From contig ONOH01000011.1 of assembly GCA_900319405.1 (NCBI GenBank), positions 34,612 to 98,611 of the forward strand: a stretch of DNA of 64,000 nucleotides, read 5' to 3'. Below are positions 1 through 64,000 of this stretch, in pieces (the first letter of the stretch is position 1; each line of letters opens with the position of its first letter). The notes under the pieces were generated by a model. The model was given only the letters and a program-made list of their open reading frames with translations. It made no database searches and was not told where the DNA came from. Source of the stretch: an uncultured Bacteroidales bacterium (GTDB lineage Bacteria > Bacteroidota > Bacteroidia > Bacteroidales > UBA932). Made by a program: the position numbers and the translations under genes.

Positions 1-1
1 G

Positions 2-115
2 CGTCGTCTGATCAATCCCCATTACTACAAAGTGGACATCTCCGATGCCCTGTACGATATGAAAATGTCCATCATCGGCAAGCTGGTGAAGGAAATTGAA
101 GAATTTGACATTTAA
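2..115 (+). CDS. pncB: Nicotinate phosphoribosyltransferase, C-terminal end (partial)
   Basis: Only the last 37 codons are in the window; the frame is open from the left edge to TAA at 113-115. The tail contains RRLINPHYYKVDIS followed by ALYDMK, which resembles the (R/K)RL-NP-x-x-Y-x-VDLS-x-x-LWDLK ending of bacterial nicotinate phosphoribosyltransferases. That enzyme converts nicotinate and PRPP to nicotinate mononucleotide in cytoplasmic NAD salvage. The assignment rests on this short motif alone. The DUF4251 gene starts 11 bases downstream, so they may be co-transcribed. Confidence 0.5.
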   Translation, partial: RRLINPHYYKVDISDALYDMKMSIIGKLVKEIEEFDI

Positions 116-126
116 AACGACCGTTT

Positions 127-615
127 ATGAAATACTTGAACATCATCGCCCTTGCGGCACTCTTTCTTGCCGCCGCCTGCGGAACCTTCCGGCAAACCCC
201 TGAAGAGCAGAAAAAAATTGCGCAAATCGTGCGCGACAGGCTGGACAGGCGGGAGTTCACCATCGATATCGACTATATGATGCCCCTTCGGGGAAGGTCC
301 AAATCCGTCGATTCCTTTTCCATTACCCTGGACGGAGAAACCCTGAACTCCAACCTGCCTTACTTCGGCGTTGCCCACAACATCCCTTACGGCGGCGGGA
401 AAGGCCTCACATTCAAGGAGAAAATCTCAGACTATTCCGAGACCGCATCCGAACCGGGCAAGCGAGTCGTCGTCATCAAGGTCAAGACCGAGGAAGACAC
501 CTACATCTATACCATTTCCGTCTTCGACAACGGAACGGCCGATGTCCACGTCAACTGCCGCGAGCGGGACGACATCTCCTACCGAGGCACCCTCCGCACC
601 CGCGACGACGAGTAA
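127..615 (+). CDS. DUF4251 family lipoprotein
   Basis: This 162-aa protein starts with a lipoprotein signal: MKYLNI, a hydrophobic stretch, then a lipobox ending at Cys-19 (LAAAC). The rest has the look of the DUF4251 family of Bacteroidota envelope proteins, with a conserved stretch of basic and hydroxyl residues (residues 38-65) followed by a beta-rich region with an NIPYGGGKGL segment. Function is unknown in the family; an envelope location is predicted. No enzymatic motif is visible. Confidence 0.75.
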   Translation: MKYLNIIALAALFLAAACGTFRQTPEEQKKIAQIVRDRLDRREFTIDIDYMMPLRGRSKSVDSFSITLDGETLNSNLPYFGVAHNIPYGGGKGLTFKEKISDYSETASEPGKRVVVIKVKTEEDTYIYTISVFDNGTADVHVNCRERDDISYRGTLRTRDDE

Positions 616-631
616 GCGAGCCGGATGAGGT

Positions 632-1687
632 TCAATTCTTCCTGCATTCCGTCCGGAGGTCTTCTAGAGCTTTGTATTCGGCCGGATCAAACTTCACGAT
701 AGGTGCGATGGTCATCCTGGCGGCCTTGCCAAGTCTTTTCTCAAGAAGCTTATACTCAGAGTATTGCGAAAGAACCAACTCCTTCATCTCGTCTGTCAGA
801 GGAAGGTCGTGCTCCAAACCTGACTCTCGGACCATCACCCGGCTCCTGGAAGCGACAGACAGTTCAACGTGCAGTTGTACATAACAGATAATGTCGAAAA
901 AATCCTCCGGCGGGAAAGCGTCTCTGACCGACTCAAGGAATTTGCCGGTAGGAGTGTCGCCCAGATGACCATCCTTGATGGAGTGAAGCAGGCTTAGCTG
1001 TTTGTCGAGTCCGGTGTCCAGCCAGCTATGGATCATTTCGACATCGTAGAAGTAGGTCCAAACCAATAGGCCACCCATTGTGCCAATGACGAAAATGAGC
1101 TGCACGAGGGGATTGAAATGGTATGTGTTGTGGCAGACATGCAGCGCTGGCGATACCACCAGCAGGAAGATGACGAAGACGAGCTTGAGAGCGCCACTGT
1201 TTTTGATGTCCGGTCTGGAACGGGAGTGTAATATCAGACGGATGCCTAGCATGAGTCCGGCAGCAATGATGGCACTGCAGCCCATGTGGATCAATGCCAC
1301 TTCCAAACCTCGGAACAGTGCGGTACCGATGCCCATTTCATTACCCAACAGCAGGTAGAAGAGGTTCTCAAGGATAGAGAATCCGCCACCTACGGCAGCA
1401 CCGCAGATGACACTGTCGATGAAGAATACGATTTTCTTCCGGGTGGCCAGCCAAAGGAGTGGGATAGCCTTCACGATCTCTTCCAGAACAGGGTTGACGA
1501 AATCTGACTGATTCTTAGAAAGAAGCAAGCCTGTCAACTGGAACAAAGCGAAGCAGACCAATGCCGCCGCCATACCGCACAGCACCAGCAAAAGGAGGTT
1601 CTTTATGCTGATGAGTGAGAAATGGTCGATCTTATAGACTACGTAGATGTAGATGACCACAGGAAGGAGGGCGGCGACAAACAGCAT
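632..1687 (-). CDS. PrsW-family intramembrane metalloprotease
   Basis: A 351-aa integral membrane protein with about eight hydrophobic segments in the first 215 residues. PrsW hallmarks are present: PVLEEIVKAIPLL (EExxK motif, about residue 68), ENLFYLL (about 106) and HMGCSAIIAAGLM (about 133), which supply the Glu and His metal ligands of this glutamic/CAAX-protease superfamily. Known members cleave anti-sigma factors inside the membrane. A soluble tail of about 130 residues follows the membrane part. Its ATG overlaps the stop of the 999-aa gene by one base (TAATG), implying translational coupling, so the two probably act in one envelope process. Confidence 0.85.
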   Translation of the reverse strand: MLFVAALLPVVIYIYVVYKIDHFSLISIKNLLLLVLCGMAAALVCFALFQLTGLLLSKNQSDFVNPVLEEIVKAIPLLWLATRKKIVFFIDSVICGAAVGGGFSILENLFYLLLGNEMGIGTALFRGLEVALIHMGCSAIIAAGLMLGIRLILHSRSRPDIKNSGALKLVFVIFLLVVSPALHVCHNTYHFNPLVQLIFVIGTMGGLLVWTYFYDVEMIHSWLDTGLDKQLSLLHSIKDGHLGDTPTGKFLESVRDAFPPEDFFDIICYVQLHVELSVASRSRVMVRESGLEHDLPLTDEMKELVLSQYSEYKLLEKRLGKAARMTIAPIVKFDPAEYKALEDLRTECRKN

Positions 1688-4686
1688 TATAACAGTTTGA
1701 GTGAAATCATAAGTTCATTATTGCCACGCCTTCCGCCATCGAATCCTGCCGGTGCAAACAGATGACCGTAACCGACGGATAACGTCGTCTTGAGATAATT
1801 CAGGAACACCAGTTCGGTAGTCAGCTGGATGCCTGCGCTGTAGTACATTTTATGTGAGGAGTTGGGATTCCAGGTGGAGAGTCCCGTTCCGAAGATCGAG
1901 CACTGGATCCACGTCGGATAGCAGAACAGCGCACCGAAGTTATTGAGGCGGAGCGGGCGCAGGTTGAGCTCTGCCGTCGCCTTGGCAAAGGAGTGTGCCG
2001 GGATAGCATCGATGGTGGCGCCTGGCATTGCCAGGGTCGTTCGATACTGGAAGGAATTCCTGTGGTCGACATAGTTATTGCGGAAACCTCCGAAATAGGT
2101 GGTGCCAAACACGGACTCTTCATCACCGAAGTTGTGACCTGCTGCCGTACGGAGCCAGAACGAGGTGTTTCTGTCAAAGGGTACCAGTGTGCCGAAGTTA
2201 GCGGAAGCCTCTACCGAGGGATAGAAGCGTCCGCCTGCCAGATAGCTGTAGCCTTCAATGCCTAACTCGTAGCCCTGCTCTTTCATCACACCTCCCAATG
2301 AGGTGCGGGTCTTCGACCACTTCCCGTAAATCGACGCTGCCTGCATCGACCTGATATCTTTCACCTCGATTTCCTGATACAGGGGCAGAGCATCCATGTC
2401 GCCGTAGGTTGCCACCGAGAAGCCCCAGGATCTGCCATACGGCGTGACCAGCGTATTGGAATAGTCGTAGGCCAGCTGCACCACATAACCTTTACGGCTT
2501 TTTCGCATCGGGCCGAAGAGGTCGTAGAAATCCATATGGTTCCAGGCGGCCTTGAGGCTCCAGAAGTAGTATTTCCAATCGAAGTCAATGTGGAATTTGT
2601 TTTTCCAGTCGTTGCTGCTCCAAGGGGAGAAGCCGACTGACAGTTTCATCCTGCTCAATCCTACGGGGTCACTCACGTTAAAGCTATAGCCTAACACGGG
2701 GGTCGTATGATTCCAGGCTTGGGAATCGGTAAAGCCGCTAATGATAGGATAGGCTCCCGTGAACTTCATCTCTTTAAAGACATTGTAGGATGTGATGTTG
2801 TTATATACATCGCCAAAATCCTTCCTGGGCAGCGGGTTTCTGAGCAGACCGACCTGTTCCATCGCCTCCTTATTGTTCTCATAGGCGAGCTGGCCGTAGA
2901 GCTTCACGGCATTGGCATCTTTCACTACCTCACGGGAGAGCAAGACGGGTTGCAGTCCGTCGCGCTTGAACTGGAGCGCCAGCAGCTGACCAGGCGTAAT
3001 CTCCAATGGCGCGAAAAGGCCGATGTCGGCATTGGTGAGCATCTCCATCTCGCGAGTCTCCAGGTTAATCTGCCAGAGGTTGGAAACACCTGTATAGTAA
3101 GAGCTGCCGATCAGGTACTTGTCATCGAGCGAGAAGCGGAACTGTCCCAGGTTGCTGTCTTGCCAGGTGATCAGTTTCACGGGCTTGAAGATGGCCTTGG
3201 CCAGTTCTTCTGTATTGAACAGCATAAGTGTGTGCTCGCCGTTGTCGCCTTGGCTGATTAACGACAGCCATTTGCCGTCATGACTGATATCCGTGTCGAA
3301 TACGCTCACACCAAACGGGAATGCATAAATCACTTCCGGATTCTCCAAATCGCGGTCCAGACGCACAATCGACTGCGTGCCGCCGTTGGAGAACAGGCCG
3401 TAGAGACAGTCGTGGGTATTGTCATACACGATATTGCCGATGCGCTGGAACGTCTTTTTCTTCACCACCCTCTTCTTCTGTATGTCATAGATCTCCAAAC
3501 CACGCATCTTTGCGTTGTTCGATGTATAGATAAGGCGCTTTCCTTTACAGTCGAGGGCTACGTAGGCAGGGTCATAGAGCTGGATGCCGTAGATGTCGTT
3601 CAGTCTCTTCTGCTCGCCCGTCTGGAGGTCGATCTCCGTCATGTGTGCAAAGTCGCCGGGGGCATTCATGGCGGCATAGGCCTTTTGCGTGGCAGGGTCA
3701 TAGACGAAGGGTGACACGGAACCCAGCGGTTCTTTTGTCAGCGGTTTGGTTTTTGTGATGGGATACTGGCGGATGGCGGCGAGGTTCTCTTCCTGATGTT
3801 TTTTCTCGTCCTCCTTCCAGTCGTTCCATACTTTTCTGAGCGACTGTCCATAGACCTTCTTGAACTGTTTGCCGAAGAAGGTGTGACTGTCAGCCGTTCT
3901 GTTGTAGAACCGGATCATCTTCTCGTAGCCATAGGCCTTGGTGAGGTAGTTCACAAAGCGGGTACCGTAGAGATAGGCATTGGCACCCACCTGGAAGTCC
4001 ATCGTGGAACCTTCCGTTTCCAGGCCCACCACCGAGTAGAGTTTGTCGCCCTCGTCGATAATACTGCGGAAGTACATTTCGTCGTAGCCGCCCAATGCGC
4101 GTCCGACACCACCGCTGAGCCAGGTCTCCATGAAACAGGCGATACCCTCGTGATACCAGCGGGGCGCATACCAACGGGGAACGCTCAGGTAGCTCCATAA
4201 GGCAGAGACGGGCTGGGATTTATCGGTGTCCACCTTGGTGCCGAAGAAGCGGCGCCAGTTGAGGTCGCGACGATTGTACTTGTCAGTCATTACGATGTGC
4301 GTATATTCGTGCTTGAACAACTGGCGGTATCGCTCACTTGATGGATTGATGTAATACGACATGTTCAACGGAGCCATGCCGATCTGTATAAAAGAACGCG
4401 GTAATGGCGTAGCTCCGCCATTACCGTCGTCCTCCCAGTCTGTCAATAGCAGCAGGGGTGCTTCTGGATGATAGATGGAATCACTGGTCGTCCATATCTG
4501 CTCATGAAGCGCTTTGCCGTTCTGGTACATGCGTATCATGTGAGGGATGTAGCGCGACAGGTTCTTGTCAAAGAACACCAGTGTGGCTTCGTCCGTCTTA
4601 TATTGGTAATAGGTCTGGTTCTGCCCCCTGGAAATACAGGGAATCAACGTTAGCAGAAGAACAGCAATCCAGTTACGCATGTACAA
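1687..4686 (-). CDS. Secreted gluzincin-like peptidase with beta-propeller and C-terminal barrel-like region
   Basis: The 999-aa protein begins with a signal peptide ending near the SRGQ at residues 19-22. The N-terminal part carries HEYTH (about residue 127) and WYHEGIACFME (about 178), the zinc-binding HExxH and following Glu of gluzincin/MA-clan peptidases. The middle (about 290-600) has repeating TolB/WD40-like strands. The last 350 residues are rich in alternating aromatic strands and Gly-Asn turns, ending in a short hydrophobic strand (LMISLKLL), which looks like an outer-membrane beta-barrel. It is the middle gene of a three-gene operon with the anchored protein at 4695-5801 (8-base gap) and PrsW (1-base overlap). 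Processing of cell-surface proteins is inferred, not shown. Confidence 0.7.
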   Translation of the reverse strand: MYMRNWIAVLLLTLIPCISRGQNQTYYQYKTDEATLVFFDKNLSRYIPHMIRMYQNGKALHEQIWTTSDSIYHPEAPLLLLTDWEDDGNGGATPLPRSFIQIGMAPLNMSYYINPSSERYRQLFKHEYTHIVMTDKYNRRDLNWRRFFGTKVDTDKSQPVSALWSYLSVPRWYAPRWYHEGIACFMETWLSGGVGRALGGYDEMYFRSIIDEGDKLYSVVGLETEGSTMDFQVGANAYLYGTRFVNYLTKAYGYEKMIRFYNRTADSHTFFGKQFKKVYGQSLRKVWNDWKEDEKKHQEENLAAIRQYPITKTKPLTKEPLGSVSPFVYDPATQKAYAAMNAPGDFAHMTEIDLQTGEQKRLNDIYGIQLYDPAYVALDCKGKRLIYTSNNAKMRGLEIYDIQKKRVVKKKTFQRIGNIVYDNTHDCLYGLFSNGGTQSIVRLDRDLENPEVIYAFPFGVSVFDTDISHDGKWLSLISQGDNGEHTLMLFNTEELAKAIFKPVKLITWQDSNLGQFRFSLDDKYLIGSSYYTGVSNLWQINLETREMEMLTNADIGLFAPLEITPGQLLALQFKRDGLQPVLLSREVVKDANAVKLYGQLAYENNKEAMEQVGLLRNPLPRKDFGDVYNNITSYNVFKEMKFTGAYPIISGFTDSQAWNHTTPVLGYSFNVSDPVGLSRMKLSVGFSPWSSNDWKNKFHIDFDWKYYFWSLKAAWNHMDFYDLFGPMRKSRKGYVVQLAYDYSNTLVTPYGRSWGFSVATYGDMDALPLYQEIEVKDIRSMQAASIYGKWSKTRTSLGGVMKEQGYELGIEGYSYLAGGRFYPSVEASANFGTLVPFDRNTSFWLRTAAGHNFGDEESVFGTTYFGGFRNNYVDHRNSFQYRTTLAMPGATIDAIPAHSFAKATAELNLRPLRLNNFGALFCYPTWIQCSIFGTGLSTWNPNSSHKMYYSAGIQLTTELVFLNYLKTTLSVGYGHLFAPAGFDGGRRGNNELMISLKLL

Positions 4687-4694
4687 TGCCGTTA

Positions 4695-5801
4695 TTATTT
4701 CTCTATAGGGGGGCCATTGGGCTTCCTTCTGTTCAGCATTTCACTGTTGTTTACTGCTGCTGTCTGTTTGATGATTAAGCCAATCGTTTGGTTGAGACCG
4801 ATATTCTGGCTCTGATTCAGGGCAGGATTATTTGCGGTATTATTCATTGCGCTGTTGAAAGCCTCCATAACCCTGCTCGCACTACCCATCATCAAAGCAT
4901 GATAGGGGTCGATCTTCCGTCCGGCGAGGACTTCTTTCTGGGCATTGTGGGGGTCGATCTTCCGTCCGGCGAGAACTTCCTGCTGGGCATTGAGAACCGT
5001 ATTGAGTTCACTTTCGAGTACCTTTGGCGGAATCGTGCTTCCAATCTGGGAAGGAACATCCATCATCCGGGCCATCTCGCAGCTTTGCAGTACGGCTATA
5101 CGCTGAGCGATACCGAAATCGGCTACGGCTGCAAGAGCCTTTTCGCCACTAAGCAGGTTGCCCTTCTTGGCCAAAGCCTCGGCACTTGCCTTGTCACCCT
5201 CAAGGGCGGCAGTCATCTGCTGGTACTCCAACCACTGGTCGCGGACAAACTTCATTTTATCATCACCCTGGTCTGTCTCCAGATACTTGTCGGTGGTCTC
5301 AATGAAACGGGTGGCAAGCTGGTTCTGCTTCTGCAGCGTGGTGTAGGCCAGTGAGGCGTTGATGGTGGACTGGGCCAGGTCGGGGCACTCCTCGCCACCA
5401 AGGGCGGCATTCAGTTTTTCGGCCGACTCTGCCAGCGAACTGGCAACGTTGTCCACCAACTCACGGTTGGCGTTCATCTCCTCGAGTACCCCGGCAAATG
5501 CAGGGATGTTGCCGGCTACCTCATTTGACATGTCAACCAGCGTGCCGAACTGGACGGCGCGTGTCTGCATTACCACTTGGGCTGCCACAATACCATCCTT
5601 GAAGGCGGAGTCGGTCTGAAGGAGTTCTTCCATATTGGTAAGTTTCTCGGAAACTTGCTCACGTGAGAATCGAGCGGCCTTGGCGATATCGCCATCCGCC
5701 TTGTTGAGATCTACAGGCCAATCAATAAAGCGACTGGTAATCAATCCGATAGCGCATATAGCTGCCACCGAACACAAGATAATAATACTTTTCTTTTTCA
5801 T
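4695..5801 (-). CDS. Membrane-anchored helical protein of unknown function
   Basis: The 368-aa protein starts at ATG 5801 (MKKKS), which gives a short positive N-terminus and one transmembrane segment; a longer frame reaching 5843 adds only 14 poorly supported residues. The remainder is almost entirely predicted helix, rich in Ala, Glu, Leu and Gln, and should lie in the periplasm. Near residues 270-300 a 15-residue block ending RKIDP is present twice in tandem. No known domain was recognised. It is the first gene of an operon with the large peptidase/propeller protein and PrsW, so it may be a substrate, scaffold or anchor for them. Confidence 0.7.
   Translation of the reverse strand: MKKKSIIILCSVAAICAIGLITSRFIDWPVDLNKADGDIAKAARFSREQVSEKLTNMEELLQTDSAFKDGIVAAQVVMQTRAVQFGTLVDMSNEVAGNIPAFAGVLEEMNANRELVDNVASSLAESAEKLNAALGGEECPDLAQSTINASLAYTTLQKQNQLATRFIETTDKYLETDQGDDKMKFVRDQWLEYQQMTAALEGDKASAEALAKKGNLLSGEKALAAVADFGIAQRIAVLQSCEMARMMDVPSQIGSTIPPKVLESELNTVLNAQQEVLAGRKIDPHNAQKEVLAGRKIDPYHALMMGSASRVMEAFNSAMNNTANNPALNQSQNIGLNQTIGLIIKQTAAVNNSEMLNRRKPNGPPIEK
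4908..4997 (-). repeat. 45-bp tandem duplication in coding sequence
   Basis: Two near-identical 45-bp units (4908-4952 and 4953-4997) lie in frame in the anchored helical protein gene. They encode NAQQEVLAGRKIDPH and NAQKEVLAGRKIDPY, so each unit adds 15 residues without shifting the frame. The few differences suggest a recent duplication. Confidence 0.9.
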
Positions 5802-5871
5802 ACGACTAAAGAATAAAGTTCTTGTTCTTGTCTCTGATGCCAAATGCCATACTTATTATACATTGACGTTG

Positions 5872-5879
5872 CAAAGTTA
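5872..5879 (-). promoter_or_regulatory. -7 promoter box for the envelope operon
   Basis: TAACTTTG on the minus strand matches the Bacteroidota TAnnTTTG consensus and lies upstream of the start at 5801. No clear TTG -33 element was found at the right distance, so this is moderate evidence. Confidence 0.45.
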
Positions 5880-6080
5880 CAAAGTATTTTAGAAGTTGTC
5901 TAAATTTTATTGAAAATGTTGCCATGCACGCATGTAAGTAGCTGATAATCAGCGCGTTAATAGATCCCCCTTATAACCAATTGATTATTAATAATTTGGC
6001 CATTGTCAAAGGAAATATTCCCAATAAGAATCATAAAGAATTTATTGAATTATTTCAAAACAGATTCTTAACACAGGGTT

Positions 6081-6111
6081 TTGCGCATGAGCCAAGTTTT
6101 TCGTACTTTTG
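6081..6111 (+). promoter_or_regulatory. Promoter (-33 TTG, -7 TACTTTTG)
   Basis: TTG at 6081-6083 and TACTTTTG at 6104-6111 are 20 bases apart, the normal Bacteroidota spacing. Transcription would begin near 6117, just upstream of ATG 6131. This supports 6131 over the longer open frame reaching back to 5981. Confidence 0.75.
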
Positions 6112-6130
6112 GAGAACAAAAACGCAACAT

Positions 6131-6673
6131 ATGTCGTTACATAGAATCGTCAACAGTCTTGTTCTGGCACTCTGCCTATCGGCTATCGGAGCTTGCCGCA
6201 GCGGCTCGGAGAGAAGGGCGCTTATCGTTCTTCATCCACACGAGGAATCTCCCGCTTCGGCCAAAGGCTGTACTTCGGTCTTTCTCGCCGGAACCATCGA
6301 TATGGGAGCAGCGGAGAACTGGCAGGAAAAGGCGGCCGACCTTTTCGGGAAGAAAGCGAGCAGTTTCGTCCTCTACAACCCCAGACAGACAGAATGGCAC
6401 CCCGAACGGGAAGGAGAGATGGACTATCAGGTCCGTTGGGAACTGGAGCACCTGGAGAAGGCTGACTGGATTCTGATGAATTTCCTGGCGGGAAGCCAGT
6501 CCCCCGTTACGTTGCTTGAGATGGGGCTTCATGCCAGAAGCAGGAAACTTCTGGTCATCTGTACGCCGGGGTATTTCCGGTATGACAATGTGCGGATTAC
6601 CTGTGAGAAATATTCTGTTCCCCTTTTTGCAACCCTTGAAGAAGCAATTGATGCCATTCCAGACAAACGCTAG
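6131..6673 (+). CDS. Nucleoside 2-deoxyribosyltransferase-like lipoprotein
   Basis: Starting at ATG 6131 the 180-aa product has a signal sequence with a lipobox (AIGAC, Cys about residue 22). The body matches the nucleoside 2-deoxyribosyltransferase-like fold (Nuc_deoxyrib_tr_2 type): SVFLAGTIDMG, then NPRQTEW, a D/E-rich segment with QVRWELEHLEKADWILMNF, and SPVTLLEMGLHA. Enzymes of this fold cleave or transfer N-glycosidic bonds of (deoxy)nucleosides and are normally cytoplasmic, so an exported lipidated version is unusual. The activity is inferred from the fold. It has its own promoter. Confidence 0.7.
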   Translation: MSLHRIVNSLVLALCLSAIGACRSGSERRALIVLHPHEESPASAKGCTSVFLAGTIDMGAAENWQEKAADLFGKKASSFVLYNPRQTEWHPEREGEMDYQVRWELEHLEKADWILMNFLAGSQSPVTLLEMGLHARSRKLLVICTPGYFRYDNVRITCEKYSVPLFATLEEAIDAIPDKR

Positions 6674-6703
6674 CGGGTCTGAGTTTTTTTTCGGTAAGAA
6701 TCT

Positions 6704-6719
6704 CTTTGTTTAAACAAAG
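6704..6719. promoter_or_regulatory. Perfect 16-bp palindrome over a -33 element
   Basis: CTTTGTTTAAACAAAG is a perfect palindrome that covers the TTTG -33 element of the promoter at 6705-6735. This arrangement fits a repressor operator. It could also be chance in AT-rich sequence. Confidence 0.5.
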
Positions 6720-6735
6720 CTTTTCGGTATCTTTG
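6705..6735 (+). promoter_or_regulatory. Promoter for the two small genes 6755-7416
   Basis: TTTG at 6705-6708 and TATCTTTG at 6728-6735 are separated by 19 bases, a canonical Bacteroidota promoter. The expected start is about 12-14 bases before ATG 6755. Confidence 0.8.
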
Positions 6736-6754
6736 GAGTCAAATCTCTTACACA

Positions 6755-7072
6755 ATGAACGAACAGAACCAGGAATTCGATCCCAGAGATCTCAACAAGG
6801 ACGGGAAGGTATCCGTCAAGGAAAAACTGCAGTTTGCTGCGGACAAAGCCATTGAAGCCGCAGACTCCGCTGCCGATGCTATCCGGGAAGGAGCCCAGGA
6901 GCTCTATGGAAAGGTAAAGGATTACCAGGCACTCTCTCCCGAAGAGAAGAAAGCCGTGCAGGACCAGTGGAAGGAGAAAGTGTCCGACGCCGCAGAAAAA
7001 GTAGCGGACTCCGCAAAAGAAGCTTTTGAAGATGTCAAAGAAGAGGCCGAAAAATTCTTCAATAAGAAATAG
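6755..7072 (+). CDS. Small acidic/basic helical protein with one EF-hand-like loop
   Basis: The 105-aa protein has no signal peptide or membrane segment. Residues 12-23 (DLNKDGKVSVKE) match a single calcium-binding EF-hand loop: D, N, D, G, S and E fall at loop positions 1, 3, 5, 6, 9 and 12. The rest is amphipathic helix, rich in Ala, Lys, Glu and Asp, with heptad-like repeats such as AADKAIEAADSAADAI, similar in style to stress or apolipoprotein-like helical proteins. It is followed two bases later by a small lipoprotein gene, so the pair is likely an operon. Confidence 0.7.
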   Translation: MNEQNQEFDPRDLNKDGKVSVKEKLQFAADKAIEAADSAADAIREGAQELYGKVKDYQALSPEEKKAVQDQWKEKVSDAAEKVADSAKEAFEDVKEEAEKFFNKK

Positions 7073-7074
7073 CC

Positions 7075-7416
7075 ATGAAAACACGAATCCTCACCTGTCT
7101 TGTAGCGATTGCTGCCATTCTGTTTTCCAGCTCTCTCTTTATTTCCTGCCAATCACCGGAAGAAAAGGTCATCTCCCCGTTGGAGTCTCTCTGCAAAACC
7201 GTGGAGAAAGACAGTTTCACCGTCGATCAGATGGATACTATTCAGGACAAATTTAAAGAGGTGAACGAAGCCGCCAAGACTTGCAAATTCACGGACGAGC
7301 AGCTCAAGGAAGTGACGAAGCTCAAAGTCCGCTTCTCGAAGGGCGTGGTTAAAAAGGCTGCAGACCGCGTCGGAAGCGCAGTGGATGGTTTCATCGAGGA
7401 TCTCTCGGCCAACTAA
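7075..7416 (+). CDS. Small lipoprotein of unknown function
   Basis: The 113-aa product has a signal peptide with a lipobox ending at Cys (LFISC, about residue 25), then a helical domain rich in Lys, Glu and Val. ATG 7075 lies two bases after the stop of the EF-hand-like protein gene, under the same promoter. No family was recognised. A paired envelope role with the upstream protein is inference. Confidence 0.7.
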   Translation: MKTRILTCLVAIAAILFSSSLFISCQSPEEKVISPLESLCKTVEKDSFTVDQMDTIQDKFKEVNEAAKTCKFTDEQLKEVTKLKVRFSKGVVKKAADRVGSAVDGFIEDLSAN

Positions 7417-7433
7417 GAAGCTGTTAAGCATTT

Positions 7434-8231
7434 GTGGAACCTGTTGATATAGAGATTGTAAGCGCTATTGTCCGGACCGCATCTTCCCTGATGGACCGGA
7501 GCGGGCGTTTTGAGATACACGACAAAGGCACTCTCGAGAACATCGTCACCTCTTCCGATGTGGCCGTCCAGCACTTCCTCACAAGGGAGCTCAGCCTGCG
7601 TTTCCCCGAAATCGGTTTCCTCTGCGAAGAAGAAGACCTGAGCGACATTGCCGGCCACGAGACCGTCTGGGTCATCGACCCCATCGACGGAACGGCCAAC
7701 TATGCGAGGGGCAACGAGAACTGCTGCATCAGCGTGGCCCTGGTCGAGAAGAATGAACCGGTCCTCGGTGTCGTCTATTCTCCCTGGCGGGAAGAACTCT
7801 ATACGGCAGAGAAGGGAAAAGGAGCTTTCTGCAACGGAGAGCCTCTCCATGTCTCCGGCCGTCCGTTCGAGCAGGGGATCCTTTTCACGGCCATGTCCAC
7901 CTACAGGAAGGAACTGGCCAGGAGTTGCAGCGACATCATCTACGATGTCTATATGGAATGCAACGATGTGCGAAGGACCGGATCCGCCGCCCTGGAACTC
8001 TGCCTGATGGCCGCCGGCTTCGCCGAACTCTATTTCGAAATGCGCTTGATGCCCTGGGACTATGCGGCAGCCAGCCTGATTCTCACGGAAGCCGGCGGAG
8101 TGGTATGCGGCTTTGACGGGAAAAAACCCTCTATGTCTACTCCGTCCCTTTTCATCGCCGCCAACTCGGAAGAGAATTGCGATCGGATTCTTCGCGCCGT
8201 CCATAGACATCTGGAAAAACTTCCCTACTAA
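7434..8231 (+). CDS. Inositol monophosphatase family protein (SuhB-like)
   Basis: The 265-aa product, read from GTG 7434, has the family's metal-binding signatures: the EEED acidic cluster (about residue 66), DPIDGTANYARG (about 82; DPIDGT motif) and WDYAAASLILTEAGG (about 205). These ligate the magnesium ions used to hydrolyse inositol monophosphate, fructose-1,6-bisphosphate, PAP or related phosphates; the exact substrate cannot be told from sequence. It is cytoplasmic. The upstream lipoprotein gene ends 17 bases before, so co-transcription is possible. A TTG at 7432 is out of frame with it. Confidence 0.85.
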   Translation: MEPVDIEIVSAIVRTASSLMDRSGRFEIHDKGTLENIVTSSDVAVQHFLTRELSLRFPEIGFLCEEEDLSDIAGHETVWVIDPIDGTANYARGNENCCISVALVEKNEPVLGVVYSPWREELYTAEKGKGAFCNGEPLHVSGRPFEQGILFTAMSTYRKELARSCSDIIYDVYMECNDVRRTGSAALELCLMAAGFAELYFEMRLMPWDYAAASLILTEAGGVVCGFDGKKPSMSTPSLFIAANSEENCDRILRAVHRHLEKLPY

Positions 8232-8314
8232 CCTGCGTCTTTTCATCTATGGAGCCGATTGCCGGGTGGCTTTCGACTGCAGGAGGAAAGTCTGGAGGAT
8301 GCCGATTCCCGGTT

Positions 8315-9301
8315 TTACCGGGAGGTCGCGAACAGTTCGGCGACCGCCGAATAGATTTCTTCGCCGCGGAGGCCGCGCCGGAGGATGGTGCCGTCCGGGC
8401 CGAAGAGGATCAGGTGCGGGATGGCGTTCACCCCGTAGAGCTCGATGGGAAGCCGTTTTCCGTCCAGGATCTGCGGCCAGGGCATATCCAGATCCCTCAA
8501 TGCCTGCAGGGTGTTCTCCCGCTTGTCGTTCACGGCAATGCCCACCACCTCGAAACACTCACTGTGGAAAGCCTCCCAGGTTTTCCGGATGTAGGGCATC
8601 TCGGCCTTGCAGGGACCGCACCAGGAGGCCCAGTGGTCCAGCAGGATGTATTTGCCCCGGCCCACATAGTCGGAAAGGAGCACATCGGTCCCGTCAGGAT
8701 TGCCGCCGGGAACCAGATAATCCGTGAAAAACTGTCCCGGAGCGGTTTTTTCCTGGACCCCAATGGCATCATAAGCCTGTTTCAGCAGATAGAACCGCTG
8801 CATCTCCTCCGACATTCCCGGGTACAAGGCGAGGAAACGGTCCTTGTCAACGTGTGCGAGATCCTCAAGGGCCAGGGCACCGACAAGATTGTCCGGGTTG
8901 GCGCGGACCACCGAATCGGCCAGGGCCGATTTCTCCTCCCGCTGTTCGCGTCCGAATCCGTAAAAACGACGGTGGAAAGCTGCGTAACGGTCTTCCATCG
9001 GGGTTCCGGACGACACCCGTTCATTGATATCCACCGTCACGCTGCCCGCCTCCAGAATGAGATGGACCCGCTGTTTACCATTGCCCACATAGGCAAAGAA
9101 AGGTTCTTCGACGATCCCTTTGAATAGGAACCGACCGCCGGAGACCTCGGTTCGAGAAAGCGTGTCCTTCTGCTGCGCGTCAATCAGCCACACCGGCGTA
9201 CCGTCGTCGGCCGTAAAAATACCGTCTATCTGGAACTGCTGCCGGGCACAGGCAACCAGCAGGAGGGGGATCAGGAATAAAAAGAGTCTTTTCATTTTCA
9301 T
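8315..9301 (-). CDS. TlpA/ResA-like thioredoxin-fold lipoprotein with N-terminal DUF4369-type domain
   Basis: Starting at ATG 9301 (a second Met lies at 9295), the 328-aa product has a lipoprotein signal with lipobox LLLVAC, then a beta-rich DUF4369-like region (to about residue 110), a helical linker and a C-terminal thioredoxin fold. The redox site WCGPC occurs in DHWASWCGPCKAEMPYI (about residue 228) and the cis-Pro region is NAIPHLILF. Such proteins reduce periplasmic disulfides or support cytochrome c maturation. The start is chosen because upstream codons lack a signal peptide. A -7 box lies at 9311-9318. Confidence 0.85.
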   Translation of the reverse strand: MKMKRLFLFLIPLLLVACARQQFQIDGIFTADDGTPVWLIDAQQKDTLSRTEVSGGRFLFKGIVEEPFFAYVGNGKQRVHLILEAGSVTVDINERVSSGTPMEDRYAAFHRRFYGFGREQREEKSALADSVVRANPDNLVGALALEDLAHVDKDRFLALYPGMSEEMQRFYLLKQAYDAIGVQEKTAPGQFFTDYLVPGGNPDGTDVLLSDYVGRGKYILLDHWASWCGPCKAEMPYIRKTWEAFHSECFEVVGIAVNDKRENTLQALRDLDMPWPQILDGKRLPIELYGVNAIPHLILFGPDGTILRRGLRGEEIYSAVAELFATSR

Positions 9302-9310
9302 CGGTTTGGA

Positions 9311-9318
9311 CAAATATA
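9311..9318 (-). promoter_or_regulatory. -7 promoter box for the thioredoxin-like gene
   Basis: TATATTTG on the minus strand at 9318-9311 is a perfect TAnnTTTG box ten bases upstream of ATG 9301. No clear TTTG -33 is visible. Confidence 0.6.
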
Positions 9319-9416
9319 GAATTATTTCATGTTTTTGTAAAGCCCAACGTATGAAACGATTCCCGGATAATCTCGACAATTTCCCCGCTCAGCTGCGTCT
9401 CACTCTTCTTTCCTAT

Positions 9417-9438
9417 GATGCCGGAGTCCTCCTGTCTT
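9417..9438 (+). repeat. 22-bp direct repeat, left copy (island boundary)
   Basis: These 22 bases (beginning GATGCCGGAGTCC, ending CTGTCTT) are identical to 24016-24037 in the same orientation, 14.6 kb away. The two copies bracket the accessory genes. A chance 22-base match in 64 kb is very unlikely. Confidence 0.85.
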
Positions 9439-9502
9439 CTGGCCCTGCATGTAGTCCCGGTACACCAGGTTGATGCTCTGGTTTAGCCCGGTTACCGGCG
9501 GG
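9438..9502 (+). repeat. 65-bp fragment duplicated from the S46 peptidase gene
   Basis: This segment matches 24581-24645, inside the S46 peptidase coding sequence, at 63 of 65 positions (differences at 9484 and 9488). It directly follows the 22-bp repeat, so the left boundary looks like a copy of 24016-24645 with about 540 bases lost. TGGCC occurs at both ends of the missing part, suggesting a microhomology deletion. It ends 5 bases before the hipT stop codon. Confidence 0.85.
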
Positions 9503-9506
9503 GCAG

Positions 9507-10484
9507 TCAGGCCGACCAATCCCTCCCGGTGCAGGATGCCTTACAGGTTCGTAATCGCTGTTCCAGTAAGTTCTTGTACGCCTGCTTGAAGTTGTCAGAA
9601 AGGAAGGATGACTCTATCAGAGAAATCCAGACCTCATCGTGCGAAATCATCTTGTGTACTATTCTGTGAACTATTTCTGCCCGCAGTCCCGATGCCGTCA
9701 TGGCTTGCGTGAAGGTATCCAGTGAAAAACCCTGTTTGGGACCGCCGGTGGTAAAGGCCAGGGCCATTTCTTCTGTATCTTCCGGGTCGGCAAGAAGAAC
9801 CGGCAGCAGGTCGTATGCAGGCGAAAGCGTATAGTCTCCGTCGACTGATTCCAGGAGCGAGAAATTCTTGCAGTGCATGTCTGAATTGCCCGTAATCCAA
9901 GAAAAAAAGACCACTTCCCAGAAACGCTGCAGGTCCAGAAGAGGCGCAGCGGAGTATTTTTTTACAGTCTGCGCGAGCTGCTCATAGGTCCCGTAATACT
10001 TGTGTTCGGTAAGGCGGTTTGACAATTGACAAAAATCCAGCATCGACTTTTTCTTTCCCCGTCTGTCACGGTCCATTCTTTTGGTGATGTAGCCTATCTC
10101 TCCATCTGCCAGTCGGATAAGACTATGCTCAGCGCAGCTGATACCTGCCGCTTTCGCCATTTTCATAGTAACATCCTCAAGTTCAGGAAGATGGGGATAA
10201 AGGGAGCTTTGCGGCTTGAAGATAAACGTCCCCCACAGCCCCACAATCGAAAAACGCGCGGGCTCATTCTTTTTACCTTTGTCAATATCCAACGACATCT
10301 TTGCCTGCACTCCGGTTATGGATGTGCTCACGCGGATTATCCTTCGTGCAAGTTCTGACATGTCGGCTCTGGAATAGGGGAGGACCGGAGCTGAAGCAGT
10401 TCCGAAGAATTTCTTGCAACAAGCGGGATGAAAGTCTTTCTGAGTTTCCTCCAGTTCTCCGTAGCAATATAGACACTTTCTCAT
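9507..10484 (-). CDS. hipT: HipT-type Ser/Thr kinase toxin (HipA C-terminal domain)
   Basis: The 325-aa product lacks the HipA N-terminal subdomain and begins with a Cys-rich segment (KCLYCYGEL, then HPACCKKFF). Kinase signatures of the HipA fold follow: STSITGVQAKMS (Gly-rich loop with the Ser/Thr-Ile-Ser/Thr autophosphorylation-type motif), GNSDMHCKN (catalytic Asp/Asn loop) and SPAYDLLP (metal-binding Asp). HipA/HipT kinases phosphorylate aminoacyl-tRNA synthetases (GltX or TrpS in E. coli systems) and stop translation; the target here is unknown. ATG 10484 overlaps the hipS stop by four bases (ATGA). The 3' end abuts the island boundary repeat. Confidence 0.85.
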   Translation of the reverse strand: MRKCLYCYGELEETQKDFHPACCKKFFGTASAPVLPYSRADMSELARRIIRVSTSITGVQAKMSLDIDKGKKNEPARFSIVGLWGTFIFKPQSSLYPHLPELEDVTMKMAKAAGISCAEHSLIRLADGEIGYITKRMDRDRRGKKKSMLDFCQLSNRLTEHKYYGTYEQLAQTVKKYSAAPLLDLQRFWEVVFFSWITGNSDMHCKNFSLLESVDGDYTLSPAYDLLPVLLADPEDTEEMALAFTTGGPKQGFSLDTFTQAMTASGLRAEIVHRIVHKMISHDEVWISLIESSFLSDNFKQAYKNLLEQRLRTCKASCTGRDWSA

Positions 10485-10795
10485 AGCGGTATCACGCTTA
10501 TATCTCCGATACAATCCTTGCAACAAGCCATAAGGAGCGACATCCGGTCCCTTGCGTCAATTTTCCACGACTTCACCGCAATATCCAGCAGCCAGCCTTC
10601 GGGAATCAAACCGTCAAAGACGGGAAATAACATCTCCTTCTCGTAGGGTTCCTTTGTGAGCGGCATGGTTGGGCTCACAGCCCTTGCGGACGGATTGGCA
10701 AGATACGCTGGATCATAGAGGAAGTGAAAACCTTCCTCATCTTCTGTCAAGATACCACAGAAAATGTCTTTTACAAATACGCTGGCCTGTTTCAT
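10481..10795 (-). CDS. hipS: HipS-like small protein (HipA N-terminal subdomain)
   Basis: The 104-aa protein corresponds to the HipA N-terminal 'couple_hipA' domain encoded as a separate gene: FVKDIFCGILTEDEEGFHFLYDP, then SPTMPLTKEPY and LFPVFDGLIPEGWLLD. In characterised HipBST systems HipS binds and neutralises the HipT kinase, so the antitoxin is HipS rather than HipB. Four-base ATGA overlaps on both sides couple its translation to hipB and hipT. The split layout distinguishes the locus from classical hipBA. Confidence 0.85.
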   Translation of the reverse strand: MKQASVFVKDIFCGILTEDEEGFHFLYDPAYLANPSARAVSPTMPLTKEPYEKEMLFPVFDGLIPEGWLLDIAVKSWKIDARDRMSLLMACCKDCIGDISVIPL

Positions 10796-10992
10796 AACGA
10801 TTCAGTTTTTACGGGGCCCAATTCTTCTCCGAATAGGGCCAGTACCTGGTTGACTTTATCCATGCGCAGGGTCTTTTTCCCCTGTTCTATCTCCCGCACG
10901 AATCTGAGCCCCACAGAGGACCGTTCAGCAAGCTCAACCTGTGTAAGCCCGTATTTCTTTCTTTTTTGCTTTAAGTATTCCGATAGACTCAT
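10792..10992 (-). CDS. hipB: HipB-like Xre-family transcriptional regulator
   Basis: A 66-aa helix-turn-helix protein: YLKQKRKKYGLTQVELAERS, then VGLRFVREIEQGKKTLRMDKV, is a complete Xre/Cro HTH domain. HipB proteins bind operators upstream of their own operon and repress it, helped by the other Hip proteins. Operator-like sites lie directly upstream (10999-11096). The first gene of a tightly overlapped three-gene operon. Confidence 0.88.
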   Translation of the reverse strand: MSLSEYLKQKRKKYGLTQVELAERSSVGLRFVREIEQGKKTLRMDKVNQVLALFGEELGPVKTESL

Positions 10993-10998
10993 AGTATT

Positions 10999-11096
10999 TA
11001 TACCTTTTCGGGTACAAATATACTGAATAATTTTTATTTTATCCCCATTCGGGTATAAAAATGATTATAGTCGTATAAATTATACCCGTTCGGAAC
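10999..11096 (-). promoter_or_regulatory. hipBST promoter with three operator-like sites
   Basis: A minus-strand -7 box TATATTTG lies at 11022-11015. Imperfect inverted repeats surround it: TACCTTTTCGGGTA (11001-11014), TATCCCCATTCGGGTATA (11040-11057) and a partial TATACCCGTTCGGA (11081-11094). They share the layout TATcC-N8-GgATA known for HipB operators. Sites flanking the -7 box would block polymerase, consistent with autorepression. Confidence 0.7.
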
Positions 11097-11184
11097 TTTC
11101 CGATTCCGCCCTCGCCCCGTTTCCCGCAACATTGCGCCGCTGGACATCCAGCTAAATGATTCTTATGGGATTGTCTATCCTAAT

Positions 11185-12024
11185 TTATTCCTCTCCTGAT
11201 TCAGTAAATCCCAACGGGAAAAGGGGGCCAATGGGTTCTATGATGCATCCGAAGACACTCAGGCTAACGGGTTCAAAGCCGTACTCGTCGTTTTCCATTA
11301 ACTCATTGTCCAACTGACACATAATAATATCTTGTGGCCTGAGAATCCGGAAATGCTCCAGCGTTTCCATCTCCCGGCGCACAAGTTCCGGATCCGGTTG
11401 TGACAGGACCTCGCCATCAAGGACTAGCCAATCATGCCAATTCAGGAGACGTTCCAGCCAGTCGATGTATTCTTTTCGGGCCTTCCGGATTCGTACATCT
11501 TCCAGCATTTTCCTTGCGCGATTGATATTGCCTGATTCGCCTTCTTTCGGACAAAGGTCCAGAAAGTATCGGAGGATATTATGCCAAATATGGAAAGACT
11601 CGTTTCGAGTGAGGTTAAGCTCCAGCAGGCGGCTCATCGGCACCCACTCCCGCTTAGTCATACTCATCTTGCAATCATTCAAGCTGACATCCAGGATGAC
11701 CAGGTCTCCGTCGTCCTCAAGACGGGCGTGTTTGATGGAATGGGCGATGCCCTCATTCTTCCGAACATAGTGATGGGGGATGCAATACTCGTCTTTCTTC
11801 TCGGTATTTTGCAGCAGGATATCTGCCTTCCCCTTTTTGAGGCGGTAGCGATAATAGTCAATACGGATCTTCTTCATATTTATGATAGTACGAATCTGTT
11901 CTTCTACAATATCCCTAGGGGTATCGGAATCTCGAATGACCGTCCAGTTCCGGCCTTCATAGATAACGCTCAGGCAGTCTGTGGTAGGATCTTTCGGATG
12001 AATGACAAGTGTTGTTTTGGGCAT
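11185..12024 (-). CDS. Hypothetical protein, possibly chimeric
   Basis: The 279-aa product has no signal or membrane segment. Residues 1-45 (TTLVIHPKDPTTDCLSVIYEG) look like the N-terminus of another type of Bacteroidota protein that continues differently; from about Met-50 the sequence changes to a Lys/Arg/Tyr-rich segment, then a helical region with conserved-looking Trp residues (WHDWLVLDGE). The mixture suggests fusion of two parts, but this rests on recollection of the first part only. It has its own promoter (12048-12055) and so is probably separate from the operon above it. Confidence 0.6.
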   Translation of the reverse strand: MPKTTLVIHPKDPTTDCLSVIYEGRNWTVIRDSDTPRDIVEEQIRTIINMKKIRIDYYRYRLKKGKADILLQNTEKKDEYCIPHHYVRKNEGIAHSIKHARLEDDGDLVILDVSLNDCKMSMTKREWVPMSRLLELNLTRNESFHIWHNILRYFLDLCPKEGESGNINRARKMLEDVRIRKARKEYIDWLERLLNWHDWLVLDGEVLSQPDPELVRREMETLEHFRILRPQDIIMCQLDNELMENDEYGFEPVSLSVFGCIIEPIGPLFPLGFTESGEE

Positions 12025-12047
12025 ATTTGTGATAAAATGTTTGCGCC

Positions 12048-12055
12048 CAAATATA
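12048..12055 (-). promoter_or_regulatory. -7 promoter box for the 11185-12024 gene
   Basis: TATATTTG on the minus strand at 12055-12048 matches TAnnTTTG and lies 24 bases upstream of ATG 12024. Confidence 0.6.
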
Positions 12056-12072
12056 AAACAGGATCTTTAATT

Positions 12073-12111
12073 GCAATCCTCTCGCGCCAAAATGTGGCAC
12101 AAGAGGATTGC
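12073..12111 (-). terminator. Hairpin after the DUF2779 gene
   Basis: GCAATCCTCT (12073-12082) pairs with AGAGGATTGC (12102-12111), and an inner GCCA/TGGC pair tightens the loop. It starts 3 bases past the DUF2779 stop codon. There is no long T-run, so termination is plausible but not certain. Confidence 0.45.
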
Positions 12112-12114
12112 TGT

Positions 12115-14154
12115 TTACATTCCGGTCATCTCGTGGAAGTATTCCCAGATGAATACCATAGACATCGTGTCCAGTTCGCAGTAGCGGAGAAGAGCATCGG
12201 CCAGGGCTTTTGTTTCGGTCTCTGAGGTAAACTGCAGTTTGGTGTAGGCGGCCAGCGCAGCACCGCCATTGGCAATCTGTTCTCCTTCCTGTATATAAGT
12301 CGCATCAAACTGTTCCAGTTCTTCGTCCCCAATACCTAAGAAAGTGGCTACAGAATCCAGAAGCTTGTATGGATTCTGCACTGTTCCATCCGGATTAAAA
12401 CTAATCCAGGCTTTGGTAACACCGTTTTTGAAGTTCAGGCTGGGAATTACATCTCCGTAGATGGGCTCTTTATACTTCTCTTGTATTACCTTGCTGGAAT
12501 TGAGGATGGCAGGAAGGACCGCCTTGATGGAGTTGCTGCCCTTCATAGAAGGATGATAGTAATACCTAAGGACGATATCCAAAAGGTCCACCATATCACG
12601 CGTGCCTGGCGATCCTTCTTTTTCTTTTCCGGTAGGATGGGTGATGCTGTCGATAAACACTATCAGTTCCTGTTTATCTTCTTGATCGCTTGCAACAAGC
12701 TGTCGACGAATGGCCCGTAGGATTGTATTCTCGTGAGTGGCATAGCGGAAAATGGTACCATTGTCGCATTCTAACTGTGCCTTTAATTCACGGAGAAACG
12801 TGAAGTTGGGGAATTTGTGCTTAACCGTGTTGAGGTATTGTCCTTCGTGGCGAATACTTCCATCAGCCTCAATTACGTGGTGAGAGAACTGGAAAGCAAC
12901 CTGCTCATATGGGCGCATACCTTTATAAAAAGGTAAAGCCACAGCCGTGGTCTCAAAGTCTATCATGTGCAGCGGATACTTCCAGGTGGACATCTCAGCC
13001 TTGAGTTCGGGAATGTCAAGATAGACTCCGTCACGAATGTTCTGGCTAAAAGGCTCAAGCAATTCCTTTTTCCCCGTTGCAAGGCCGACTTGAAGAAGTT
13101 TGCGCTCAATATGCGTTAGGCCGGGCTTTTTTCTTTCCGTTTCCTTGAAATCATCTTTGCCAAGGTCCTGCAGGAAATACTTTCCCTCTTGAATCATTTC
13201 GTCTCTGTCGATGTACTGCCCCCACAAGTCTTGAACCAAAGGGCGGGTGAAATCCTCTTCTGTGAAATGTGCCAGCTTCTTCCAGCATTCCTTTTTACCA
13301 TCCGCCATTCCGGGCGTTCCCTCATTGGAGTAAAACGGGCATTTGAAGCACTTTGAACCCAGAGGAGAATCCTTCTTCTCATGCCCAACATACTCTTGGG
13401 CCATTTCTTTTACGAATTCCTGAAAGCGACTATGCATCAACTTTTCTTGTTCGCCCGTATGGCCGGCAATAATGCGGTTGACCACATCATCCACATCAAT
13501 CGGAGTAAGTATCTGAGCATAATTCTGGAGTACCTCTGCTCCAGGTTTTCGGACCACGTTGCTATGATGCTCATCCACTTTTACCAACTGAAAAAGTTGG
13601 TTAATCCCGTCATAATCGGCATACACGGATTTGTCGGCCAGCATCAGAAAAGCTTTCACCTTGAACTGCGGCCCCAGTGCATTTTGAATGACGTATTTTT
13701 GAAAGGCGACATCGTACACATACTCAAGGATAGCACTACTTGCGTCACCTTTCGTGTTTATCAAACGGTCTTTGGAAGGATCCCATGACTTCGCCTTAAC
13801 CTCTATCAGGTTAATAAGATTGCCATTCTTCTCAATGATATCCGCCCGTACGAAACAGTTCTCCCAACGAAATGCCGCTTCGGCAATGTTTACGGTATCA
13901 CGTTTCAATAGCTCGAATGTCTGTTGTACAGACTGGTCATAGCCCTTGACATCAGCTAGATCAGCTTCTGGTTTGATATCATAATATACCTTGGCTAAGT
14001 CTCCGGCTTGGTTCCCTCCATCGGCCAGCGCCTGCAAGAAGCTATCCTCATTATTCTGGTTGGCATAGTGCTCGCAGTCGTAGTAATAATACAACGATGC
14101 CGGACAGCGCAAAGCCTGCTTAAAGGCCGATTTGGTGAAAAGCTTTTGTAACAT
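12115..14154 (-). CDS. DUF2779 protein: Fe-S PD-(D/E)XK nuclease with exonuclease-like domain
   Basis: The 679-aa protein begins FTKSAFKQALRCPASLYYY, the Cas4/RecB-type opening with one Cys. LINLIEVKAKS (about residue 115) gives the ExK of a PD-(D/E)XK nuclease. KCFKCPF and a later KKECWKK supply further cysteines (about 275-300) typical of a 4Fe-4S cluster. The C-terminal DUF2779 part starts MIDFETTAV (about residue 405), the first motif of a DnaQ-like DEDD fold, with RDMVDLLDIV and YCELDTMSM as likely later acidic motifs. It probably degrades or processes DNA. It is the last gene of a four-gene leftward operon with the WYL-macrodomain and OGG-fold genes; a role in DNA repair or defence is inferred. 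Confidence 0.78.
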   Translation of the reverse strand: MLQKLFTKSAFKQALRCPASLYYYYDCEHYANQNNEDSFLQALADGGNQAGDLAKVYYDIKPEADLADVKGYDQSVQQTFELLKRDTVNIAEAAFRWENCFVRADIIEKNGNLINLIEVKAKSWDPSKDRLINTKGDASSAILEYVYDVAFQKYVIQNALGPQFKVKAFLMLADKSVYADYDGINQLFQLVKVDEHHSNVVRKPGAEVLQNYAQILTPIDVDDVVNRIIAGHTGEQEKLMHSRFQEFVKEMAQEYVGHEKKDSPLGSKCFKCPFYSNEGTPGMADGKKECWKKLAHFTEEDFTRPLVQDLWGQYIDRDEMIQEGKYFLQDLGKDDFKETERKKPGLTHIERKLLQVGLATGKKELLEPFSQNIRDGVYLDIPELKAEMSTWKYPLHMIDFETTAVALPFYKGMRPYEQVAFQFSHHVIEADGSIRHEGQYLNTVKHKFPNFTFLRELKAQLECDNGTIFRYATHENTILRAIRRQLVASDQEDKQELIVFIDSITHPTGKEKEGSPGTRDMVDLLDIVLRYYYHPSMKGSNSIKAVLPAILNSSKVIQEKYKEPIYGDVIPSLNFKNGVTKAWISFNPDGTVQNPYKLLDSVATFLGIGDEELEQFDATYIQEGEQIANGGAALAAYTKLQFTSETETKALADALLRYCELDTMSMVFIWEYFHEMTGM

Positions 14155-14178
14155 TTCTAAACTATAGTCTATGAGAAA

Positions 14179-15297
14179 TCACTCGCTACTCAATACATCC
14201 TTAAGCTCATCCATTAAACTCATCGCTAAATCCATTTCTCTCACCATGAATTTTTTAATATAATATGGATTTTTCTTTCCCCTTTTAATTAGTCCTTTTT
14301 CTTCAAGATTAGCTTCTTTTGGGAAAAAGCCCGTTTCTGAGAGGACATCGCAAAAAACTTTTTTTCTTTCTTTCCCAATAAACCCAATTATAATAAACAG
14401 GTTAAAATCTCCAGTTATAATATGATAACCTAGCTCGGCGACTCTATTAAAAATCTTCCTCTTCTTAAACAGAGTTACCTTCGTATTCCCATCATTATTA
14501 ATCTCACCAAAATTGACACCAATATAATGTTGTTTGACAACATTATATAAATAGAAACGAGGATTAGTACTATTCTGATACTTCTTGTATAATTTTTCGC
14601 CGAATAAAAAGGCTTCAAGGTGGCCAGGGCTCTGAATCGCCTCAATTGATTTGGCCAATTTTCTCATCCTCGAAAGATAATCTATGTATAGCTCTTTCTC
14701 TGGTTTTAAAGGCACTAATTCAGATTTATAGTTAGGCTTATAACGGTAATTATAGTAGGTGCTGAGATTGCAATTCTGATCGTCGATTATCATAGCTGCA
14801 TGCATAAACCTCCCCCATCGATCGAAGATTAAGCTTTCATCGTCTCGATTTGGAGAAAAAAAGTATAAGATCTTTGTAAGATAACTAATTCCTATTCCAT
14901 CAATTTTCCCGGCGCCTTTCTCTAAGTAATCAAACGCTTCTTCTTCTTTTCTGTTCAATAGCAATTCTTTTACGCCTGTTAGTATTTTTTCTATATCTGT
15001 TTTCGAGATTGAAAAAGCTCTTTCGACATTTGAAACTGTACGCTTTCTAGTAGTAGCTGAACTAATTCCTCCCCAAATCATTCCTGCTAAAAAACCCTGA
15101 TATGGATTCTTATTAACCCACTGAAAAACAAGTTTCCGGGAGAGTCTGTCTTTCGACAATATTGGACGTATCTCTTGTTCTAGGACGGTATTATTCTCAA
15201 GAAGTCTACTCAGCCTTTTTCTATAGCCCGTAATCAGGAATTCACGATTAAACCGATAGTCGGTCCAATGCTGCAAAATGTATTCTTTGAGGTTCAT
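14179..15297 (-). CDS. OGG-fold helix-hairpin-helix DNA glycosylase-like protein
   Basis: The 372-aa protein contains KIDGIGISYLTKILYFF, then LIFDRWGRFMHAAM (about residues 133-168). This matches the hairpin (GIG), a Lys at the catalytic position and an Asp near the end that define HhH-type 8-oxoguanine glycosylases; the 'OGG fold' family found in accessory loci is the best fit. The flanking regions are unlike housekeeping OGG1. The gene is markedly AT-rich compared with its neighbours, pointing to transfer. It lies 24 bases before the DUF2779 nuclease gene. Removal of a damaged or modified guanine is inferred from the fold. Confidence 0.65.
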   Translation of the reverse strand: MNLKEYILQHWTDYRFNREFLITGYRKRLSRLLENNTVLEQEIRPILSKDRLSRKLVFQWVNKNPYQGFLAGMIWGGISSATTRKRTVSNVERAFSISKTDIEKILTGVKELLLNRKEEEAFDYLEKGAGKIDGIGISYLTKILYFFSPNRDDESLIFDRWGRFMHAAMIIDDQNCNLSTYYNYRYKPNYKSELVPLKPEKELYIDYLSRMRKLAKSIEAIQSPGHLEAFLFGEKLYKKYQNSTNPRFYLYNVVKQHYIGVNFGEINNDGNTKVTLFKKRKIFNRVAELGYHIITGDFNLFIIIGFIGKERKKVFCDVLSETGFFPKEANLEEKGLIKRGKKNPYYIKKFMVREMDLAMSLMDELKDVLSSE

Positions 15298-15339
15298 ACA
15301 ACAATAATTATTAACTGTATTTTTTAGAAATGTGGTTAC

Positions 15340-16344
15340 CTACTCAACTACTCGGTAAACATGTATTGTACCCAGGTCTTCAAAATGGCAAAGGAAAGTT
15401 TGTCCTGGTTGCCAATGATTCTGAAGGATTAATTCTTTTATGGTATTATCGCCACGCAGGGTACCTCCATAGTGGTAGGTTCCGATTTTCGCCTCGTACT
15501 GATGGCCATGATATTCAACAAATACTTGATCACAAAAATGCGGGAGTGTTTTGGCATTATCCATTATTTGGAGGGTACTTCCACTATCATAGACTTTCAA
15601 CATTACAAAATTTCCCTTCCAAACAGTCATGGCGCTTTCAAATAATGTCGGATAATAATGATCTACCCTGTCTATTTGCCCGTAACCCGGCCAAGGACAT
15701 ATGTTGTATCCGTGAAGTGTCATACCGCCGTAAAAAAAGTATTCCGGCATTGACTTTCCGCTTCGTACGGTCCGTGCCAGCGGAGCATTCCAGTCAAAGA
15801 AATTCGTCCAATTGAATCCGAAGGCATGGCCGGGTTGAATGATGGCGATACCTTTTGGCGTAATCTTGTTGGCAAGATAGAGTCCGGTATAGGCTGCCAC
15901 CCCTTCCGCACCCAAGAAGAGAAGCGAAAAACGTTTGGGACCATGCTCTTCACCATACTCCCTGTCTCTTTCCAAAACAGCCCATTGAGCAAAAGGCTTC
16001 CATTCATCTCTATAACGCTGGTACTCTTCCGGATTGATGTATTCCGGCATCTTCATTTGCTTATCCGCTCCGATGTCACTGGGATTCAAGGCTCGATGAG
16101 CGAATATATGATAACCACGGAATTCGTTCAGATGCTCGAGGAGTCTCTTCTCACCAGTAGAATAATCTACATAAACAAAACTGCAAATTCTCAGTTGTGA
16201 GAAGTGCATGTTGCAGTACCGGATCAATTCTCCATCGATATCGCATGCGGGATAGAAAAGTGAGTCCTTAAGCAATTCTTTCAATGGGAAAGGCCCCTGC
16301 TCAATGGCGTGAACAGTTAGTTTTTGAAGAGAAGCTATGTCCAT
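15340..16344 (-). CDS. Hypothetical protein in the WYL-macrodomain operon
   Basis: From ATG 16344 (an upstream TTG at 16353 is less likely) the product has 334 residues. No signal peptide or membrane segment is visible, and no family was recognised. The sequence is rich in aromatic residues (Tyr, Trp, Phe, His), with stretches such as CDIDGELIRYC, FNWTNFFDWN and YNICPWPGYGQ, and looks like a compact globular enzyme or binding protein. It lies 30 bases after the WYL-macrodomain gene and 42 bases before the OGG-fold gene. Confidence 0.65.
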   Translation of the reverse strand: MDIASLQKLTVHAIEQGPFPLKELLKDSLFYPACDIDGELIRYCNMHFSQLRICSFVYVDYSTGEKRLLEHLNEFRGYHIFAHRALNPSDIGADKQMKMPEYINPEEYQRYRDEWKPFAQWAVLERDREYGEEHGPKRFSLLFLGAEGVAAYTGLYLANKITPKGIAIIQPGHAFGFNWTNFFDWNAPLARTVRSGKSMPEYFFYGGMTLHGYNICPWPGYGQIDRVDHYYPTLFESAMTVWKGNFVMLKVYDSGSTLQIMDNAKTLPHFCDQVFVEYHGHQYEAKIGTYHYGGTLRGDNTIKELILQNHWQPGQTFLCHFEDLGTIHVYRVVE

Positions 16345-16374
16345 AAATATCAACCTTAACTAGTTATCATACAT

Positions 16375-18342
16375 TTATTTATCAAATAATTCATAAAATG
16401 CCGCATATTTCCCGTACACTCCAATCTCTCCCGGCTTCCCGTGCTCCAGGATGGCGAAGCGGATGTCCTTGAAACGGCCGAGGAACTCATCTTCTTCCAA
16501 GATGTCATAGAACAGGCGGGCAACGATCTCGCTCTTCAAGCGGAAAGCTCCGCAGCCGAAGGCCCCGAGGACAATCGAATCGTGCCCGTTGACAAGTGCG
16601 ATGCGATAGATGGTTCGGATCTTATCCTGCATAATCTCCAGCCCTTCTGGGGTAAATCCCCCATCGGCCGAGCGGTACTGCCCGTCCCGGGCAGGATGGT
16701 CTTCCCTATCCCGGAAGTTCAGCGCCGCTACGGAGATGACACCCACCTTAAAGGGTTCGTCCAATAGGCGATAGTTGTCGAATCCGTCCCGAAACACCGT
16801 CACTCCAGGAGAATAGACGCCTCCATAATGGTAATCCATCGGATAGGCCTTCCCCTTGAAAGGAACGCCTACGGTATCTGCCATATTCTCCGCGTAGTAC
16901 TGGTAGAGCGAGCGGGATAGCGTACTCACCCGGCAGAGGCTCTCCTCCTGGGCGTTGGAGCCGCGAGGATACCAGCCACAGGCAGTGTAGCAGTCCGCAA
17001 GGTTGAGAACGGCGGGGTTGCCCCCCTCATCCAGCATTTGTTTGGCCACCCGGAACGAATCATTGTTGACCACCTTCGTCTCGGTGCCAGCCGCATAGCA
17101 GGGGCCACTCTTGGAGAGCCAAAAGCGCTTCGAGTACACGATTGTTCCCCTCAGCATTGGGTCATCTTCGCCCGGAAGGGCGACAATCTTCCCGCTGTCA
17201 GTCTTATAACCCCCAGCAGCGAAAATCTCATTATTATTCTTGTAAACATCCGCACGGACGGACTTGCCAGCGAACGAGCCCTTGGCTGCCTTGACAGCAG
17301 CCGTTTGAGTATCCCATGTAGGGATATTGGTATTCTTCATGATATCGGGAGTTTTTGTGCCCCCAATATCGGAATTCTTTTCCGAACCGCCATCCCTTTT
17401 TTGCCAAATGTCGGCATAACGGCCTTTCATTTTTTCGATTTCTTTGGCCAGGGTCAAGCGGAGGGACTCCGGTTCCAGCACCTCTATTCGGTCTCCCCGG
17501 GAGAGCAGCTCCTGGATGAACTCCCAGCTCTCCGTCCCCACATATAACTCGAAGACGGCATCATCGTCACTAGTAATGATCTCTTTCTGGGAGATGTGCA
17601 CAGGAGCCGAGCGCCAGTAGTCGCACTCCCTGCCGAAAGCCTTAACCAGAACTCTCTGAGGCTTGCTCACAGTAACGCCGAACGCGTACTGGAAATACTC
17701 TTCCCCATCGAAGATCTTCGGCATCCGGAACCCCTTGTCCGTGACACGCACTCCCATGGTACGCCTGTCAAGGGCGAAGGTCTTGAGCTCCCCGTTCTCC
17801 CGCCCCAGCAGGTACCAACGGCGTTTGAACAGCTTAAGGCAGTAGGGAGCGACAACACGGGGGGTCGGTTTCTTTTCTCCGAATTTCCTGTACATCAGCT
17901 CCACTTGCTTCCCCTCCTTCATCGCCCGGACAACCCTGTCCAGCCATTCCGGCCAGCGGACGGTCGGTTCCTCGTACAAGATGCGACTTCCCATCCCCTT
18001 CAGCCGCTCGGCCATTTCATTGAGGGACAGCATGGCGATGAGGGCCCCCTGACGGTTCGCCGCATCTTTCCCTTCCAGGTAGGAAATTCGGTACTTCCCT
18101 TCCTTCCCTTCCTTTCCTTCCCCCCGTTCACGGAGTTCGATGTTTATTCCGAAAATCTCCCGAATGGCATCAATATGGTTATGAAAGGTGCGCCTTGGGA
18201 GCGGCTTGCCTTCCTCGGGGTTCAAGGGAGAGTCCTTCCAGGCCTCATCTATCTGATTGAAAGTCATTCCCCCGTACCGGTCCTCGGAGCAGCGGAGCTG
18301 GTTGATAAGCCATACGTAGCGTTTGAAATCGTTGTAGGCCAT
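16375..18342 (-). CDS. WYL-domain regulator fused to a TIGR02452-type macrodomain
   Basis: Residues 1-110 form an HTH-like N-terminus, and about 130-320 a WYL domain (APYCLKLFKRRWYLLGREN; the Arg/Tyr-rich ligand pocket is visible). A low-complexity linker (about 320-350) follows. Residues 355-655 match the TIGR02452/DUF2263 macrodomain family: GCGWYPRGSNAQEESLCRVS, then SPGVTVFRD, HPARDGQY and VLGAFGCGAF. WYL repressors sense ligands in phage-defence loci, and macrodomains bind or hydrolyse ADP-ribose. A single protein that both regulates and handles ADP-ribose is unusual. It heads a leftward operon and diverges from the cytosine-free gene, so it probably controls both. Confidence 0.8.
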   Translation of the reverse strand: MAYNDFKRYVWLINQLRCSEDRYGGMTFNQIDEAWKDSPLNPEEGKPLPRRTFHNHIDAIREIFGINIELRERGEGKEGKEGKYRISYLEGKDAANRQGALIAMLSLNEMAERLKGMGSRILYEEPTVRWPEWLDRVVRAMKEGKQVELMYRKFGEKKPTPRVVAPYCLKLFKRRWYLLGRENGELKTFALDRRTMGVRVTDKGFRMPKIFDGEEYFQYAFGVTVSKPQRVLVKAFGRECDYWRSAPVHISQKEIITSDDDAVFELYVGTESWEFIQELLSRGDRIEVLEPESLRLTLAKEIEKMKGRYADIWQKRDGGSEKNSDIGGTKTPDIMKNTNIPTWDTQTAAVKAAKGSFAGKSVRADVYKNNNEIFAAGGYKTDSGKIVALPGEDDPMLRGTIVYSKRFWLSKSGPCYAAGTETKVVNNDSFRVAKQMLDEGGNPAVLNLADCYTACGWYPRGSNAQEESLCRVSTLSRSLYQYYAENMADTVGVPFKGKAYPMDYHYGGVYSPGVTVFRDGFDNYRLLDEPFKVGVISVAALNFRDREDHPARDGQYRSADGGFTPEGLEIMQDKIRTIYRIALVNGHDSIVLGAFGCGAFRLKSEIVARLFYDILEEDEFLGRFKDIRFAILEHGKPGEIGVYGKYAAFYELFDK

Positions 18343-18361
18343 AGTTTCAGTGTCTATTCAC

Positions 18362-18394
18362 CAAAAATATAACCATTTGCCGGGTTTTGGCAAA
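18362..18394 (-). promoter_or_regulatory. WYL-macrodomain promoter with inverted repeat
   Basis: On the minus strand TTTG (within TTTGCC) and a -7 box TATTTTTG (18369-18362) lie about 21 bases apart. An inverted repeat TTTGCC (18376-18381) / GGCAAA (18389-18394) with a 7-base spacer covers the -33 element and spacer. It is a good candidate for autoregulation by the WYL protein. Confidence 0.5.
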
Positions 18395-18410
18395 AAAGCA
18401 CCCGTATTTT

Positions 18411-18441
18411 TTTGCGGTCTGAGGATTAAATTATACATTTG
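18411..18441 (+). promoter_or_regulatory. Strong promoter for the cytosine-free gene
   Basis: TTTG at 18411-18414 and TACATTTG at 18434-18441 are 19 bases apart, matching the Bacteroidota consensus. Transcription should begin near 18448, giving a leader of about 85 bases that contains the 18479-18500 inverted repeat. Confidence 0.75.
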
Positions 18442-18478
18442 GCCCGAAAGATTTTTCCACATCATATATATATTAAAG

Positions 18479-18500
18479 TATGGGATAGGATTATCCCATA
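18479..18500. promoter_or_regulatory. Perfect 9-bp inverted repeat in the leader
   Basis: TATGGGATA (18479-18487) and TATCCCATA (18492-18500) are exact inverted copies around a GGAT spacer. It lies downstream of the promoter, within the leader of the cytosine-free gene. Either a roadblock operator for the WYL protein or an RNA hairpin would fit. Confidence 0.65.
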
Positions 18501-18536
18501 TTACCCGGATTGTTTTTTTATTTAAATTCGATGATT

Positions 18537-19219
18537 ATGAAAAAGATTGTTGTTTTGAAAGTTGAAGGTGTAATGGTTAAGGATGTAGTGAAGGATTATG
18601 TGAAGGGTGTGGTGAATAAGAAGTTTAATGAGAAGGTGGTGGAGATGGAGAGAAGGGAGGGTATTGATTTATATGAGAAGATGATGAAAAAGTGGGAGAA
18701 GGTGGGTAAGGAGTTGGAGGAGGAAGGAAATGAGGGGTTGAAGATGATGGTAGATATGGAGATAAGTAGGATTGAGGAGATTGTTAGGGTGAAAAGGAGT
18801 GAACTGGTAGAGGAGGAGTGTAGGGTGAAGAGTGAGTTGGAGAAGGAGGTGATGGAGAGTGAGGAGGTGAAGAAGAAGAAGAAGGGGTTTAGTGAGGATT
18901 TTGAGAATAAGAAGTTGAATAAAGGTATGAATAAGGTGGTAAAGATGTTGGATGGTATGAAGGGGGATAATTATAGGTTGGTGGTATGGAGTAAATATCC
19001 TGAGAGTAGAGTAAGGATGTTATTGTATAAGAATGGGGTGAGTGGATTTGAGGTTGTGAGGGATGTAAATGAGATTAAGGGAAGGGTAAGATAGTTGTTT
19101 TCAGTAATGATAGGGAGGATAAGGTTATGAAGGGGGTGAAGGTGGTAGGTTTTGAAAGTAGGGTTGAGAGTGGTGAGGTGTTTTTGAATAGGTTGGGATT
19201 GTATAAGAAGGTAGCTTAA
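18537..19219 (+). pseudogene. Cytosine-depleted HAD-like gene with a one-base frameshift
   Basis: Of about 690 bases from 18530 to 19219 only five are C (18804, 18999, 19000, 19102, 19215); neighbouring DNA is normal. The reading frame from ATG 18537 stops at 19094, but the next frame (19079-19219) continues with the expected sequence KIVVFSNDRED; one extra base in the short G-run at 19079-19081 restores a 227-aa protein. That protein has one Ala and one Pro and no His, Gln or Thr, the five residues whose codons need C. Its start (KIVVLKVEGVMV) and tail (LVVWSK, then SNDREDKVM) resemble HAD hydrolase motifs, but the nucleophile Asp is not at its usual place. G and A dominate while T is not raised, so simple C-to-T mutation does not explain it. 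Whether it is broken, frameshifted by design or a sequence error is open. Confidence 0.75.
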
Positions 19220-19242
19220 TCCATTATTTCGTAAAGGTTTTT

Positions 19243-19266
19243 CGGCAAGTCCGCCCGGGCTTGCCG
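19243..19266 (+). other. GC-rich hairpin downstream of the cytosine-free gene
   Basis: CGGCAAGTCC pairs with GGGCTTGCCG (one G-T pair) around a short loop. It may end or stabilise the transcript, but the T-run lies before the stem rather than after it, so it is not a standard terminator for either strand. Confidence 0.4.
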
Positions 19267-19363
19267 GGGGTATTGTGTCTCTACGCGGGGAGAAAGTTAT
19301 CAAACCCATACAACATACTGTACGCATATATAATAGAGTTATTCATTTTAAATCCGGTTCAAT

Positions 19364-20107
19364 ATGATTATCATCAAGTCTCACAAGTGTTCTTCTGAAA
19401 AGCTCCGTAATGATTACCCCGGCGCCGTGATCATCGATGTGACCTCCCATGCCAAGGATGAGTTCATCCGCCTCTCCCCCTTCTACCCTCACGGCGGTAT
19501 CCCCGTGCCGTTCTCCCCTGGCTGGTCGGCCTCCTGTGTGGAAGCCGTATGGCAGGGCCTGAAGGATTATGAATCGGTCGGCATCGATACCGATATGTTC
19601 TCCAATACCTCGATGAAGAATATCAAGCGTACCACCCGCCGTTTCGGGGTCATGAAGGGCCACCGGAAGGGGGTGTCCGGCAAGGAGGTGCTGGGGTACA
19701 TCCAGGCCCGCAAGCTCATCTACCTGCCCATCTACCGCTGGGTGTTGGAGAATAAGGTACGGGTGGAGATTGAGAAGCTGAGGCAGCTCTCAAGCGATCA
19801 GACGGTTATCCTCTTAGATTACGCGACCAATGCCAACGTGGAGGATGGCTCCTCTCCTCTCTCCCATGCGGCCCTCATCAAGGCCTTCATCGAGGGGACA
19901 TATCCTGCCTGCGAAAGCATGGGCGGTTCACGGGAAGAGCCCGCCGGGGAGCCCGGCGTTTCCTTCCACGTTGGGCAGAGGGTGAGCCACCCGGTCTTCG
20001 GGGAGGGGATTATCTCCTTCATGGAGGGTGAGCGGGCGCTTATCAACTTCGACAAGGAGGGCGAGAAGCTGATGGCCTTCCGGTACGCCAGGCTCAGCCT
20101 GGCCTAG
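19364..20107 (+). CDS. DUF6939-type protein with a C-terminal PcrA/UvrD-like Tudor domain
   Basis: The 247-aa product has a first part (to about residue 185) resembling DUF6939: VIIDVTSHAKDEFIRLSPFYPHGGIPVPFS, then MKNIKRTTRRFGVMKGHRKG and ARKLIYLPIYRWVLENK. (These are quoted in pieces under twenty residues where possible.) After a short Ser/Gly/Glu linker, residues 200-245 (HVGQRVSHPVFGEG, then ALINFDKEGEKLM) closely resemble the Tudor-like C-terminal domain that lets PcrA/UvrD bind RNA polymerase. The combination suggests recruitment to the transcription machinery. It is the first gene of a tightly spaced operon running to 23966. Confidence 0.6.
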   Translation: MIIIKSHKCSSEKLRNDYPGAVIIDVTSHAKDEFIRLSPFYPHGGIPVPFSPGWSASCVEAVWQGLKDYESVGIDTDMFSNTSMKNIKRTTRRFGVMKGHRKGVSGKEVLGYIQARKLIYLPIYRWVLENKVRVEIEKLRQLSSDQTVILLDYATNANVEDGSSPLSHAALIKAFIEGTYPACESMGGSREEPAGEPGVSFHVGQRVSHPVFGEGIISFMEGERALINFDKEGEKLMAFRYARLSLA

Positions 20108-20139
20108 TTGAATGTCAAACCTTAATTTACTGTGATAAT

Positions 20140-22053
20140 ATGAAAAATCTTGAACGCTGGATTTTGGAAATCCGTAATGGAGGTAGCAAGTACATCCTCA
20201 TCTGTAGGAGAATCGGGAAACAAGTGTTATGGGGATTCATGGACGGCAGCGGCAAGGAGGTCATCCCCTGCCGTTACCTCCGTGCCGGTCCGTTCTCTGA
20301 CGGGCTGGCATTAGTATGTGACGGCGCAAATGAGTATTTCATCGATGAGTCCGGCGAAATAGCCTTTGAGCTCGATGAGAGGTACGAATACGGCCAGTTT
20401 GAGAACGGCCGATGTGAAATCCGCCCCTGGGAGGAGGAGCGTCACGGTTACGTAAACAAAAAAGGGGAACTCATTTCTCCCATCATGGATGATGAGCCGC
20501 TCTTTCCGGAGGGACTCCAGGTTCACGACTACGACATGGGCGACAGCCCCTGCGAGTGGGTCAATGAAAAAGGTGACGTGGTTATCGTGGCCCGGGACCT
20601 GGACTTCTACAACGGCTGGGATTTCCGCGACCGTCTCGCCTCTGCCTCCCACACGAAGTACGGCAGTTACGGGTTCCTTGACCAGAGGGGGCAGGTGGTG
20701 ATTCCCTTCATCTTCACGAATGTCCTGCCTTGGGCCGACGGGATGGCTCCCGTCTCGGTTGACGGGAAGTGGGGATTCATCGACCTGGACATGAACAGCC
20801 TCATCCCGTGCGAGTACCATTATGGATTGCTCTCTCATCCGTATTTCGATGAGGACGGCATCATGCTCGTAAAAAAGTCATTCAATAAAGATGAGGAAAC
20901 CAGGGAGCCCATTGACTTCCTTTATGGTGCCATTGACCGCTGCGGCCGGGAGATTATTCCTGTTGATTACTACGGCATCGCCAAGATTGACGGGAAGATA
21001 GCCGTCCTTGACGATCTGATAGACGAGGAAGGAGACTGTTATTCGGGAGTCAGGTGGTTCGATGTGGGAAAGCAAGAAGGGGACGGGTACGTGTATCAGT
21101 TTGACTGCGAGGGGCTTCCCCTCAAGAAGGTTGCCACGCTCGAGGGCGGCCTTCTCCGTTGGGGCTTCCTGGATGCCGAAGGAGCAGAGGTGGTTCCCTG
21201 CATGTACGATGATGCCATGGTAAGGAACGGGCTCATTCGTGTCAGGAAGAATGGCCTCTGGACTTTTGTGAAGCCTTCTGGGGAGTTCCTTACACCCTTC
21301 CTCTACCAGTCGGCGTTCTCCCCCGTGGTCGGGGGTATGTGCGCCGTCCAGCGCGAAGGCCTCTGGGGCTTCATAAACGAGGAGGGAGAGGAGATGGTCC
21401 CCTGCAGGTACGATGCCGTCACCGATTTCGTTGAAGGCAGGAGCATGGTACTGCTGGAGGAGCGGTACGGGTTCATCGCTGCAGATGGGAGGGAGGTTAC
21501 TCCGCTCATCTACGATATGGCATACCCCTTCTCGGGCGGTCTCGCATGGGTCAGGAAAGGCGCCGGAGTGGGTAGTATCAACAAGGATGGAGAAGAAGTC
21601 ATCCCATGCCGTTTCGACCGCGTAGGGGAATGCTCGGAAGGTCTTGTCAGCGTATGTCTGACGAGTAAAAAGACTAAACACTACATGTTTTTGGATTTGG
21701 ATGGCAATACCGTCATCGACCTCGACGGTATGGACCTGGATGCCGTCTCCATCTTCTCGGAAGGACTCTGTGGCATCTGCAAGAACTTCGAATGGGGTTT
21801 CATCGACCGGAGTGGGAAGGTGGTGATACCCATGACATTCCATCAGCCTTACTTCAACCTGCAAGTTCAGTTCATCCACGGCCTCTGTCTCTTCCGTTCA
21901 CCGGAAAACTGGGGCCTAGGCGCCATCAACACAAGAGGAGAGATCGTCATCCCGGCCGCTTACCGGAGGATTGACTGGCAGGAGGATGGCCGATGGGCCG
22001 CCCGGGTCGGAGAAGAAACGCATTATTATAACAACAACGGAGAAAGACTATGA
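20140..22053 (+). CDS. WG-repeat protein
   Basis: The 637-aa protein is built from about ten or more WG beta-repeats, each a (W/Y)GF(I/L)(D/N)xxGxxxxP unit, for example WGFIDLDMNS, LWGFINEEGEEMVPC and WGFIDRSGKVVIP. Such repeats form extended beta solenoids or propeller-like surfaces used for protein contacts. No enzyme motif is visible and there is no signal peptide. The stop overlaps the AAA+ ATPase start by four bases (22050-22053), so it probably works as the binding partner of that ATPase. Confidence 0.85.
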   Translation: MKNLERWILEIRNGGSKYILICRRIGKQVLWGFMDGSGKEVIPCRYLRAGPFSDGLALVCDGANEYFIDESGEIAFELDERYEYGQFENGRCEIRPWEEERHGYVNKKGELISPIMDDEPLFPEGLQVHDYDMGDSPCEWVNEKGDVVIVARDLDFYNGWDFRDRLASASHTKYGSYGFLDQRGQVVIPFIFTNVLPWADGMAPVSVDGKWGFIDLDMNSLIPCEYHYGLLSHPYFDEDGIMLVKKSFNKDEETREPIDFLYGAIDRCGREIIPVDYYGIAKIDGKIAVLDDLIDEEGDCYSGVRWFDVGKQEGDGYVYQFDCEGLPLKKVATLEGGLLRWGFLDAEGAEVVPCMYDDAMVRNGLIRVRKNGLWTFVKPSGEFLTPFLYQSAFSPVVGGMCAVQREGLWGFINEEGEEMVPCRYDAVTDFVEGRSMVLLEERYGFIAADGREVTPLIYDMAYPFSGGLAWVRKGAGVGSINKDGEEVIPCRFDRVGECSEGLVSVCLTSKKTKHYMFLDLDGNTVIDLDGMDLDAVSIFSEGLCGICKNFEWGFIDRSGKVVIPMTFHQPYFNLQVQFIHGLCLFRSPENWGLGAINTRGEIVIPAAYRRIDWQEDGRWAARVGEETHYYNNNGERL

Positions 22054-23690
22054 GTAAAACCCTTACCGAATCCCTTGACCACCTGCTTGACCTTGTCGAC
22101 CTGGAGTGTACGAACGCCCAGGGCGACATGTTCTTCGACCCCGAACACATGGAGCGCCTCAAGGTGGAAACCGATTACCTGGAAGAGCGCCTGAATATCA
22201 CGCCTTTCCAGTGTATCATCCTTGCGAAGGCCATACAGACCGCCGAGCGTAACTGTAACATGCGCAAGATCGGTCACGATCTTGGCATGAGCTACCTACA
22301 GACCCTGTCCCATGCTGCAGACTTCAACGCCCTCCGGGACAAAGGTTACTTCTTCATCACGCGGGACAAGCAAATCCACATACCCAGCGGGGCCCTCGAT
22401 GCGTTGATGAACAACCGCCCCGTGGAGAAACCCAAACTGGATGGTCTTTCCTCGAAAGCCCTCCTTCGCAGGATCGGCATCATCATGAGGCAGCTCTCCA
22501 TGGAGCAGAAGGAGGACAGGGGCGCACTTGAGGAGATGGACCGCCTGATTATGGCCAACAAAAAGACCGGTTACGGGAAGGCCTGTTACAAGTACTTTTA
22601 CGGAATGCAGGTCAGCGACACCGAGCGCTACCTTTTCTACATTCTCTCCCACTTGTATGTGAACAGGGAAATGACCTCCTTCGAATCCGAAGACCTTGAT
22701 AGTTATGTCTCTGAGGCCGCCACACTGGAGGTTCTCAAAGACCGTTTCGAGGACGGATCCCTGGAGCTGGTGAGCCGCGGAGTCCTTGCTCCCGCCGACC
22801 GGGACGGCATGATTGCCCGCGGCACCTATTCCTTCAAGGACAACATTATCAAAGAGTTCTTCTCTGAGTTGAAGACCTCCGGCCTCCACACAATCCAGCT
22901 CACTGACAGTAAGGACAAACCCCGGAAGGAACTCTTCTACAACCCCGCTGAAGGCGCCCAGGTGGAGAAACTTGCTTCCCTGATCGACCCCGACCATCTT
23001 GGCAACATCTTCGAGTCCATGAAGGCCAAAGGGCTGCGCACGGGTTTCACCTGCCTCTTCTACGGCGCACCCGGAACAGGCAAAACAGAGACCGTTTACC
23101 AGCTTGCCCGCCGCACGGGCCGGAAGATTCTTCAGGCCGACGTGGCCCAACTCCGCAACTGCTACATCGGCGAGACGGAGAAGAATGTCCGCCGTCTGTT
23201 CATGGACTACCGAACGGCCAACGTCGAGGAGGAGTTCACGCCCATTCTTCTTTTCAACGAGGCCGATGCTATCCTGGGGACCCGCATGGAGGGAGCCTCC
23301 CGGGCAGTGGACCGCATGGAAAACAGCGTGCAGAACATCCTCCTGCAGGAGCTGGAGGACTTCAGCGGCATCCTCATCGCCACCACCAACCTCACCGGTA
23401 ACCTCGACCCGGCTTTCGAACGGCGCTTCCTTTACAAAATCCGTTTCGACAAGCCCGGGCTGGAGCCACGCTCAATGATCTGGCGTTCGCAGTTCCCCTT
23501 CCTGACGGAGAAGGAGGCGCAAGCGTTGGCATCGGCCTTTGATTTCAGTGGCGGCCAGATAGAGAATGTACTCCGGAAGAGTACCGTAGATGCCATCCTC
23601 TCCGGCAGGAAGGAAGGCTATGAGCAGCTCCGGCAGTATTGCCTGGAGGAAACCGTCAATAACAAAGATAGAAATAAAATTGGTTTCTGA
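22050..23690 (+). CDS. AAA+ ATPase
   Basis: The 546-aa product has a helical N-terminal part of about 320 residues and a C-terminal AAA+ module: Walker A GAPGTGKT (about 337), a Walker B-like ILLFNEADAIL (Asn in place of the usual Asp), sensor 1 ATTNL and an arginine-finger-like DPAFERRF. It resembles CDC48/FtsH-type AAA ATPases without a protease domain. It likely remodels proteins or complexes chosen by the WG-repeat protein. Translation is coupled by ATGA overlap, and a small membrane protein follows 3 bases later. Confidence 0.8.
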   Translation: MSKTLTESLDHLLDLVDLECTNAQGDMFFDPEHMERLKVETDYLEERLNITPFQCIILAKAIQTAERNCNMRKIGHDLGMSYLQTLSHAADFNALRDKGYFFITRDKQIHIPSGALDALMNNRPVEKPKLDGLSSKALLRRIGIIMRQLSMEQKEDRGALEEMDRLIMANKKTGYGKACYKYFYGMQVSDTERYLFYILSHLYVNREMTSFESEDLDSYVSEAATLEVLKDRFEDGSLELVSRGVLAPADRDGMIARGTYSFKDNIIKEFFSELKTSGLHTIQLTDSKDKPRKELFYNPAEGAQVEKLASLIDPDHLGNIFESMKAKGLRTGFTCLFYGAPGTGKTETVYQLARRTGRKILQADVAQLRNCYIGETEKNVRRLFMDYRTANVEEEFTPILLFNEADAILGTRMEGASRAVDRMENSVQNILLQELEDFSGILIATTNLTGNLDPAFERRFLYKIRFDKPGLEPRSMIWRSQFPFLTEKEAQALASAFDFSGGQIENVLRKSTVDAILSGRKEGYEQLRQYCLEETVNNKDRNKIGF

Positions 23691-23693
23691 TTA

Positions 23694-23966
23694 ATGGAAG
23701 AATACTCTGTACTTGATGTTGGCATGGGTGTCATCGGCCGGATGTTCATGACTTTACTGGGGATCACTTGCGCCCCTCTTCTTCTGGCCGTATGGGAGCT
23801 CTATGCTCTCCTTTTTCTTTATCTCGGGATTCCGGCCCTTTTGATGAGGGCTGTCTTTCCGGGCACTACGCCCTGGATCAACAGGGCTTTCAACAAGTCC
23901 TATGAGTGGGTCAAACGTTTCTCTAAGGGGTTTCTTATGCTGTTCATTTTTCGAGAAATACTTTAG
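23694..23966 (+). CDS. Small membrane protein
   Basis: The 90-aa product has two or three hydrophobic segments (about residues 12-50 and a C-terminal FLMLFIF run). It starts 3 bases after the AAA+ ATPase stop and ends the operon. No family was recognised. A membrane partner or effector of the ATPase system is plausible but unproven. Confidence 0.6.
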   Translation: MEEYSVLDVGMGVIGRMFMTLLGITCAPLLLAVWELYALLFLYLGIPALLMRAVFPGTTPWINRAFNKSYEWVKRFSKGFLMLFIFREIL

Positions 23967-24001
23967 CAATAAGGTACTATGGCATAAATGCCAAAAAGCC
24001 A

Positions 24002-24030
24002 GAGGACTCGCGGTCGATGCCGGAGTCCTC
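24002..24030. repeat. 8-bp inverted repeat around the right boundary repeat
   Basis: GAGGACTC (24002-24009) and GAGTCCTC (24023-24030) are exact inverted copies 13 bases apart and overlap the 22-bp direct repeat. The left copy lacks the first arm. Confidence 0.6.
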
Positions 24031-24037
24031 CTGTCTT
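24016..24037 (+). repeat. 22-bp direct repeat, right copy (island boundary)
   Basis: Identical to 9417-9438 and lying 83 bases from the S46 peptidase stop, downstream of the last accessory gene. It marks the right end of the accessory region. Confidence 0.85.
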
Positions 24038-24119
24038 ATGGCCATTTTTTGTTGATGGCCGGCGTTTCCGCCACCCGCTTCCGCCGAGTTACGGCCGAGG
24101 TGGGAGCCGGCTACTTTTT

Positions 24120-26087
24120 CTAATCCACAAACACCATCTCATCAAAGAGATAGTCGGCGTGCCCCACCTCTTTGATGACGAAGAGGAGGTAGCGGACATC
24201 CAGGGAGATGTTGCGGCAGATTTCGGGGTCGTACACGAGGTCGCTCATGGTGCCTTCCCATACACGGTCGAAGTTGATGCCCACCAGGTTCCCATCTGCG
24301 TTCAGGACAGGGCTTCCGGAGTTGCCGCCGGTGGTGTGGTTGGTGGCCAGGAAGCAAACGGGCTGGTCTTCGAAGCCGCCGCGGGCATAGATGTCACGCA
24401 GCACCTGGGGGATGTTGTAGTCGAAGATGTCCGGATTGTCCTTCTCGATGATGCCGCGGAGGGTGGAGACAGGGTTGTACCACACGGCATCCACGGGACG
24501 GTAACCGGCCACCTTGCCGTAGGCTACGCGGAGGGTGAGGTTGGCGTCGGGGTAGAAGTTGCGCTCATTCTCGAACTCCATCTGGCCCTGCATGTAGTCC
24601 CGGTACACCAGGTTGATGCTCTGGTTGAGCTCGGTTACCGGCGGGACGATGGCGGTGGAGAAATGGTTGTTGAGGGCGTCGGAAAGGGCCTTGGCCTCGT
24701 TGTCGTCGGCAAATACGGCATCCTTCCAGGCTTCCATGGAGCCGTATTGGGCGCGCTTGTCCAGGAAATACGGGGGCTTGTAGATGTCTTCCAAGGCCTG
24801 GTCGAAGGCCGTCATCATGGCTACGAAGCTTTCTTCGTCAATGGGCCGGTAGTAGTCCTTGGTATTGAAGCGATTGCTGCGGACCATCTGAAGCCGTTCG
24901 ATGGTGAGGACCGTCTCGCGATAGTATTCGTAGGCGCGGTAGAGGGGGTTTCGGGCGGCATACAACTGTGCCAGCCGGTCGGTGACGCCCTCGTAGCGGG
25001 TTCCTGCGGCCCACTCGGCGAAACGCTTTTCATAGTCCTGCTTCACCGGAACGACCTTGTTCTTGCGAAGTCCCTTTTCCTCTCCCTGCCACTTTTTCCA
25101 GGCATTGGCCACGCTTGCAAACTTGGAAGAGTACTGGATGCGAACGGCCTGGCTCTGGTCCATGTGCTTTTTCATCAGCCCCAGCCGGGTGGTGCGGAGG
25201 GCGATTTTCTCCGGATCCGAGACGTCCTGAATGTAGCGGACTGCCTCGGAGTGGATGTATTCCTGGGTGCTTCCCGGGCAGCCATAGACAAAGGTGAAAT
25301 CGCCTTCCTTCACGCCTGCGCGGGAAATTTTCAGGGATTTTTTGGGCCGATAAGGCACGTTGGCCTCGTTGTAATCGGCCGGCATGTTGTCCTGCCCGGC
25401 GTAGATGCGGAAGATGGAGAAGTCTCCGGTGTGGCGGGGCCACATCCAGTTGTCGGTTTCTCCGCCGAATTTGCCGATGGAGGAGGGGGGAGCGCCCACC
25501 AGCCGCACGTCGCGGTACTCGCGGAAAACGAAAAGGAAGTACTGGTTGCCGTAGTACAGGGCCTCAACGCTGGCTTTCAGGCCGTTTCCTTCCTTGACGG
25601 CATCGGCCTTGAGCTTGTCGCTGTTCTTCTTGATGAGGGCCTGGCGCTGCTCTTCGTCCATCTTGGCGGGCTTGTAGCCTTTGAGCACGGTGGCGGTTAC
25701 GTCCTCCATCCTTTCCAGGAAGCGGACGGTGAGCCCCGGGTTGGGGAGCTCCTGGGAGCGGTTCATGGCCCAGAAGCCGTCCTTCAGGTAGTCGTGTTCC
25801 ACGGAGGAGTGCCGCTGGATGAAACTGTAGCCACAGTGGTGGTTGGTGAAAAGGAGGCCTGCGTCACTGACCAGTTCGCCGGTGCAGCCGCTGCCGAAGA
25901 GCACCACGGCATCTTTCAGGCTGGCCTGGTTCACGCTGTAAATGTCTTCGGCCGTGAGCTGGAAGCCTTTGGCCTGCATATCGCCGATTCTTTGGGAAAT
26001 GAGGGCCGGCAGCCACATGCCTTCATCGGCCTTCAGGGGTTGGAGGGCGGCTCCGAGGATGGCCGCAAAGAGAAAGATTTTTTTCAT
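24120..26087 (-). CDS. S46 family dipeptidyl peptidase, DPP11-like
   Basis: Read from ATG 26087 the 655-aa product has a signal peptide (MKKIFLFAA...QPLKA), the catalytic-His region LLFTNHHCGYSFIQ and the Ser motif TGGNSGSPVLNADG. The residue 18 after the catalytic Ser is Arg (NFDRVW), the position that in Porphyromonas DPP11 selects Asp/Glu at P1, where DPP7 has Gly; acidic-specific cleavage is therefore expected. It releases dipeptides in the periplasm for amino-acid nutrition. At 655 residues it is shorter than the usual 700-720. A 65-base piece of its sequence (24581-24645) is copied at 9438-9502. Antisense open frames across it are shadows. Confidence 0.85.
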   Translation of the reverse strand: MKKIFLFAAILGAALQPLKADEGMWLPALISQRIGDMQAKGFQLTAEDIYSVNQASLKDAVVLFGSGCTGELVSDAGLLFTNHHCGYSFIQRHSSVEHDYLKDGFWAMNRSQELPNPGLTVRFLERMEDVTATVLKGYKPAKMDEEQRQALIKKNSDKLKADAVKEGNGLKASVEALYYGNQYFLFVFREYRDVRLVGAPPSSIGKFGGETDNWMWPRHTGDFSIFRIYAGQDNMPADYNEANVPYRPKKSLKISRAGVKEGDFTFVYGCPGSTQEYIHSEAVRYIQDVSDPEKIALRTTRLGLMKKHMDQSQAVRIQYSSKFASVANAWKKWQGEEKGLRKNKVVPVKQDYEKRFAEWAAGTRYEGVTDRLAQLYAARNPLYRAYEYYRETVLTIERLQMVRSNRFNTKDYYRPIDEESFVAMMTAFDQALEDIYKPPYFLDKRAQYGSMEAWKDAVFADDNEAKALSDALNNHFSTAIVPPVTELNQSINLVYRDYMQGQMEFENERNFYPDANLTLRVAYGKVAGYRPVDAVWYNPVSTLRGIIEKDNPDIFDYNIPQVLRDIYARGGFEDQPVCFLATNHTTGGNSGSPVLNADGNLVGINFDRVWEGTMSDLVYDPEICRNISLDVRYLLFVIKEVGHADYLFDEMVFVD

Positions 26088-26097
26088 TTTGATCGGT

Positions 26098-27042
26098 TTA
26101 GTTGTATTTTCCAAAAGGGAAGAAGCGGGGGACGGATGCGCAGTAGCGCGCATACTCGGGGTATTTGCTGCCGCTGATCTGCTCGCCCAGGGCCGAACTG
26201 CCCAGAAACAGCACCACCAGCAACAGGGCGCCGATGACACTCCAGTTGAAAAGGCCGATACCGGCGCCGACCGAGAAAATGTAGAACGAAATCCAGCTTC
26301 CCTGCTCGGCAAAATAATTGGGATGCCGGCTGCGGTTCCAGAGGCCGCGGGTATTGAAGCCTTTATTGTAGGGCTCCGGCAGTTCCTCCAGCTTTTTGCC
26401 GGCGTTGATCTGGGCCCATTTGCTGGTCTGGAAAGCCCACTGCTGCTCGTCGGCAATGGTTTCATAGAGGATGAACCCGGCCATCAGCACGGCGGCCAGC
26501 GTGTCCACCGGGCCGAAGGGAACGGCGGAGCCCAGGGAGACCAGCGCCGGGAAGGTGGTCATCAGGACCAGGGCGTTCTGGTACACGGAAATGAAAAGGA
26601 GGTTGAAGAGCATCCAGGTCCATCGTTTGCTGAAAGCGGAACCGCTGCGGAGGATGGCCCAGCGGTAATCTTCCTCTCCTTCCCAGAATTTAAGCCGATA
26701 GGCGCCTTTGCGGGCGAAATTGAAGGTGAGGCGCACGCCCCACAGGGTAGCGAGGACGGCCATCACCACCAGACGGGTTTCCATCCCGCCTTTGGCGGCG
26801 ATGATCCAGGTATAGATGATGGGGAGGATGCTCCAGAGCTTGTCCATCTGGCTGTTGTTTCCGGTGAGCTCTCCTACGATAAAGCAATAGGCCGCACTGA
26901 TGGCGCAGACGGTCAGGAGGGTTCTGAGGGTCTCCATTTGCAGGGGAGACAGGGCGGGTCCCACATAGATGTACAGCAGGGGACACACAATCAGGGACAG
27001 GCCGATAAGGGTTCCCATCAGGGGAATGTTCATTTTAGGCAT
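26098..27042 (-). CDS. DUF1295 (steroid 5-alpha-reductase-like) membrane protein
   Basis: A 314-aa multi-pass membrane protein with the DUF1295 signature in its second half: GLWNRSRHPNYFAEQGSW, a Trp-rich middle (RWTWMLFN) and the closing KYPEYARYCASVPRFFPF. The family includes NADPH-dependent reductases and isoprenylcysteine-methyltransferase-like folds; the substrate is unknown. It lies between two minus-strand genes with short gaps (10 and 21 bases), so it may be in an operon with them. Confidence 0.8.
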   Translation of the reverse strand: MPKMNIPLMGTLIGLSLIVCPLLYIYVGPALSPLQMETLRTLLTVCAISAAYCFIVGELTGNNSQMDKLWSILPIIYTWIIAAKGGMETRLVVMAVLATLWGVRLTFNFARKGAYRLKFWEGEEDYRWAILRSGSAFSKRWTWMLFNLLFISVYQNALVLMTTFPALVSLGSAVPFGPVDTLAAVLMAGFILYETIADEQQWAFQTSKWAQINAGKKLEELPEPYNKGFNTRGLWNRSRHPNYFAEQGSWISFYIFSVGAGIGLFNWSVIGALLLVVLFLGSSALGEQISGSKYPEYARYCASVPRFFPFGKYN

Positions 27043-27063
27043 CTGTGAATAGGTTTTGCTTTG

Positions 27064-27696
27064 TCAAATCAGAAGGTCTTCCACCTGCAGTTTGGGCACA
27101 TAGTGGACGCCTTCCTTTCGGTAGTAGGTAAGGCTATCTCCGGATGTCGCCGGCACCAGGTAGATGGATTCGGCTGGCTTGCCGATGGCGATGACCGCCA
27201 GGGGCTCCAGCGGGAGCGCCAGGGCTTCCCGAAGGGCTTCTTTCCGGAAGTTGAGAATGAAAATGCCTCCGAGGCCCATTTCGGTGGCCTTGAGCAGGAT
27301 GCTTTGGCCGGCAAAGCCCAGGTCTATGCCGATGACGCGGTCTTCGGGAACGTTGCTGCAGACGACGATAAAAGCCTGCGGCTCGCTGCCGGGATGGGGA
27401 AGATGCTCCCGGGGCAGGGCGGCGCCCAGTGTGATAAGGGGAAGGATCTTGCCGGCCTTGCCGGACGTGACCAGATGGAAGCGGAGCGCCTGGCGGTTCA
27501 TGCCCGAGGCCGTCAGCGTAGTTGCCTTGACCAGTTCCCGGAGTTCCTGCTCCGTGACCACCCTATCCGGATCGTATCCCCGGTAACTGCGGTTGCGGTG
27601 GAGAAGGGTGTCCAGGGAGGGATGGGAGCGGCGCACCGTCTTTTTCCGCCGTTCTTCGATTTCCTGTTTCCGGTATTCCAGATAGTTGTCTGCCAT
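27064..27696 (-). CDS. Nitroreductase family FMN enzyme
   Basis: The 210-aa product has the nitroreductase fold: RNRSYRGYDPDRVVTEQEL, ATTLTASGMNRQALRFHLV and GLGGIFILN, with FMN-binding Arg and Ser/Asn residues. It would transfer electrons from NAD(P)H to nitro compounds, quinones or flavins; the natural substrate is not visible. It has its own -7 box at 27704-27711. Confidence 0.82.
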   Translation of the reverse strand: MADNYLEYRKQEIEERRKKTVRRSHPSLDTLLHRNRSYRGYDPDRVVTEQELRELVKATTLTASGMNRQALRFHLVTSGKAGKILPLITLGAALPREHLPHPGSEPQAFIVVCSNVPEDRVIGIDLGFAGQSILLKATEMGLGGIFILNFRKEALREALALPLEPLAVIAIGKPAESIYLVPATSGDSLTYYRKEGVHYVPKLQVEDLLI

Positions 27697-27703
27697 AGGG
27701 ATA

Positions 27704-27711
27704 CAAAATTA
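27704..27711 (-). promoter_or_regulatory. -7 promoter box for the nitroreductase gene
   Basis: TAATTTTG on the minus strand at 27711-27704, 8 bases from ATG 27696, matches TAnnTTTG. The leader would be almost absent. Confidence 0.5.
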
Positions 27712-27757
27712 CGCAAAGTTTCGGAATATATGCATACTCTACCTCCGCTAAATTTTT

Positions 27758-27765
27758 TATCTTTG
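27758..27765 (+). promoter_or_regulatory. -7 promoter box for the AI-2E transporter gene
   Basis: TATCTTTG at 27758-27765 is a consensus box, 20 bases upstream of ATG 27786. A -33 element is not clear. Confidence 0.6.
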
Positions 27766-27785
27766 TTGCTGAAAGCTTAAATGGT

Positions 27786-28937
27786 ATGGAAAACGAAAGG
27801 AATATCGACATTCTTTCCGGCTGGATCATGAAGCTGGCTGTGCTGGCCGTTGTCCTGGCGGGCTGCTGGTACTTCCGCAGTGTCCTGGTCTATGTGCTGG
27901 TGGCCTTCGTGATTTCGCTCATCGGCCACCCCCTGATGCGTATTCTCCGCAAATTCAGGATAAAGGGAAAGGCCTTGCCGGATGCTGTGCTGGCCGTTTT
28001 TACCCTCGTGATTATTCTTCTGACCATCTCCCTTTTCGTGACGCAGATGGTGCCGGTGGTGATGCATATCGTCCGGGATGCTTCGGTCATGAACAGCCAG
28101 GACATTCCCTATAATTCCCTCCTGGACCGGCTGAACGGCTCTCTGGTGGGGCTGTTCCCGGCCCTGGGAGAGGACTTTAACCTGGTCTCCATGCTCCTGG
28201 AGCAAATCCATTCGGTAGTGAGCCTGTCCAATGTGACCTCCCTCATCGGTTCCGTGGCTTCCGTGGCCGCCAGCATCGGCGTAGGGCTATTCTCCGTGGT
28301 TTTCATATCCTTTTTCTTCATAAAGGACGACCATCTCTTCTGCAAAATCATCCGTGCTTTGGTTCCGGACAGGATTGAAAGCAGCGTGGAGAACACCGTG
28401 GATGACATCACCCACCTGCTGTCGCGTTACTTTCTGGGCCTGGTTGTGGAAGTGATCGGCGTCATCCTGGTGGATTTCCTGGGACTTTGGCTTGTCGCCC
28501 GGGTCGGTGCCCATTACGCAATAGGCATCGCTTTTATCGCCGGCGTGCTCAACGTGATTCCGTACGTGGGTCCGCTCATCGGAGAGCTCATCGGCGTCCT
28601 TCTCTGCGTGGTGCTCAAGTACGGTGCAGGGGTGGGGCTGAATGTCCCCATCCTGGTCTTCGCCTTCATCGTCCTGGCCGTCATGCTCACGGCTCAGCTC
28701 ATCGACAACTTTGTCTATCAGCCCCTTATCTATTCTACCAGCATCAAGTCCACTCCGCTGGAAATCTTCATCGTCCTGCTGGTGGCGGGACGTCTCGGCG
28801 GTACGGCAGGTCTTCTGGTAGGCATTCCCGCCTACACGGTGGTGCGTGTGGTGGCCGCCCGCTTTTTCTATAACCACAAAGCCGTCCAGCGCCTGATCCC
28901 GGACATCGAAAAGGAAAATACCCGCTGGATGATATAA
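27786..28937 (+). CDS. AI-2E family transporter
   Basis: The 383-aa protein has about eight membrane segments and the family's conserved parts: a hydrophobic start, the central soluble domain (about 80-190) with FISFFFIKDDH, then GVLNVIPYVGPLIGE and LIDNFVYQPLIYS. The family includes an autoinducer-2 exporter in E. coli and sodium/proton antiporters; substrate cannot be assigned. The purine nucleoside phosphorylase gene follows 30 bases later. Confidence 0.85.
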   Translation: MENERNIDILSGWIMKLAVLAVVLAGCWYFRSVLVYVLVAFVISLIGHPLMRILRKFRIKGKALPDAVLAVFTLVIILLTISLFVTQMVPVVMHIVRDASVMNSQDIPYNSLLDRLNGSLVGLFPALGEDFNLVSMLLEQIHSVVSLSNVTSLIGSVASVAASIGVGLFSVVFISFFFIKDDHLFCKIIRALVPDRIESSVENTVDDITHLLSRYFLGLVVEVIGVILVDFLGLWLVARVGAHYAIGIAFIAGVLNVIPYVGPLIGELIGVLLCVVLKYGAGVGLNVPILVFAFIVLAVMLTAQLIDNFVYQPLIYSTSIKSTPLEIFIVLLVAGRLGGTAGLLVGIPAYTVVRVVAARFFYNHKAVQRLIPDIEKENTRWMI

Positions 28938-28967
28938 CAGCAACGACGATAACAACCCAACACTGAA

Positions 28968-29681
28968 ATGAGTAAGAATAACACCCCCACTCCCCACATC
29001 GGGGCCAAAAAAGGAGAAATCGCTCCCTTTGTGATCATGGCCGGAGATCCGCTCCGTGCCAAGTATATGGCAGAGCACTATCTGGAGAATCCGGTCCTGT
29101 TCAATACTGTGCGCAACATGCTGGGCTATACGGGCACTTACAAGGGAAAGCCCGTGAGCGTGATGGGCCACGGGATGGGCATCCCCTCCATCGCCATCTA
29201 CACCTATGAGCTCTTCAACTTTTATGGTGTCAGGAACATTGTTCGCATCGGCTCCTGCGGGGCCATCCAGAAGGATCTGAAGATAGGAGACCTGATTCTG
29301 GCGATGGGCGCCTGCACGGATTCCAACTATGCGGCCCAGTACCAGCTCCCGGGTACCTACGCTCCCATTGCCGATTACGACCTCCTCACCAAGGCCGTAA
29401 ACGCCTGTAAGAAAATGAAGTATCGTTACCAGGTGGGCAACGTCCTTTCTTCGGACATGTTCTATTCCGACACGCCGGGAACCGAGAATTGGATGAAGAT
29501 GGGCGTCCTGGCTGTAGAAATGGAGGCGGCCGCCCTGTATATGAACGCTGTCCGCAGCGGAAACAAGGCAATGGCGCTGTTCACCGTTTCCGACCACATC
29601 CTCACCGGTGAGGCCACTACCTCTGAAGAAAGACAGACCACGTTCACCAAAATGATGGACGTGGCCCTTTCTCTGCTGTAA
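28968..29681 (+). CDS. deoD: Purine nucleoside phosphorylase, DeoD type
   Basis: The 237-aa product has the trimeric/hexameric PNP signatures: MAGDPLRAKYMAE, RIGSCGA, AVEMEAAALYMNA and SDHILTGE. It phosphorolyses purine nucleosides to base and ribose-1-phosphate in cytoplasmic salvage. Position downstream of a membrane transporter suggests nucleoside use, and a second nucleoside phosphorylase lies at 31414-32298. Confidence 0.92.
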   Translation: MSKNNTPTPHIGAKKGEIAPFVIMAGDPLRAKYMAEHYLENPVLFNTVRNMLGYTGTYKGKPVSVMGHGMGIPSIAIYTYELFNFYGVRNIVRIGSCGAIQKDLKIGDLILAMGACTDSNYAAQYQLPGTYAPIADYDLLTKAVNACKKMKYRYQVGNVLSSDMFYSDTPGTENWMKMGVLAVEMEAAALYMNAVRSGNKAMALFTVSDHILTGEATTSEERQTTFTKMMDVALSLL

Positions 29682-29690
29682 GGATATCCT

Positions 29691-31349
29691 CTATTCCGGC
29701 CTTACGTAACGCTTGCCGGTCTGTGCTTTCATGGCGTCGATAAACGCGGGAGCATATGCCGGTGACGTATGGCGTCCGGGAAGGACCTCCCCGTCCTTGC
29801 TGGGGCGCATGACCTGGTCGTTGTGCTTCACTACCAGGAACTTGAACAGCTTGTCCCAGCGCTTCATCATCTTGTCGGTGTAGCCGATGGTAGTGGTGGT
29901 GACGTATTCGATCCGTTCACCTTCGGTGAATTCCCCGGCCTTGGCGTCCACGGCGGCCTGTTCCGCCTCGAAATAGTCTTCCAGTTCCGTCTGTGCCTCC
30001 AGGAGGTCCGGATACAGGGCGCTCCAACGGGGATAGACCATGTTGGCTACCATATTGTTCATCCAGAAGGCGCTTTCAAAGGAGAATTCCAGGGTGTTGT
30101 TCTCCTGGCGGAAGGGGTCCGGAAGGCGGTTGATGCCGCAATAGACGGGCACGTAGGCCACCATCGTGGCATCGTCCATATTGAAATAGGTAATCCCGCC
30201 CACGGCGTCGGGCAGCCAGGAGCGCATCCGGCACACCAGGGTCATCGCGCTCTGAGGGCAGCCGATGGGGCGCTCGCGGAACATCTTGGTGCCGTCGGAG
30301 GCCTCGAAATTCACAGGCTGGTTGCGGTAAGGAGAAGCCCAGGGACCGGCGCTCATATCGATCGTCATATCCAGGGCGGTGCCCTCGTAATGGTCTCTCA
30401 TGTCGTTTTGGATGTCCCGGTAGCTGACGGGCTTGTCGGGAACAATCCAAAGGGGCAGGTGGTCGATTTCCGACATGTCTCCGTTGATGAAGGGAAGGTA
30501 GGCATCCATCACGGCATCCTCGCTGTGCCGGCGGTAAAAACTCCAAACGCGGGCTTCGCAGGCGCGGATTTTACTGAAGGTCATAGGCTGATAGGCCTCG
30601 CGGAAGCTGAAATCGGCATCTTTCCCGTCGAAATAACCCATCTCTCGGGCGAAGGAAATGACATCGGCGCTATACATGCACTGCCCGTCGGGGGTGATGC
30701 AGAAGCCCAGTTTCTTATCTGCCTTTTTGACCTGGGGGAACTGCTGGATGCGGCTGGAGTTGGCATAGGCGCAGATGGCATCGTCAGGGACGCGGAGGGC
30801 TACCCACACGACGCCCTTGCGGCCTTTTCCCTTTCCGATGAGCTCCATTATCCAGGCCTCTTCCTTGTCGCAGACGGCGAAGGATTCTCCGGTTTCGTTG
30901 TAGCCGTATTCCTGTGCCAGCTCGTGCATTACCCGGATGGCTTCCCGCGCCGATGCCGAGCGCTGAAGGGCGATCTGCATCAGGTTGAAATAATCCAGGT
31001 AGCCTTCCGGGTTCCTGAGTTCCGGCCGGCCGCTCCAGGTGGTTTCCATGATGGAAACCTGCTTTTCGTTCATTAGGCCCACGACCGAGTAGGTGTAGGG
31101 AGCCTGGCGGATGTAATTGATCTGACCGCCCCGGCTGCGGACGGCCACCATTTCCGAGGGGTCGTGTTTCCCGGCAGGCAGGTGGGACAGCGAGGTAATG
31201 TAGCCGAAGCTGTCGCAGTTGTAGGTGCAGATGACGCTTCCGTCCACGGAAGCCTTCTTGCCAACGATAAGATTGGTGCAGGCATCTGATTGGAAGCCCG
31301 ATGCCAGGAGCAGGGTGGCGGCTATGGCCACAAAGGTGATTCTTTTCAT
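29691..31349 (-). CDS. Secreted C69-family dipeptidase
   Basis: The 552-aa protein begins with a signal peptide and then SDACTNLIVG, in which the Cys (about residue 24) becomes the N-terminal nucleophile typical of peptidase C69 (NTN hydrolase fold). The body contains the family's GESFAVCDKEEAWIMEL and CITPDGQCMYSAD segments. It cleaves dipeptides, complementing the S46 dipeptidyl peptidase above. The -7 box is only 6 bases upstream of ATG, implying a near-leaderless mRNA. Confidence 0.85.
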   Translation of the reverse strand: MKRITFVAIAATLLLASGFQSDACTNLIVGKKASVDGSVICTYNCDSFGYITSLSHLPAGKHDPSEMVAVRSRGGQINYIRQAPYTYSVVGLMNEKQVSIMETTWSGRPELRNPEGYLDYFNLMQIALQRSASAREAIRVMHELAQEYGYNETGESFAVCDKEEAWIMELIGKGKGRKGVVWVALRVPDDAICAYANSSRIQQFPQVKKADKKLGFCITPDGQCMYSADVISFAREMGYFDGKDADFSFREAYQPMTFSKIRACEARVWSFYRRHSEDAVMDAYLPFINGDMSEIDHLPLWIVPDKPVSYRDIQNDMRDHYEGTALDMTIDMSAGPWASPYRNQPVNFEASDGTKMFRERPIGCPQSAMTLVCRMRSWLPDAVGGITYFNMDDATMVAYVPVYCGINRLPDPFRQENNTLEFSFESAFWMNNMVANMVYPRWSALYPDLLEAQTELEDYFEAEQAAVDAKAGEFTEGERIEYVTTTTIGYTDKMMKRWDKLFKFLVVKHNDQVMRPSKDGEVLPGRHTSPAYAPAFIDAMKAQTGKRYVRPE

Positions 31350-31354
31350 AGTTT

Positions 31355-31391
31355 CAAAGATAGCGAAAATCCCGAATAATCATTATCTTTG
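31355..31391. promoter_or_regulatory. Divergent promoters for the dipeptidase and nucleoside phosphorylase
   Basis: Minus-strand TATCTTTG at 31362-31355 serves the C69 gene; plus-strand TATCTTTG at 31384-31391 serves the nucleoside phosphorylase with ATG at 31414. The two boxes are 21 bases apart, so polymerases could compete. Confidence 0.7.
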
Positions 31392-31413
31392 CGAAAGAAA
31401 AAACCACATTTTT

Positions 31414-32298
31414 ATGAGAATCCCTGAATCAGAGTTCATTATTAACGGAGACGGCTCCGCTTTCCATATTCATCTGAAGCCCGAACAACTGGCCGACAAT
31501 GTCATAATGATGGGAGATCCCGGCCGCGTGGATATGCTGGCCGACTATCTTACCGACATCGAATGCCGCAACGCTTCGCGCGAGTTTGTTTCCGTCACCG
31601 GAAAATACAATGGAAAGCGCATCACCGCGCTGTCCCACGGTATCGGCCCGGACAATATCGACATCGTGATGACGGAACTGGACGCCCTGGCCAACATCGA
31701 CTTCGAAACCCGCGAGGTTAAGCCCGTCCACCGCAGCTTGAATATCCTGCGAATCGGTACTACGGGGGCCCTCCATGCCGATATTCCGCTGGGGAGTTAC
31801 CTCCTCTCCCACATCAGCGTAGGCTTCGACGGGGTGATGAACTGGTACGAAAATCGCAAGAAGGTCACCATCCCCACGGTGGAGGCGGCCTTCAAAAAGC
31901 ATATGAACTGGGATCCCACCCTTCCTTCTCCCTATTTCGTAAAGGCATCGGACAAAATCATCGGGCTGATGAAAGATGTCACCCTGAAGGGCGTCACCAT
32001 ATCGGCCCCCGGCTTTTATGGCCCCCAGGGCCGCGTGGTCCGCATTCCGCTGGCCATGCCCGATATGCTGGAGAACATCGAGAGTTTCCGTTTCACGATG
32101 GGGAAAGAGGAACTGCGCATCACCAACTTCGAGATGGAAAGCTCCCCGCTGGCCGGTATGGCCGCCCTGCTGGGCCACCATGCCTGCACCGTGTGCTGTG
32201 TCATCGCCAACCGCCACCTCAAGAGCTCCAATCCGGACTACAAGCCCGCCATCCGCAGACTCGTAGAAATTTCCCTGGAGAAACTATCCACCCTGTAA
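31414..32298 (+). CDS. Nucleoside phosphorylase (uridine phosphorylase-like)
   Basis: From ATG 31414 the 294-aa product shows MMGDPGRVDMLADYL, LSHGIGPDNIDIVMTELD, LRIGTTGAL and FEMESSPLAGMAALLGH, the phosphate, ribose and base-site motifs of the nucleoside phosphorylase superfamily. Upstream in-frame sequence belongs to the opposite-strand gene. It likely releases pyrimidine bases, but the exact substrate is not certain. Confidence 0.85.
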   Translation: MRIPESEFIINGDGSAFHIHLKPEQLADNVIMMGDPGRVDMLADYLTDIECRNASREFVSVTGKYNGKRITALSHGIGPDNIDIVMTELDALANIDFETREVKPVHRSLNILRIGTTGALHADIPLGSYLLSHISVGFDGVMNWYENRKKVTIPTVEAAFKKHMNWDPTLPSPYFVKASDKIIGLMKDVTLKGVTISAPGFYGPQGRVVRIPLAMPDMLENIESFRFTMGKEELRITNFEMESSPLAGMAALLGHHACTVCCVIANRHLKSSNPDYKPAIRRLVEISLEKLSTL

Positions 32299-32304
32299 GC
32301 GAAA

Positions 32305-34665
32305 TTACAAGGACAGCATAATGTCGTTCAGGAGGCCTCCGGCGGTTTGTCTGGTTCCGGCCCCGGCCCCTTGTATAAGCATCGGGGAGGGGTAGTCCCC
32401 GGTGGTGATGAGAATGGCGTTGTCGGTTCCCCGAAGATTGTACAGGGGACTTTCCGGGTCCACTTCCTGCAAGCCCACCGCGGCGTGGCCCTCGGCATCC
32501 ACCGAGGCTACGTAGCGCAGTTTCTTTCCGGCCTTGGCCGCGGCGGAATACCTTTTGGCGATATCGGCCGGAATGGGTTCCAGGGTAACTTGCGTGGCCT
32601 CCAGAGGAATGCCGGCCTGGCGGCTCAGGATGAGGATTTTTCGGAGCACGTCTTTTCCGGAAAGGTCTATATTGGGATCGGGCTCGGTGTAGCCTTTGAG
32701 CCGGGCTTCTTCCACCAGGGCCTCCCAGTCTTTCCCTTCGTAACGGTCCAGCAAATAGTTGAGGGTGCCGGAGAGAACGGCATCCATCCGCACCAGGGTG
32801 TCGCCGCTCTGGACCACGCGGTCCAAGGTTACCAGAACGGGCAGGGCGGCACCGGCCGTGGTCTCGTACCGAAGGGAGACGCCGGCTTTGTGGGCTTCTG
32901 CCTGCAGGTTTTTGAATTGGGCATAGGTTCCCGAGAAAGGAATCTTGTTGCAGGCCACGACCGAATAGCCGCTGTGGAACAGGTCCGGATAGCGGAATCC
33001 CAGCTCTTCGTTGGCGGTGCAGTCAATGTAGAGGGAATTTTCCAGGGAGAGGTCGCAGAGTGCGTCGATAAAGTCCCCCGGCGTGCCCTGTGACAGCCGT
33101 TCGCCGGCTTCGGAAAGCTCGATACCCTCCGTATCTATCACATAGCGGCGGGAATTGGCCAGGCCGCAGACGCGAAGTTGCTTCCCGGAGCGTCTGGCGA
33201 TGGCATCGGCATTGTCGCGGAGCATCTCCACCAGTGCTTTTCCCACCCGGCCATAGCCGGCGATGAAAAGCGGAATTACCTCCGTATCGAAGCGGTCGAA
33301 GAATTCGTGGTGGATGGCCCGGATGGCTTCATCGGCCCGTTTGGAAGGGACGATGACGGAGATGTTGCGCTCGGAAGAGCCTTGCGCCGTTGCGCGGACG
33401 GGGATGCTGTGGCGGCCCAGGGCGGCGAGCATCTGTCCGGTGGCTCCGCTGTGCCCCAGGATATCGTCGCCAATGATGCATGCGATGGAAAAATCCTTCT
33501 CCACGCGCAGCGGGTTCAGCGTTCCGAGGGAAATCTCATAGGCAAAGCAGGCGTCGGCCGCCCGGCGGGCTTTTTCGGCATCGGCCGCGGCAATGGCGAT
33601 GCACATCGAGTGTACGGACGAAGCCTGGGTGATAAGGATGATGTTGATACCGGCGCGGGAAAGGGCGTCGAAAAGGCGCGAACTGAAGCCCGGAACCCCC
33701 ACCATACCGCTGCCTTCCAGCGAAAGGAGGGCGATGCCGTCGGAATGGGCGATACCGATGACTCCGCCCTGGGCCCGGGGAGGGTTTTTCTCCACCAGAG
33801 TGCCCGGCTTATGGGGATGGAAGGTGTCTTTGACGTAGATGGGGATGCCTTCGGCCACGACGGGCTGGATGGTGGGCGGGTAAATGACCTTGGCCCCGAA
33901 ATGCGAAAGCTCCTGCGCGGCCCGGTAAGAGATATGCGGAATGGGACGGGCCGACGGAACCACCTCCGGATGGGCGGTCATAATGCCCGGAACGTCGGTC
34001 CAGATCTCTACGCGGCGGGCGTGGATGCCCACGGCGAAAAGCGAAGCCGTGTAGTCGGAACCGCCGCGCCCCAGGGTGGCCGGCCGGCCTTCTTCGTCCC
34101 GGGCGATGAATCCCGGAACGATGAACAGTTCCACCCTCGGATGCTGCTCTACGGCTTCCTGGATGCGCCGGCAGGTTTCGGCCGTATCCACTGCGCCGTC
34201 GTGCACGCGAATCAGATCCCGGGAATCCAGCCACCGGCAGGAGATGCCCTGGGAGAGAAAGCTGTCCGTGAGGATGCGGGTGCTCAGCAGTTCCCCGAAG
34301 CTTTCCACGGCGCAGAGGCTGGTGGGGGAGAGTTCTCCCAGGAGAAAGACGCCCTGCAGAATGCTGGAGAGCTCTTCGAAGAGCTCATTCAGGGCTTTCT
34401 GCGTTTTCCCCCGGTACCCTTCCGGGACCAGTTTCCCGGCCATCTGCCTGTGCCGGTCCTGCCAGAGGGCGAACTTTTCCTGATAGGCCGCATCCCGGGC
34501 GGCGGCCAACCGGCCCATCTCGATGAGCCCGTCCGTGCAGCCGCTGATGGCCGAACTCACCACGATGGTGCGGTCTTCCTCCAGGGCTTTCCGGACAATC
34601 CCTATGGTTTGAAACATTGCTTCCGCTGAGGCGACGGAGGTGCCGCCGAATTTGAGAACTTGCAT
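32305..34665 (-). CDS. thrA: Bifunctional aspartokinase / homoserine dehydrogenase
   Basis: The 786-aa enzyme begins MQVLKFGGTSVAS (aspartokinase ATP site), followed by RGGSDYTASLFA and two ACT-like regulatory segments (about 315-460). The homoserine dehydrogenase half starts at VIPLFIAGYGRVGKALVEM (about 460) with the catalytic ETTAGAALPV region and ELSGTLNYLL-like core. It performs the first and third steps of threonine/methionine synthesis. The gene lies 4 bases after metX, so thrA, metX and metY form one operon and channel aspartate into methionine. Confidence 0.93.
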   Translation of the reverse strand: MQVLKFGGTSVASAEAMFQTIGIVRKALEEDRTIVVSSAISGCTDGLIEMGRLAAARDAAYQEKFALWQDRHRQMAGKLVPEGYRGKTQKALNELFEELSSILQGVFLLGELSPTSLCAVESFGELLSTRILTDSFLSQGISCRWLDSRDLIRVHDGAVDTAETCRRIQEAVEQHPRVELFIVPGFIARDEEGRPATLGRGGSDYTASLFAVGIHARRVEIWTDVPGIMTAHPEVVPSARPIPHISYRAAQELSHFGAKVIYPPTIQPVVAEGIPIYVKDTFHPHKPGTLVEKNPPRAQGGVIGIAHSDGIALLSLEGSGMVGVPGFSSRLFDALSRAGINIILITQASSVHSMCIAIAAADAEKARRAADACFAYEISLGTLNPLRVEKDFSIACIIGDDILGHSGATGQMLAALGRHSIPVRATAQGSSERNISVIVPSKRADEAIRAIHHEFFDRFDTEVIPLFIAGYGRVGKALVEMLRDNADAIARRSGKQLRVCGLANSRRYVIDTEGIELSEAGERLSQGTPGDFIDALCDLSLENSLYIDCTANEELGFRYPDLFHSGYSVVACNKIPFSGTYAQFKNLQAEAHKAGVSLRYETTAGAALPVLVTLDRVVQSGDTLVRMDAVLSGTLNYLLDRYEGKDWEALVEEARLKGYTEPDPNIDLSGKDVLRKILILSRQAGIPLEATQVTLEPIPADIAKRYSAAAKAGKKLRYVASVDAEGHAAVGLQEVDPESPLYNLRGTDNAILITTGDYPSPMLIQGAGAGTRQTAGGLLNDIMLSL

Positions 34666-34669
34666 ACTG

Positions 34670-35662
34670 TTAAAGGATTAGGGCCGATAGTTTGGCGGTT
34701 TCCAACAGAAAACCGTCGTGGCCGAAATGGGAACTGATTTCTACATAACGGGCTCCCGGAATCCAGGCGGCCCACTGCCGGCTTTCTGCCGGCGGAAAGA
34801 GAAGGTCGGTATCTACGGCAAGCACCGTAGTTCTGGCCCGGATGCTTTGCAAAGCCTTCTGCACGCCGCCGCGTCCGCGGCCCGTGTTGTGGCTGTCCAT
34901 CGCATTGCTCAGATAGAAATAGGAATAGGCGTCAAAGCCCCGCCGTACCAGTTTTTCTCCCTGATACCGCTCATAGGAGGCCACCCGGCCGGCAAAAAGG
35001 GTGTCGGGGTCTTCTTCGGCCTGGGTGAGCCCGTAGCCTTCGAAGCAGCGGTAAGTGATAAGGGCCTGTGCCCGGGCGCATTTGAGCCCTTCCCGTCCGC
35101 CGGAAAGGTCGCGGGCTTCCCGGAAAGTGGCATCGGCCTCCAGGGCCATCCGCTGGGTTTCGATCGTGGCACCGACGAAGGGGGAGATGCGGGGAGCCGT
35201 ACACAGGAACAGGCAGCGCTCAAACAATTCCGGCTCCGTCACCGCCCATTCGATGGCGTTGAATCCTCCGTTGGAAGCTCCGATAAGAAGGTCTATCTTT
35301 CCGATACCCAGGTGTTTGCGAACTTCGATAAAACTGTTCACGGAGTCCCGGATGGTAATTTCCGGAAAGTCCAGCAGCCAGGGCTTCCCCGTGACGGGAT
35401 TGTCCCGGGCGGGACCCTCGCTGCCGTAGGGGCTTCCCAGCATATTCACGCACACGACATAGTCTTTTTCGGTATCGATGGCTTTCCCGGGACCGACCAT
35501 TTCCGGCCACCAGTCCCTGGGGTTGCTGTTGGCGGTGAGGGCGTGGCAGATCCACACTACGCGGCCTTCACGGCAGCCCGAGGTATGGAAAACGATGCGT
35601 GCGTTTTCCAGTACGCCGCCGCATTCCAGCTTCAGGGTAACGGTGATTTCGTGTCTTGTCAT
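34670..35662 (-). CDS. metX: Homoserine O-acetyltransferase (MetX-like)
   Basis: The 330-aa alpha/beta-hydrolase has the MetX nucleophile elbow LIGASNGGFNAIEWA (Ser about residue 128), the HALTANSNPRDWW oxyanion region and the C-terminal SHFGHDGFLL with the catalytic His. It acetylates homoserine for direct sulfhydrylation. Its start overlaps the metY stop by four bases, so translation is coupled. Confidence 0.88.
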   Translation of the reverse strand: MTRHEITVTLKLECGGVLENARIVFHTSGCREGRVVWICHALTANSNPRDWWPEMVGPGKAIDTEKDYVVCVNMLGSPYGSEGPARDNPVTGKPWLLDFPEITIRDSVNSFIEVRKHLGIGKIDLLIGASNGGFNAIEWAVTEPELFERCLFLCTAPRISPFVGATIETQRMALEADATFREARDLSGGREGLKCARAQALITYRCFEGYGLTQAEEDPDTLFAGRVASYERYQGEKLVRRGFDAYSYFYLSNAMDSHNTGRGRGGVQKALQSIRARTTVLAVDTDLLFPPAESRQWAAWIPGARYVEISSHFGHDGFLLETAKLSALIL

Positions 35663-36942
35663 ACTTGCCTGGCCTTTTGGAGAGCCTGCCCGAGGTCTGC
35701 TATGATGTCTTCCGGGGCTTCCAGGCCCACGCTGAAACGAATGAGGTCGGGGGCGATGCCGGCCTGACGGAGCTGTTCGTCGGAAAGCTGCCGGTGGGTG
35801 TGCGAAGCCGGATGCAGCACGCAGCTGTGACAGTCGGCCACGTGGGTTTCGATGCTGACCAGTTTCAAGGCGTCCAGGAAGCGCTTGTCAAAGGCGCGGC
35901 CGCCCTTGAGGCCGAAGCACAGTACGCCGCTGCATCCCTCGGGGAGGTATTTGGCAGCGAGGCTGTAGTGCGGATCGCTTTCCAGGCCGGGATAGCGGAC
36001 CCAGGCTACGTCCGGGCAGCTTTCCAGCCAACGGGCCAGCCGAAGGGCGCTGGCGCTGTGACGCGGCATTCTCAGGTGCAGGGTTTGCAGGCCCAGGTGG
36101 AGGTAAAACGCGTTCTGGGGGCTCTGGGTGCTGCCCAAATCCCGCATCAGGTGCGTCGTGGCCTTGACGATATAGGCCGCCTTACCGAACTTTTTGCTGT
36201 AGGTGAGTCCGTGGTAGGAGGCGTCGGGGGTGGTGAGGCCGGGAAATTTGTCAGCATAGCGTTCCCAGGGGAAGTTCCCGCTGTCCACCACGGCGCCGCC
36301 CACACTAACGCCGTGGCCGTCTATGTATTTGGTGGTGGAGTGGGTGACGATATCGGCCCCCCACTCGAAGGGGCGGCACAGGAAAGGCGTGGCAAAAGTG
36401 TTGTCCACGATGAGCGGCAGGCCGTTTCTGTGGGCAATGGCCGCCCAGCGTTCAATATCGAAGACTTCCACCCCGGGGTTGGAAAGGGTTTCGCCAAAGA
36501 CCAGTTTGGTGTTGGGGCGGATAGCGGCCTGGATTTCTTCGTTGGCGGCATCTGCCTTGAGGAAACTGACCTCGATGCCGAATTTCGGGAGCGTGACGCC
36601 CAGCAGGTTGAAGGTGCCTCCGTAGATGTTGTTAGCGGCGATGATATGGTCTCCTGCGCCGGCGATGTTGATCACCGCAAAGAGGTTGGCGGCCTGGCCG
36701 GAGGAGGTGAGGATGGCTCCTACGCCGCCTTCCAGGGAGCAAAGTTGGGCTGCAACGGAATCTACCGTGGGATTCTGCAGCCGGGTATAGAAATAGCCGC
36801 TCTCTTCCAGGTCGAACAGGCGGGCCATCTGGTCGGAGGTTTCGTACTTGAAAGTGGTGCTCTGGATAATGGGAAGCTGACGGGGTTCGCCCTTTCCGGG
36901 GGTGTAGCCTGCGTGTATGCAGCGGGTATCAATCTTTGCCAT
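35659..36942 (-). CDS. metY: O-acetylhomoserine aminocarboxypropyltransferase
   Basis: Read from ATG 36942 (MAKIDTRCIHAG) the 427-aa product is a Cys/Met-metabolism PLP enzyme: SGQAANLFAVINIAG binds the cofactor phosphate and HSTTKYIDGHG carries the Schiff-base Lys (about residue 205). It makes homocysteine from O-acetylhomoserine and sulfide. It is the first gene of metY-metX-thrA, with a promoter box at 36967-36974 and a divergent Lrp gene upstream. A longer frame to 37170 is not supported. Confidence 0.9.
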   Translation of the reverse strand: MAKIDTRCIHAGYTPGKGEPRQLPIIQSTTFKYETSDQMARLFDLEESGYFYTRLQNPTVDSVAAQLCSLEGGVGAILTSSGQAANLFAVINIAGAGDHIIAANNIYGGTFNLLGVTLPKFGIEVSFLKADAANEEIQAAIRPNTKLVFGETLSNPGVEVFDIERWAAIAHRNGLPLIVDNTFATPFLCRPFEWGADIVTHSTTKYIDGHGVSVGGAVVDSGNFPWERYADKFPGLTTPDASYHGLTYSKKFGKAAYIVKATTHLMRDLGSTQSPQNAFYLHLGLQTLHLRMPRHSASALRLARWLESCPDVAWVRYPGLESDPHYSLAAKYLPEGCSGVLCFGLKGGRAFDKRFLDALKLVSIETHVADCHSCVLHPASHTHRQLSDEQLRQAGIAPDLIRFSVGLEAPEDIIADLGQALQKARQV

Positions 36943-36966
36943 AAGAATGTCTTTTTTTTTCTCTGG

Positions 36967-36974
36967 CAAAGGTA
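36967..36974 (-). promoter_or_regulatory. -7 promoter box for metY-metX-thrA
   Basis: TACCTTTG on the minus strand (36974-36967) matches TAnnTTTG, 25 bases upstream of ATG 36942. No riboswitch fits in the short leader. Confidence 0.6.
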
Positions 36975-37099
36975 TATTTATTGGAAAAAACTTACAAGAA
37001 ATTATAAAAATTAGGAAAATAATGCTAAATTCGCACTTGCAATTAGAATAATCAAATAAAATGACGGCCCTCGCAGGCCCTGAGCAGAATATTTTTCTG

Positions 37100-37567
37100 A
37101 TGAGTGAAATGATACTGGACGCAGTAGATCTGCAGATTCTGCGGGCGCTGCAGGAGAACGCCCGGCTCACGACAAAGGAACTGGCTTTGCGGGTTCACCT
37201 TTCCACCACCCCGGTTTTCGAGCGGCTCAAGCGGTTGGAAAAGGGCGGTTTCATCCGGAAATACGTGGCGGTGCTGGATGCCGAGAAACTGGGCCGCGGA
37301 TTTACCGTATTCTGCTCGGTAAAACTCAAGCAGATGAGCCGCTCCGTCGCCCGGAATTTCGTTTCCGTGATCCGGGACATCCCCCAGGTGGCGGAATGCT
37401 ACAACATCTCCGGGGAGTACGACTATCTCCTGAAAATCCAGGCTCCCGATATGAAGTACTACAACGAGTTCATCATCAATGTCCTGGGAAGCATTGACTC
37501 CATCGGCTCCATTCTCTCGTCCTTCGTGATGGACGAGATCAAGAACACTCACGCCCTGTATCTGTAG
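37100..37567 (+). CDS. Lrp/AsnC-family transcriptional regulator
   Basis: From ATG 37100 the 155-aa protein has an N-terminal HTH (VDLQILRALQENARLTTKEL, then HLSTTPVFERLKRLEKGGFI) and a C-terminal RAM/AsnC ligand-binding domain. A longer frame to 37061 exists. It faces away from the metY operon, which it probably regulates in response to an amino acid; that is inferred from position. Confidence 0.85.
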   Translation: MSEMILDAVDLQILRALQENARLTTKELALRVHLSTTPVFERLKRLEKGGFIRKYVAVLDAEKLGRGFTVFCSVKLKQMSRSVARNFVSVIRDIPQVAECYNISGEYDYLLKIQAPDMKYYNEFIINVLGSIDSIGSILSSFVMDEIKNTHALYL

Positions 37568-37570
37568 CGG

Positions 37571-38512
37571 CTATTTGTTCCGACTGTAGATGTCGTCCAT
37601 CGAGAGCTGTCCCCAGCGGGGGAGGGAGGCATCGTCCACTACCGCGTCGATGTGACGGGCGTGGCCCTGCATCACGTTCTGCTCCAGGAAGGCTTTTTCA
37701 ATGTCCCAGACATAGGGCATATAGGCGGCCACATCGTGCGAGCTTTCGTGGAAGCGGTAGATGCAGTAGTTGTCGTAGCCTTTTTTCTCCCAGTCCTTTG
37801 CCAGCCAGCTGCTGCCCCAGATTCCTTTCCCCGCAATGCTCAATTTCTTGTACTGGACAGCTTTGTCGGCCGTTCCGTGCAGAAGGAGAATGGGGCAGGG
37901 GGCCTTTTGGAAACGGGGGGCGCCGCTGGTGCTGATGATGGCCCCGGCAAAAGACATCACCCCTTTGAAGTTGAATCCCTCCGGAAGCCCCTTCGCCGTT
38001 CCGTTGACAATTCCGTATTCGGCCGCCAGGGAAATAATGGCTCCGGCCGATGAGCCGGCCAGGACAATGTTGTCGGGGTCGATGCCGAGGGTTTCGCGCT
38101 TCTCGGCCAGGAAAGCGACGGCGGAATAGACGTCTTCCACGCCCACGTCCTGGGACAGTTGGAAGCGGTCCACCGCCTTCAGCGCTCCGACGAGTCCTTT
38201 TCCTACTTTATATCCTTTCATTCCCAGCCGGTAGTCCACGGACACGACGGTATAGCCGTTGTCGTTGAGGAGCTGGTACCAGGTCCGGTTCCACTTGCCG
38301 GACCGTTCTCCCATAATGAAGCCGCCGCCGAAGACAAAGAGGATGGTGGGTTTTTGAAGGCTGTCCAACTGCGTCGGGGACCCTTCCGTGGGCCGGAAGA
38401 TGTCCAGATAAAGCTCACAACTGTCCCGCTGGGCAAACAGATACGTCTCCTGGGCCTGCGCAGAAAACAGGCCGAAGAACAGGGCAACTAAAAAAAGTAA
38501 AATTTTTTTCAT
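37571..38512 (-). CDS. Secreted alpha/beta-hydrolase (esterase/lipase-like)
   Basis: From ATG 38512 the 313-aa product has a signal peptide (MKKILLFLVALFFGLFSAQA) and an HSL/carboxylesterase-type core: FVFGGGFIMGERSG (oxyanion hole), VSVDYRL and LAGSSAGAIIS with the nucleophile Ser (about residue 160). A C-terminal HESSHDVA may hold the His. It probably cleaves esters or peptides in the periplasm; substrate unknown. Confidence 0.82.
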   Translation of the reverse strand: MKKILLFLVALFFGLFSAQAQETYLFAQRDSCELYLDIFRPTEGSPTQLDSLQKPTILFVFGGGFIMGERSGKWNRTWYQLLNDNGYTVVSVDYRLGMKGYKVGKGLVGALKAVDRFQLSQDVGVEDVYSAVAFLAEKRETLGIDPDNIVLAGSSAGAIISLAAEYGIVNGTAKGLPEGFNFKGVMSFAGAIISTSGAPRFQKAPCPILLLHGTADKAVQYKKLSIAGKGIWGSSWLAKDWEKKGYDNYCIYRFHESSHDVAAYMPYVWDIEKAFLEQNVMQGHARHIDAVVDDASLPRWGQLSMDDIYSRNK

Positions 38513-38555
38513 ATTATTTTTTTTGCTTGAGCAATGGTTTGGCGCAAGATGGCCA

Positions 38556-38563
38556 TACCTTTG
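38556..38563 (+). promoter_or_regulatory. -7 promoter box for the small ORF 38590-38715
   Basis: TACCTTTG at 38556-38563 fits TAnnTTTG and lies about 27 bases before the small ORF. A TTTG at 38538 is too close (14 bases) for a good -33. Confidence 0.4.
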
Positions 38564-38589
38564 CATCAGAAACTTAAAAGAACAGCGTT

Positions 38590-38715
38590 ATGAGAAACAC
38601 GGAATTCAATGTCGAAGCCCTGGGCGCTTTCATCTCCTCTTCCACTTCTTTCCAGGCCCTCAAGGATTTGATTGAAGATCTGGACCTGGAATTCGAGCAG
38701 GCCCGGAGCCTCTAA
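38590..38715 (+). CDS. Small 41-aa acidic protein (unannotated size class)
   Basis: A 41-codon frame (MRNTEFNVEALGAFISSST..., ending EFEQARSL) with its own -7 box. Its composition is balanced and acidic, with a predicted C-terminal helix. It ends tail-to-tail with clpC (overlap 4 bases). No family was recognised. It could be a real small protein or chance. Confidence 0.45.
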   Translation: MRNTEFNVEALGAFISSSTSFQALKDLIEDLDLEFEQARSL

Positions 38716-41045
38716 TCTTCCTTGATGTCCACTACCGTGGATTCCCTGTCCGGGGAGAGTCCTACCCGCAGGGTTTTCAGCGGCGCGGTCCCCTTCTTCC
38801 TGGAAGTGAGGATGCGGTCACCGATGATAAACTCGGAAACAGGGTCTTCCACATAGCGCATCACCGCCCGTTTCAGCGGCCGTGCGCCGTAGGCGGGGTC
38901 GTAGCCGGCATCGGCGACCAGGCGCTTGGCAGAGGGGGTGATGGTGAGTTTGTAACCCGCCTCCAGCGCCCGCTTGCGAAGGTCCTTGAGTTCGAGGTCG
39001 ATGATGGTTTCAATGGACTCCCGGCCAAGTGCATTGAAATAGACCTGGTCGTCCACGCGGTTGATGAACTCCGGCGGAAAAGCCTTCTTCACGGCTTTCT
39101 CCACCACGCCCCTCCGGTCCTTTGCCACATTTTTCCCTGCAGTGGCAAAGCCAATCCCGTTCCCGTATTCCTCCATTTCGCGGCTGCCCACGTTGGAAGT
39201 CATAATGACAATGGTATTCTTAAAATCCACCGTTCGGCCGTTGCTGTCCGTGAGCCGGCCTTCGTCCATCACCTGCAAAAGCAGGTTGAAAATGTCCGGG
39301 TGGGCCTTCTCGATCTCGTCCAGGAGCACCACGCAGTAGGGTTTGCGGCGCACCCGCTCGCTCAGCTGGCCGCCTTCCTCGTAGCCCACATAGCCTGGAG
39401 GCGCGCCGATGAGCCGGGAAACGCTGAACTTCTCCATATATTCGCTCATATCTATGCGCACCAGATTGTCCTCGCTGTCGAAAAGGTACTCTGCCAGGGA
39501 GCGGGCCAGTTGCGTTTTCCCCACGCCCGTAGGACCGAAGAACAGGAAGGTGCCGATGGGCCGGTTCGGGTCCTTGAGGCCGGCGCGGTTGCGCTGGATG
39601 GCCCTTACCACCTTCTCAATCGCCTCGTCCTGGCCGATGATGCGCTGCTGCAGGCGCTCGCGCATTTTAACCAGGCGGTTCCCTTCGCTCTCGGCCACCT
39701 TGTTCACGGGGATGCCGCTCATCTTGGAGACGACGGAGGCCACGTCTTCGGCCTCCACCAGATTCTCCCGCCCTTTTTTCCGGGCGATGGCCAGGCGCAC
39801 CATGCTTCCCGCCTCATCCAGGGCGTCGATGGCCTTGTCCGGGAGGGATTTGTCGCTGATGTAGCGGTCGGTCAGGCGGACGGCGGCCTCGAGGGCATCG
39901 TCCGTGTAGCGGATGCCGTGGAACTCCTCGTAGCGGGGTTTCAGCTGCCGTAGAATGGCGATGGATTCGCCCACGCCGGTGGCTTCCACCACGATTTTCT
40001 GGAATCGGCGATCCAGGGCGCCGTCTTTTTCCACGATCTTGGTGAATTCGTCCAGGGTGGTGGCCCCGATGCATTGGAATTCTCCGCGGGCGAGGGCCGG
40101 CTTGAGCATATTGGCGGCATCCAGGCTTCCCGATGCGCCGCCGGCTCCCACGATGGTGTGGAACTCGTCGATGAACAGGATGAGGTCGGGGTTCTCGGAG
40201 GCCTCCTTGATGATGCCTTTGAGGCGTTTTTCAAAATCTCCGCGGTACTTGGTGCCGGCCACCACCGAGGCGATGTCCAGCGACAGGATGCGTTTTTTGG
40301 CCAGAACCGGAGAAATGGCCCCGGTGGCGATCCGCTGCGCGATGCCCTCGACAATGGCCGATTTCCCCACCCCCGGCTCTCCGATGAGCATGGGGTTGTT
40401 CTTCTTCCTTCGGCCCAGGATTTCGATGACGCGGGCAATCTCCGTGTCCCGGCCCACCACGGGGTCCAGTTTCCCCTCGCGGGCGGCCCGGGTGAGGTCA
40501 TAGGCGAATTCCTCGATATCCAGTTTCTTTTCCTCGCCGGAGGTCTCTTCGGGGCCCTGGGAGGGCTGTTTCGGGGATGCGTCTTCCGGCGATTTCCCGG
40601 AATTAAGCAGTCCCTCGTCTTCCATATAGGAAATCAGCCGGCCGTAGTCGATTCCGTGCGAGCGCAGGTACACCTGTCCGTAGCTTTCCGTAGTGCGGCA
40701 CAGGGCCAGCAGGAGATGCTGGGGCGCCGCCGCTTCGCTTTTCAGGCGGGCGGCTTCCATAACGGTGATGCTCAGGACATTCTGGGCCTGGCGCGAGAAA
40801 CTGATGTGGTCCATTTCCTCGAAGGGAATGGTTTCTCCCGTAAAAATGCGCTGGTCGATGAAGGCTTTGACATCTGCCGGTTCTATCCCCAGGCTCTGCA
40901 GCGTGGTGAAAGCTGCATTTTCTTCCTGGCGGATGATGCCCAGGAAAAGGTGGTCCGGTCCGATGCCGTAACTGCCGGTACGCATCGCTTCTTCCCGCGC
41001 GTATTTGATGACTTGATTGAGTTCTTCTGTGACTTTCAGTTGCAT
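38712..41045 (-). CDS. clpC: ClpC-type AAA+ unfoldase lacking the M-domain
   Basis: From ATG 41045 the 777-aa protein has a Clp N domain (two repeats, about 1-140), AAA1 with Walker A GEPGVGKS and LILFIDEFHT, and AAA2 with FGPTGVGKTQLAR and VVLLDEIEKAHP. It feeds substrates to ClpP or disaggregates proteins. Between AAA1 and AAA2 the DEAGS...VRLAIARKKGRENLVEAEDVASVV linker is short; the coiled-coil M-domain/UVR segment of ordinary ClpC is missing, as in ClpA. This should remove the usual adaptor-dependent restraint. The -7 box is at 41051-41058. Confidence 0.88.
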   Translation of the reverse strand: MQLKVTEELNQVIKYAREEAMRTGSYGIGPDHLFLGIIRQEENAAFTTLQSLGIEPADVKAFIDQRIFTGETIPFEEMDHISFSRQAQNVLSITVMEAARLKSEAAAPQHLLLALCRTTESYGQVYLRSHGIDYGRLISYMEDEGLLNSGKSPEDASPKQPSQGPEETSGEEKKLDIEEFAYDLTRAAREGKLDPVVGRDTEIARVIEILGRRKKNNPMLIGEPGVGKSAIVEGIAQRIATGAISPVLAKKRILSLDIASVVAGTKYRGDFEKRLKGIIKEASENPDLILFIDEFHTIVGAGGASGSLDAANMLKPALARGEFQCIGATTLDEFTKIVEKDGALDRRFQKIVVEATGVGESIAILRQLKPRYEEFHGIRYTDDALEAAVRLTDRYISDKSLPDKAIDALDEAGSMVRLAIARKKGRENLVEAEDVASVVSKMSGIPVNKVAESEGNRLVKMRERLQQRIIGQDEAIEKVVRAIQRNRAGLKDPNRPIGTFLFFGPTGVGKTQLARSLAEYLFDSEDNLVRIDMSEYMEKFSVSRLIGAPPGYVGYEEGGQLSERVRRKPYCVVLLDEIEKAHPDIFNLLLQVMDEGRLTDSNGRTVDFKNTIVIMTSNVGSREMEEYGNGIGFATAGKNVAKDRRGVVEKAVKKAFPPEFINRVDDQVYFNALGRESIETIIDLELKDLRKRALEAGYKLTITPSAKRLVADAGYDPAYGARPLKRAVMRYVEDPVSEFIIGDRILTSRKKGTAPLKTLRVGLSPDRESTVVDIKED

Positions 41046-41050
41046 AGATA

Positions 41051-41058
41051 CAAATGTA
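41051..41058 (-). promoter_or_regulatory. -7 promoter box for clpC
   Basis: TACATTTG on the minus strand (41058-41051) is a TAnnTTTG box 6 bases from ATG 41045, implying a near-leaderless mRNA. Confidence 0.5.
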
Positions 41059-41154
41059 AACATTTTCCTCTTATCAATAATCACGCCCGGGAGGCCTTTA
41101 CTGACAAAATGTCAATCGGCCTCGGGCACTGTTTTTGCAGAAAGGATTTTTGTT

Positions 41155-41676
41155 ATGAAGAAGTTATTAACCCTCGCCCTGCTCCTTTGCGGTATTGCCG
41201 CCGGAGCACAAGATTTTGAAGGAACGTTTACCCAGGCCAAGACCCTTAAGATTTCCGGCCGCGTCATCAAGAGCGAAGGAACCCTTTCCTACCAGGCTCC
41301 GGACCAGTTGGCAATGCTTTATACCAAGCCGGACGGAGACTATTTCATCATCGACGGCCCCTATCTCCGGATGGATATGCGCGGTGTCACTCTGGATGTG
41401 AATACCGAAAACAACAAAACCGTCCGCGCCCAGCGCAACGCCATCCTCTACAGCATTGCCGGAAAGTACGAGGAGATTGCCATGGAAATGGATGCCGACT
41501 GCAGCGTGACGCCTGCCAAGGACGGCGGCAAGCGTGTGGTCATTAAAGTGCGTACGGCATTGCCCAAAGGCTATTCCGGAATGGAACTGGACTACAAGAA
41601 AAACGGCCAGCTCCGGCGGATGGTCCTGGAAGAGTTCGGCGACATCAGTACAGAGTATATTCTCAATGTAAATTAG
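41155..41676 (+). CDS. lolA: LolA-like periplasmic lipoprotein chaperone
   Basis: From ATG 41155 the 173-aa product has a signal peptide (MKKLLTLALLLCGIAAGA) and a LolA-type fold: EGTFTQAKTLKISGRVIKSEG, YQAPDQLAMLYTKPDGDYF and DGPYLRMDMRG. LolA carries outer-membrane lipoproteins from the LolCDE complex across the periplasm. A longer frame to 41017 lies antisense to clpC and is not used. Confidence 0.82.
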   Translation: MKKLLTLALLLCGIAAGAQDFEGTFTQAKTLKISGRVIKSEGTLSYQAPDQLAMLYTKPDGDYFIIDGPYLRMDMRGVTLDVNTENNKTVRAQRNAILYSIAGKYEEIAMEMDADCSVTPAKDGGKRVVIKVRTALPKGYSGMELDYKKNGQLRRMVLEEFGDISTEYILNVN

Positions 41677-41678
41677 TG

Positions 41679-41708
41679 TTGAAAAACCAGAAAATTTGCT
41701 TATCTTTG
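41679..41708 (+). promoter_or_regulatory. gyrA promoter (TTG, TATCTTTG)
   Basis: TTG at 41679-41681 and TATCTTTG at 41701-41708 are 19 bases apart. ATG 41736 follows by 27 bases. Confidence 0.7.
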
Positions 41709-41735
41709 TATGTTTATAAGAAAGGTAAGTAAAAA

Positions 41736-44288
41736 ATGGATATCAACGAAGAGAAGATTATTCCCGAAGAAGAAGGTCTGGTGGGCTCCGGCTACATTGA
41801 GCAGGTAGAAATAGACCACGAAATGCGCACGGCATACATCGACTATTCGATGTCCGTGATTGTTTCCCGTGCCCTTCCGGATGCCCGGGACGGACTCAAG
41901 CCCGTCCAGCGCCGCGTCCTGTTCGGCATGGACAATATGGGACTTAGTTACAGCGGCCAGACCAAGAAGAGTGCCCGTATCGTGGGAGAGGTGATGGGTA
42001 AGTTCCACCCCCACGGAGATTCCAGCGTTTATGATGCCATGGTGCGCCTGGGCCAGGAATGGAACCAGCGTTATCCGATGGTCAAGGGCCAGGGCAATTT
42101 CGGCTCCGTGGACGGGGATTCCCCCGCAGCCATGCGTTACACGGAGGCCAAGCTTCAGAAGATGGCCGAGGATGTCCTTGGAGATATGGACAAGGACACC
42201 GTGGATATGACCCTCAACTTCGACGATACCCTGGAAGAACCCACCGTTCTCCCCACCAAGGCTCCCTTGCTGTTGCTGAACGGGGCTTCCGGCATCGCTG
42301 TGGGTATGGCCACCAATATGGCTCCCCACAACCTGGGGGAATGTTGTGATGCCATATGCGCCTATATCGACAATCCGGATATTACCACCGACGAGCTGAT
42401 GCAGCACATCAAGGGTCCGGACTTCCCTACGGGCGGCATCGTGATGGGCCGCACCGGCATCAGGGAAGCCTATGAAACCGGCCGCGGCCGCGTGGTGATC
42501 CGCTCCAAGACGGAAATCGAAGTGGACGAGCACGGGAGGGAAACCATCGTGGTGACGGAAATCCCGTATATGGTGAACAAGCGGGAAATGATAGAGAAGA
42601 TTGCCCAGTTGGCCGAGGACAAGAAGGTGGAGGGCATCTCCTATATCAACGATGAAAGCGCCCGCGGGGAAACCCGCGTGGTCATCCGCCTCAAGCAGGG
42701 AACCAATTCCGGCGTGGTGCTCAATATGCTGTTCAAATACAGCCCCCTCCAGAGCAGCTTCTCTTTCAATAACGTGGCCCTGGTGAAGGGGCGTCCCCGC
42801 ACCCTCAGCCTCAAGGAAATCATCGGCGAATTCGTGGAATTCCGTCACGAGGTAGTGGTGCGCCGCACCCGCTTCGAGCTGGATAAAGCCCAGAAGCGCG
42901 CCCATATCCTGGAAGGTCTCCTGAAGGCGATGGACCTCATCGACGAGATTGTCCACATCATCCGCTACGAGGCCAAGAGCATCGACGAAGCCCGTCAGAT
43001 GCTGGTAGACCGTTACCAGTTTACGGACGTACAGGCTGCCGCCATCGTGGAAATGCGCCTGCGTCAGCTGGTCGGCCTGGAGCGCGAGAAACTCCAGAAC
43101 GAGTACGAAGAACTCCTGGCCTTCATCGAGCGCTGCAACATCATCCTGGGCTCCGTGGAAGAGCAGTTCAAGGTGGTGAAGGCGGAAACGATGGAATTGA
43201 AGGATCGCTATGGAGACTCCCGCCGTACCGAGATCACCCTTGCCGAAGACGAATTCAATCCCGAAGATTTCTATGCCGACGAAGACCAGGTCATCACCAT
43301 TTCCCACCTGGGCTACATCAAGCGCACCCCCCTCACCGAGTTCCGCACCCAGAACCGCGGCGGCGTGGGAATGAAGGGCAGCGCCACCCGTGACGAAGAC
43401 TTCATCGAGCACATCTATATCGCCAACACCCACAGCACGATGCTCCTGTTCACCCAGAAGGGCAAGTGCTATTGGCTCAAGGTGTACGAAATTCCGGAAG
43501 GCAACCGCACTTCCAAAGGCCGCGCCATCCAGAACATCCTGATGATAGATCCCGACGACAGTGTCCGCGCATACCTCAACGTGAAAACGCTCAAGGACGA
43601 GGATTTCATCAACAACAACTACATTATGATGGTTACGCGGAATGGCGTGGTGAAGAAGACTTCCCTGGAAGCCTATTCCCGTCCCCGCACCAACGGCGTC
43701 AATGCCATCAACATCCGCGAAGACGACGAACTCCTGGAAGCCATCCTCACCAACGGCCGCTGCATCATTATGATTGCCGCCAAGGGAGGCCGCTGCGTCC
43801 GCTTCGACGAAACGGAGGCCCGTGCGATGGGCAGAACGTCCACCGGCGTCCGTGGCATCAATCTTGATAAGGATGATTATGTGGTCGGCGTCGTGTGCCA
43901 GGATCCCCAGGCCGAAGACGCAGCGAAGCACCAGGTGCTGGCCGTCTCCGAAAATGGCTACGGCAAACGCTCAGACCCGATGGACTACCGTCAGACCGCC
44001 AGGGGTGCCAAGGGTGTCAGAACCCTCAACATCACTGAAAAAACCGGCCATCTGGTGGCTATCAAGAACGTCACCGATGAAGACGATCTGATGATCATCT
44101 GCCGCAGTGGAATGACCATCCGAATGCCTGTCAACACCATCCGTGTTGCCGGACGTGCCACCCAGGGCGTCAAGCTCATCAACATCCGGGAGAAAGATGC
44201 CATCGCAGCCATCTCCGTCGTCGCCCACAGCGAAGAAGAGGAAAGCCAGGCCGCCGAAGGAAGCGAAATCCCAGTCACTGAAGAATAA
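41736..44288 (+). CDS. gyrA: DNA gyrase subunit A
   Basis: The 850-aa subunit has the breakage-reunion domain ([21 protein letters not shown], catalytic Tyr in the AMRYTEAKL region) and C-terminal beta-pinwheel blades ([27 protein letters not shown]). The quinolone-resistance region reads [12 protein letters not shown], keeping Ser at the E. coli 83 position and Asp at 87, so target-based quinolone resistance is not indicated. It introduces negative supercoils together with GyrB. Confidence 0.95.
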
Positions 44289-44309
44289 TTATCTAACCCA
44301 ATTAATAGT

Positions 44310-45611
44310 ATGAAAAAGCTGTTTTTCACCCTCGCGCTCGTCTGCTCCCTGCAGTTTGCGTTTGCTCAGAAGCCCGATGCCGAAATGCAGAAGGCCGTAG
44401 ACAAGGCCCTTTCCGCCGCCCAGGATGCCAAGAAGGCCACCAAGGCCAACACCTGGATGAACCTGGCAAAGGCCTATTGGACCGCTTATAACAACCCCAT
44501 TGCCAACATTGCTCCCGGTCTGGACAAGAACACCTTCAAAATGATGAACAAGGAGCAGCCGGCTTCCATCTCCAATGTGACCATCGGCGGAGAAGAGTAC
44601 GAAAAGATGCAGCTCTCTCACGTGGATGTGTATTTCAATCAGGCAGGCATGCTGGCCATCGTGGACGTGACCAAGCCTTCAGTCCCCGGTGACCTTCTGG
44701 GAGAAGCCGCCAAAGCTTATGTGAAGGCGTTTGAACTGGGAGCCAAGGACAAGGATGTGGATCCCAAGCTCCAGGAAGTCGTGAATGCGTATTACAACGA
44801 CGCTTTCACCGCCTATTCCCTGGGTGATATGCCCAAGGCCAGCGACCTTTTCAAAGGCGCCGCCGACTGGTCCCTCACCGCTCCCTGCTCCGTCAGGAAC
44901 GACGATGCCGCCTACAACTGTGCCTTTACCGCCCTGGCTTCCAAAAATTACGACCGTGCCATCCAGTATTACAACAAGTGCCTGGAAAACGGATACACTT
45001 CCGATGGTAACATCTATGCCTCCCTGTCCGAATGTGCCCTGGCACAGGCCGACACCCTTTCCGCCAAGAACTATCTGGCAACCGGCCTGACCTCCTTTCC
45101 GGACAACGCTTCCATCCTGACCAACCTCATCAACCTGTACCTGCAGACCAATGAGGATCCCAAGAAGATTGTGGAGCTCCTGGACGAGGCCAAGAAGGCC
45201 ATGCCCGACAATCCTTCCCTCTACTATGTGGAAGGTAACATTCTGGCCGGTATCAAGGATTACGATGCGGCCCTGACTGCTTACAACGAGGCTTTGAAGA
45301 TTGAGCCCAAGTATGATATGGCTTATTATGGTATCGCCAATGTGGCTCTGAAGAAGGCAGAAGACCTCATCGCCGAGCGTGACGCGCTGGATGTGCGTGA
45401 GTGGAAAAAGTACGACGAGCTCAATGAGCAGGTGACCAAAATCTTCGAAGGCGCCATTGAGCCTTTCGAGAAGTGCTACGAAGTAAGTGCCAATCCCGAT
45501 GTGAAGGCCGCTGCCGCAGACTTCCTCAAGAGGCTGAACTTCCAGCTCCGTGGCGTGGATCCCAAGTACCAGGCCGCTTACGAAAAGTGGAATGAGATTG
45601 TAGCCCAGTAG
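44310..45611 (+). CDS. Secreted TPR-repeat protein
   Basis: The 433-aa product begins with a signal peptide (MKKLFFTLALVCSLQFAFA) and continues with several tetratricopeptide repeats, visible as ANTWMNLAKAYWTAY, YNDAFTAYSLGDMPKA, YDRAIQYYNKCLENG and YDAALTAYNEALKIEPKYD. TPR proteins act as periplasmic scaffolds. It starts 21 bases after gyrA with no clear promoter between, so may be co-transcribed. Confidence 0.85.
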   Translation: MKKLFFTLALVCSLQFAFAQKPDAEMQKAVDKALSAAQDAKKATKANTWMNLAKAYWTAYNNPIANIAPGLDKNTFKMMNKEQPASISNVTIGGEEYEKMQLSHVDVYFNQAGMLAIVDVTKPSVPGDLLGEAAKAYVKAFELGAKDKDVDPKLQEVVNAYYNDAFTAYSLGDMPKASDLFKGAADWSLTAPCSVRNDDAAYNCAFTALASKNYDRAIQYYNKCLENGYTSDGNIYASLSECALAQADTLSAKNYLATGLTSFPDNASILTNLINLYLQTNEDPKKIVELLDEAKKAMPDNPSLYYVEGNILAGIKDYDAALTAYNEALKIEPKYDMAYYGIANVALKKAEDLIAERDALDVREWKKYDELNEQVTKIFEGAIEPFEKCYEVSANPDVKAAAADFLKRLNFQLRGVDPKYQAAYEKWNEIVAQ

Positions 45612-45634
45612 GCTTCGATAATTCTTAAAAATGA

Positions 45635-46576
45635 TCAGCCTTCGGCCTCCCGGTCGAAGGCTTTTACTATTTTGGTGACAAGGGGATGGCGGACAATGTC
45701 CTGGTTGGTGAAGCGGATGGTGGCGATGCCCTTGATGCCTTCCAGCAGGTGGATGCCGGCGATGAGGCCGCTGTCTTCCCGGCGGGGAAGGTCTATCTGG
45801 GTAGCGTCTCCCGTAACGATGAATTTGGCGCTGGGCCCCATACGGGTGAGGAACATTTTAAGCTGTCCCAGGTTGGTGTTCTGGGCTTCGTCCAGGATGA
45901 CGCAGGCCCGGTCCAGGGTACGGCCGCGCATATAGGCGAGGGGGGCGATCTGGATGGTGCCGTCGGCCATGAATTCCTGCAGTTTGCGGGCAGGAATCAT
46001 ATCCGAGAGAGCGTCGTAGAGGGGCTGCAGATACGGGTCCAGTTTTTCCTTGAGGTCTCCCGGCAGGAAGCCCAGGCGTTCTCCGGCCTCTACGGCGGGG
46101 CGGGTGAGGATGATGCGTTTGATTTCCCGGTTCTTCAAGGCACGCACCGCCAGGGCGATGGCCATATACGTCTTTCCGGTTCCGGCAGGGCCGATGGCGA
46201 AAATCAGGTCGTGGTCGAAATAGGCTTTTACGAGCTCCTGCTGAGTTTTGTTGCGGGCACGGATGGGCTTTCCGTCGGTGCCGTGGACGATGACGGCGTC
46301 TCCCGTGAGGGCGAAGTGTCCGTTGCCGCCTCCGGTGAAGAGGTCTTCCACGTCGTAAACGGTGAGATTCATCTTGTGCTGGCGCCTTTCCACCAGTTCT
46401 GCAAAACGGATATTGAATTCGGCGATGTCGCTTTCCCGGCCTTCCAGGATGAGCTCGTTTCCGCGGGCCACTACTTTAAGGTGGGGGAAATAGGTGCAGA
46501 ATTCGGTCAATATCTTGTTGCCGACACCGTAAATCTCAATGGGGTCGATGGCTTCCAGCCGGATCGTTTTCTTCAT
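45635..46576 (-). CDS. phoH: PhoH-family ATPase
   Basis: The 313-aa product has an N-terminal KH-like region and a P-loop ATPase: GPAGTGKTYMAIALAV (Walker A, about residue 135), VILDEAQNTNLGQLKMFLTRMG (Walker B) and KFIVTGDATQIDLP. PhoH proteins are linked to RNA processing and ribosome maturation, often with YbeY. A -7 box (46584-46591) precedes it. Confidence 0.9.
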   Translation of the reverse strand: MKKTIRLEAIDPIEIYGVGNKILTEFCTYFPHLKVVARGNELILEGRESDIAEFNIRFAELVERRQHKMNLTVYDVEDLFTGGGNGHFALTGDAVIVHGTDGKPIRARNKTQQELVKAYFDHDLIFAIGPAGTGKTYMAIALAVRALKNREIKRIILTRPAVEAGERLGFLPGDLKEKLDPYLQPLYDALSDMIPARKLQEFMADGTIQIAPLAYMRGRTLDRACVILDEAQNTNLGQLKMFLTRMGPSAKFIVTGDATQIDLPRREDSGLIAGIHLLEGIKGIATIRFTNQDIVRHPLVTKIVKAFDREAEG

Positions 46577-46583
46577 ACAGGTA

Positions 46584-46591
46584 CAAATATA
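46584..46591 (-). promoter_or_regulatory. -7 promoter box for phoH
   Basis: TATATTTG on the minus strand at 46591-46584 matches TAnnTTTG, 8 bases from ATG 46576. Confidence 0.6.
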
Positions 46592-46632
46592 GTTTATATT
46601 TTTGTAAAAATGATTAATTTTGCAGAATAAGG

Positions 46633-46666
46633 AGATTCTTCGCCCCTTTAGGGGCTCAGAATGTCA
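46633..46666 (-). repeat. Dispersed REP-like repeat with central hairpin
   Basis: On the minus strand this reads TGACATTCTGAGC, then a CCCC/GGGG hairpin, then GCGAAGAATCT. The same ends occur at 55094-55119 and 58121-58165, and a related palindrome at 57470-57495. Such intergenic elements are widespread in Bacteroidota; this copy forms a GCCCC-TTTA-GGGGC stem. Confidence 0.7.
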
Positions 46667-46700
46667 GAGACTTGAAGGGGAATCTGAATAACTTACTGTT

Positions 46701-47231
46701 ATGAAAAGAAGTATCATACTAATGCTGGCAGTCTGCGTTGCCCTTCTTGAGGGCTGTGATTTTGTCAGGACCGTGGCCGGTCGTCCCACTGCGGCCAAGG
46801 TGGAGCAGTTAAGGATAGAGCAGTTGGCTGCGGAGGAGGCTCGCCGGCAGGCCCGGCTAGACTCGATGGCCCGCGTGGAAAAACAGATGGCCGATTCCCT
46901 GGCCGCCCTGGAAACCCGCTTGCTGGATTCCCTCTCACAGGCCAGGGGAACCATCCTGAATCCGGCCAAAATGGGAGGATTGTTCACCACCAAGCTGGAG
47001 GCCCGCTATTGCATCGTGGTGGGCGCCTTTCGTGGAAGGTATTATGCCGATCGCAAGCTGAAAGCCTGCAACGATGCGGGCTATACGGCCTCCATCGTCA
47101 GTTTCAGGAATGGACTGATGGCTGTGGCCGTCTGCCCCTCCAACGACCTTAGTGAAACTGTTAAAACCCTCAAGCAGTTGCGTGGAAAGGGAATCTGCCC
47201 TCCGGACAGCTGGATTCTCGTGAACAAATGA
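46701..47231 (+). CDS. SPOR-domain lipoprotein
   Basis: The 176-aa protein has a lipobox ending at Cys-19 (LLEGC), a helical coiled-coil-like stretch (residues 30-80, with Glu/Ala/Arg heptads) and a C-terminal SPOR-like domain: YCIVVGAFRGRYYADRKLKACNDAGYTASI. SPOR domains bind denuded peptidoglycan at division or envelope sites. Its stop overlaps the start of the M28-like gene by four bases. Confidence 0.8.
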   Translation: MKRSIILMLAVCVALLEGCDFVRTVAGRPTAAKVEQLRIEQLAAEEARRQARLDSMARVEKQMADSLAALETRLLDSLSQARGTILNPAKMGGLFTTKLEARYCIVVGAFRGRYYADRKLKACNDAGYTASIVSFRNGLMAVAVCPSNDLSETVKTLKQLRGKGICPPDSWILVNK

Positions 47232-48574
47232 TGAAACGCCTGCTGTCCTTTTTTGCCGCCCTCGGAGTGGCTCTCAGTCTCAATGCGCAGTTTCGCGCCC
47301 CTTTGGAAGACCTGGATGATTCTGAAACCGTCCGGGCCTTCAAGTCCCACGTGGCCTATTTGTCCGGCGCCCAGTTGGAAGGCCGCAAGGCCGGATCGGA
47401 AGGGGAGAAAATGGCGGCGGAGTACCTCAGCGAAAAACTGAAGGAATACGGAATCGACATCCTTTCCGCCGGAACGGAATTCAAAATCGCCCAGGGTGCC
47501 GACACCCTCACTTCCCGCAACGTAATCGGCTTTCTGGAAGGTTGGGACAAAAGCCTGAAAGACCGTTATATCGTGGTGGGCGCCCGGATGGACAACCTTG
47601 GAATGGACCGCTACACCGTGGACGGGGAAGTGGTGGACCGCATCTATTACGGGGCCAACGGCAACGCTTCCGGGATGGCTATGCTCCTGGAACTGGCTCA
47701 GAAACTCTCCTATGCCCGCACGCTCCTTCGCCGGAGCATCCTTTTCGTTGGCTTCGGCTCTTCCTGTGAATCGTTCGCCGGTTCCTGGTATTTTCTCAAC
47801 CGCGCCTTTGCCGCCGATGCCGACCGGATAGACGCGATGGTAAACCTGGATATGCTGGGTCTCACATCCAACGGATTCCAGGCCTACACCGCCTCCAACC
47901 CCGACCTCAACACCATCCTGCAGACCCTGCATGGAGAACTCCTTCCCATCCAGGCGCAGCCGGTTACCCAGGAACCTTATTCCGGGGACCATATTGTTTT
48001 CTACAGCAAGGAAATACCGTCTGTCCTCTTCTCAACGGGCCGTTATCCGGAGCACGGAACGGGCCGCGACACGTATTCCATCGTGGATTTCGACGGGATG
48101 GAGAGAGAACTGGAGTATATTTTCACCTATGTGCAACACCTGGCCAACGGGCAGCGCCCTCTTTTCCGCGGCCAGTCGGAAGGCAGAAAGGAAACCCCGG
48201 TGGGGACGTACGCCTACAGTGATGTGGACGTGAAACCGATGTTCCTGAACTCCCAAGACCCCCGCACTTTTATGGAGCGTTGGGTCTATCAATACCTCAA
48301 ATATCCCAAATATGCCGTGGACAACGGCATTCAGGGCACTGTCCTGGTAGATTTCGTCATTGACGAGAAGGGGCAGGTGCAGGAGGTGAAGCTGGCCCGG
48401 GGCGTGCATCAGTCACTGGACGAGGAAGCCCTCCGCGTGGTTTCCGCATCTCCCAAATGGCGGCCCGGCCGTCATCGCGGCAAGAAAACCCGGGTGGCGC
48501 TCACGGTGGCTGTGGAGTTCCGCCTCAGCAGAGATAAGGGCAAGTTCGGCATCAACGGAAAGACTATCAACTGA
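47228..48574 (+). CDS. Degenerate M28-like peptidase fused to a TonB C-terminal domain
   Basis: The 448-aa product has a signal peptide, an M28 aminopeptidase fold (about 35-310) and a TonB C-terminal domain (about 345-435: [20 protein letters not shown]). The zinc site is mostly lost: GARMDN replaces GAHxDH (His to Arg), GANGNASG replaces GADDNASG (bridging Asp to Gly), and SSCESFAGS replaces the EExGLxGS Glu pair. Only DMLG and a His in SGDHIVF remain. It is probably a binding protein rather than an enzyme. Translation is coupled to the SPOR lipoprotein gene. Confidence 0.8.
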
Positions 48575-48576
48575 AT

Positions 48577-51336
48577 ATGGACTACAACTTTTTAGAGATT
48601 GAGAAGAAATGGCAGCAGTGGTGGGCCCAGAACAAGACCTACCGTGCCGGTGAAGATTCGGATAAACCCAAATACTATGTGCTGGATATGTTCCCGTACC
48701 CCAGTGGTGCGGGCCTGCACGTGGGGCATCCGCTGGGGTACATCGCCAGCGACATCTATGCCCGCTACAAACGCCTGAAGGGATTCAACGTCCTTCATCC
48801 GATGGGATACGACGCCTTCGGCCTGCCGGCAGAGCAGTATGCCATCCAGACCGGCCAGCATCCGGAAAAGACCACCCACGAGAACGTGGCGCGTTACCGG
48901 CAGCAGCTGGACCGGATAGGTTTCTCCTTTGACTGGGACCGTGAATTCCGCACCTGCGATCCGGACTATTACAAGTGGACCCAGTGGGCCTTCCTGCAGA
49001 TGTTCGGCTCGTGGTACGACAGCAAGGCCGGGAAAGCCCGCCCCGTCGAGGAACTGGTGGCTGCCTTTGAAAGAGGGGGCAGCAGCGCCGTTGAGGCTGC
49101 CTGCAGCGAGGGTGCTGCTTTTACGGCCGAGGAGTGGAAAGCCTTCAGCGAGAAGGAAAAATCCGAGATCCTGATGCGTTACCGCATTGCCTATCAGGGA
49201 GAAAGCACCGTCAACTGGTGCCCGGCGCTGGGAACCGTCCTGGCCAATGACGAGGTGAAGGACGGCTACTCCGAGCGGGGTGGTCATCCGGTTTTCCAGA
49301 AGAAGATGACCCAGTGGCAGCTGAGGGTATCGGCCTATGCCGGCCGGCTGCTGGAAGGGCTCGACAGGCTGGATTGGACCGAGTCCCTCAAGGAAATGCA
49401 GCGCAACTGGATTGGCCGCAGCGAAGGCGCGGAAATGGTCTTCAAGGTAAGCTGTGACGGACAGGAGCACGAGGTGACCATCTTTACCACCCGGGCCGAC
49501 ACCATCTTCGGCGTCACCTTTATGGTTCTCGCCCCGGAGAGCGAGTGGGTGGAGTGCCTGACATCGGCCTCGCAGAAGGCGGAGGTGCAGGCCTATCTGG
49601 ACCAGGTGAAGAAGAAGACAGAGCGCGAGAGGATGGCCGGAAAGGCCGTCACGGGCGTTTTCACCGGCTCTTACGGCATCAACCCGCTCACCGGGGAGAA
49701 GGTGCCCGTCTGGATTTCGGAGTATGTCCTGGCCGGTTATGGAACCGGAGCCATCATGGCCGTTCCCGCCCACGACAGCCGTGACTATGCCTTTGCCAGG
49801 AAATTCGGTCTTCCCATCATCCCCCTTATCGAAGGGGCCGATGTGAGCGAAGAGAGCCTGGACGCCAAGGATGGCATTATGTGCAACAGCGATTTCCTCA
49901 ACGGACTCAGCGTGAAGGAGGCCATCCCTGCTGCCATCGACTATGTCGAGGCTCACGGCCTGGGACGACGGAAGGTGAATTACCGTATCCGTGACGCGAT
50001 TTTCTCCCGTCAGCGTTATTGGGGAGAACCTTTCCCCATCTATTACAAGGACGGTATCGCCACGCCGCTTCCCTTGGAGGAACTTCCCCTTACCCTGCCG
50101 GAGATCGACGAGTACAAGCCCACGGAAGACGGGCAGCCGCCGCTGGCCCGCGCCAAGGACTGGACCTACAAGGGATATCCGCTGGAAACCAGTACGATGC
50201 CCGGTTTTGCCGGCTCCAGCGCCTACTACCTGCGCTATATGGACCCGAACAATGAAAATGAACTGGTTTCTCGCAAGGCCGACGGGTACTGGCGCAATGT
50301 GGACCTGTACATCGGCGGCACCGAACACGCTACGGGACACCTGATTTACAGTCGTTTCTGGAACAAGTTTCTCTTCGACCTGGGCTATATCTGTGAGGAA
50401 GAACCTTTCTGCAAGCTCATCAACCAGGGAATGATCCAGGGACGCTCCAATTTCGTGTATATGATTCCCGGCACCAACCGCTTCGTATCGGCCGGTCTCA
50501 AGGACCAGTACGAGACCATCCCGGTGCACGTGGACGTGAATATCGTGTACAACGACCGCCTGGACATCGAAGCTTTCCGCGCTTGGCGTCCGGACTACAA
50601 GGAGGCCGAGTTCGTGCTGGAAGACGGAGAGTACATCTGCGGCTGGGCCATCGAAAAGATGTCCAAGAGTATGTACAACGTGGTGAATCCGGACAGAATC
50701 TGTGACACCTACGGGGCCGATACCCTCCGTCTCTACGAGATGTTCCTGGGCCCCATCGAACAGGCCAAGCCTTGGGACACCAAGGGCATCGACGGGGTGA
50801 ACCGTTTCCTGAAAAAGTTCTGGCGCCTGTTCTGGGACCGCGAAAAATGGCTCGTGACGGACGAGGAACCCACCCCCGACGAGCTGAAGGCCCTCCATAA
50901 GCTCATCGGCAAGGCGCAGGATGATATCGAGCATTTCTCGTACAATACCGCCATTTCGGCCTTTATGATCGCCCTGAACGAGCTGGGCGCCTGCTCCAAG
51001 CGCGCCATCCTGGAGCCACTGACGGTGCTGTTGTCACCCTTTGCCCCGCATATTGCCGAGGAACTCTGGCATCAGTTGGGGCACGAGGATTCCGTGGTCT
51101 ATGCCGCCTTCCCGGAGTATAGGAGCGAACTGGCTGCTGAGAACCTGGTGAAATATCCGGTCTCCTTCAACGGAAAAACCCGTTTCTTCGTGGAGGCCCA
51201 GGCTTCGGACACCCCTGCCCAGGTGGAGGCTGCCATCCGTTCCCACGAGAAAACGCCTCAGTATGTGGGAGATATGAGCATTGCCAAAGTGATTGTCGTT
51301 CCCGGCCGCATTGTGAATGTGGTCCTGAAAAAATAG
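48577..51336 (+). CDS. leuS: Leucyl-tRNA synthetase
   Basis: The 919-aa class I synthetase has [17 protein letters not shown] (HIGH signature, about 45), the CP1 editing domain ([25 protein letters not shown], about 285-410) and [10 protein letters not shown] (KMSKS, about 695), followed by the anticodon-binding end. Length is typical. It lies 2 bases after the M28-like gene. Confidence 0.96.
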
Positions 51337-51339
51337 ATT

Positions 51340-52257
51340 ATGGACAAGAAAAAAATCCTCACCGGAATCTTCGACTACATTGTCATTACGATAGGCGTCA
51401 TCCTCTTCGTGATGGCCTGGCAGTCGTTCCTTCTTCCCAACAATATGATTGACGGTGGTCTCACCGGCGCATCGGCCCTGCTGGCTATGGTGACGGGCAT
51501 TTCGGTGGACATCTGGTACTTTGGCGTCAATGTGCTGCTCCTGGTCCTGGCGTGGTTTATTCTGGGACAGGGATTCGGCATCAAGACCATCTATGCCATC
51601 ATCGTCTCCACGGCTCTTTTCCGCCTGCTCGGAGACGAGAGCATGTCCTGGCTCTGGTCCGTTGAAGGGCAGGTGCTCTATGTGGGCGACGGCATTCTGG
51701 TTCCCATTATCGGCGGTCTGCTGGAGGCCGTGGGTTTGGCCCTGATCATTCTGCGTGGCGGTTCCACGGGCGGAACGGACATCCTCGCACTCATCGTGAA
51801 CAAGTTCTGGCCCATCTCCATCGGCCGGTTCTACTTGATGGCCGACTTTGTGGTCATTACCCTTCTGATTTTTGTTCCGGGCCACTGCTTCACTGATGTG
51901 GTGTACGGTTATATCACGATGGGTGTCTGCGCCTATGTACTGGACCTGATTATGCTGGGTAAGGATTCTGCCGTCCAGATCCTCATCTTCTCCGAACACC
52001 TCAAGGACATTGGAGATTACATCAACCGGGAAATGGGACGCGGAGTAACGGCGCTCAAGGCCGTGGGCTGGTACACGCAAGAAGACCGACAGGTGCTTCT
52101 GGTGATGCTGCGCAAAACCGAGATGCCGGAACTGGTGAGGGCCGTGAAAGAGAAGGATCCCAAGGCCTTTGTTACCGTGGTTCCAGCCAATAATGTCTTT
52201 GGCGAGGGCTTTGACGAAATGAAAACGGGTCTTTCCAAAAAGAAAAAGAAGAAATAG
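51340..52257 (+). CDS. YitT-family membrane protein (copy 1)
   Basis: The 305-aa product has five or six membrane segments and the YitT/DUF161 motif GGSTGGTDILALIV (about 140), with a DUF2179 C-terminal domain (about 210-290) ending in a Lys-rich tail. The function of the family is uncertain; transport is suspected. It lies 3 bases after leuS and 2 bases before a paralog. Confidence 0.85.
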   Translation: MDKKKILTGIFDYIVITIGVILFVMAWQSFLLPNNMIDGGLTGASALLAMVTGISVDIWYFGVNVLLLVLAWFILGQGFGIKTIYAIIVSTALFRLLGDESMSWLWSVEGQVLYVGDGILVPIIGGLLEAVGLALIILRGGSTGGTDILALIVNKFWPISIGRFYLMADFVVITLLIFVPGHCFTDVVYGYITMGVCAYVLDLIMLGKDSAVQILIFSEHLKDIGDYINREMGRGVTALKAVGWYTQEDRQVLLVMLRKTEMPELVRAVKEKDPKAFVTVVPANNVFGEGFDEMKTGLSKKKKKK

Positions 52258-52259
52258 TT

Positions 52260-53237
52260 ATGTCCATCCTGAAAAAAACCGTATTTACCCACATCAAGGA
52301 GTGGCTTCTGGTTACCCTGGGTATCCTCATCTATGTTACGGGCTGGTGTATCTTCTTGATGCCCAATAACTTGATTGGCGGCGGCGTGTCGGGTATCAGC
52401 TCGATGATTCAGTACGCCACGGGGGGCTCCATCCAGATGGGTTACAGTTATTTTGTCCTGAATGCCATTCTGGTGGGAGTTGCTATGCTCGTTTTGGGAA
52501 TGGGCTTCGGCGCCAAGACCATTTATGCCATTGTCCTGGCTTCCGTGGCCCTGCGTTTCCTGCCCGACTTGATTCCCGTTACCATCATCAAAACCCTGGC
52601 CATCGACAATGGAAAGCTGCTGAGCGTACTGATGGGCGGCCTGATGGCCGGCATCGGCATCGGGATGAGCATCTCCAACGGCGGATCCACGGGCGGAACG
52701 GACATCGTAGCCCTGATATATACCAAATACCACAACGTGTCTCCGGGAAAGGTGATTCTGGTGCTGGATTTCATCATAATCGGCTCTTCGCTGTTGATTC
52801 CTTCCTTCGTGAACCAACTGGATCCCGCCACGGGCCTTCCTGTCTTGGATGCCGCCGGCAATCCGGTCACTTTCAAGATGCCCTTTGCAGAAAAAATCAC
52901 TACGGTCCTGTACGGTCTCATACTGGTGACGGTGAACAGCTATGTGCTGGATATGTACATTTCCGGTTCCCAGCAGAGTGTACAACTGTTTATCCTCTCC
53001 AAAGAGTATGAAAAGATTGCCGATGCCATCACCAACGAGATGAACCGCGGAGTCACCGTCCTCGATGGAAAGGGCTGGTTCTCCAAGCAGGATACCAAGG
53101 TCCTGATGGTCCTGACCCGGAAGACAGACCTCAACCTGATGCTTCGTTATATCAAGCAGATAGATTCAACGGCATTCCTTTCCGTCAGTTCCGTGAACGG
53201 CGTTTATGGAAAGGGATTCGATACCATCAAGAAATAG
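52260..53237 (+). CDS. YitT-family membrane protein (copy 2)
   Basis: The 325-aa paralog repeats the same layout: GGSTGGTDIVALIYTKYH, a TM core and a DUF2179 end (GVTVLDGKGWFSKQDTKVLM). A short insertion (about 185-210, VNQLDPATGLPVLDAAGNP) is unlike copy 1. Tandem duplication within an operon suggests paired or heteromeric transport. Confidence 0.85.
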   Translation: MSILKKTVFTHIKEWLLVTLGILIYVTGWCIFLMPNNLIGGGVSGISSMIQYATGGSIQMGYSYFVLNAILVGVAMLVLGMGFGAKTIYAIVLASVALRFLPDLIPVTIIKTLAIDNGKLLSVLMGGLMAGIGIGMSISNGGSTGGTDIVALIYTKYHNVSPGKVILVLDFIIIGSSLLIPSFVNQLDPATGLPVLDAAGNPVTFKMPFAEKITTVLYGLILVTVNSYVLDMYISGSQQSVQLFILSKEYEKIADAITNEMNRGVTVLDGKGWFSKQDTKVLMVLTRKTDLNLMLRYIKQIDSTAFLSVSSVNGVYGKGFDTIKK

Positions 53238-53286
53238 TTCATTGACATAGAGGAGAACGTGACCACCCGGCCCGCTTCACAAAAAA

Positions 53287-53811
53287 ATGAGCCTATTCGT
53301 ACTGTTACCGGCTCTTTTCTGTGTGCTGGTCGTTGGTGCAGGAGTTGTCCTGTATTTGCGCCTGCGCGGAAAAGAAGCCCGTCTGAAGGAGACCCTTGAG
53401 CAAGCCTCTTCTTTGGACCCTTTGTCTGATTCCTACGAATTGACGGCGATCGATCAGATGCTGTACGACAGGTGCTGCAGATATATGACCGAGCGGAAGC
53501 CTTTCCTGGTGGAGTCTTTCTCCCTTCAGGACCTGGCCAATGCAGTCTATACCAACAGGGCTTCGCTGAGCCGAATCATCAACCGTTTTTCCGGGAGAAA
53601 CTTCCGGCAGTATGTAAACTATTACAGGGTTATGTACTCGATGGAACTCTTCCGGAACAATATGAGCCTGAGAGTAGTGGACTTGGCGCAACTCTGCGGT
53701 TACCGGTCCGTGACAGCGTATTACCAGAACTTCAAGAAGGTGATGGGGGAACTCCCCAGTCAATGGTGTGCGCGGATACGGAGAAAGTATATCAAGGATT
53801 TGAAAAAGTAA
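53287..53811 (+). CDS. Membrane-anchored AraC-type HTH protein
   Basis: The 174-aa product begins with a single membrane segment (SLFVLLPALFCVLVVGAGVVLYL), then a coiled linker and a C-terminal AraC helix-turn-helix pair: SLQDLANAVYTNRASLSRIINRFSGRNFRQYVNYYR, then VVDLAQLCGYRSVTAYYQNFKKVMGELPSQW. It is probably a small membrane-tethered regulator without a sensor domain. No target can be named. (Long stretches are quoted only to show their order.). Confidence 0.7.
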   Translation: MSLFVLLPALFCVLVVGAGVVLYLRLRGKEARLKETLEQASSLDPLSDSYELTAIDQMLYDRCCRYMTERKPFLVESFSLQDLANAVYTNRASLSRIINRFSGRNFRQYVNYYRVMYSMELFRNNMSLRVVDLAQLCGYRSVTAYYQNFKKVMGELPSQWCARIRRKYIKDLKK

Positions 53812-53829
53812 CCTTCGGGTCCGGACACG

Positions 53830-54528
53830 TTATCCCTCTACTCCTTTCCAGGTTTCTGGAACGGGAGCTGTTACATCCACCTCGGTCTTTTTGACGGGGT
53901 GGATGAACTGTATGTGGCGGGCCAGAAGGCTGATGCCGCCGTCCGGATTAGAGCGTTTCGCACCGTATTTGAGATCTCCCTTGATGGAGCAGCCCATATG
54001 GGAGAGCTGGCAGCGGATCTGGTGATGCCGGCCGGTGTAGAGTTCTATTTCCAGCAGATAGTAGCGATCGGTGGTCTGGATGAGCGTATATTTGAGGCGG
54101 GCTTCCTTGCCGTTTTTGGAGACATAGGATTTGTTCTGGGCTTCGTTCCGGCTGAGAAAGTCTGTGAGGACGTCACTGTTTTTGGGCGGTTTTTCTGCCG
54201 TGAGCGCCCAGTAGGTCTTGTGGATTTCCCCTTGCCGTAGCATTTGGTTCAAGCGTTCCAGGGCTTTGGAAGTTTTGGCAAAGAGCGTGACACCGCTCAC
54301 CGGACGGTCCAGCCGATGGGGGACACCCAGAAACACCTGTCCGGGTTTTTCGTCCCGAAGGGCAATGAAGGCCTTCAGCGTTTCACACAGGGGTTCGTCT
54401 CCGGTTTTGTCTCCCTGGACAATCTCTCCCGTGCGCTTGTTGAATACCAGCAGGTGATTGTCTTCATAAAGAATTCTTCCTTCGATGTCCCGGAGTTCCT
54501 CCGGATTCATTGCTCTGTAAACTCCCAT
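53830..54528 (-). CDS. RluA-family pseudouridine synthase
   Basis: The 232-aa enzyme (from ATG 54528; Met at 54510 is possible) has ILYEDNHLLVFNKRTGEIVQGD and GVPHRLDRPVSGVTLFAK, in which Asp of HRLD is the catalytic residue, plus GRHHQIRCQLSHMG. It isomerises uridine in rRNA or tRNA. A -7 box at 54533-54540 is so close that the downstream start may be the real one. Confidence 0.85.
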   Translation of the reverse strand: MGVYRAMNPEELRDIEGRILYEDNHLLVFNKRTGEIVQGDKTGDEPLCETLKAFIALRDEKPGQVFLGVPHRLDRPVSGVTLFAKTSKALERLNQMLRQGEIHKTYWALTAEKPPKNSDVLTDFLSRNEAQNKSYVSKNGKEARLKYTLIQTTDRYYLLEIELYTGRHHQIRCQLSHMGCSIKGDLKYGAKRSNPDGGISLLARHIQFIHPVKKTEVDVTAPVPETWKGVEG

Positions 54529-54532
54529 ACTG

Positions 54533-54540
54533 CAAATATA
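54533..54540 (-). promoter_or_regulatory. -7 promoter box for the pseudouridine synthase
   Basis: TATATTTG on the minus strand at 54540-54533. Its distance to ATG 54528 is 5 bases, favouring ATG 54510 or a leaderless mRNA. Confidence 0.55.
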
Positions 54541-54550
54541 GGCATTTTTC

Positions 54551-54582
54551 TTTGGAGGAAAGGAAAACAATTGTTAGTTTTG
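54551..54582 (+). promoter_or_regulatory. Promoter for the plug-domain lipoprotein
   Basis: TTTG at 54551-54554 and TAGTTTTG at 54575-54582 are 20 bases apart. ATG 54588 follows by 6 bases. Confidence 0.65.
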
Positions 54583-54587
54583 CAATT

Positions 54588-55028
54588 ATGAAACGATTGC
54601 TTGTCAGTATCCTGGCCATTTTGGCCTTTTTGTCGTCCTGCAGTGTTTTCCGTATTTCGGAATACGCCACACCTCCTTCAGAGAAGGTGGTAGATATCGG
54701 TTACGGAAAGGAAATCCGGGGAAAACTCTCCTCATCTGTATCCAGCGTGGATGTCAACACGGAAAAGACCATTTACCGGGATATCTATGAACTCATCCAG
54801 GGAAGGTGCGCCGGAGTGATGGTCAACGGAACCAAAATCACCATCCGGGGAGAGAACTCCATTAATTCCAGCACGGAACCTCTGTTCATCGTCAATGGTT
54901 CGCCCCAGACTTCCATCGACTGGATCAATCCCAATGATGTCAAGAGCGTCGATGTCCTGAAAGATTCTGCTACCGCCATCTACGGTAACCGGGGTGCCAA
55001 CGGCGTCATCGTCATCACTCTGAAGTAA
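54588..55028 (+). CDS. TonB-receptor plug-domain-only lipoprotein
   Basis: The 146-aa product has a lipobox (FLSSC, Cys about residue 18) and a single plug domain: YRDIYELIQGRCAGVMVNGTKI, IRGENSINSSTEPLFIVNG and IYGNRGANGVIVITLK. The barrel that normally follows is absent. It has its own promoter. The plug alone may bind TonB or a ligand; the role is unknown. Confidence 0.75.
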   Translation: MKRLLVSILAILAFLSSCSVFRISEYATPPSEKVVDIGYGKEIRGKLSSSVSSVDVNTEKTIYRDIYELIQGRCAGVMVNGTKITIRGENSINSSTEPLFIVNGSPQTSIDWINPNDVKSVDVLKDSATAIYGNRGANGVIVITLK

Positions 55029-55093
55029 GTTTCGGCCAGATTGTTCTTCCAGTCCTCCGGAGCGTTTTTTCTGTCGCCCCGGGCCTTTGTTTT

Positions 55094-55119
55094 GTCATTC
55101 TGAGCGTAGCGAAGAATCT
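55094..55119 (+). repeat. Dispersed GTCATTCTGAGC-GCGAAGAATCT repeat
   Basis: A copy of the intergenic repeat family (see 46633-46666), at the end of the permease gene 55118-57454. Confidence 0.7.
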
Positions 55120-57454
55120 ATTCTTTTTTCAGTTCCACGGCCGGGTTAGTCTTCGCCGCCTTCAATACTTGCCAGATAACGGAGACGAAGGCGATTAATC
55201 CTGTGAGGAGCACCGCTACTACAAATATCCACCAATAGCCTTCCAGCCTGTAAATAAAGTCCTTGAGGTATTCTTGTGCGGCATAAACGGCAATCGGAAT
55301 GCCGATAATGCAGGCTATGCCGACAAGCACCATATAGTCCCAGATTGTTCTCCAGGCTTCTGTATCCACCGTGCCTCCGAAGACCTTCCGCACGGCAATG
55401 TCATGGGCTTTTTCATCGGCATAATAGGTGCTCATGGCCAGGAGGTCCAGCAGCGAGAGCAGCAGCGCCAGCGCCATAAAAACCTCCATTAGGCGCATGT
55501 TGTTCCGCGCAGGTCTCAGCGCCTTTTCATAGAACTCCGTCAGGAAACCGTCGGCCAGTTCAAAATAGACCATATTGTCCTTCCTCCAGGTCTCGTAGGT
55601 TTCCCTGATCTGCCGCCGGGCCACTTCGTGGTCTCCAGTAATTTCCATCAGGATGCCGGAAGTATAAGGGTACGTCTCTTGTATGTTTTCAACCAGGACA
55701 ACCATATCCTCCTTCACCCCCATATTGCTCAGTGAAACCGGGAAATCGGCAATGACTCCTCCCATGTTTTCGCAGTTTGACATCCTCTCCTGCAGCGTCC
55801 GGATCTCGTGATATTCCTCTGTGAAACCTGTTGCCGCAAAGGCCGATTCCCCGAACCAGACGGTATTGCTTACCGGGGCATGATAATCGGCCAGAATCTC
55901 GAAGCCCAGCATGTCGAAGGCGTCTTTGTCCATGTGGAATACCCGGTAGAGGATGTCCTTGTCGTCCACCGTTTTGCTGTACTGGCCGTTTCCTAGCTGG
56001 CCGGGTACATGGAAAGCCAGGCCTGTGCGCTCCACGAAGGGCTGCGCCTCCAGTGAACTGCGCAGAGACTCCAGGCCGAAGGACGCGGACTGCAGGAAAT
56101 ACTTATTGCCGATATCGGCATGCATCGGTCTCCCCAGCGACTTCCTGTACTGTCCCTCCATGACGATGGCAAGGGCAATCAGAAACACCGACAGTGCGTT
56201 CTGCAAGACGATAAACACCTTGCTGAAAGTCATTTTGCTTTGTGCGCGGAAGTTTCCGCGAACCACGTCAATCGGCTTCCACCGGCTGGAAAACAGGGCC
56301 GGCAAGAGTCCCGCCAGGAACCCGACCACCAGCACCAGGCTGATGAAAATGGCGATGTATTTGGGTGTGAACTGAATCCGGATGGCTATGTCCGGGTCGT
56401 TCAGGAGGCGGTTCACCACAGGTGTCCACCAAATGGCCAGAAGGGCGGAAACGCCAAAGCACACCAGCGTGAAGAACACGGACTCCAGGATGCGACGGCC
56501 GAATACGGAGGCCTGTGAGGCGCCGATAAGCCGCCTTGTAGCCATCTCCCGTGCCCTTTTTGCGCTGAGTGCCATGTTCAGGTTGATGTAGTTGAATACG
56601 GCACTGACCAGGAGGAGCAGCACGGCCACAAGCAGCAGGTCCAACGTCCGTTTATCGCTGTGGGCGATATTTCCCGAGACATAGGTGCCGCTTTGCGCGT
56701 CTCCGAATATCAGTTCATCCAGTCTATAGATCCGGACTCCTTGCAGGAAGGACGACCCGTAAGTGTCGTAAAGGCGCTTGCAGACCGCCACGGCCTTCTC
56801 TTCCAACGCGTTCCTGTCGGCCCCCGGACGAAGTTTTACAAAGGTACAAACGCTGCCAAACTGGTCGTTGGGGTCGGAAAATGCCTTGACGGGCCCATCG
56901 ATGGAAAGGACGACATCGGCATAATCGAAGAGTGTGGACTTCCAGTCTTTCATAATGGCGGCGACCGTGAAAGAGTTATCTCCGAGTTTCCAATTGTCTC
57001 CGACTTTCAGTCCGGACTTGTGCGAAAACTCCTCGCTGATAATCATATTGCCGGCATCGGACAGGACGTCTGGCCCGCCTTCTACAAATTTCAGATTGGG
57101 GAACAGCTCAAAGAAATGCCTGTCTGCCGTAACTATCTTGGCCTTCAGCATCCCCTCCTCCGGGAACAGGAGATAATCCACTAGAGACAGCCTGCCCGCC
57201 ACCTCCACTTCCGGGGCGGCTTCTTGGATGGCATCCGTGAAAGTATAGGTGAGTCCCAGTTGGTCCGGATGGCCGTCTTCCACCATTGCAAAGGTATAGA
57301 TGTCCCGCCAAAGCGGGTTTTCATACTTGACCTCGAACTGCTGCACCACATACGAGCCGATGATAATCACAAACGCCAGGCTCACGGCCAGCCCCACCGC
57401 CTCGATAGCGGTGTAGAGTTTATTGCGGGACAGGAATTTCAGATAACTCTTCAT
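55118..57454 (-). CDS. FtsX/MacB-type ABC permease (copy 1)
   Basis: The 778-aa protein has an N-terminal TM helix, a large periplasmic MacB-PCD domain, FtsX-type TM blocks (around 300-400 and 650-750) and a repeat of the permease core in its C-terminal half (NNMRLMEVFMALALLLSLLDLLAMSTYYADEKAHDIAVRKVFGG). The first 50 residues are nearly identical to those of 58167-60551. Such proteins export lipoproteins, peptides or drugs with an ABC ATPase. No ATPase is adjacent; it may share the one at 63829. Confidence 0.85.
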   Translation of the reverse strand: MKSYLKFLSRNKLYTAIEAVGLAVSLAFVIIIGSYVVQQFEVKYENPLWRDIYTFAMVEDGHPDQLGLTYTFTDAIQEAAPEVEVAGRLSLVDYLLFPEEGMLKAKIVTADRHFFELFPNLKFVEGGPDVLSDAGNMIISEEFSHKSGLKVGDNWKLGDNSFTVAAIMKDWKSTLFDYADVVLSIDGPVKAFSDPNDQFGSVCTFVKLRPGADRNALEEKAVAVCKRLYDTYGSSFLQGVRIYRLDELIFGDAQSGTYVSGNIAHSDKRTLDLLLVAVLLLLVSAVFNYINLNMALSAKRAREMATRRLIGASQASVFGRRILESVFFTLVCFGVSALLAIWWTPVVNRLLNDPDIAIRIQFTPKYIAIFISLVLVVGFLAGLLPALFSSRWKPIDVVRGNFRAQSKMTFSKVFIVLQNALSVFLIALAIVMEGQYRKSLGRPMHADIGNKYFLQSASFGLESLRSSLEAQPFVERTGLAFHVPGQLGNGQYSKTVDDKDILYRVFHMDKDAFDMLGFEILADYHAPVSNTVWFGESAFAATGFTEEYHEIRTLQERMSNCENMGGVIADFPVSLSNMGVKEDMVVLVENIQETYPYTSGILMEITGDHEVARRQIRETYETWRKDNMVYFELADGFLTEFYEKALRPARNNMRLMEVFMALALLLSLLDLLAMSTYYADEKAHDIAVRKVFGGTVDTEAWRTIWDYMVLVGIACIIGIPIAVYAAQEYLKDFIYRLEGYWWIFVVAVLLTGLIAFVSVIWQVLKAAKTNPAVELKKE

Positions 57455-57469
57455 ACTGTTTCTTTTTTC

Positions 57470-57495
57470 GTCATTCCCGGCTTGACCGGGAATCT
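57470..57495 (+). repeat. Palindromic intergenic repeat
   Basis: GTCATTCCCGG-CTTGA-CCGGGAATCTC has 7-bp arms (57474-57480, 57486-57492). It belongs to the same style of dispersed repeat. Confidence 0.65.
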
Positions 57496-57512
57496 CTTAT
57501 TGCTTATCTTTG
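57482..57512 (+). promoter_or_regulatory. Promoter for the ORF6N gene
   Basis: TTG at 57482-57484 and TATCTTTG at 57505-57512 are 20 bases apart, before ATG 57536. Confidence 0.6.
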
Positions 57513-57535
57513 TGACGGACTAAAGGTTGATTGAT

Positions 57536-58117
57536 ATGAGTGAAGATTTGATGATCGTCCAAAATCTGATTTATGAGATTCGTGGGCAGAAAGTGATGCT
57601 GGATGCTGATCTGGCAAGGTTGTACCAAGTGGAGACCAAAGTCTTGAACCAGGCGGTAAGACGTAATATCAAAAGGTTTCCGGAGGACTTTATGTTCCAG
57701 CTTGATAATAAGGAGTTTGCAAACTTGAAGTCACAAATTGTGACCTCAAGTTGGGGAGGTCGGCGTACTCCGCCACTAGCCTTTACGGAGGAAGGGATAG
57801 CCATGTTGTCTTCCGTTCTGCATAGCGATATTGCTATTGCAGCGAATATTTCAATACTTCGCGCTTTTGTTAAAGTAAGAGAGTATTTACTAATGGCATC
57901 TACCGTATCTGCCGAAGTAAAGTAACTCCGCGCCAAAGTGGACCTTCTGGCCATGCAGCAGGAGGAGAACCTCGGTGCTGTCAATGACCTCTCTGAGGAT
58001 GTCCGGAAGGACATCGACAACCTGTATCTGGCCATCGGCGAACTTTCTTCCCGCATAGAGGAGAAGAAGCGCGAGCCGCAGCGAAAGATTGGCTTCCAAC
58101 AGAATATGGAGGACTGA
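57536..58117 (+). pseudogene. ORF6N-domain DNA-binding protein interrupted by an in-frame stop
   Basis: From ATG 57536 the frame encodes an ORF6N domain ([34 protein letters not shown], then [12 protein letters not shown]) up to TAA at 57923-57925. The same frame then continues for 63 codons (ending KIGFQQNMED) to TGA at 58117. That tail matches the coiled-coil and (I/P)GF ending normal for the family, so one nonsense codon has broken a gene of about 193 codons. Domains like this occur in phage and mobile-element proteins. Confidence 0.75.
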
Positions 58118-58120
58118 TTT

Positions 58121-58165
58121 GTCATTCTGAGCACTTTTCTGTCATTCTGAGCGTTAGCGAAGAAT
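58121..58165 (+). repeat. Two adjacent dispersed repeats
   Basis: A partial GTCATTCTGAGC (58121-58132) is followed by a full copy (58141-58165) of the same repeat as 55094-55119. Confidence 0.7.
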
Positions 58166-58166
58166 C

Positions 58167-60551
58167 TTATTCTTTCTTCAACTCTATCGCCGGATTCGTC
58201 TTCGCCGCCTTCAGCGTCTGCCAGAGGACGGTTCCAAAGGCGATGGTCAGCGAAATCAGGGCGGCCGCCACGAACACCCAGCCGTAGCCTTCAACACGGT
58301 AAGCAAAGCGTTCCAGGTACACTCGGGAGGCCCAGATAGCCAGCGGAATGCCAACAAAGCAGGCCACGCCGACAAGAATCATATAGCTCCGGACGTTCCT
58401 CCATGTCTCGTGCGTTACATCAGAGCCAAAGACCTTTCTCACGGCAATCTGTTTGGTGTTTTCATCGGCAAAGTAGGTACTCATAGCCAACAGGCCCAGG
58501 AGGGAAATTAACACTGCCAGGACCGCAAAGAGTTCTACCAGACGCAGCGTTCTCTTAACAGGAGCCAGCATCTTCTTGTTGATATCACGCACAAAACCAT
58601 ACCGCCAGGCCGGTTCTTCTACGCCGGATGTCTCCAGCCGATACTCCCTGTAAGCCTGCCGGATGGCCTTGTCGTAAGATTCATCCTCTCCCGTGGTGCC
58701 GATAAGCATGCAATTCGCATATCTGAGCTCTTCGGCCCTGGTTACGATGACGCCGCCATTGGGGTTCTGATTGCTCTCGGAAGCTGGCCGGGCGGGGAAA
58801 TCCGTTACCACGCCGCCGATGAACTCCGGCTGGGCGCCGTTCATATTGATTCTCCGCGGGAATACCGTGGAGGTATCCGATACTGCCGCCGCATTGAAGG
58901 CACTGCGGCTCATCCAGAGCGAATGTGTAAGCGGATGGCCGAAATCTTCCTCCACTTCCAGTCCCAGCAACTTGAAATAGGTGGAATCGCAGAGGATGAC
59001 GGGCATATCCACGTGGTGCTCCTCGTCCACCTTTATCCCCATCGTCATATTGATGAGCCCCGGAATACCGCGCCCAACGCCTGCCCTTGTCACAAAAGGC
59101 AATGCCTCCACCTTGTCCTTGAAAAGCTTCATCATATCAAAGTCGCGGGCAGAATACTCAATGTAATAGAGATTCTCCGTAGCAGCGTGCATCGGCCGGG
59201 TAAGCATGTGGCGCATCTGCACTTCCATCACCAGCGCCAGGGCAATCAGGAATACCGACAGGACATTCTGCACCACGATGAACACCTTGCTCAGGACCAT
59301 TTTATTCCGGCGCCGGAGCGTGCCTTTGATCACGTCAATGGGCTGATAACGAGACGCCGCGACAGCCGGAAGGAGCCCGTTGATAACACCCAGAATCAGA
59401 ATGCCGGCGATATACGCCAGGATATACCCCGGTGTCATCATAAAAGACAGCCTCACGCTGGTGTCTCCCATGCCCAGCATCAACTCGTCCGGGTCGCTGG
59501 TGGAAACCAGGCTGTTCATCATCGGCACCAAAAGGTCGGCCAGCAGCAGCGCCGCGGCAAAGCAGACAGCTGTGAAGGCGACGGATTCGCCGATGTACTT
59601 CCACAGGATGCCGGTCTTGTCGGCCCCCAGCAGGCGTCGGGTGGCCATTTCCTTAGACCGCTTGCCCGTGAGCGCGAGGCTCAGGTTCACATAGTTAAAG
59701 ATGGCCGAGAGCAAAAGAAGCAGCACGACGACTGTCAGGAGCCTGAGCATCTGGGCATTACCCTGCCGGGTGAGCCCGTTGCTGTTCCCTGTGGTAAAGA
59801 ATGCCTCGTCCATGCGGTACGCTTTCCACGCGTTCACCTTGTCCGCGCTCCAGACAGGGTCATAGTTCTTGTGTAGCAGTGCTTTCACTTTTGCCCTCAC
59901 ATCGTCAGGGTCCGCATCTTCGCGGACGCGGAACCAGGTGGTGTAGTTGCCGATGCTCCCGAAGTTCCGCTCCTGTTCAGCAGCCCAGGTTCCCGAAATG
60001 TGCGTAATGATGTCGTAGGGCATGAAGAAGGTGCCGTCAAAGTCGGCAAAAACGCCCTTGATGGTGCGGTCCGATTGATCCACGTTGATGACTTTCCCAA
60101 TGAGGTTATCGCCATCCACGGAAAGTTTTCTCGCCAGAGATTCACTGATAAGGATGTCCTCCTTCCCGACAAAATCTTCTGCACTTCCTTCTACCAGACG
60201 GTACTGCGGGAACACCCGGAAGAAGTCGGCATCGGCCTCCATGCCGGCGCACTGGAGCACCTGGTCACCCTGACGGATGAGCGGCTGCCACAGCATGGCG
60301 GCACGGGTTGCCGCCTGAACCTCCGGGATGTTCATCTCCAGTTCCTCCTTGTCCCAATAGGTCAGGCCCAGGAACTCGTCGGTTCCCAGCACGAAGGTGC
60401 GCTTCCACTGAGGCGACTCGTGAGCCACCTCATACTGCTGCACCACGTAGCTGCCAATCAGGATCACAAACGCCAGGCTTACGGCCAGCCCCACCGCCTC
60501 GATGGCGGTGTAGAGTTTATTGCGGGATAGGAATTTCAGATAACTTTTCAT
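58167..60551 (-). CDS. FtsX/MacB-type ABC permease (copy 2)
   Basis: The 794-aa paralog of 55118-57454; the first 50 residues (MKSYLKFLSRNKLYTAIEAVG...) and the C-terminal core (ADENTKQIAVRKVFGS, PAIELKKE end) are nearly the same, while the periplasmic domain differs. This suggests duplication with change in cargo binding. It is separated from copy 1 by the ORF6N gene and from copy 3 by hicAB, both on the other strand. Confidence 0.85.
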   Translation of the reverse strand: MKSYLKFLSRNKLYTAIEAVGLAVSLAFVILIGSYVVQQYEVAHESPQWKRTFVLGTDEFLGLTYWDKEELEMNIPEVQAATRAAMLWQPLIRQGDQVLQCAGMEADADFFRVFPQYRLVEGSAEDFVGKEDILISESLARKLSVDGDNLIGKVINVDQSDRTIKGVFADFDGTFFMPYDIITHISGTWAAEQERNFGSIGNYTTWFRVREDADPDDVRAKVKALLHKNYDPVWSADKVNAWKAYRMDEAFFTTGNSNGLTRQGNAQMLRLLTVVVLLLLLSAIFNYVNLSLALTGKRSKEMATRRLLGADKTGILWKYIGESVAFTAVCFAAALLLADLLVPMMNSLVSTSDPDELMLGMGDTSVRLSFMMTPGYILAYIAGILILGVINGLLPAVAASRYQPIDVIKGTLRRRNKMVLSKVFIVVQNVLSVFLIALALVMEVQMRHMLTRPMHAATENLYYIEYSARDFDMMKLFKDKVEALPFVTRAGVGRGIPGLINMTMGIKVDEEHHVDMPVILCDSTYFKLLGLEVEEDFGHPLTHSLWMSRSAFNAAAVSDTSTVFPRRINMNGAQPEFIGGVVTDFPARPASESNQNPNGGVIVTRAEELRYANCMLIGTTGEDESYDKAIRQAYREYRLETSGVEEPAWRYGFVRDINKKMLAPVKRTLRLVELFAVLAVLISLLGLLAMSTYFADENTKQIAVRKVFGSDVTHETWRNVRSYMILVGVACFVGIPLAIWASRVYLERFAYRVEGYGWVFVAAALISLTIAFGTVLWQTLKAAKTNPAIELKKE

Positions 60552-60566
60552 TCTTTTTCTTGGTTT

Positions 60567-60590
60567 GTAACTAAAACTTAGTTACTTTTG
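60567..60590 (+). promoter_or_regulatory. hicAB operator and -7 box
   Basis: GTAACTAA (60567-60574) and TTAGTTAC (60578-60585) form a perfect inverted repeat with a 3-base spacer. It overlaps TACTTTTG (60583-60590), a -7 box just before ATG 60594. HicB-type ribbon-helix-helix repression of the operon is expected. Confidence 0.65.
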
Positions 60591-60593
60591 CAT

Positions 60594-60869
60594 ATGGGAA
60601 CGAAAGAAAAACTAATAGAGCGATTCAAGTCAATGCCATCGGACTTTACGTTCGATGAATTGGTAACCCTGTTGTGCAGGCTCGGATACAGGAAGGGAGA
60701 GAAAGGTAAGACCTCCGGATCCAGGGCTATCTTTACTGATGAAAGTGCTCTCCCGATATTAATACACAAACCACATCCGGGAAACATTATGCCTAAATAT
60801 ATATTGAAACGCATTTATAGACAATTACTTGATGATGGAAAAATTGAAGAACAAAGTAAAAACGCTTAA
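60594..60869 (+). CDS. hicA: HicA-family toxin
   Basis: The 91-aa product (MGTKEKLIERFKSM...) has the HicA fold: FDELVTLLCRLGYRKGEKG, then TSGSRAIFTDE and LIHKPHPGNIMPKYILKRI, with the His of the 'HKPHPG' motif needed for RNA cleavage in characterised members. HicA cleaves mRNA. It overlaps hicB by 35 bases, so the two are made together. Confidence 0.82.
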   Translation: MGTKEKLIERFKSMPSDFTFDELVTLLCRLGYRKGEKGKTSGSRAIFTDESALPILIHKPHPGNIMPKYILKRIYRQLLDDGKIEEQSKNA

Positions 60870-61371
60870 ATACAAAGGGTATTTCGGATCAGTTGAATTC
60901 AGCGAAGAGGATAATCTCCTTTTCGGTGAGATACTTGGCATTAATGGTCTTGTAAATTATGAAGGAAAGACGATGCAGGAACTCACCGATTCCTTCCACG
61001 AAGCTGTTGAGGATTATCTGGCTTTTTGCAGTGACCACGGATGGAAACCGCAAAAAAGTTTTTCCGGTGCCTTCAACGTCCGCATTGCTCCAGACACGCA
61101 TCGCGACATCGCCAACCTGGCGGCAGAGGCAGGCATTTCCATCAATGCCTTCGTCAAGCGTGCGCTGGCAGAGGCCGTCAAGCACCCGTGGGTGGAGCGC
61201 GGTTCCCTGGTAACAGGATACAGCGCAGAACAAGCAGAACCGGCCATGCTCATGGAGCCGGAAGGTCCGCGCTACGGCACCCGGGATACGTTCCAGCTCA
61301 CCCTTCCCCAGAAGGATGTCGCCTTCGCCAAGGATCTGGCCAAACGTATGGGCTGGGAGTTGCATAAATAA
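60835..61371 (+). CDS. hicB: HicB-family antitoxin with C-terminal extension
   Basis: The 178-aa product starts with the RNase-H-like HicB domain (YKGYFGSVEFSEEDNLLFGEILGI, YEGKTMQELTDSFHEAVEDYL) and a ribbon-helix-helix (FNVRIAPDTHRDIANLAAEAGISINAF, VKRALAEAV). About 60 further residues (from PWVERGSL) have no clear match and look like an extra small domain. It should bind HicA and repress the operon. Confidence 0.8.
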   Translation: MEKLKNKVKTLKYKGYFGSVEFSEEDNLLFGEILGINGLVNYEGKTMQELTDSFHEAVEDYLAFCSDHGWKPQKSFSGAFNVRIAPDTHRDIANLAAEAGISINAFVKRALAEAVKHPWVERGSLVTGYSAEQAEPAMLMEPEGPRYGTRDTFQLTLPQKDVAFAKDLAKRMGWELHK

Positions 61372-61378
61372 GAATTGA

Positions 61379-63715
61379 CTACTCGTTCTTTAGCGATTCC
61401 ACGGGATTCGCCCGGGCTATGTGCAGGCAATTCAGCACCACCACGCCCAGCACAATCAGCAGCACCAAGGCGGCTCCACCAATGAAATAGAGCGGATTCA
61501 GCGACACTTTTTCAGCAAACTGCTCCAGCCACTTATGGGCCACAAAGTAGGCGGCCACGCAGGCAATCACAGCCATTATGGCGGACAGTTTCATGATGTC
61601 CTTTGCGAAAACGCTCAGGATATCCCGGGAGGTAGCGCCGTTGATCTTGCGCACGGCCATTTCCTTTGACCTCCGCAGGCTCTCATCCTTGATGAAACCA
61701 ATCAATCCCAGCAGCGCAATCAGCAGCGAGAACACGGCCCCCAGCGCCATGGTGTTGCGCATCTTCTTACTGTCGGCATAGGCGGCACGCATCTCTTCCT
61801 CGTAAGAAACAATGTTGATTTCCTTGTCGGGCAGCGCTCCGTTCAAAGCGCTGCGCACTTTCTCCAACGCGTCCGGACGCACCTTGAAGAGGATGTGCGG
61901 CATCCACGATGACATCGAGCCAATCTCGCCGTAGAATAGGGCGCTCGGGCGCTGGTCTACACCCTGCAGATTGCCGATAAGGTAACTCTTGTACACACCT
62001 GAAATGGTGAAATAACTCAGCTCCGAATCGCGTGAGCGGTCGTGACCGGTAATGAACACTTGCTTGCCCACGGCGCCATCGCTCCAGTCCGTAAACTCGG
62101 CTATCTTCTTCACAAACTTCTCATCTACAACGATTTCTGAAGAGTCTCTAGGTGCACGGCCTTCCAGGAACTCAATGCCCATCAGGTCGTAGAAGCCTTC
62201 AGAGCATTCGTACTGGTCGGCAATATTGAAGAGTTCGCGGTCATCGTCGGGCAAATACACGTTGTCGCCATTGGAGCCCGCATACGGCAGGTTGTAGCTG
62301 GCGGCAACCCCCGCCACCTCCGGAATACGCCGGAGCGCTTCAGCGGCACGGACCTGCGCCTGACGGTCACCGTCGAACATATCGAAATAATAGAGGTCCT
62401 TGTAGTCATAACCCGTATCGGCATGGGACACCTTCTGGTACTGCCGGCCGATGATAAGCATCATCACCACCAGAAACACGTTGATAAGCACCTGCACGCC
62501 CAGGAGACCGAGTTTCCAGTTCCGAGAGTTCTCGGTATAGTTTTTAAGCGCAGCATACACTGGAATCCGCTGATACAACTCTGCGGGAACCACGATGGAA
62601 ATGACAAGCACGAATACCAGCACGGCGAGGATGGCCATAATGCTCTGAGGCACCAACAGCGTCTGGAAAGGTACCCCCAGAAGATTCTCAACAATCCCCC
62701 TGCCGGCGAAGATGATAACGGCCGCAAGGCCCATGGAAAGCAAGATATGGGTAGAGGCTTCCTTCGTCAGCATCCCGTAGATGTGCTTACCCTCAGCGCC
62801 GTAGCACTTGCGCACGCCCACTTCCTTGGAGCGTTTCACCAGGGAAGAAATCACAATCAGGATGTAGTTCAGCAGGGAAATCAGGATGAGCAGGGCTGCC
62901 ACTATGGAAAGTAAAATCACCTGTTGACGTACTTCCGGGGCCGATGTGTGCATGGTACTGAAAGGTTTCAGGAAATAGCGAAAAGTGTTTCCTTGGGCCT
63001 CTATACGCTCCAGCGGCTGATGGGCCTCCTGCATCTTGCGGATAGCATCCGAAAGCGTTGCAGGATCCACGCCAGGAGCCAGCTTCACATAGCCCTTATA
63101 CCGGTCGTTGCCGTTCCAGTTGTCCGTGCTCTGCTTACCGTAGGTTTCCATCGACAGGAGGATGTCGTAGTCCAGGCTGCCGTTCTTGGGGAAGTCCTCA
63201 AAAACACCCTCGATGGTCATTTTCAGGCCATCCATATCGGCATTCGCAATCTGTTTACCGATGCATTCCTGTAATCCGCCCAACTTCTCAGCGAAGCTCC
63301 GGCTCACCATTACGCCGCCCCATTTTCCCAGCGCTTTCACCGGTTCTCCTGCGAGAATCGGCCGGTCGAAGACCTTGAAAAAGCAGGTGTCGGCACAGAC
63401 CAGCGTAGCCTTCAGCTTGTTACCGTCCTCGTCCAGATAAGTGTCGCCATTGAATACATACGTGGTACGCGTGCCACATTCAACGCCGGGGACCTCCTCC
63501 ATGAAGCCCACGGCCACGGCGCCGCTCACCTGGCCATAGTCCTTCTCATTCCCCTGCATGGAAATCCAGGTGTTGATGGTGTATACCCGGTCGATGTCTT
63601 TGTAGAAGCTGTCGTAACTCAGCTCAAAGAACACCTTGGCAATGAGCACAATGCCCACGGCCAGCCCGATGCCCAGGGAGAGGACTTTGATGAAAATATC
63701 GTTTTTTGTTCTCAC
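61379..63715 (-). CDS. FtsX/MacB-type ABC permease (copy 3)
   Basis: From GTG 63715 (MRTKNDIFIKVLSLGIGL) the 778-aa product has the same FtsX/MacB layout as copies 1 and 2, ending in LNCLHIARANPVESLKNE. A frame to 63787 exists but runs through an inverted repeat and has an odd sequence, so GTG is preferred. It lies downstream of the ABC ATPase at 63829-64000, and is the likeliest direct partner. Confidence 0.8.
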   Translation of the reverse strand: MRTKNDIFIKVLSLGIGLAVGIVLIAKVFFELSYDSFYKDIDRVYTINTWISMQGNEKDYGQVSGAVAVGFMEEVPGVECGTRTTYVFNGDTYLDEDGNKLKATLVCADTCFFKVFDRPILAGEPVKALGKWGGVMVSRSFAEKLGGLQECIGKQIANADMDGLKMTIEGVFEDFPKNGSLDYDILLSMETYGKQSTDNWNGNDRYKGYVKLAPGVDPATLSDAIRKMQEAHQPLERIEAQGNTFRYFLKPFSTMHTSAPEVRQQVILLSIVAALLILISLLNYILIVISSLVKRSKEVGVRKCYGAEGKHIYGMLTKEASTHILLSMGLAAVIIFAGRGIVENLLGVPFQTLLVPQSIMAILAVLVFVLVISIVVPAELYQRIPVYAALKNYTENSRNWKLGLLGVQVLINVFLVVMMLIIGRQYQKVSHADTGYDYKDLYYFDMFDGDRQAQVRAAEALRRIPEVAGVAASYNLPYAGSNGDNVYLPDDDRELFNIADQYECSEGFYDLMGIEFLEGRAPRDSSEIVVDEKFVKKIAEFTDWSDGAVGKQVFITGHDRSRDSELSYFTISGVYKSYLIGNLQGVDQRPSALFYGEIGSMSSWMPHILFKVRPDALEKVRSALNGALPDKEINIVSYEEEMRAAYADSKKMRNTMALGAVFSLLIALLGLIGFIKDESLRRSKEMAVRKINGATSRDILSVFAKDIMKLSAIMAVIACVAAYFVAHKWLEQFAEKVSLNPLYFIGGAALVLLIVLGVVVLNCLHIARANPVESLKNE

Positions 63716-63748
63716 TTTATTTAACGGATAGTCGTTAGGCGCGGTTAA

Positions 63749-63767
63749 CGTCCCACAACATGGGACG
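63749..63767. promoter_or_regulatory. Inverted repeat A (CGTCCCA/TGGGACG)
   Basis: CGTCCCA and TGGGACG, 7-bp arms with a 5-base spacer, between permease copy 3 and the ATPase gene. It shares the core of repeat B. Confidence 0.65.
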
Positions 63768-63790
63768 ATAGCAGCATTTTGCGCCATTTT

Positions 63791-63827
63791 TGCAGTTATC
63801 GTCCCAAAATGTGGGACGATAACTGCA
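63791..63827. promoter_or_regulatory. Inverted repeat B, perfect 16-bp arms
   Basis: TGCAGTTATCGTCCCA and TGGGACGATAACTGCA flank AAATG. The stop of the ATPase gene is at 63829, so the repeat lies directly after it. It may be an activator site for the permease or a transcript hairpin. Confidence 0.7.
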
Positions 63828-63828
63828 C

Positions 63829-64000
63829 TTAAAGTTCATTCTTCACGTCTGACACAATCTGACCGTCGAACAGGTCAATGGTCCTCTGTGCCTGTGCCGC
63901 ATCCTTCTGGGAGTGGGTCACCATCACGATGGTCGTGCCTTCGGCGTTGAGCTCCTTCAGCAGGTCCATAACCTCCTTGCCATTCTTGGAGTCGAGGTTA
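63829..64000 (-). CDS. ABC transporter ATP-binding protein, C-terminal part
   Basis: The frame is open to the right edge; 57 residues are seen. They include NLDSKNGKEVMDLLKELN (after the Walker B/D-loop) and TTIVMVTHSQKDAAQ, the H-loop region of a MacB/LolD-type ATPase. It should energise permease copy 3, and perhaps the two other copies. Confidence 0.88.
   Translation of the reverse strand, partial: NLDSKNGKEVMDLLKELNAEGTTIVMVTHSQKDAAQAQRTIDLFDGQIVSDVKNEL

Follow-up and report, generated by a model that had tools for sequence, protein, structure and literature searches.

A gene family kept nearly free of cytosine beside ADP-ribose-processing genes in one Bacteroidales genus

What could lead a protein-coding gene to dispense almost entirely with one of the four bases? 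The question is raised by a gene in the 64 kb stretch of DNA analysed here (the window), which comes from a genome of 2.13 Mb in 59 contigs that is 89% complete (G000). At 18537-19219, 683 bases comprise 226 A, 271 G, 181 T and just 5 C, whilst C accounts for 26.6% of the whole window. Four C-free runs of 274, 194, 101 and 112 bases follow one another in tandem from 18530 to 19214, and nowhere else in the window is there a stretch of at least 60 bases that lacks any single base. The depletion sets in 7 bases 5' of the ATG and lasts until the final codon, with C returning immediately 3' of the stop codon. A first-pass annotation had described a gene almost without C, depleted from start codon to stop codon and with no rise in T; all three statements hold, T being hardly higher than in the window at large (26.5% against 23.6%). 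The frame break that it had reported is there as well: the open reading frame (ORF) stops at 19094 and the C-terminal part of the family continues in another frame, the family profile matching both pieces, and a near-identical copy in a second genome (G140) is intact, encodes 230 amino acids and is 10 bases longer. The gene and the island in which it lies are laid out as follows, with strand in brackets and profile match values where available.

12115-14154 (-): DUF2779 protein of the island (PF11074, 8.2e-25), with relatives in G140 and G044
14179-15297 (-): OGG-like glycosylase of the island (PF21790, 5.2e-18), with relatives in the G140 neighbourhood only
16375-18342 (-): divergent gene for a fusion of a WYL-WCX regulator with a microbial PARG domain (WYL 1.8e-14; WCX 2.7e-7; PARG_cat_microb 8.1e-22; TIGR02452 2.2e-39)
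18479-18500 (no strand): perfect inverted repeat, two 9 bp arms around a 4-base centre, just 5' of the gene, unchanged in G140
18537-19219 (+): C-free gene (pseudo-HAD family), with an ORF at 18537-19094, then the C-terminal motif in another frame at 19079-19219
19243-19266 (+): hairpin 3' of the gene, with 11-base arms that are 91% complementary and 2 bases between them
19364-20107 (+): DUF6939 domain, weakly NADAR-like (PF22075, 3.9e-71), with a C-terminal UvrD/PcrA-type Tudor domain (NCBIfam UvrD C-terminus, 1.1e-6)
20140-22053 (+): WG-repeat protein of the same island (PF14903, 7.4e-87), syntenic in G140
22050-23690 (+): AAA ATPase related to the anti-phage IetA/IteA models, below the NCBIfam cut-off, with a relative beside the family gene of G044

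Relatives of the gene and the protein they encode

With a 185-residue piece of the window protein as query, 36 of 61 genomes of the genus were matched, mostly weakly and probably through composition; G025 gave a full-length match, and its gene holds a C-free run of 589 bases. Using the G025 gene as query, 26 of 400 genus genomes were matched, and only those with the N-terminal motif or a high score were taken further. A profile search of 400 genus genomes matched 15, of which 12 are counted as carriers: G000, G025, G044, G067, G090, G118, G140, G146 (with two copies), G189, G212, G277 and G361. G075, G386 and G185 were left out; the first two matched at the HAD motif-II stretch only, and the G386 protein has the DxD motif and the look of an ordinary HAD hydrolase.

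Counted with the stop codon, C makes up 0 of 453 bases in G118, 5 of 693 in G140, 6 of 618 in G025, 9 of 600 in both G277 and the first G146 copy, 10 of 600 in each of G212 and G090, 20 of 612 in G189 and 20 of 579 in G067; the second G146 copy, which is cut by a contig end, has 6 in 326, and the genes of G044 (42 of 582) and G361 (15 of 258) are moderately C-poor. No family member with ordinary C content was found among the 12 carriers. Measuring the C content of homologues had been proposed as the check on the first-pass claim, and the depletion proves to be family-wide, extending to 11 other genomes of the genus. The G361 gene (locus L080) is a short member of 85 amino acids that has the N- and C-terminal motifs only; an AAA gene, recognised by eye, follows it.

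A family-level search (398 genomes, 25 genera) gave clear matches in the window's genus alone, and a weak match in G542 (0.002) was set aside as being of ordinary composition. At order level (393 genomes, 206 genera) the search returned the window gene itself and two weak matches (0.002-0.003) that lack a C-free core. No match to the C-free gene was found by tblastn among 50,697 phage records or 72,556 plasmid records, nor was such a gene found in one scan of viral contigs, and a phage or plasmid origin was therefore rejected. The named records amount to eight loci from uncultured Bacteroidales or Bacteroidia, comprising rumen-derived RUG isolates, a roe-deer omasum assembly and UBA1237.

The family protein has a predicted HAD Rossmannoid fold with a cap. 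It shares this predicted fold and the invariant Ser of motif II with HAD hydrolases of the L-2-haloacid dehalogenase and phosphoglycolate phosphatase types. Unlike them, it has Lys or Arg in place of the nucleophile Asp of the DxD motif in all eight aligned proteins and an invariant Glu in place of the second acid, and is encoded by a nearly C-free gene. The product is probably a non-catalytic HAD protein, and we would guess at a role as first responder, inhibitor or sensor.

Exclusion of C from the reading frame

When the six strict proteins were recoded synonymously by the codon use of neighbouring genes, the mean count was 67-93 C, and the lowest among 500 recodings per gene was 49-75, depending on the gene. 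The observed counts are 0-20, and chance as the cause of the low C is therefore excluded. Codon positions 1, 2 and 3 hold 2.0, 1.0 and 2.1% C, against 19.7, 21.1 and 35.3% in comparison. This depletion at every position agrees with the first-pass view that the bias acts on the nucleotide sequence beyond codon choice, as does the near-absence of Ala, Pro, His, Gln and Thr that it had noted and that holds in the strict family members. The same annotation had dismissed C-to-T mutation as an explanation, and rightly so: GTT makes up 0.309 of Val codons, where plain avoidance of C predicts 0.307 and C-to-T conversion 0.57, and GGT makes up 0.259 of Gly codons, exactly the 0.259 expected under plain avoidance. 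The share of T at these codons is that predicted by simple removal, and so C has been excluded rather than converted. Relative to C-free recodings, G exceeds expectation (z 1.4 to 3.6), A falls short of it (z -0.5 to -4.5) and T is close to it (z -1.5 to 1.8), while GNG is slightly in excess (z 0.6-3.2).

When the six strict lineages were aligned by codon, 164-284 nucleotides differed in each of the 15 pairs, with C taking part in 3-32 of these differences; between G140 and G118 there are 3 among 200, and between G140 and G025, 11 among 272. In three neighbouring genes, C takes part in 207 of 375, 185 of 301 and 96 of 163 differences (55-61%). Within one Bacteroidales genus, the family has been kept nearly C-free in its ORF through extensive protein divergence. 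Among four close copies, third positions provide 19 of 32 variable sites, an excess which argues that the protein is also under selection and that the sense frame is constrained.

The anomaly is specific to this gene among the loci scanned. In the main scan, all 200-base stretches with at most 8 C or G sit in family loci, at the C-free gene, and a 150-base scan of loci L103-L129 again placed C- or G-poor stretches only there; within L130-L137, one stretch of L132 is low in both C and G, i.e. it is A+T-rich and not of the C-free type.

As a separate observation, the window and G140 copies differ by 11 substitutions over 680 aligned bases, none of them involving C, in addition to the 10 bases missing from the window copy. 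The two non-coding flanks differ by 5.7 and 2.8%, so that the segment from 18343 to 19363 (gene plus flanks) is 1.6-5.7% different, below the 5.5-20% of the four flanking genes compared. This extra conservation may reflect recent exchange or strong constraint.

Where does the depletion begin? The inferred 5' leader holds 19 C and 19 G in 178 bases (seven copies, some of them non-independent), the opening 42 bases of the ORF hold 15 C and 85 G, and the remainder 56 C and 1471 G; in G025, all 6 C come before base 38 of the ORF. An undepleted leader ahead of a C-free ORF, together with the return of C behind the stop codon in the window type, places the ban on the reading frame, less strictly over the first dozen or so codons, and C in both leader and early codons argues against models in which every C of the transcript costs equally. 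Five copies of the NrtR type have a palindrome between promoter boxes that fit the Bacteroidetes consensus. An NrtR-like palindrome pattern matched 7 times in 220,788 bases, only at family promoters, one of the matches being a perfect palindrome read a second time in reverse; this specificity is partly circular since the pattern was built from the family's own promoters. In the window, the inverted repeat at 18479-18500 is likely to be the operator of the divergent WYL protein. A hairpin can be read 3' of the stop codon in several copies, and that at 19243-19266 appears terminator-like.

ADP-ribose genes beside the C-free gene

A PARG or DUF6939 gene adjoins the C-free gene in the window, G140, G189, G025, G212, G090, G277 and the first copy of G146. 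In the window and G140, the WYL-PARG fusion is divergent and the DUF6939-Tudor gene lies downstream, followed by the WG-repeat and AAA genes. In G025, G212, G090 and G277 the order is C-free gene, PARG, NrtR, and in the first G146 copy the first 63 residues of a PARG stand directly 3' of the gene before the contig ends. G189 has DUF6939, NrtR and an ADP-ribosylglycohydrolase, the last of which is found beside the C-free gene in this genome only. G044 has a divergent WYL gene and an AAA gene with no PARG or DUF6939 adjoining, G067 has an LRR gene next and no adjoining ADP-ribose gene, and contig ends leave too little sequence around the gene in G118, G361 and the second G146 copy to show whether a PARG or DUF6939 gene adjoins. 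NrtR occurs in G025, G212, G090, G277 and G189, WYL in the window, G140 and G044, both together in none of the 12 stretches, and neither in G067, G118 and the two G146 contigs. The usual neighbours of the gene thus encode ADP-ribose-processing enzymes and regulators of kinds that are known, or have been proposed, to sense ADP-ribose. At the level of genomes, PARG is present in 10 of 12 carriers against 2 of 12 hand-picked controls, in part because PARG is the neighbour itself. No ADP-ribosyltransferase was recognised among the annotated neighbours.

Other genes were seen at some distance. Upstream of the NrtR-type loci, L063 carries MreB-like, SprT-like, calcineurin-like and A1S_2505-family genes at 1637-6422 (Pfam and NCBIfam searches on L063), and L064, L065 and L067 have similar genes; a RhuM-family gene (PF13310, 1.1e-19) lies downstream of the NrtR-type cluster at 10630-11367 of L063. 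In the window, a protein with a HipA-like C-terminal domain (PF07804, 3.5e-45) is encoded at 9507-10526, not far from the island.

Islands of ADP-ribose hydrolase genes with mutually exclusive NrtR-type or WYL regulators have been described and predicted to act against viral ADP-ribosylation (PMC9503650). Our loci resemble these ADP-ribosylglycohydrolase islands in their hydrolase genes, in having NrtR-type or WYL regulators but never both, and in the calcineurin-like gene near some of them. They differ in that the adjoining hydrolase is a PARG or DUF6939 protein with a UvrD-type Tudor domain and that a C-free pseudo-HAD gene is added; the island section of that paper makes no mention of a compositional anomaly.

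A UvrD-like Tudor profile matched seven ORFs (at least 60 amino acids) in the loci up to L129, all of them neighbours of the C-free gene (in the window, G140, G189, G025, G212 and G090, together with the G146 PARG); four of the seven were inputs to the profile, while those of G212, G090 and G146 were not. The profile found no match in the G277 PARG, which is 28 residues shorter than its 400-residue relative, or in 11 PARG loci away from the C-free gene. For the DUF6939 partners, PF21196 passes its cut-off in G189 (9.9e-6), and the partner Tudor family profile matches 7egs_B at 5e-8; for the PARGs, the Pfam matches are sub-threshold (0.018 and 0.0072) and the domain is clear with the island profile. 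The Tudor domain of UvrD/PcrA is reported to bind RNA polymerase (PMC8318588; structure titles of 7egs and 6yi2), and PcrA to suppress R-loops (PMC8318588).

The DUF6939 domain itself has a poor structure model (pLDDT 62) whose core is without a clear PDB match. Aligned by hhalign with seven NADARs, it gives an E-value of 0.0022 at 13% probability, and one of four members, that of G711, matches the DarT1-associated NADAR model PF22397 at 0.0023, below cut-off. This G711 gene is the sole other DUF6939 relative among 119 genomes of the order, and lies between a DarT-domain gene (6.5e-23) and a vWA gene (L104, 476-3404); DarT and DUF6939 may form a candidate DarT-antitoxin pair in which DUF6939 would be a NADAR-like hydrolase. 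DarT1 modifies single-stranded DNA by attaching ADP-ribose to N2 of guanine, an adduct that NADARs reverse (PMC11543638). The arrangement in G711 recalls this DarTG1 system of DarT1 and NADAR antitoxin, with its adjoining DarT and weak NADAR match, unlike our family, where no DarT lies beside the C-free gene. DarT occurs in 2 of 12 carriers (G189 and G212, on other contigs) against 1 of 12 controls. As for RNA, NADARs reverse guanosine adducts, whilst bacterial PARGs removed 2'-OH and phosphate adducts and macrodomain enzymes were inactive on guanosine adducts (PMC11833690).

Possible causes of the ban on C

The reading that we tentatively put first, and which may well prove wrong, is that the frame has been selected to need no guanine in the template, or no G-C pairing by anticodons, and is expressed while guanines are ADP-ribosylated. 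Most known ADP-ribosyltransferases that act on DNA attack guanine. A build-up of ADP-ribose would turn the cluster on, and ADP-ribosylation of the cell's own molecules would then be reversed. As a C-free frame leaves no guanine on the strand read by RNA polymerase, ADP-ribosyl-guanine could not block it, and the partner enzyme, held on the polymerase via its Tudor domain, would clear ADP-ribose elsewhere. Alternatively, the advantage could lie in translation: C-free codons would never require an anticodon guanine in a G-C pair, and since guanine N2 takes part in G-C pairs and not in the G-U wobble pair, an N2-adducted wobble guanine might still read U. Either way, the gene would remain expressible during guanine modification. 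That the gene sequence itself is an immunity device, expressible despite ADP-ribose on the guanines of template or anticodons and paired with an RNA polymerase-tethered ADP-ribose hydrolase, is possible, if doubtful.

In favour of this guanine-lesion reading stand the family-wide depletion taken together with the ADP-ribose neighbours and regulators, and the ability of NADARs, which DUF6939 weakly resembles, to reverse both DarT1 guanine adducts and guanosine adducts in RNA. Against it, DarT neither adjoins the gene nor is commoner in carriers, the link from DUF6939 to NADAR is below threshold, the PARGs acted on 2'-OH and phosphate adducts of RNA and the macrodomain enzymes not on guanosine (PMC11833690), the partner genes have normal C and would hence be blocked too, G067 lacks an adjoining ADP-ribose gene, and the depletion is only moderate in G044 and G361. 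A pure template-lesion model is further weakened by the undepleted leader and the early C of G025. The first-pass annotation had offered a template strand without guanine, tied to the nearby OGG-like glycosylase; the first part fits the context by way of ADP-ribosylation, but the OGG link gains no such backing, as, among the 12 neighbourhoods clustered, OGG-related ORFs were found in the window and G140 only.

What else could impose such a ban? The RNA or the displaced strand might itself be functional, as an unstructured G/A-rich RNA that is a decoy for a base-modifying enzyme, or as an R-loop with a G-rich decoy or signal strand; in a transcript lacking C, the plentiful G would have no partner for G-C pairs. 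The predicted fold energies of three genes lie between -30 and -47 kcal/mol, where 24 C-containing recodings of each protein average -128 to -172, and these values and the raised G and GNG would suit this, as would the Tudor domain in the partner, given the R-loop suppression by PcrA (PMC8318588). However, the RNAs are at least as structured as random C-free recodings, so that selection on structure is not apparent once the loss of C is allowed for. In addition, variation at third positions indicates that the protein is selected too, and zero C is more than a decoy should require; we regard this alternative as unlikely, though worth keeping in mind. Transcription under scarcity of CTP, or in the presence of a chain terminator such as ddhCTP, would account for a loss of C that affects every codon position and alters little else. 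It appears rather improbable, considering that the inferred leader requires CTP and that none of the annotated neighbours was recognised as a CTP enzyme, and the ddhCTP cause raised in the first-pass annotation found no backing: the prokaryotic viperin model NF038283 was over its cut-off in none of 24 genomes, 12 of them carriers, with sub-threshold matches only, as also in 14 of 14 control genomes, although a viperin encoded elsewhere might still act. Evasion of an agent that attacks C in the messenger, such as a C-specific RNase or a C-directed ADP-ribosyltransferase or deaminase, would explain why the depletion tracks the translated part of the gene, and would suit an island that handles ADP-ribose; we hold it to be a fairly long shot, since the leader and the first codons of G025 retain C, rRNA and tRNA would still be vulnerable, and no ADP-ribosyltransferase directed at C is known to us.

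Rho loads on RNA rich in C and poor in G, and low C with raised G is the composition that suits it least. Immunity to Rho-dependent termination would therefore match the lowest C and raised G, and also the C-richer early bases, too short a stretch for Rho loading; yet zero C over 450-580 bases with changes of amino acids goes far beyond what avoiding Rho should need, and the scanned loci hold no second gene with such depletion, making this cause distinctly improbable. Very little can be said for a local mutational erasure of C, for example by a deaminase on the non-template strand: the loss is strand-specific and stops near the gene ends, but the Val codons follow avoidance and not C-to-T conversion, the intergenic flanks retain C, and the exclusion persists across the divergence of the strict lineages. 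A sequencing or assembly artefact is scarcely credible; the named records are all from uncultured or metagenome assemblies, but RUG, RGIG and UBA records and strongly diverged homologues have the pattern in common. Two further ideas were discarded. NNU and NNC codons are read by the same tRNAs, and since NNU codons are freely used while NNC codons are excluded, tRNA supply cannot be the cause. For an antisense gene, long antisense ORFs are to be expected on a G-free strand anyway, and the variable sites follow the sense frame.

ADP-ribose islands and the HAD fold are already known; a sustained ban on one base over a coding gene family is new as far as we have searched, with no C-free or C-depleted gene appearing in the titles and abstract openings of the matches listed in the literature. 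Toxin-antitoxin genes can lack the RNA target site of their own toxin, as with MazF and ACA. Avoidance there, as here, is at the nucleotide level and would guard the expression of the gene, but it concerns a short motif, whilst our family avoids a whole base. Protein function normally takes precedence over the choice of codons and amino acids; in this family a ban on a single base overrides both choices, and has cost the strict members nearly all of their Ala, Pro, Thr, His and Gln. Whatever the cause, a strong selective force acts on messenger or template, with no match known to us among the forces described. If the guanine-lesion reading is true, these genes would be a direct readout of the nucleic acid struck by an ADP-ribosylating attacker, and would provide a design rule for damage-proof genes.
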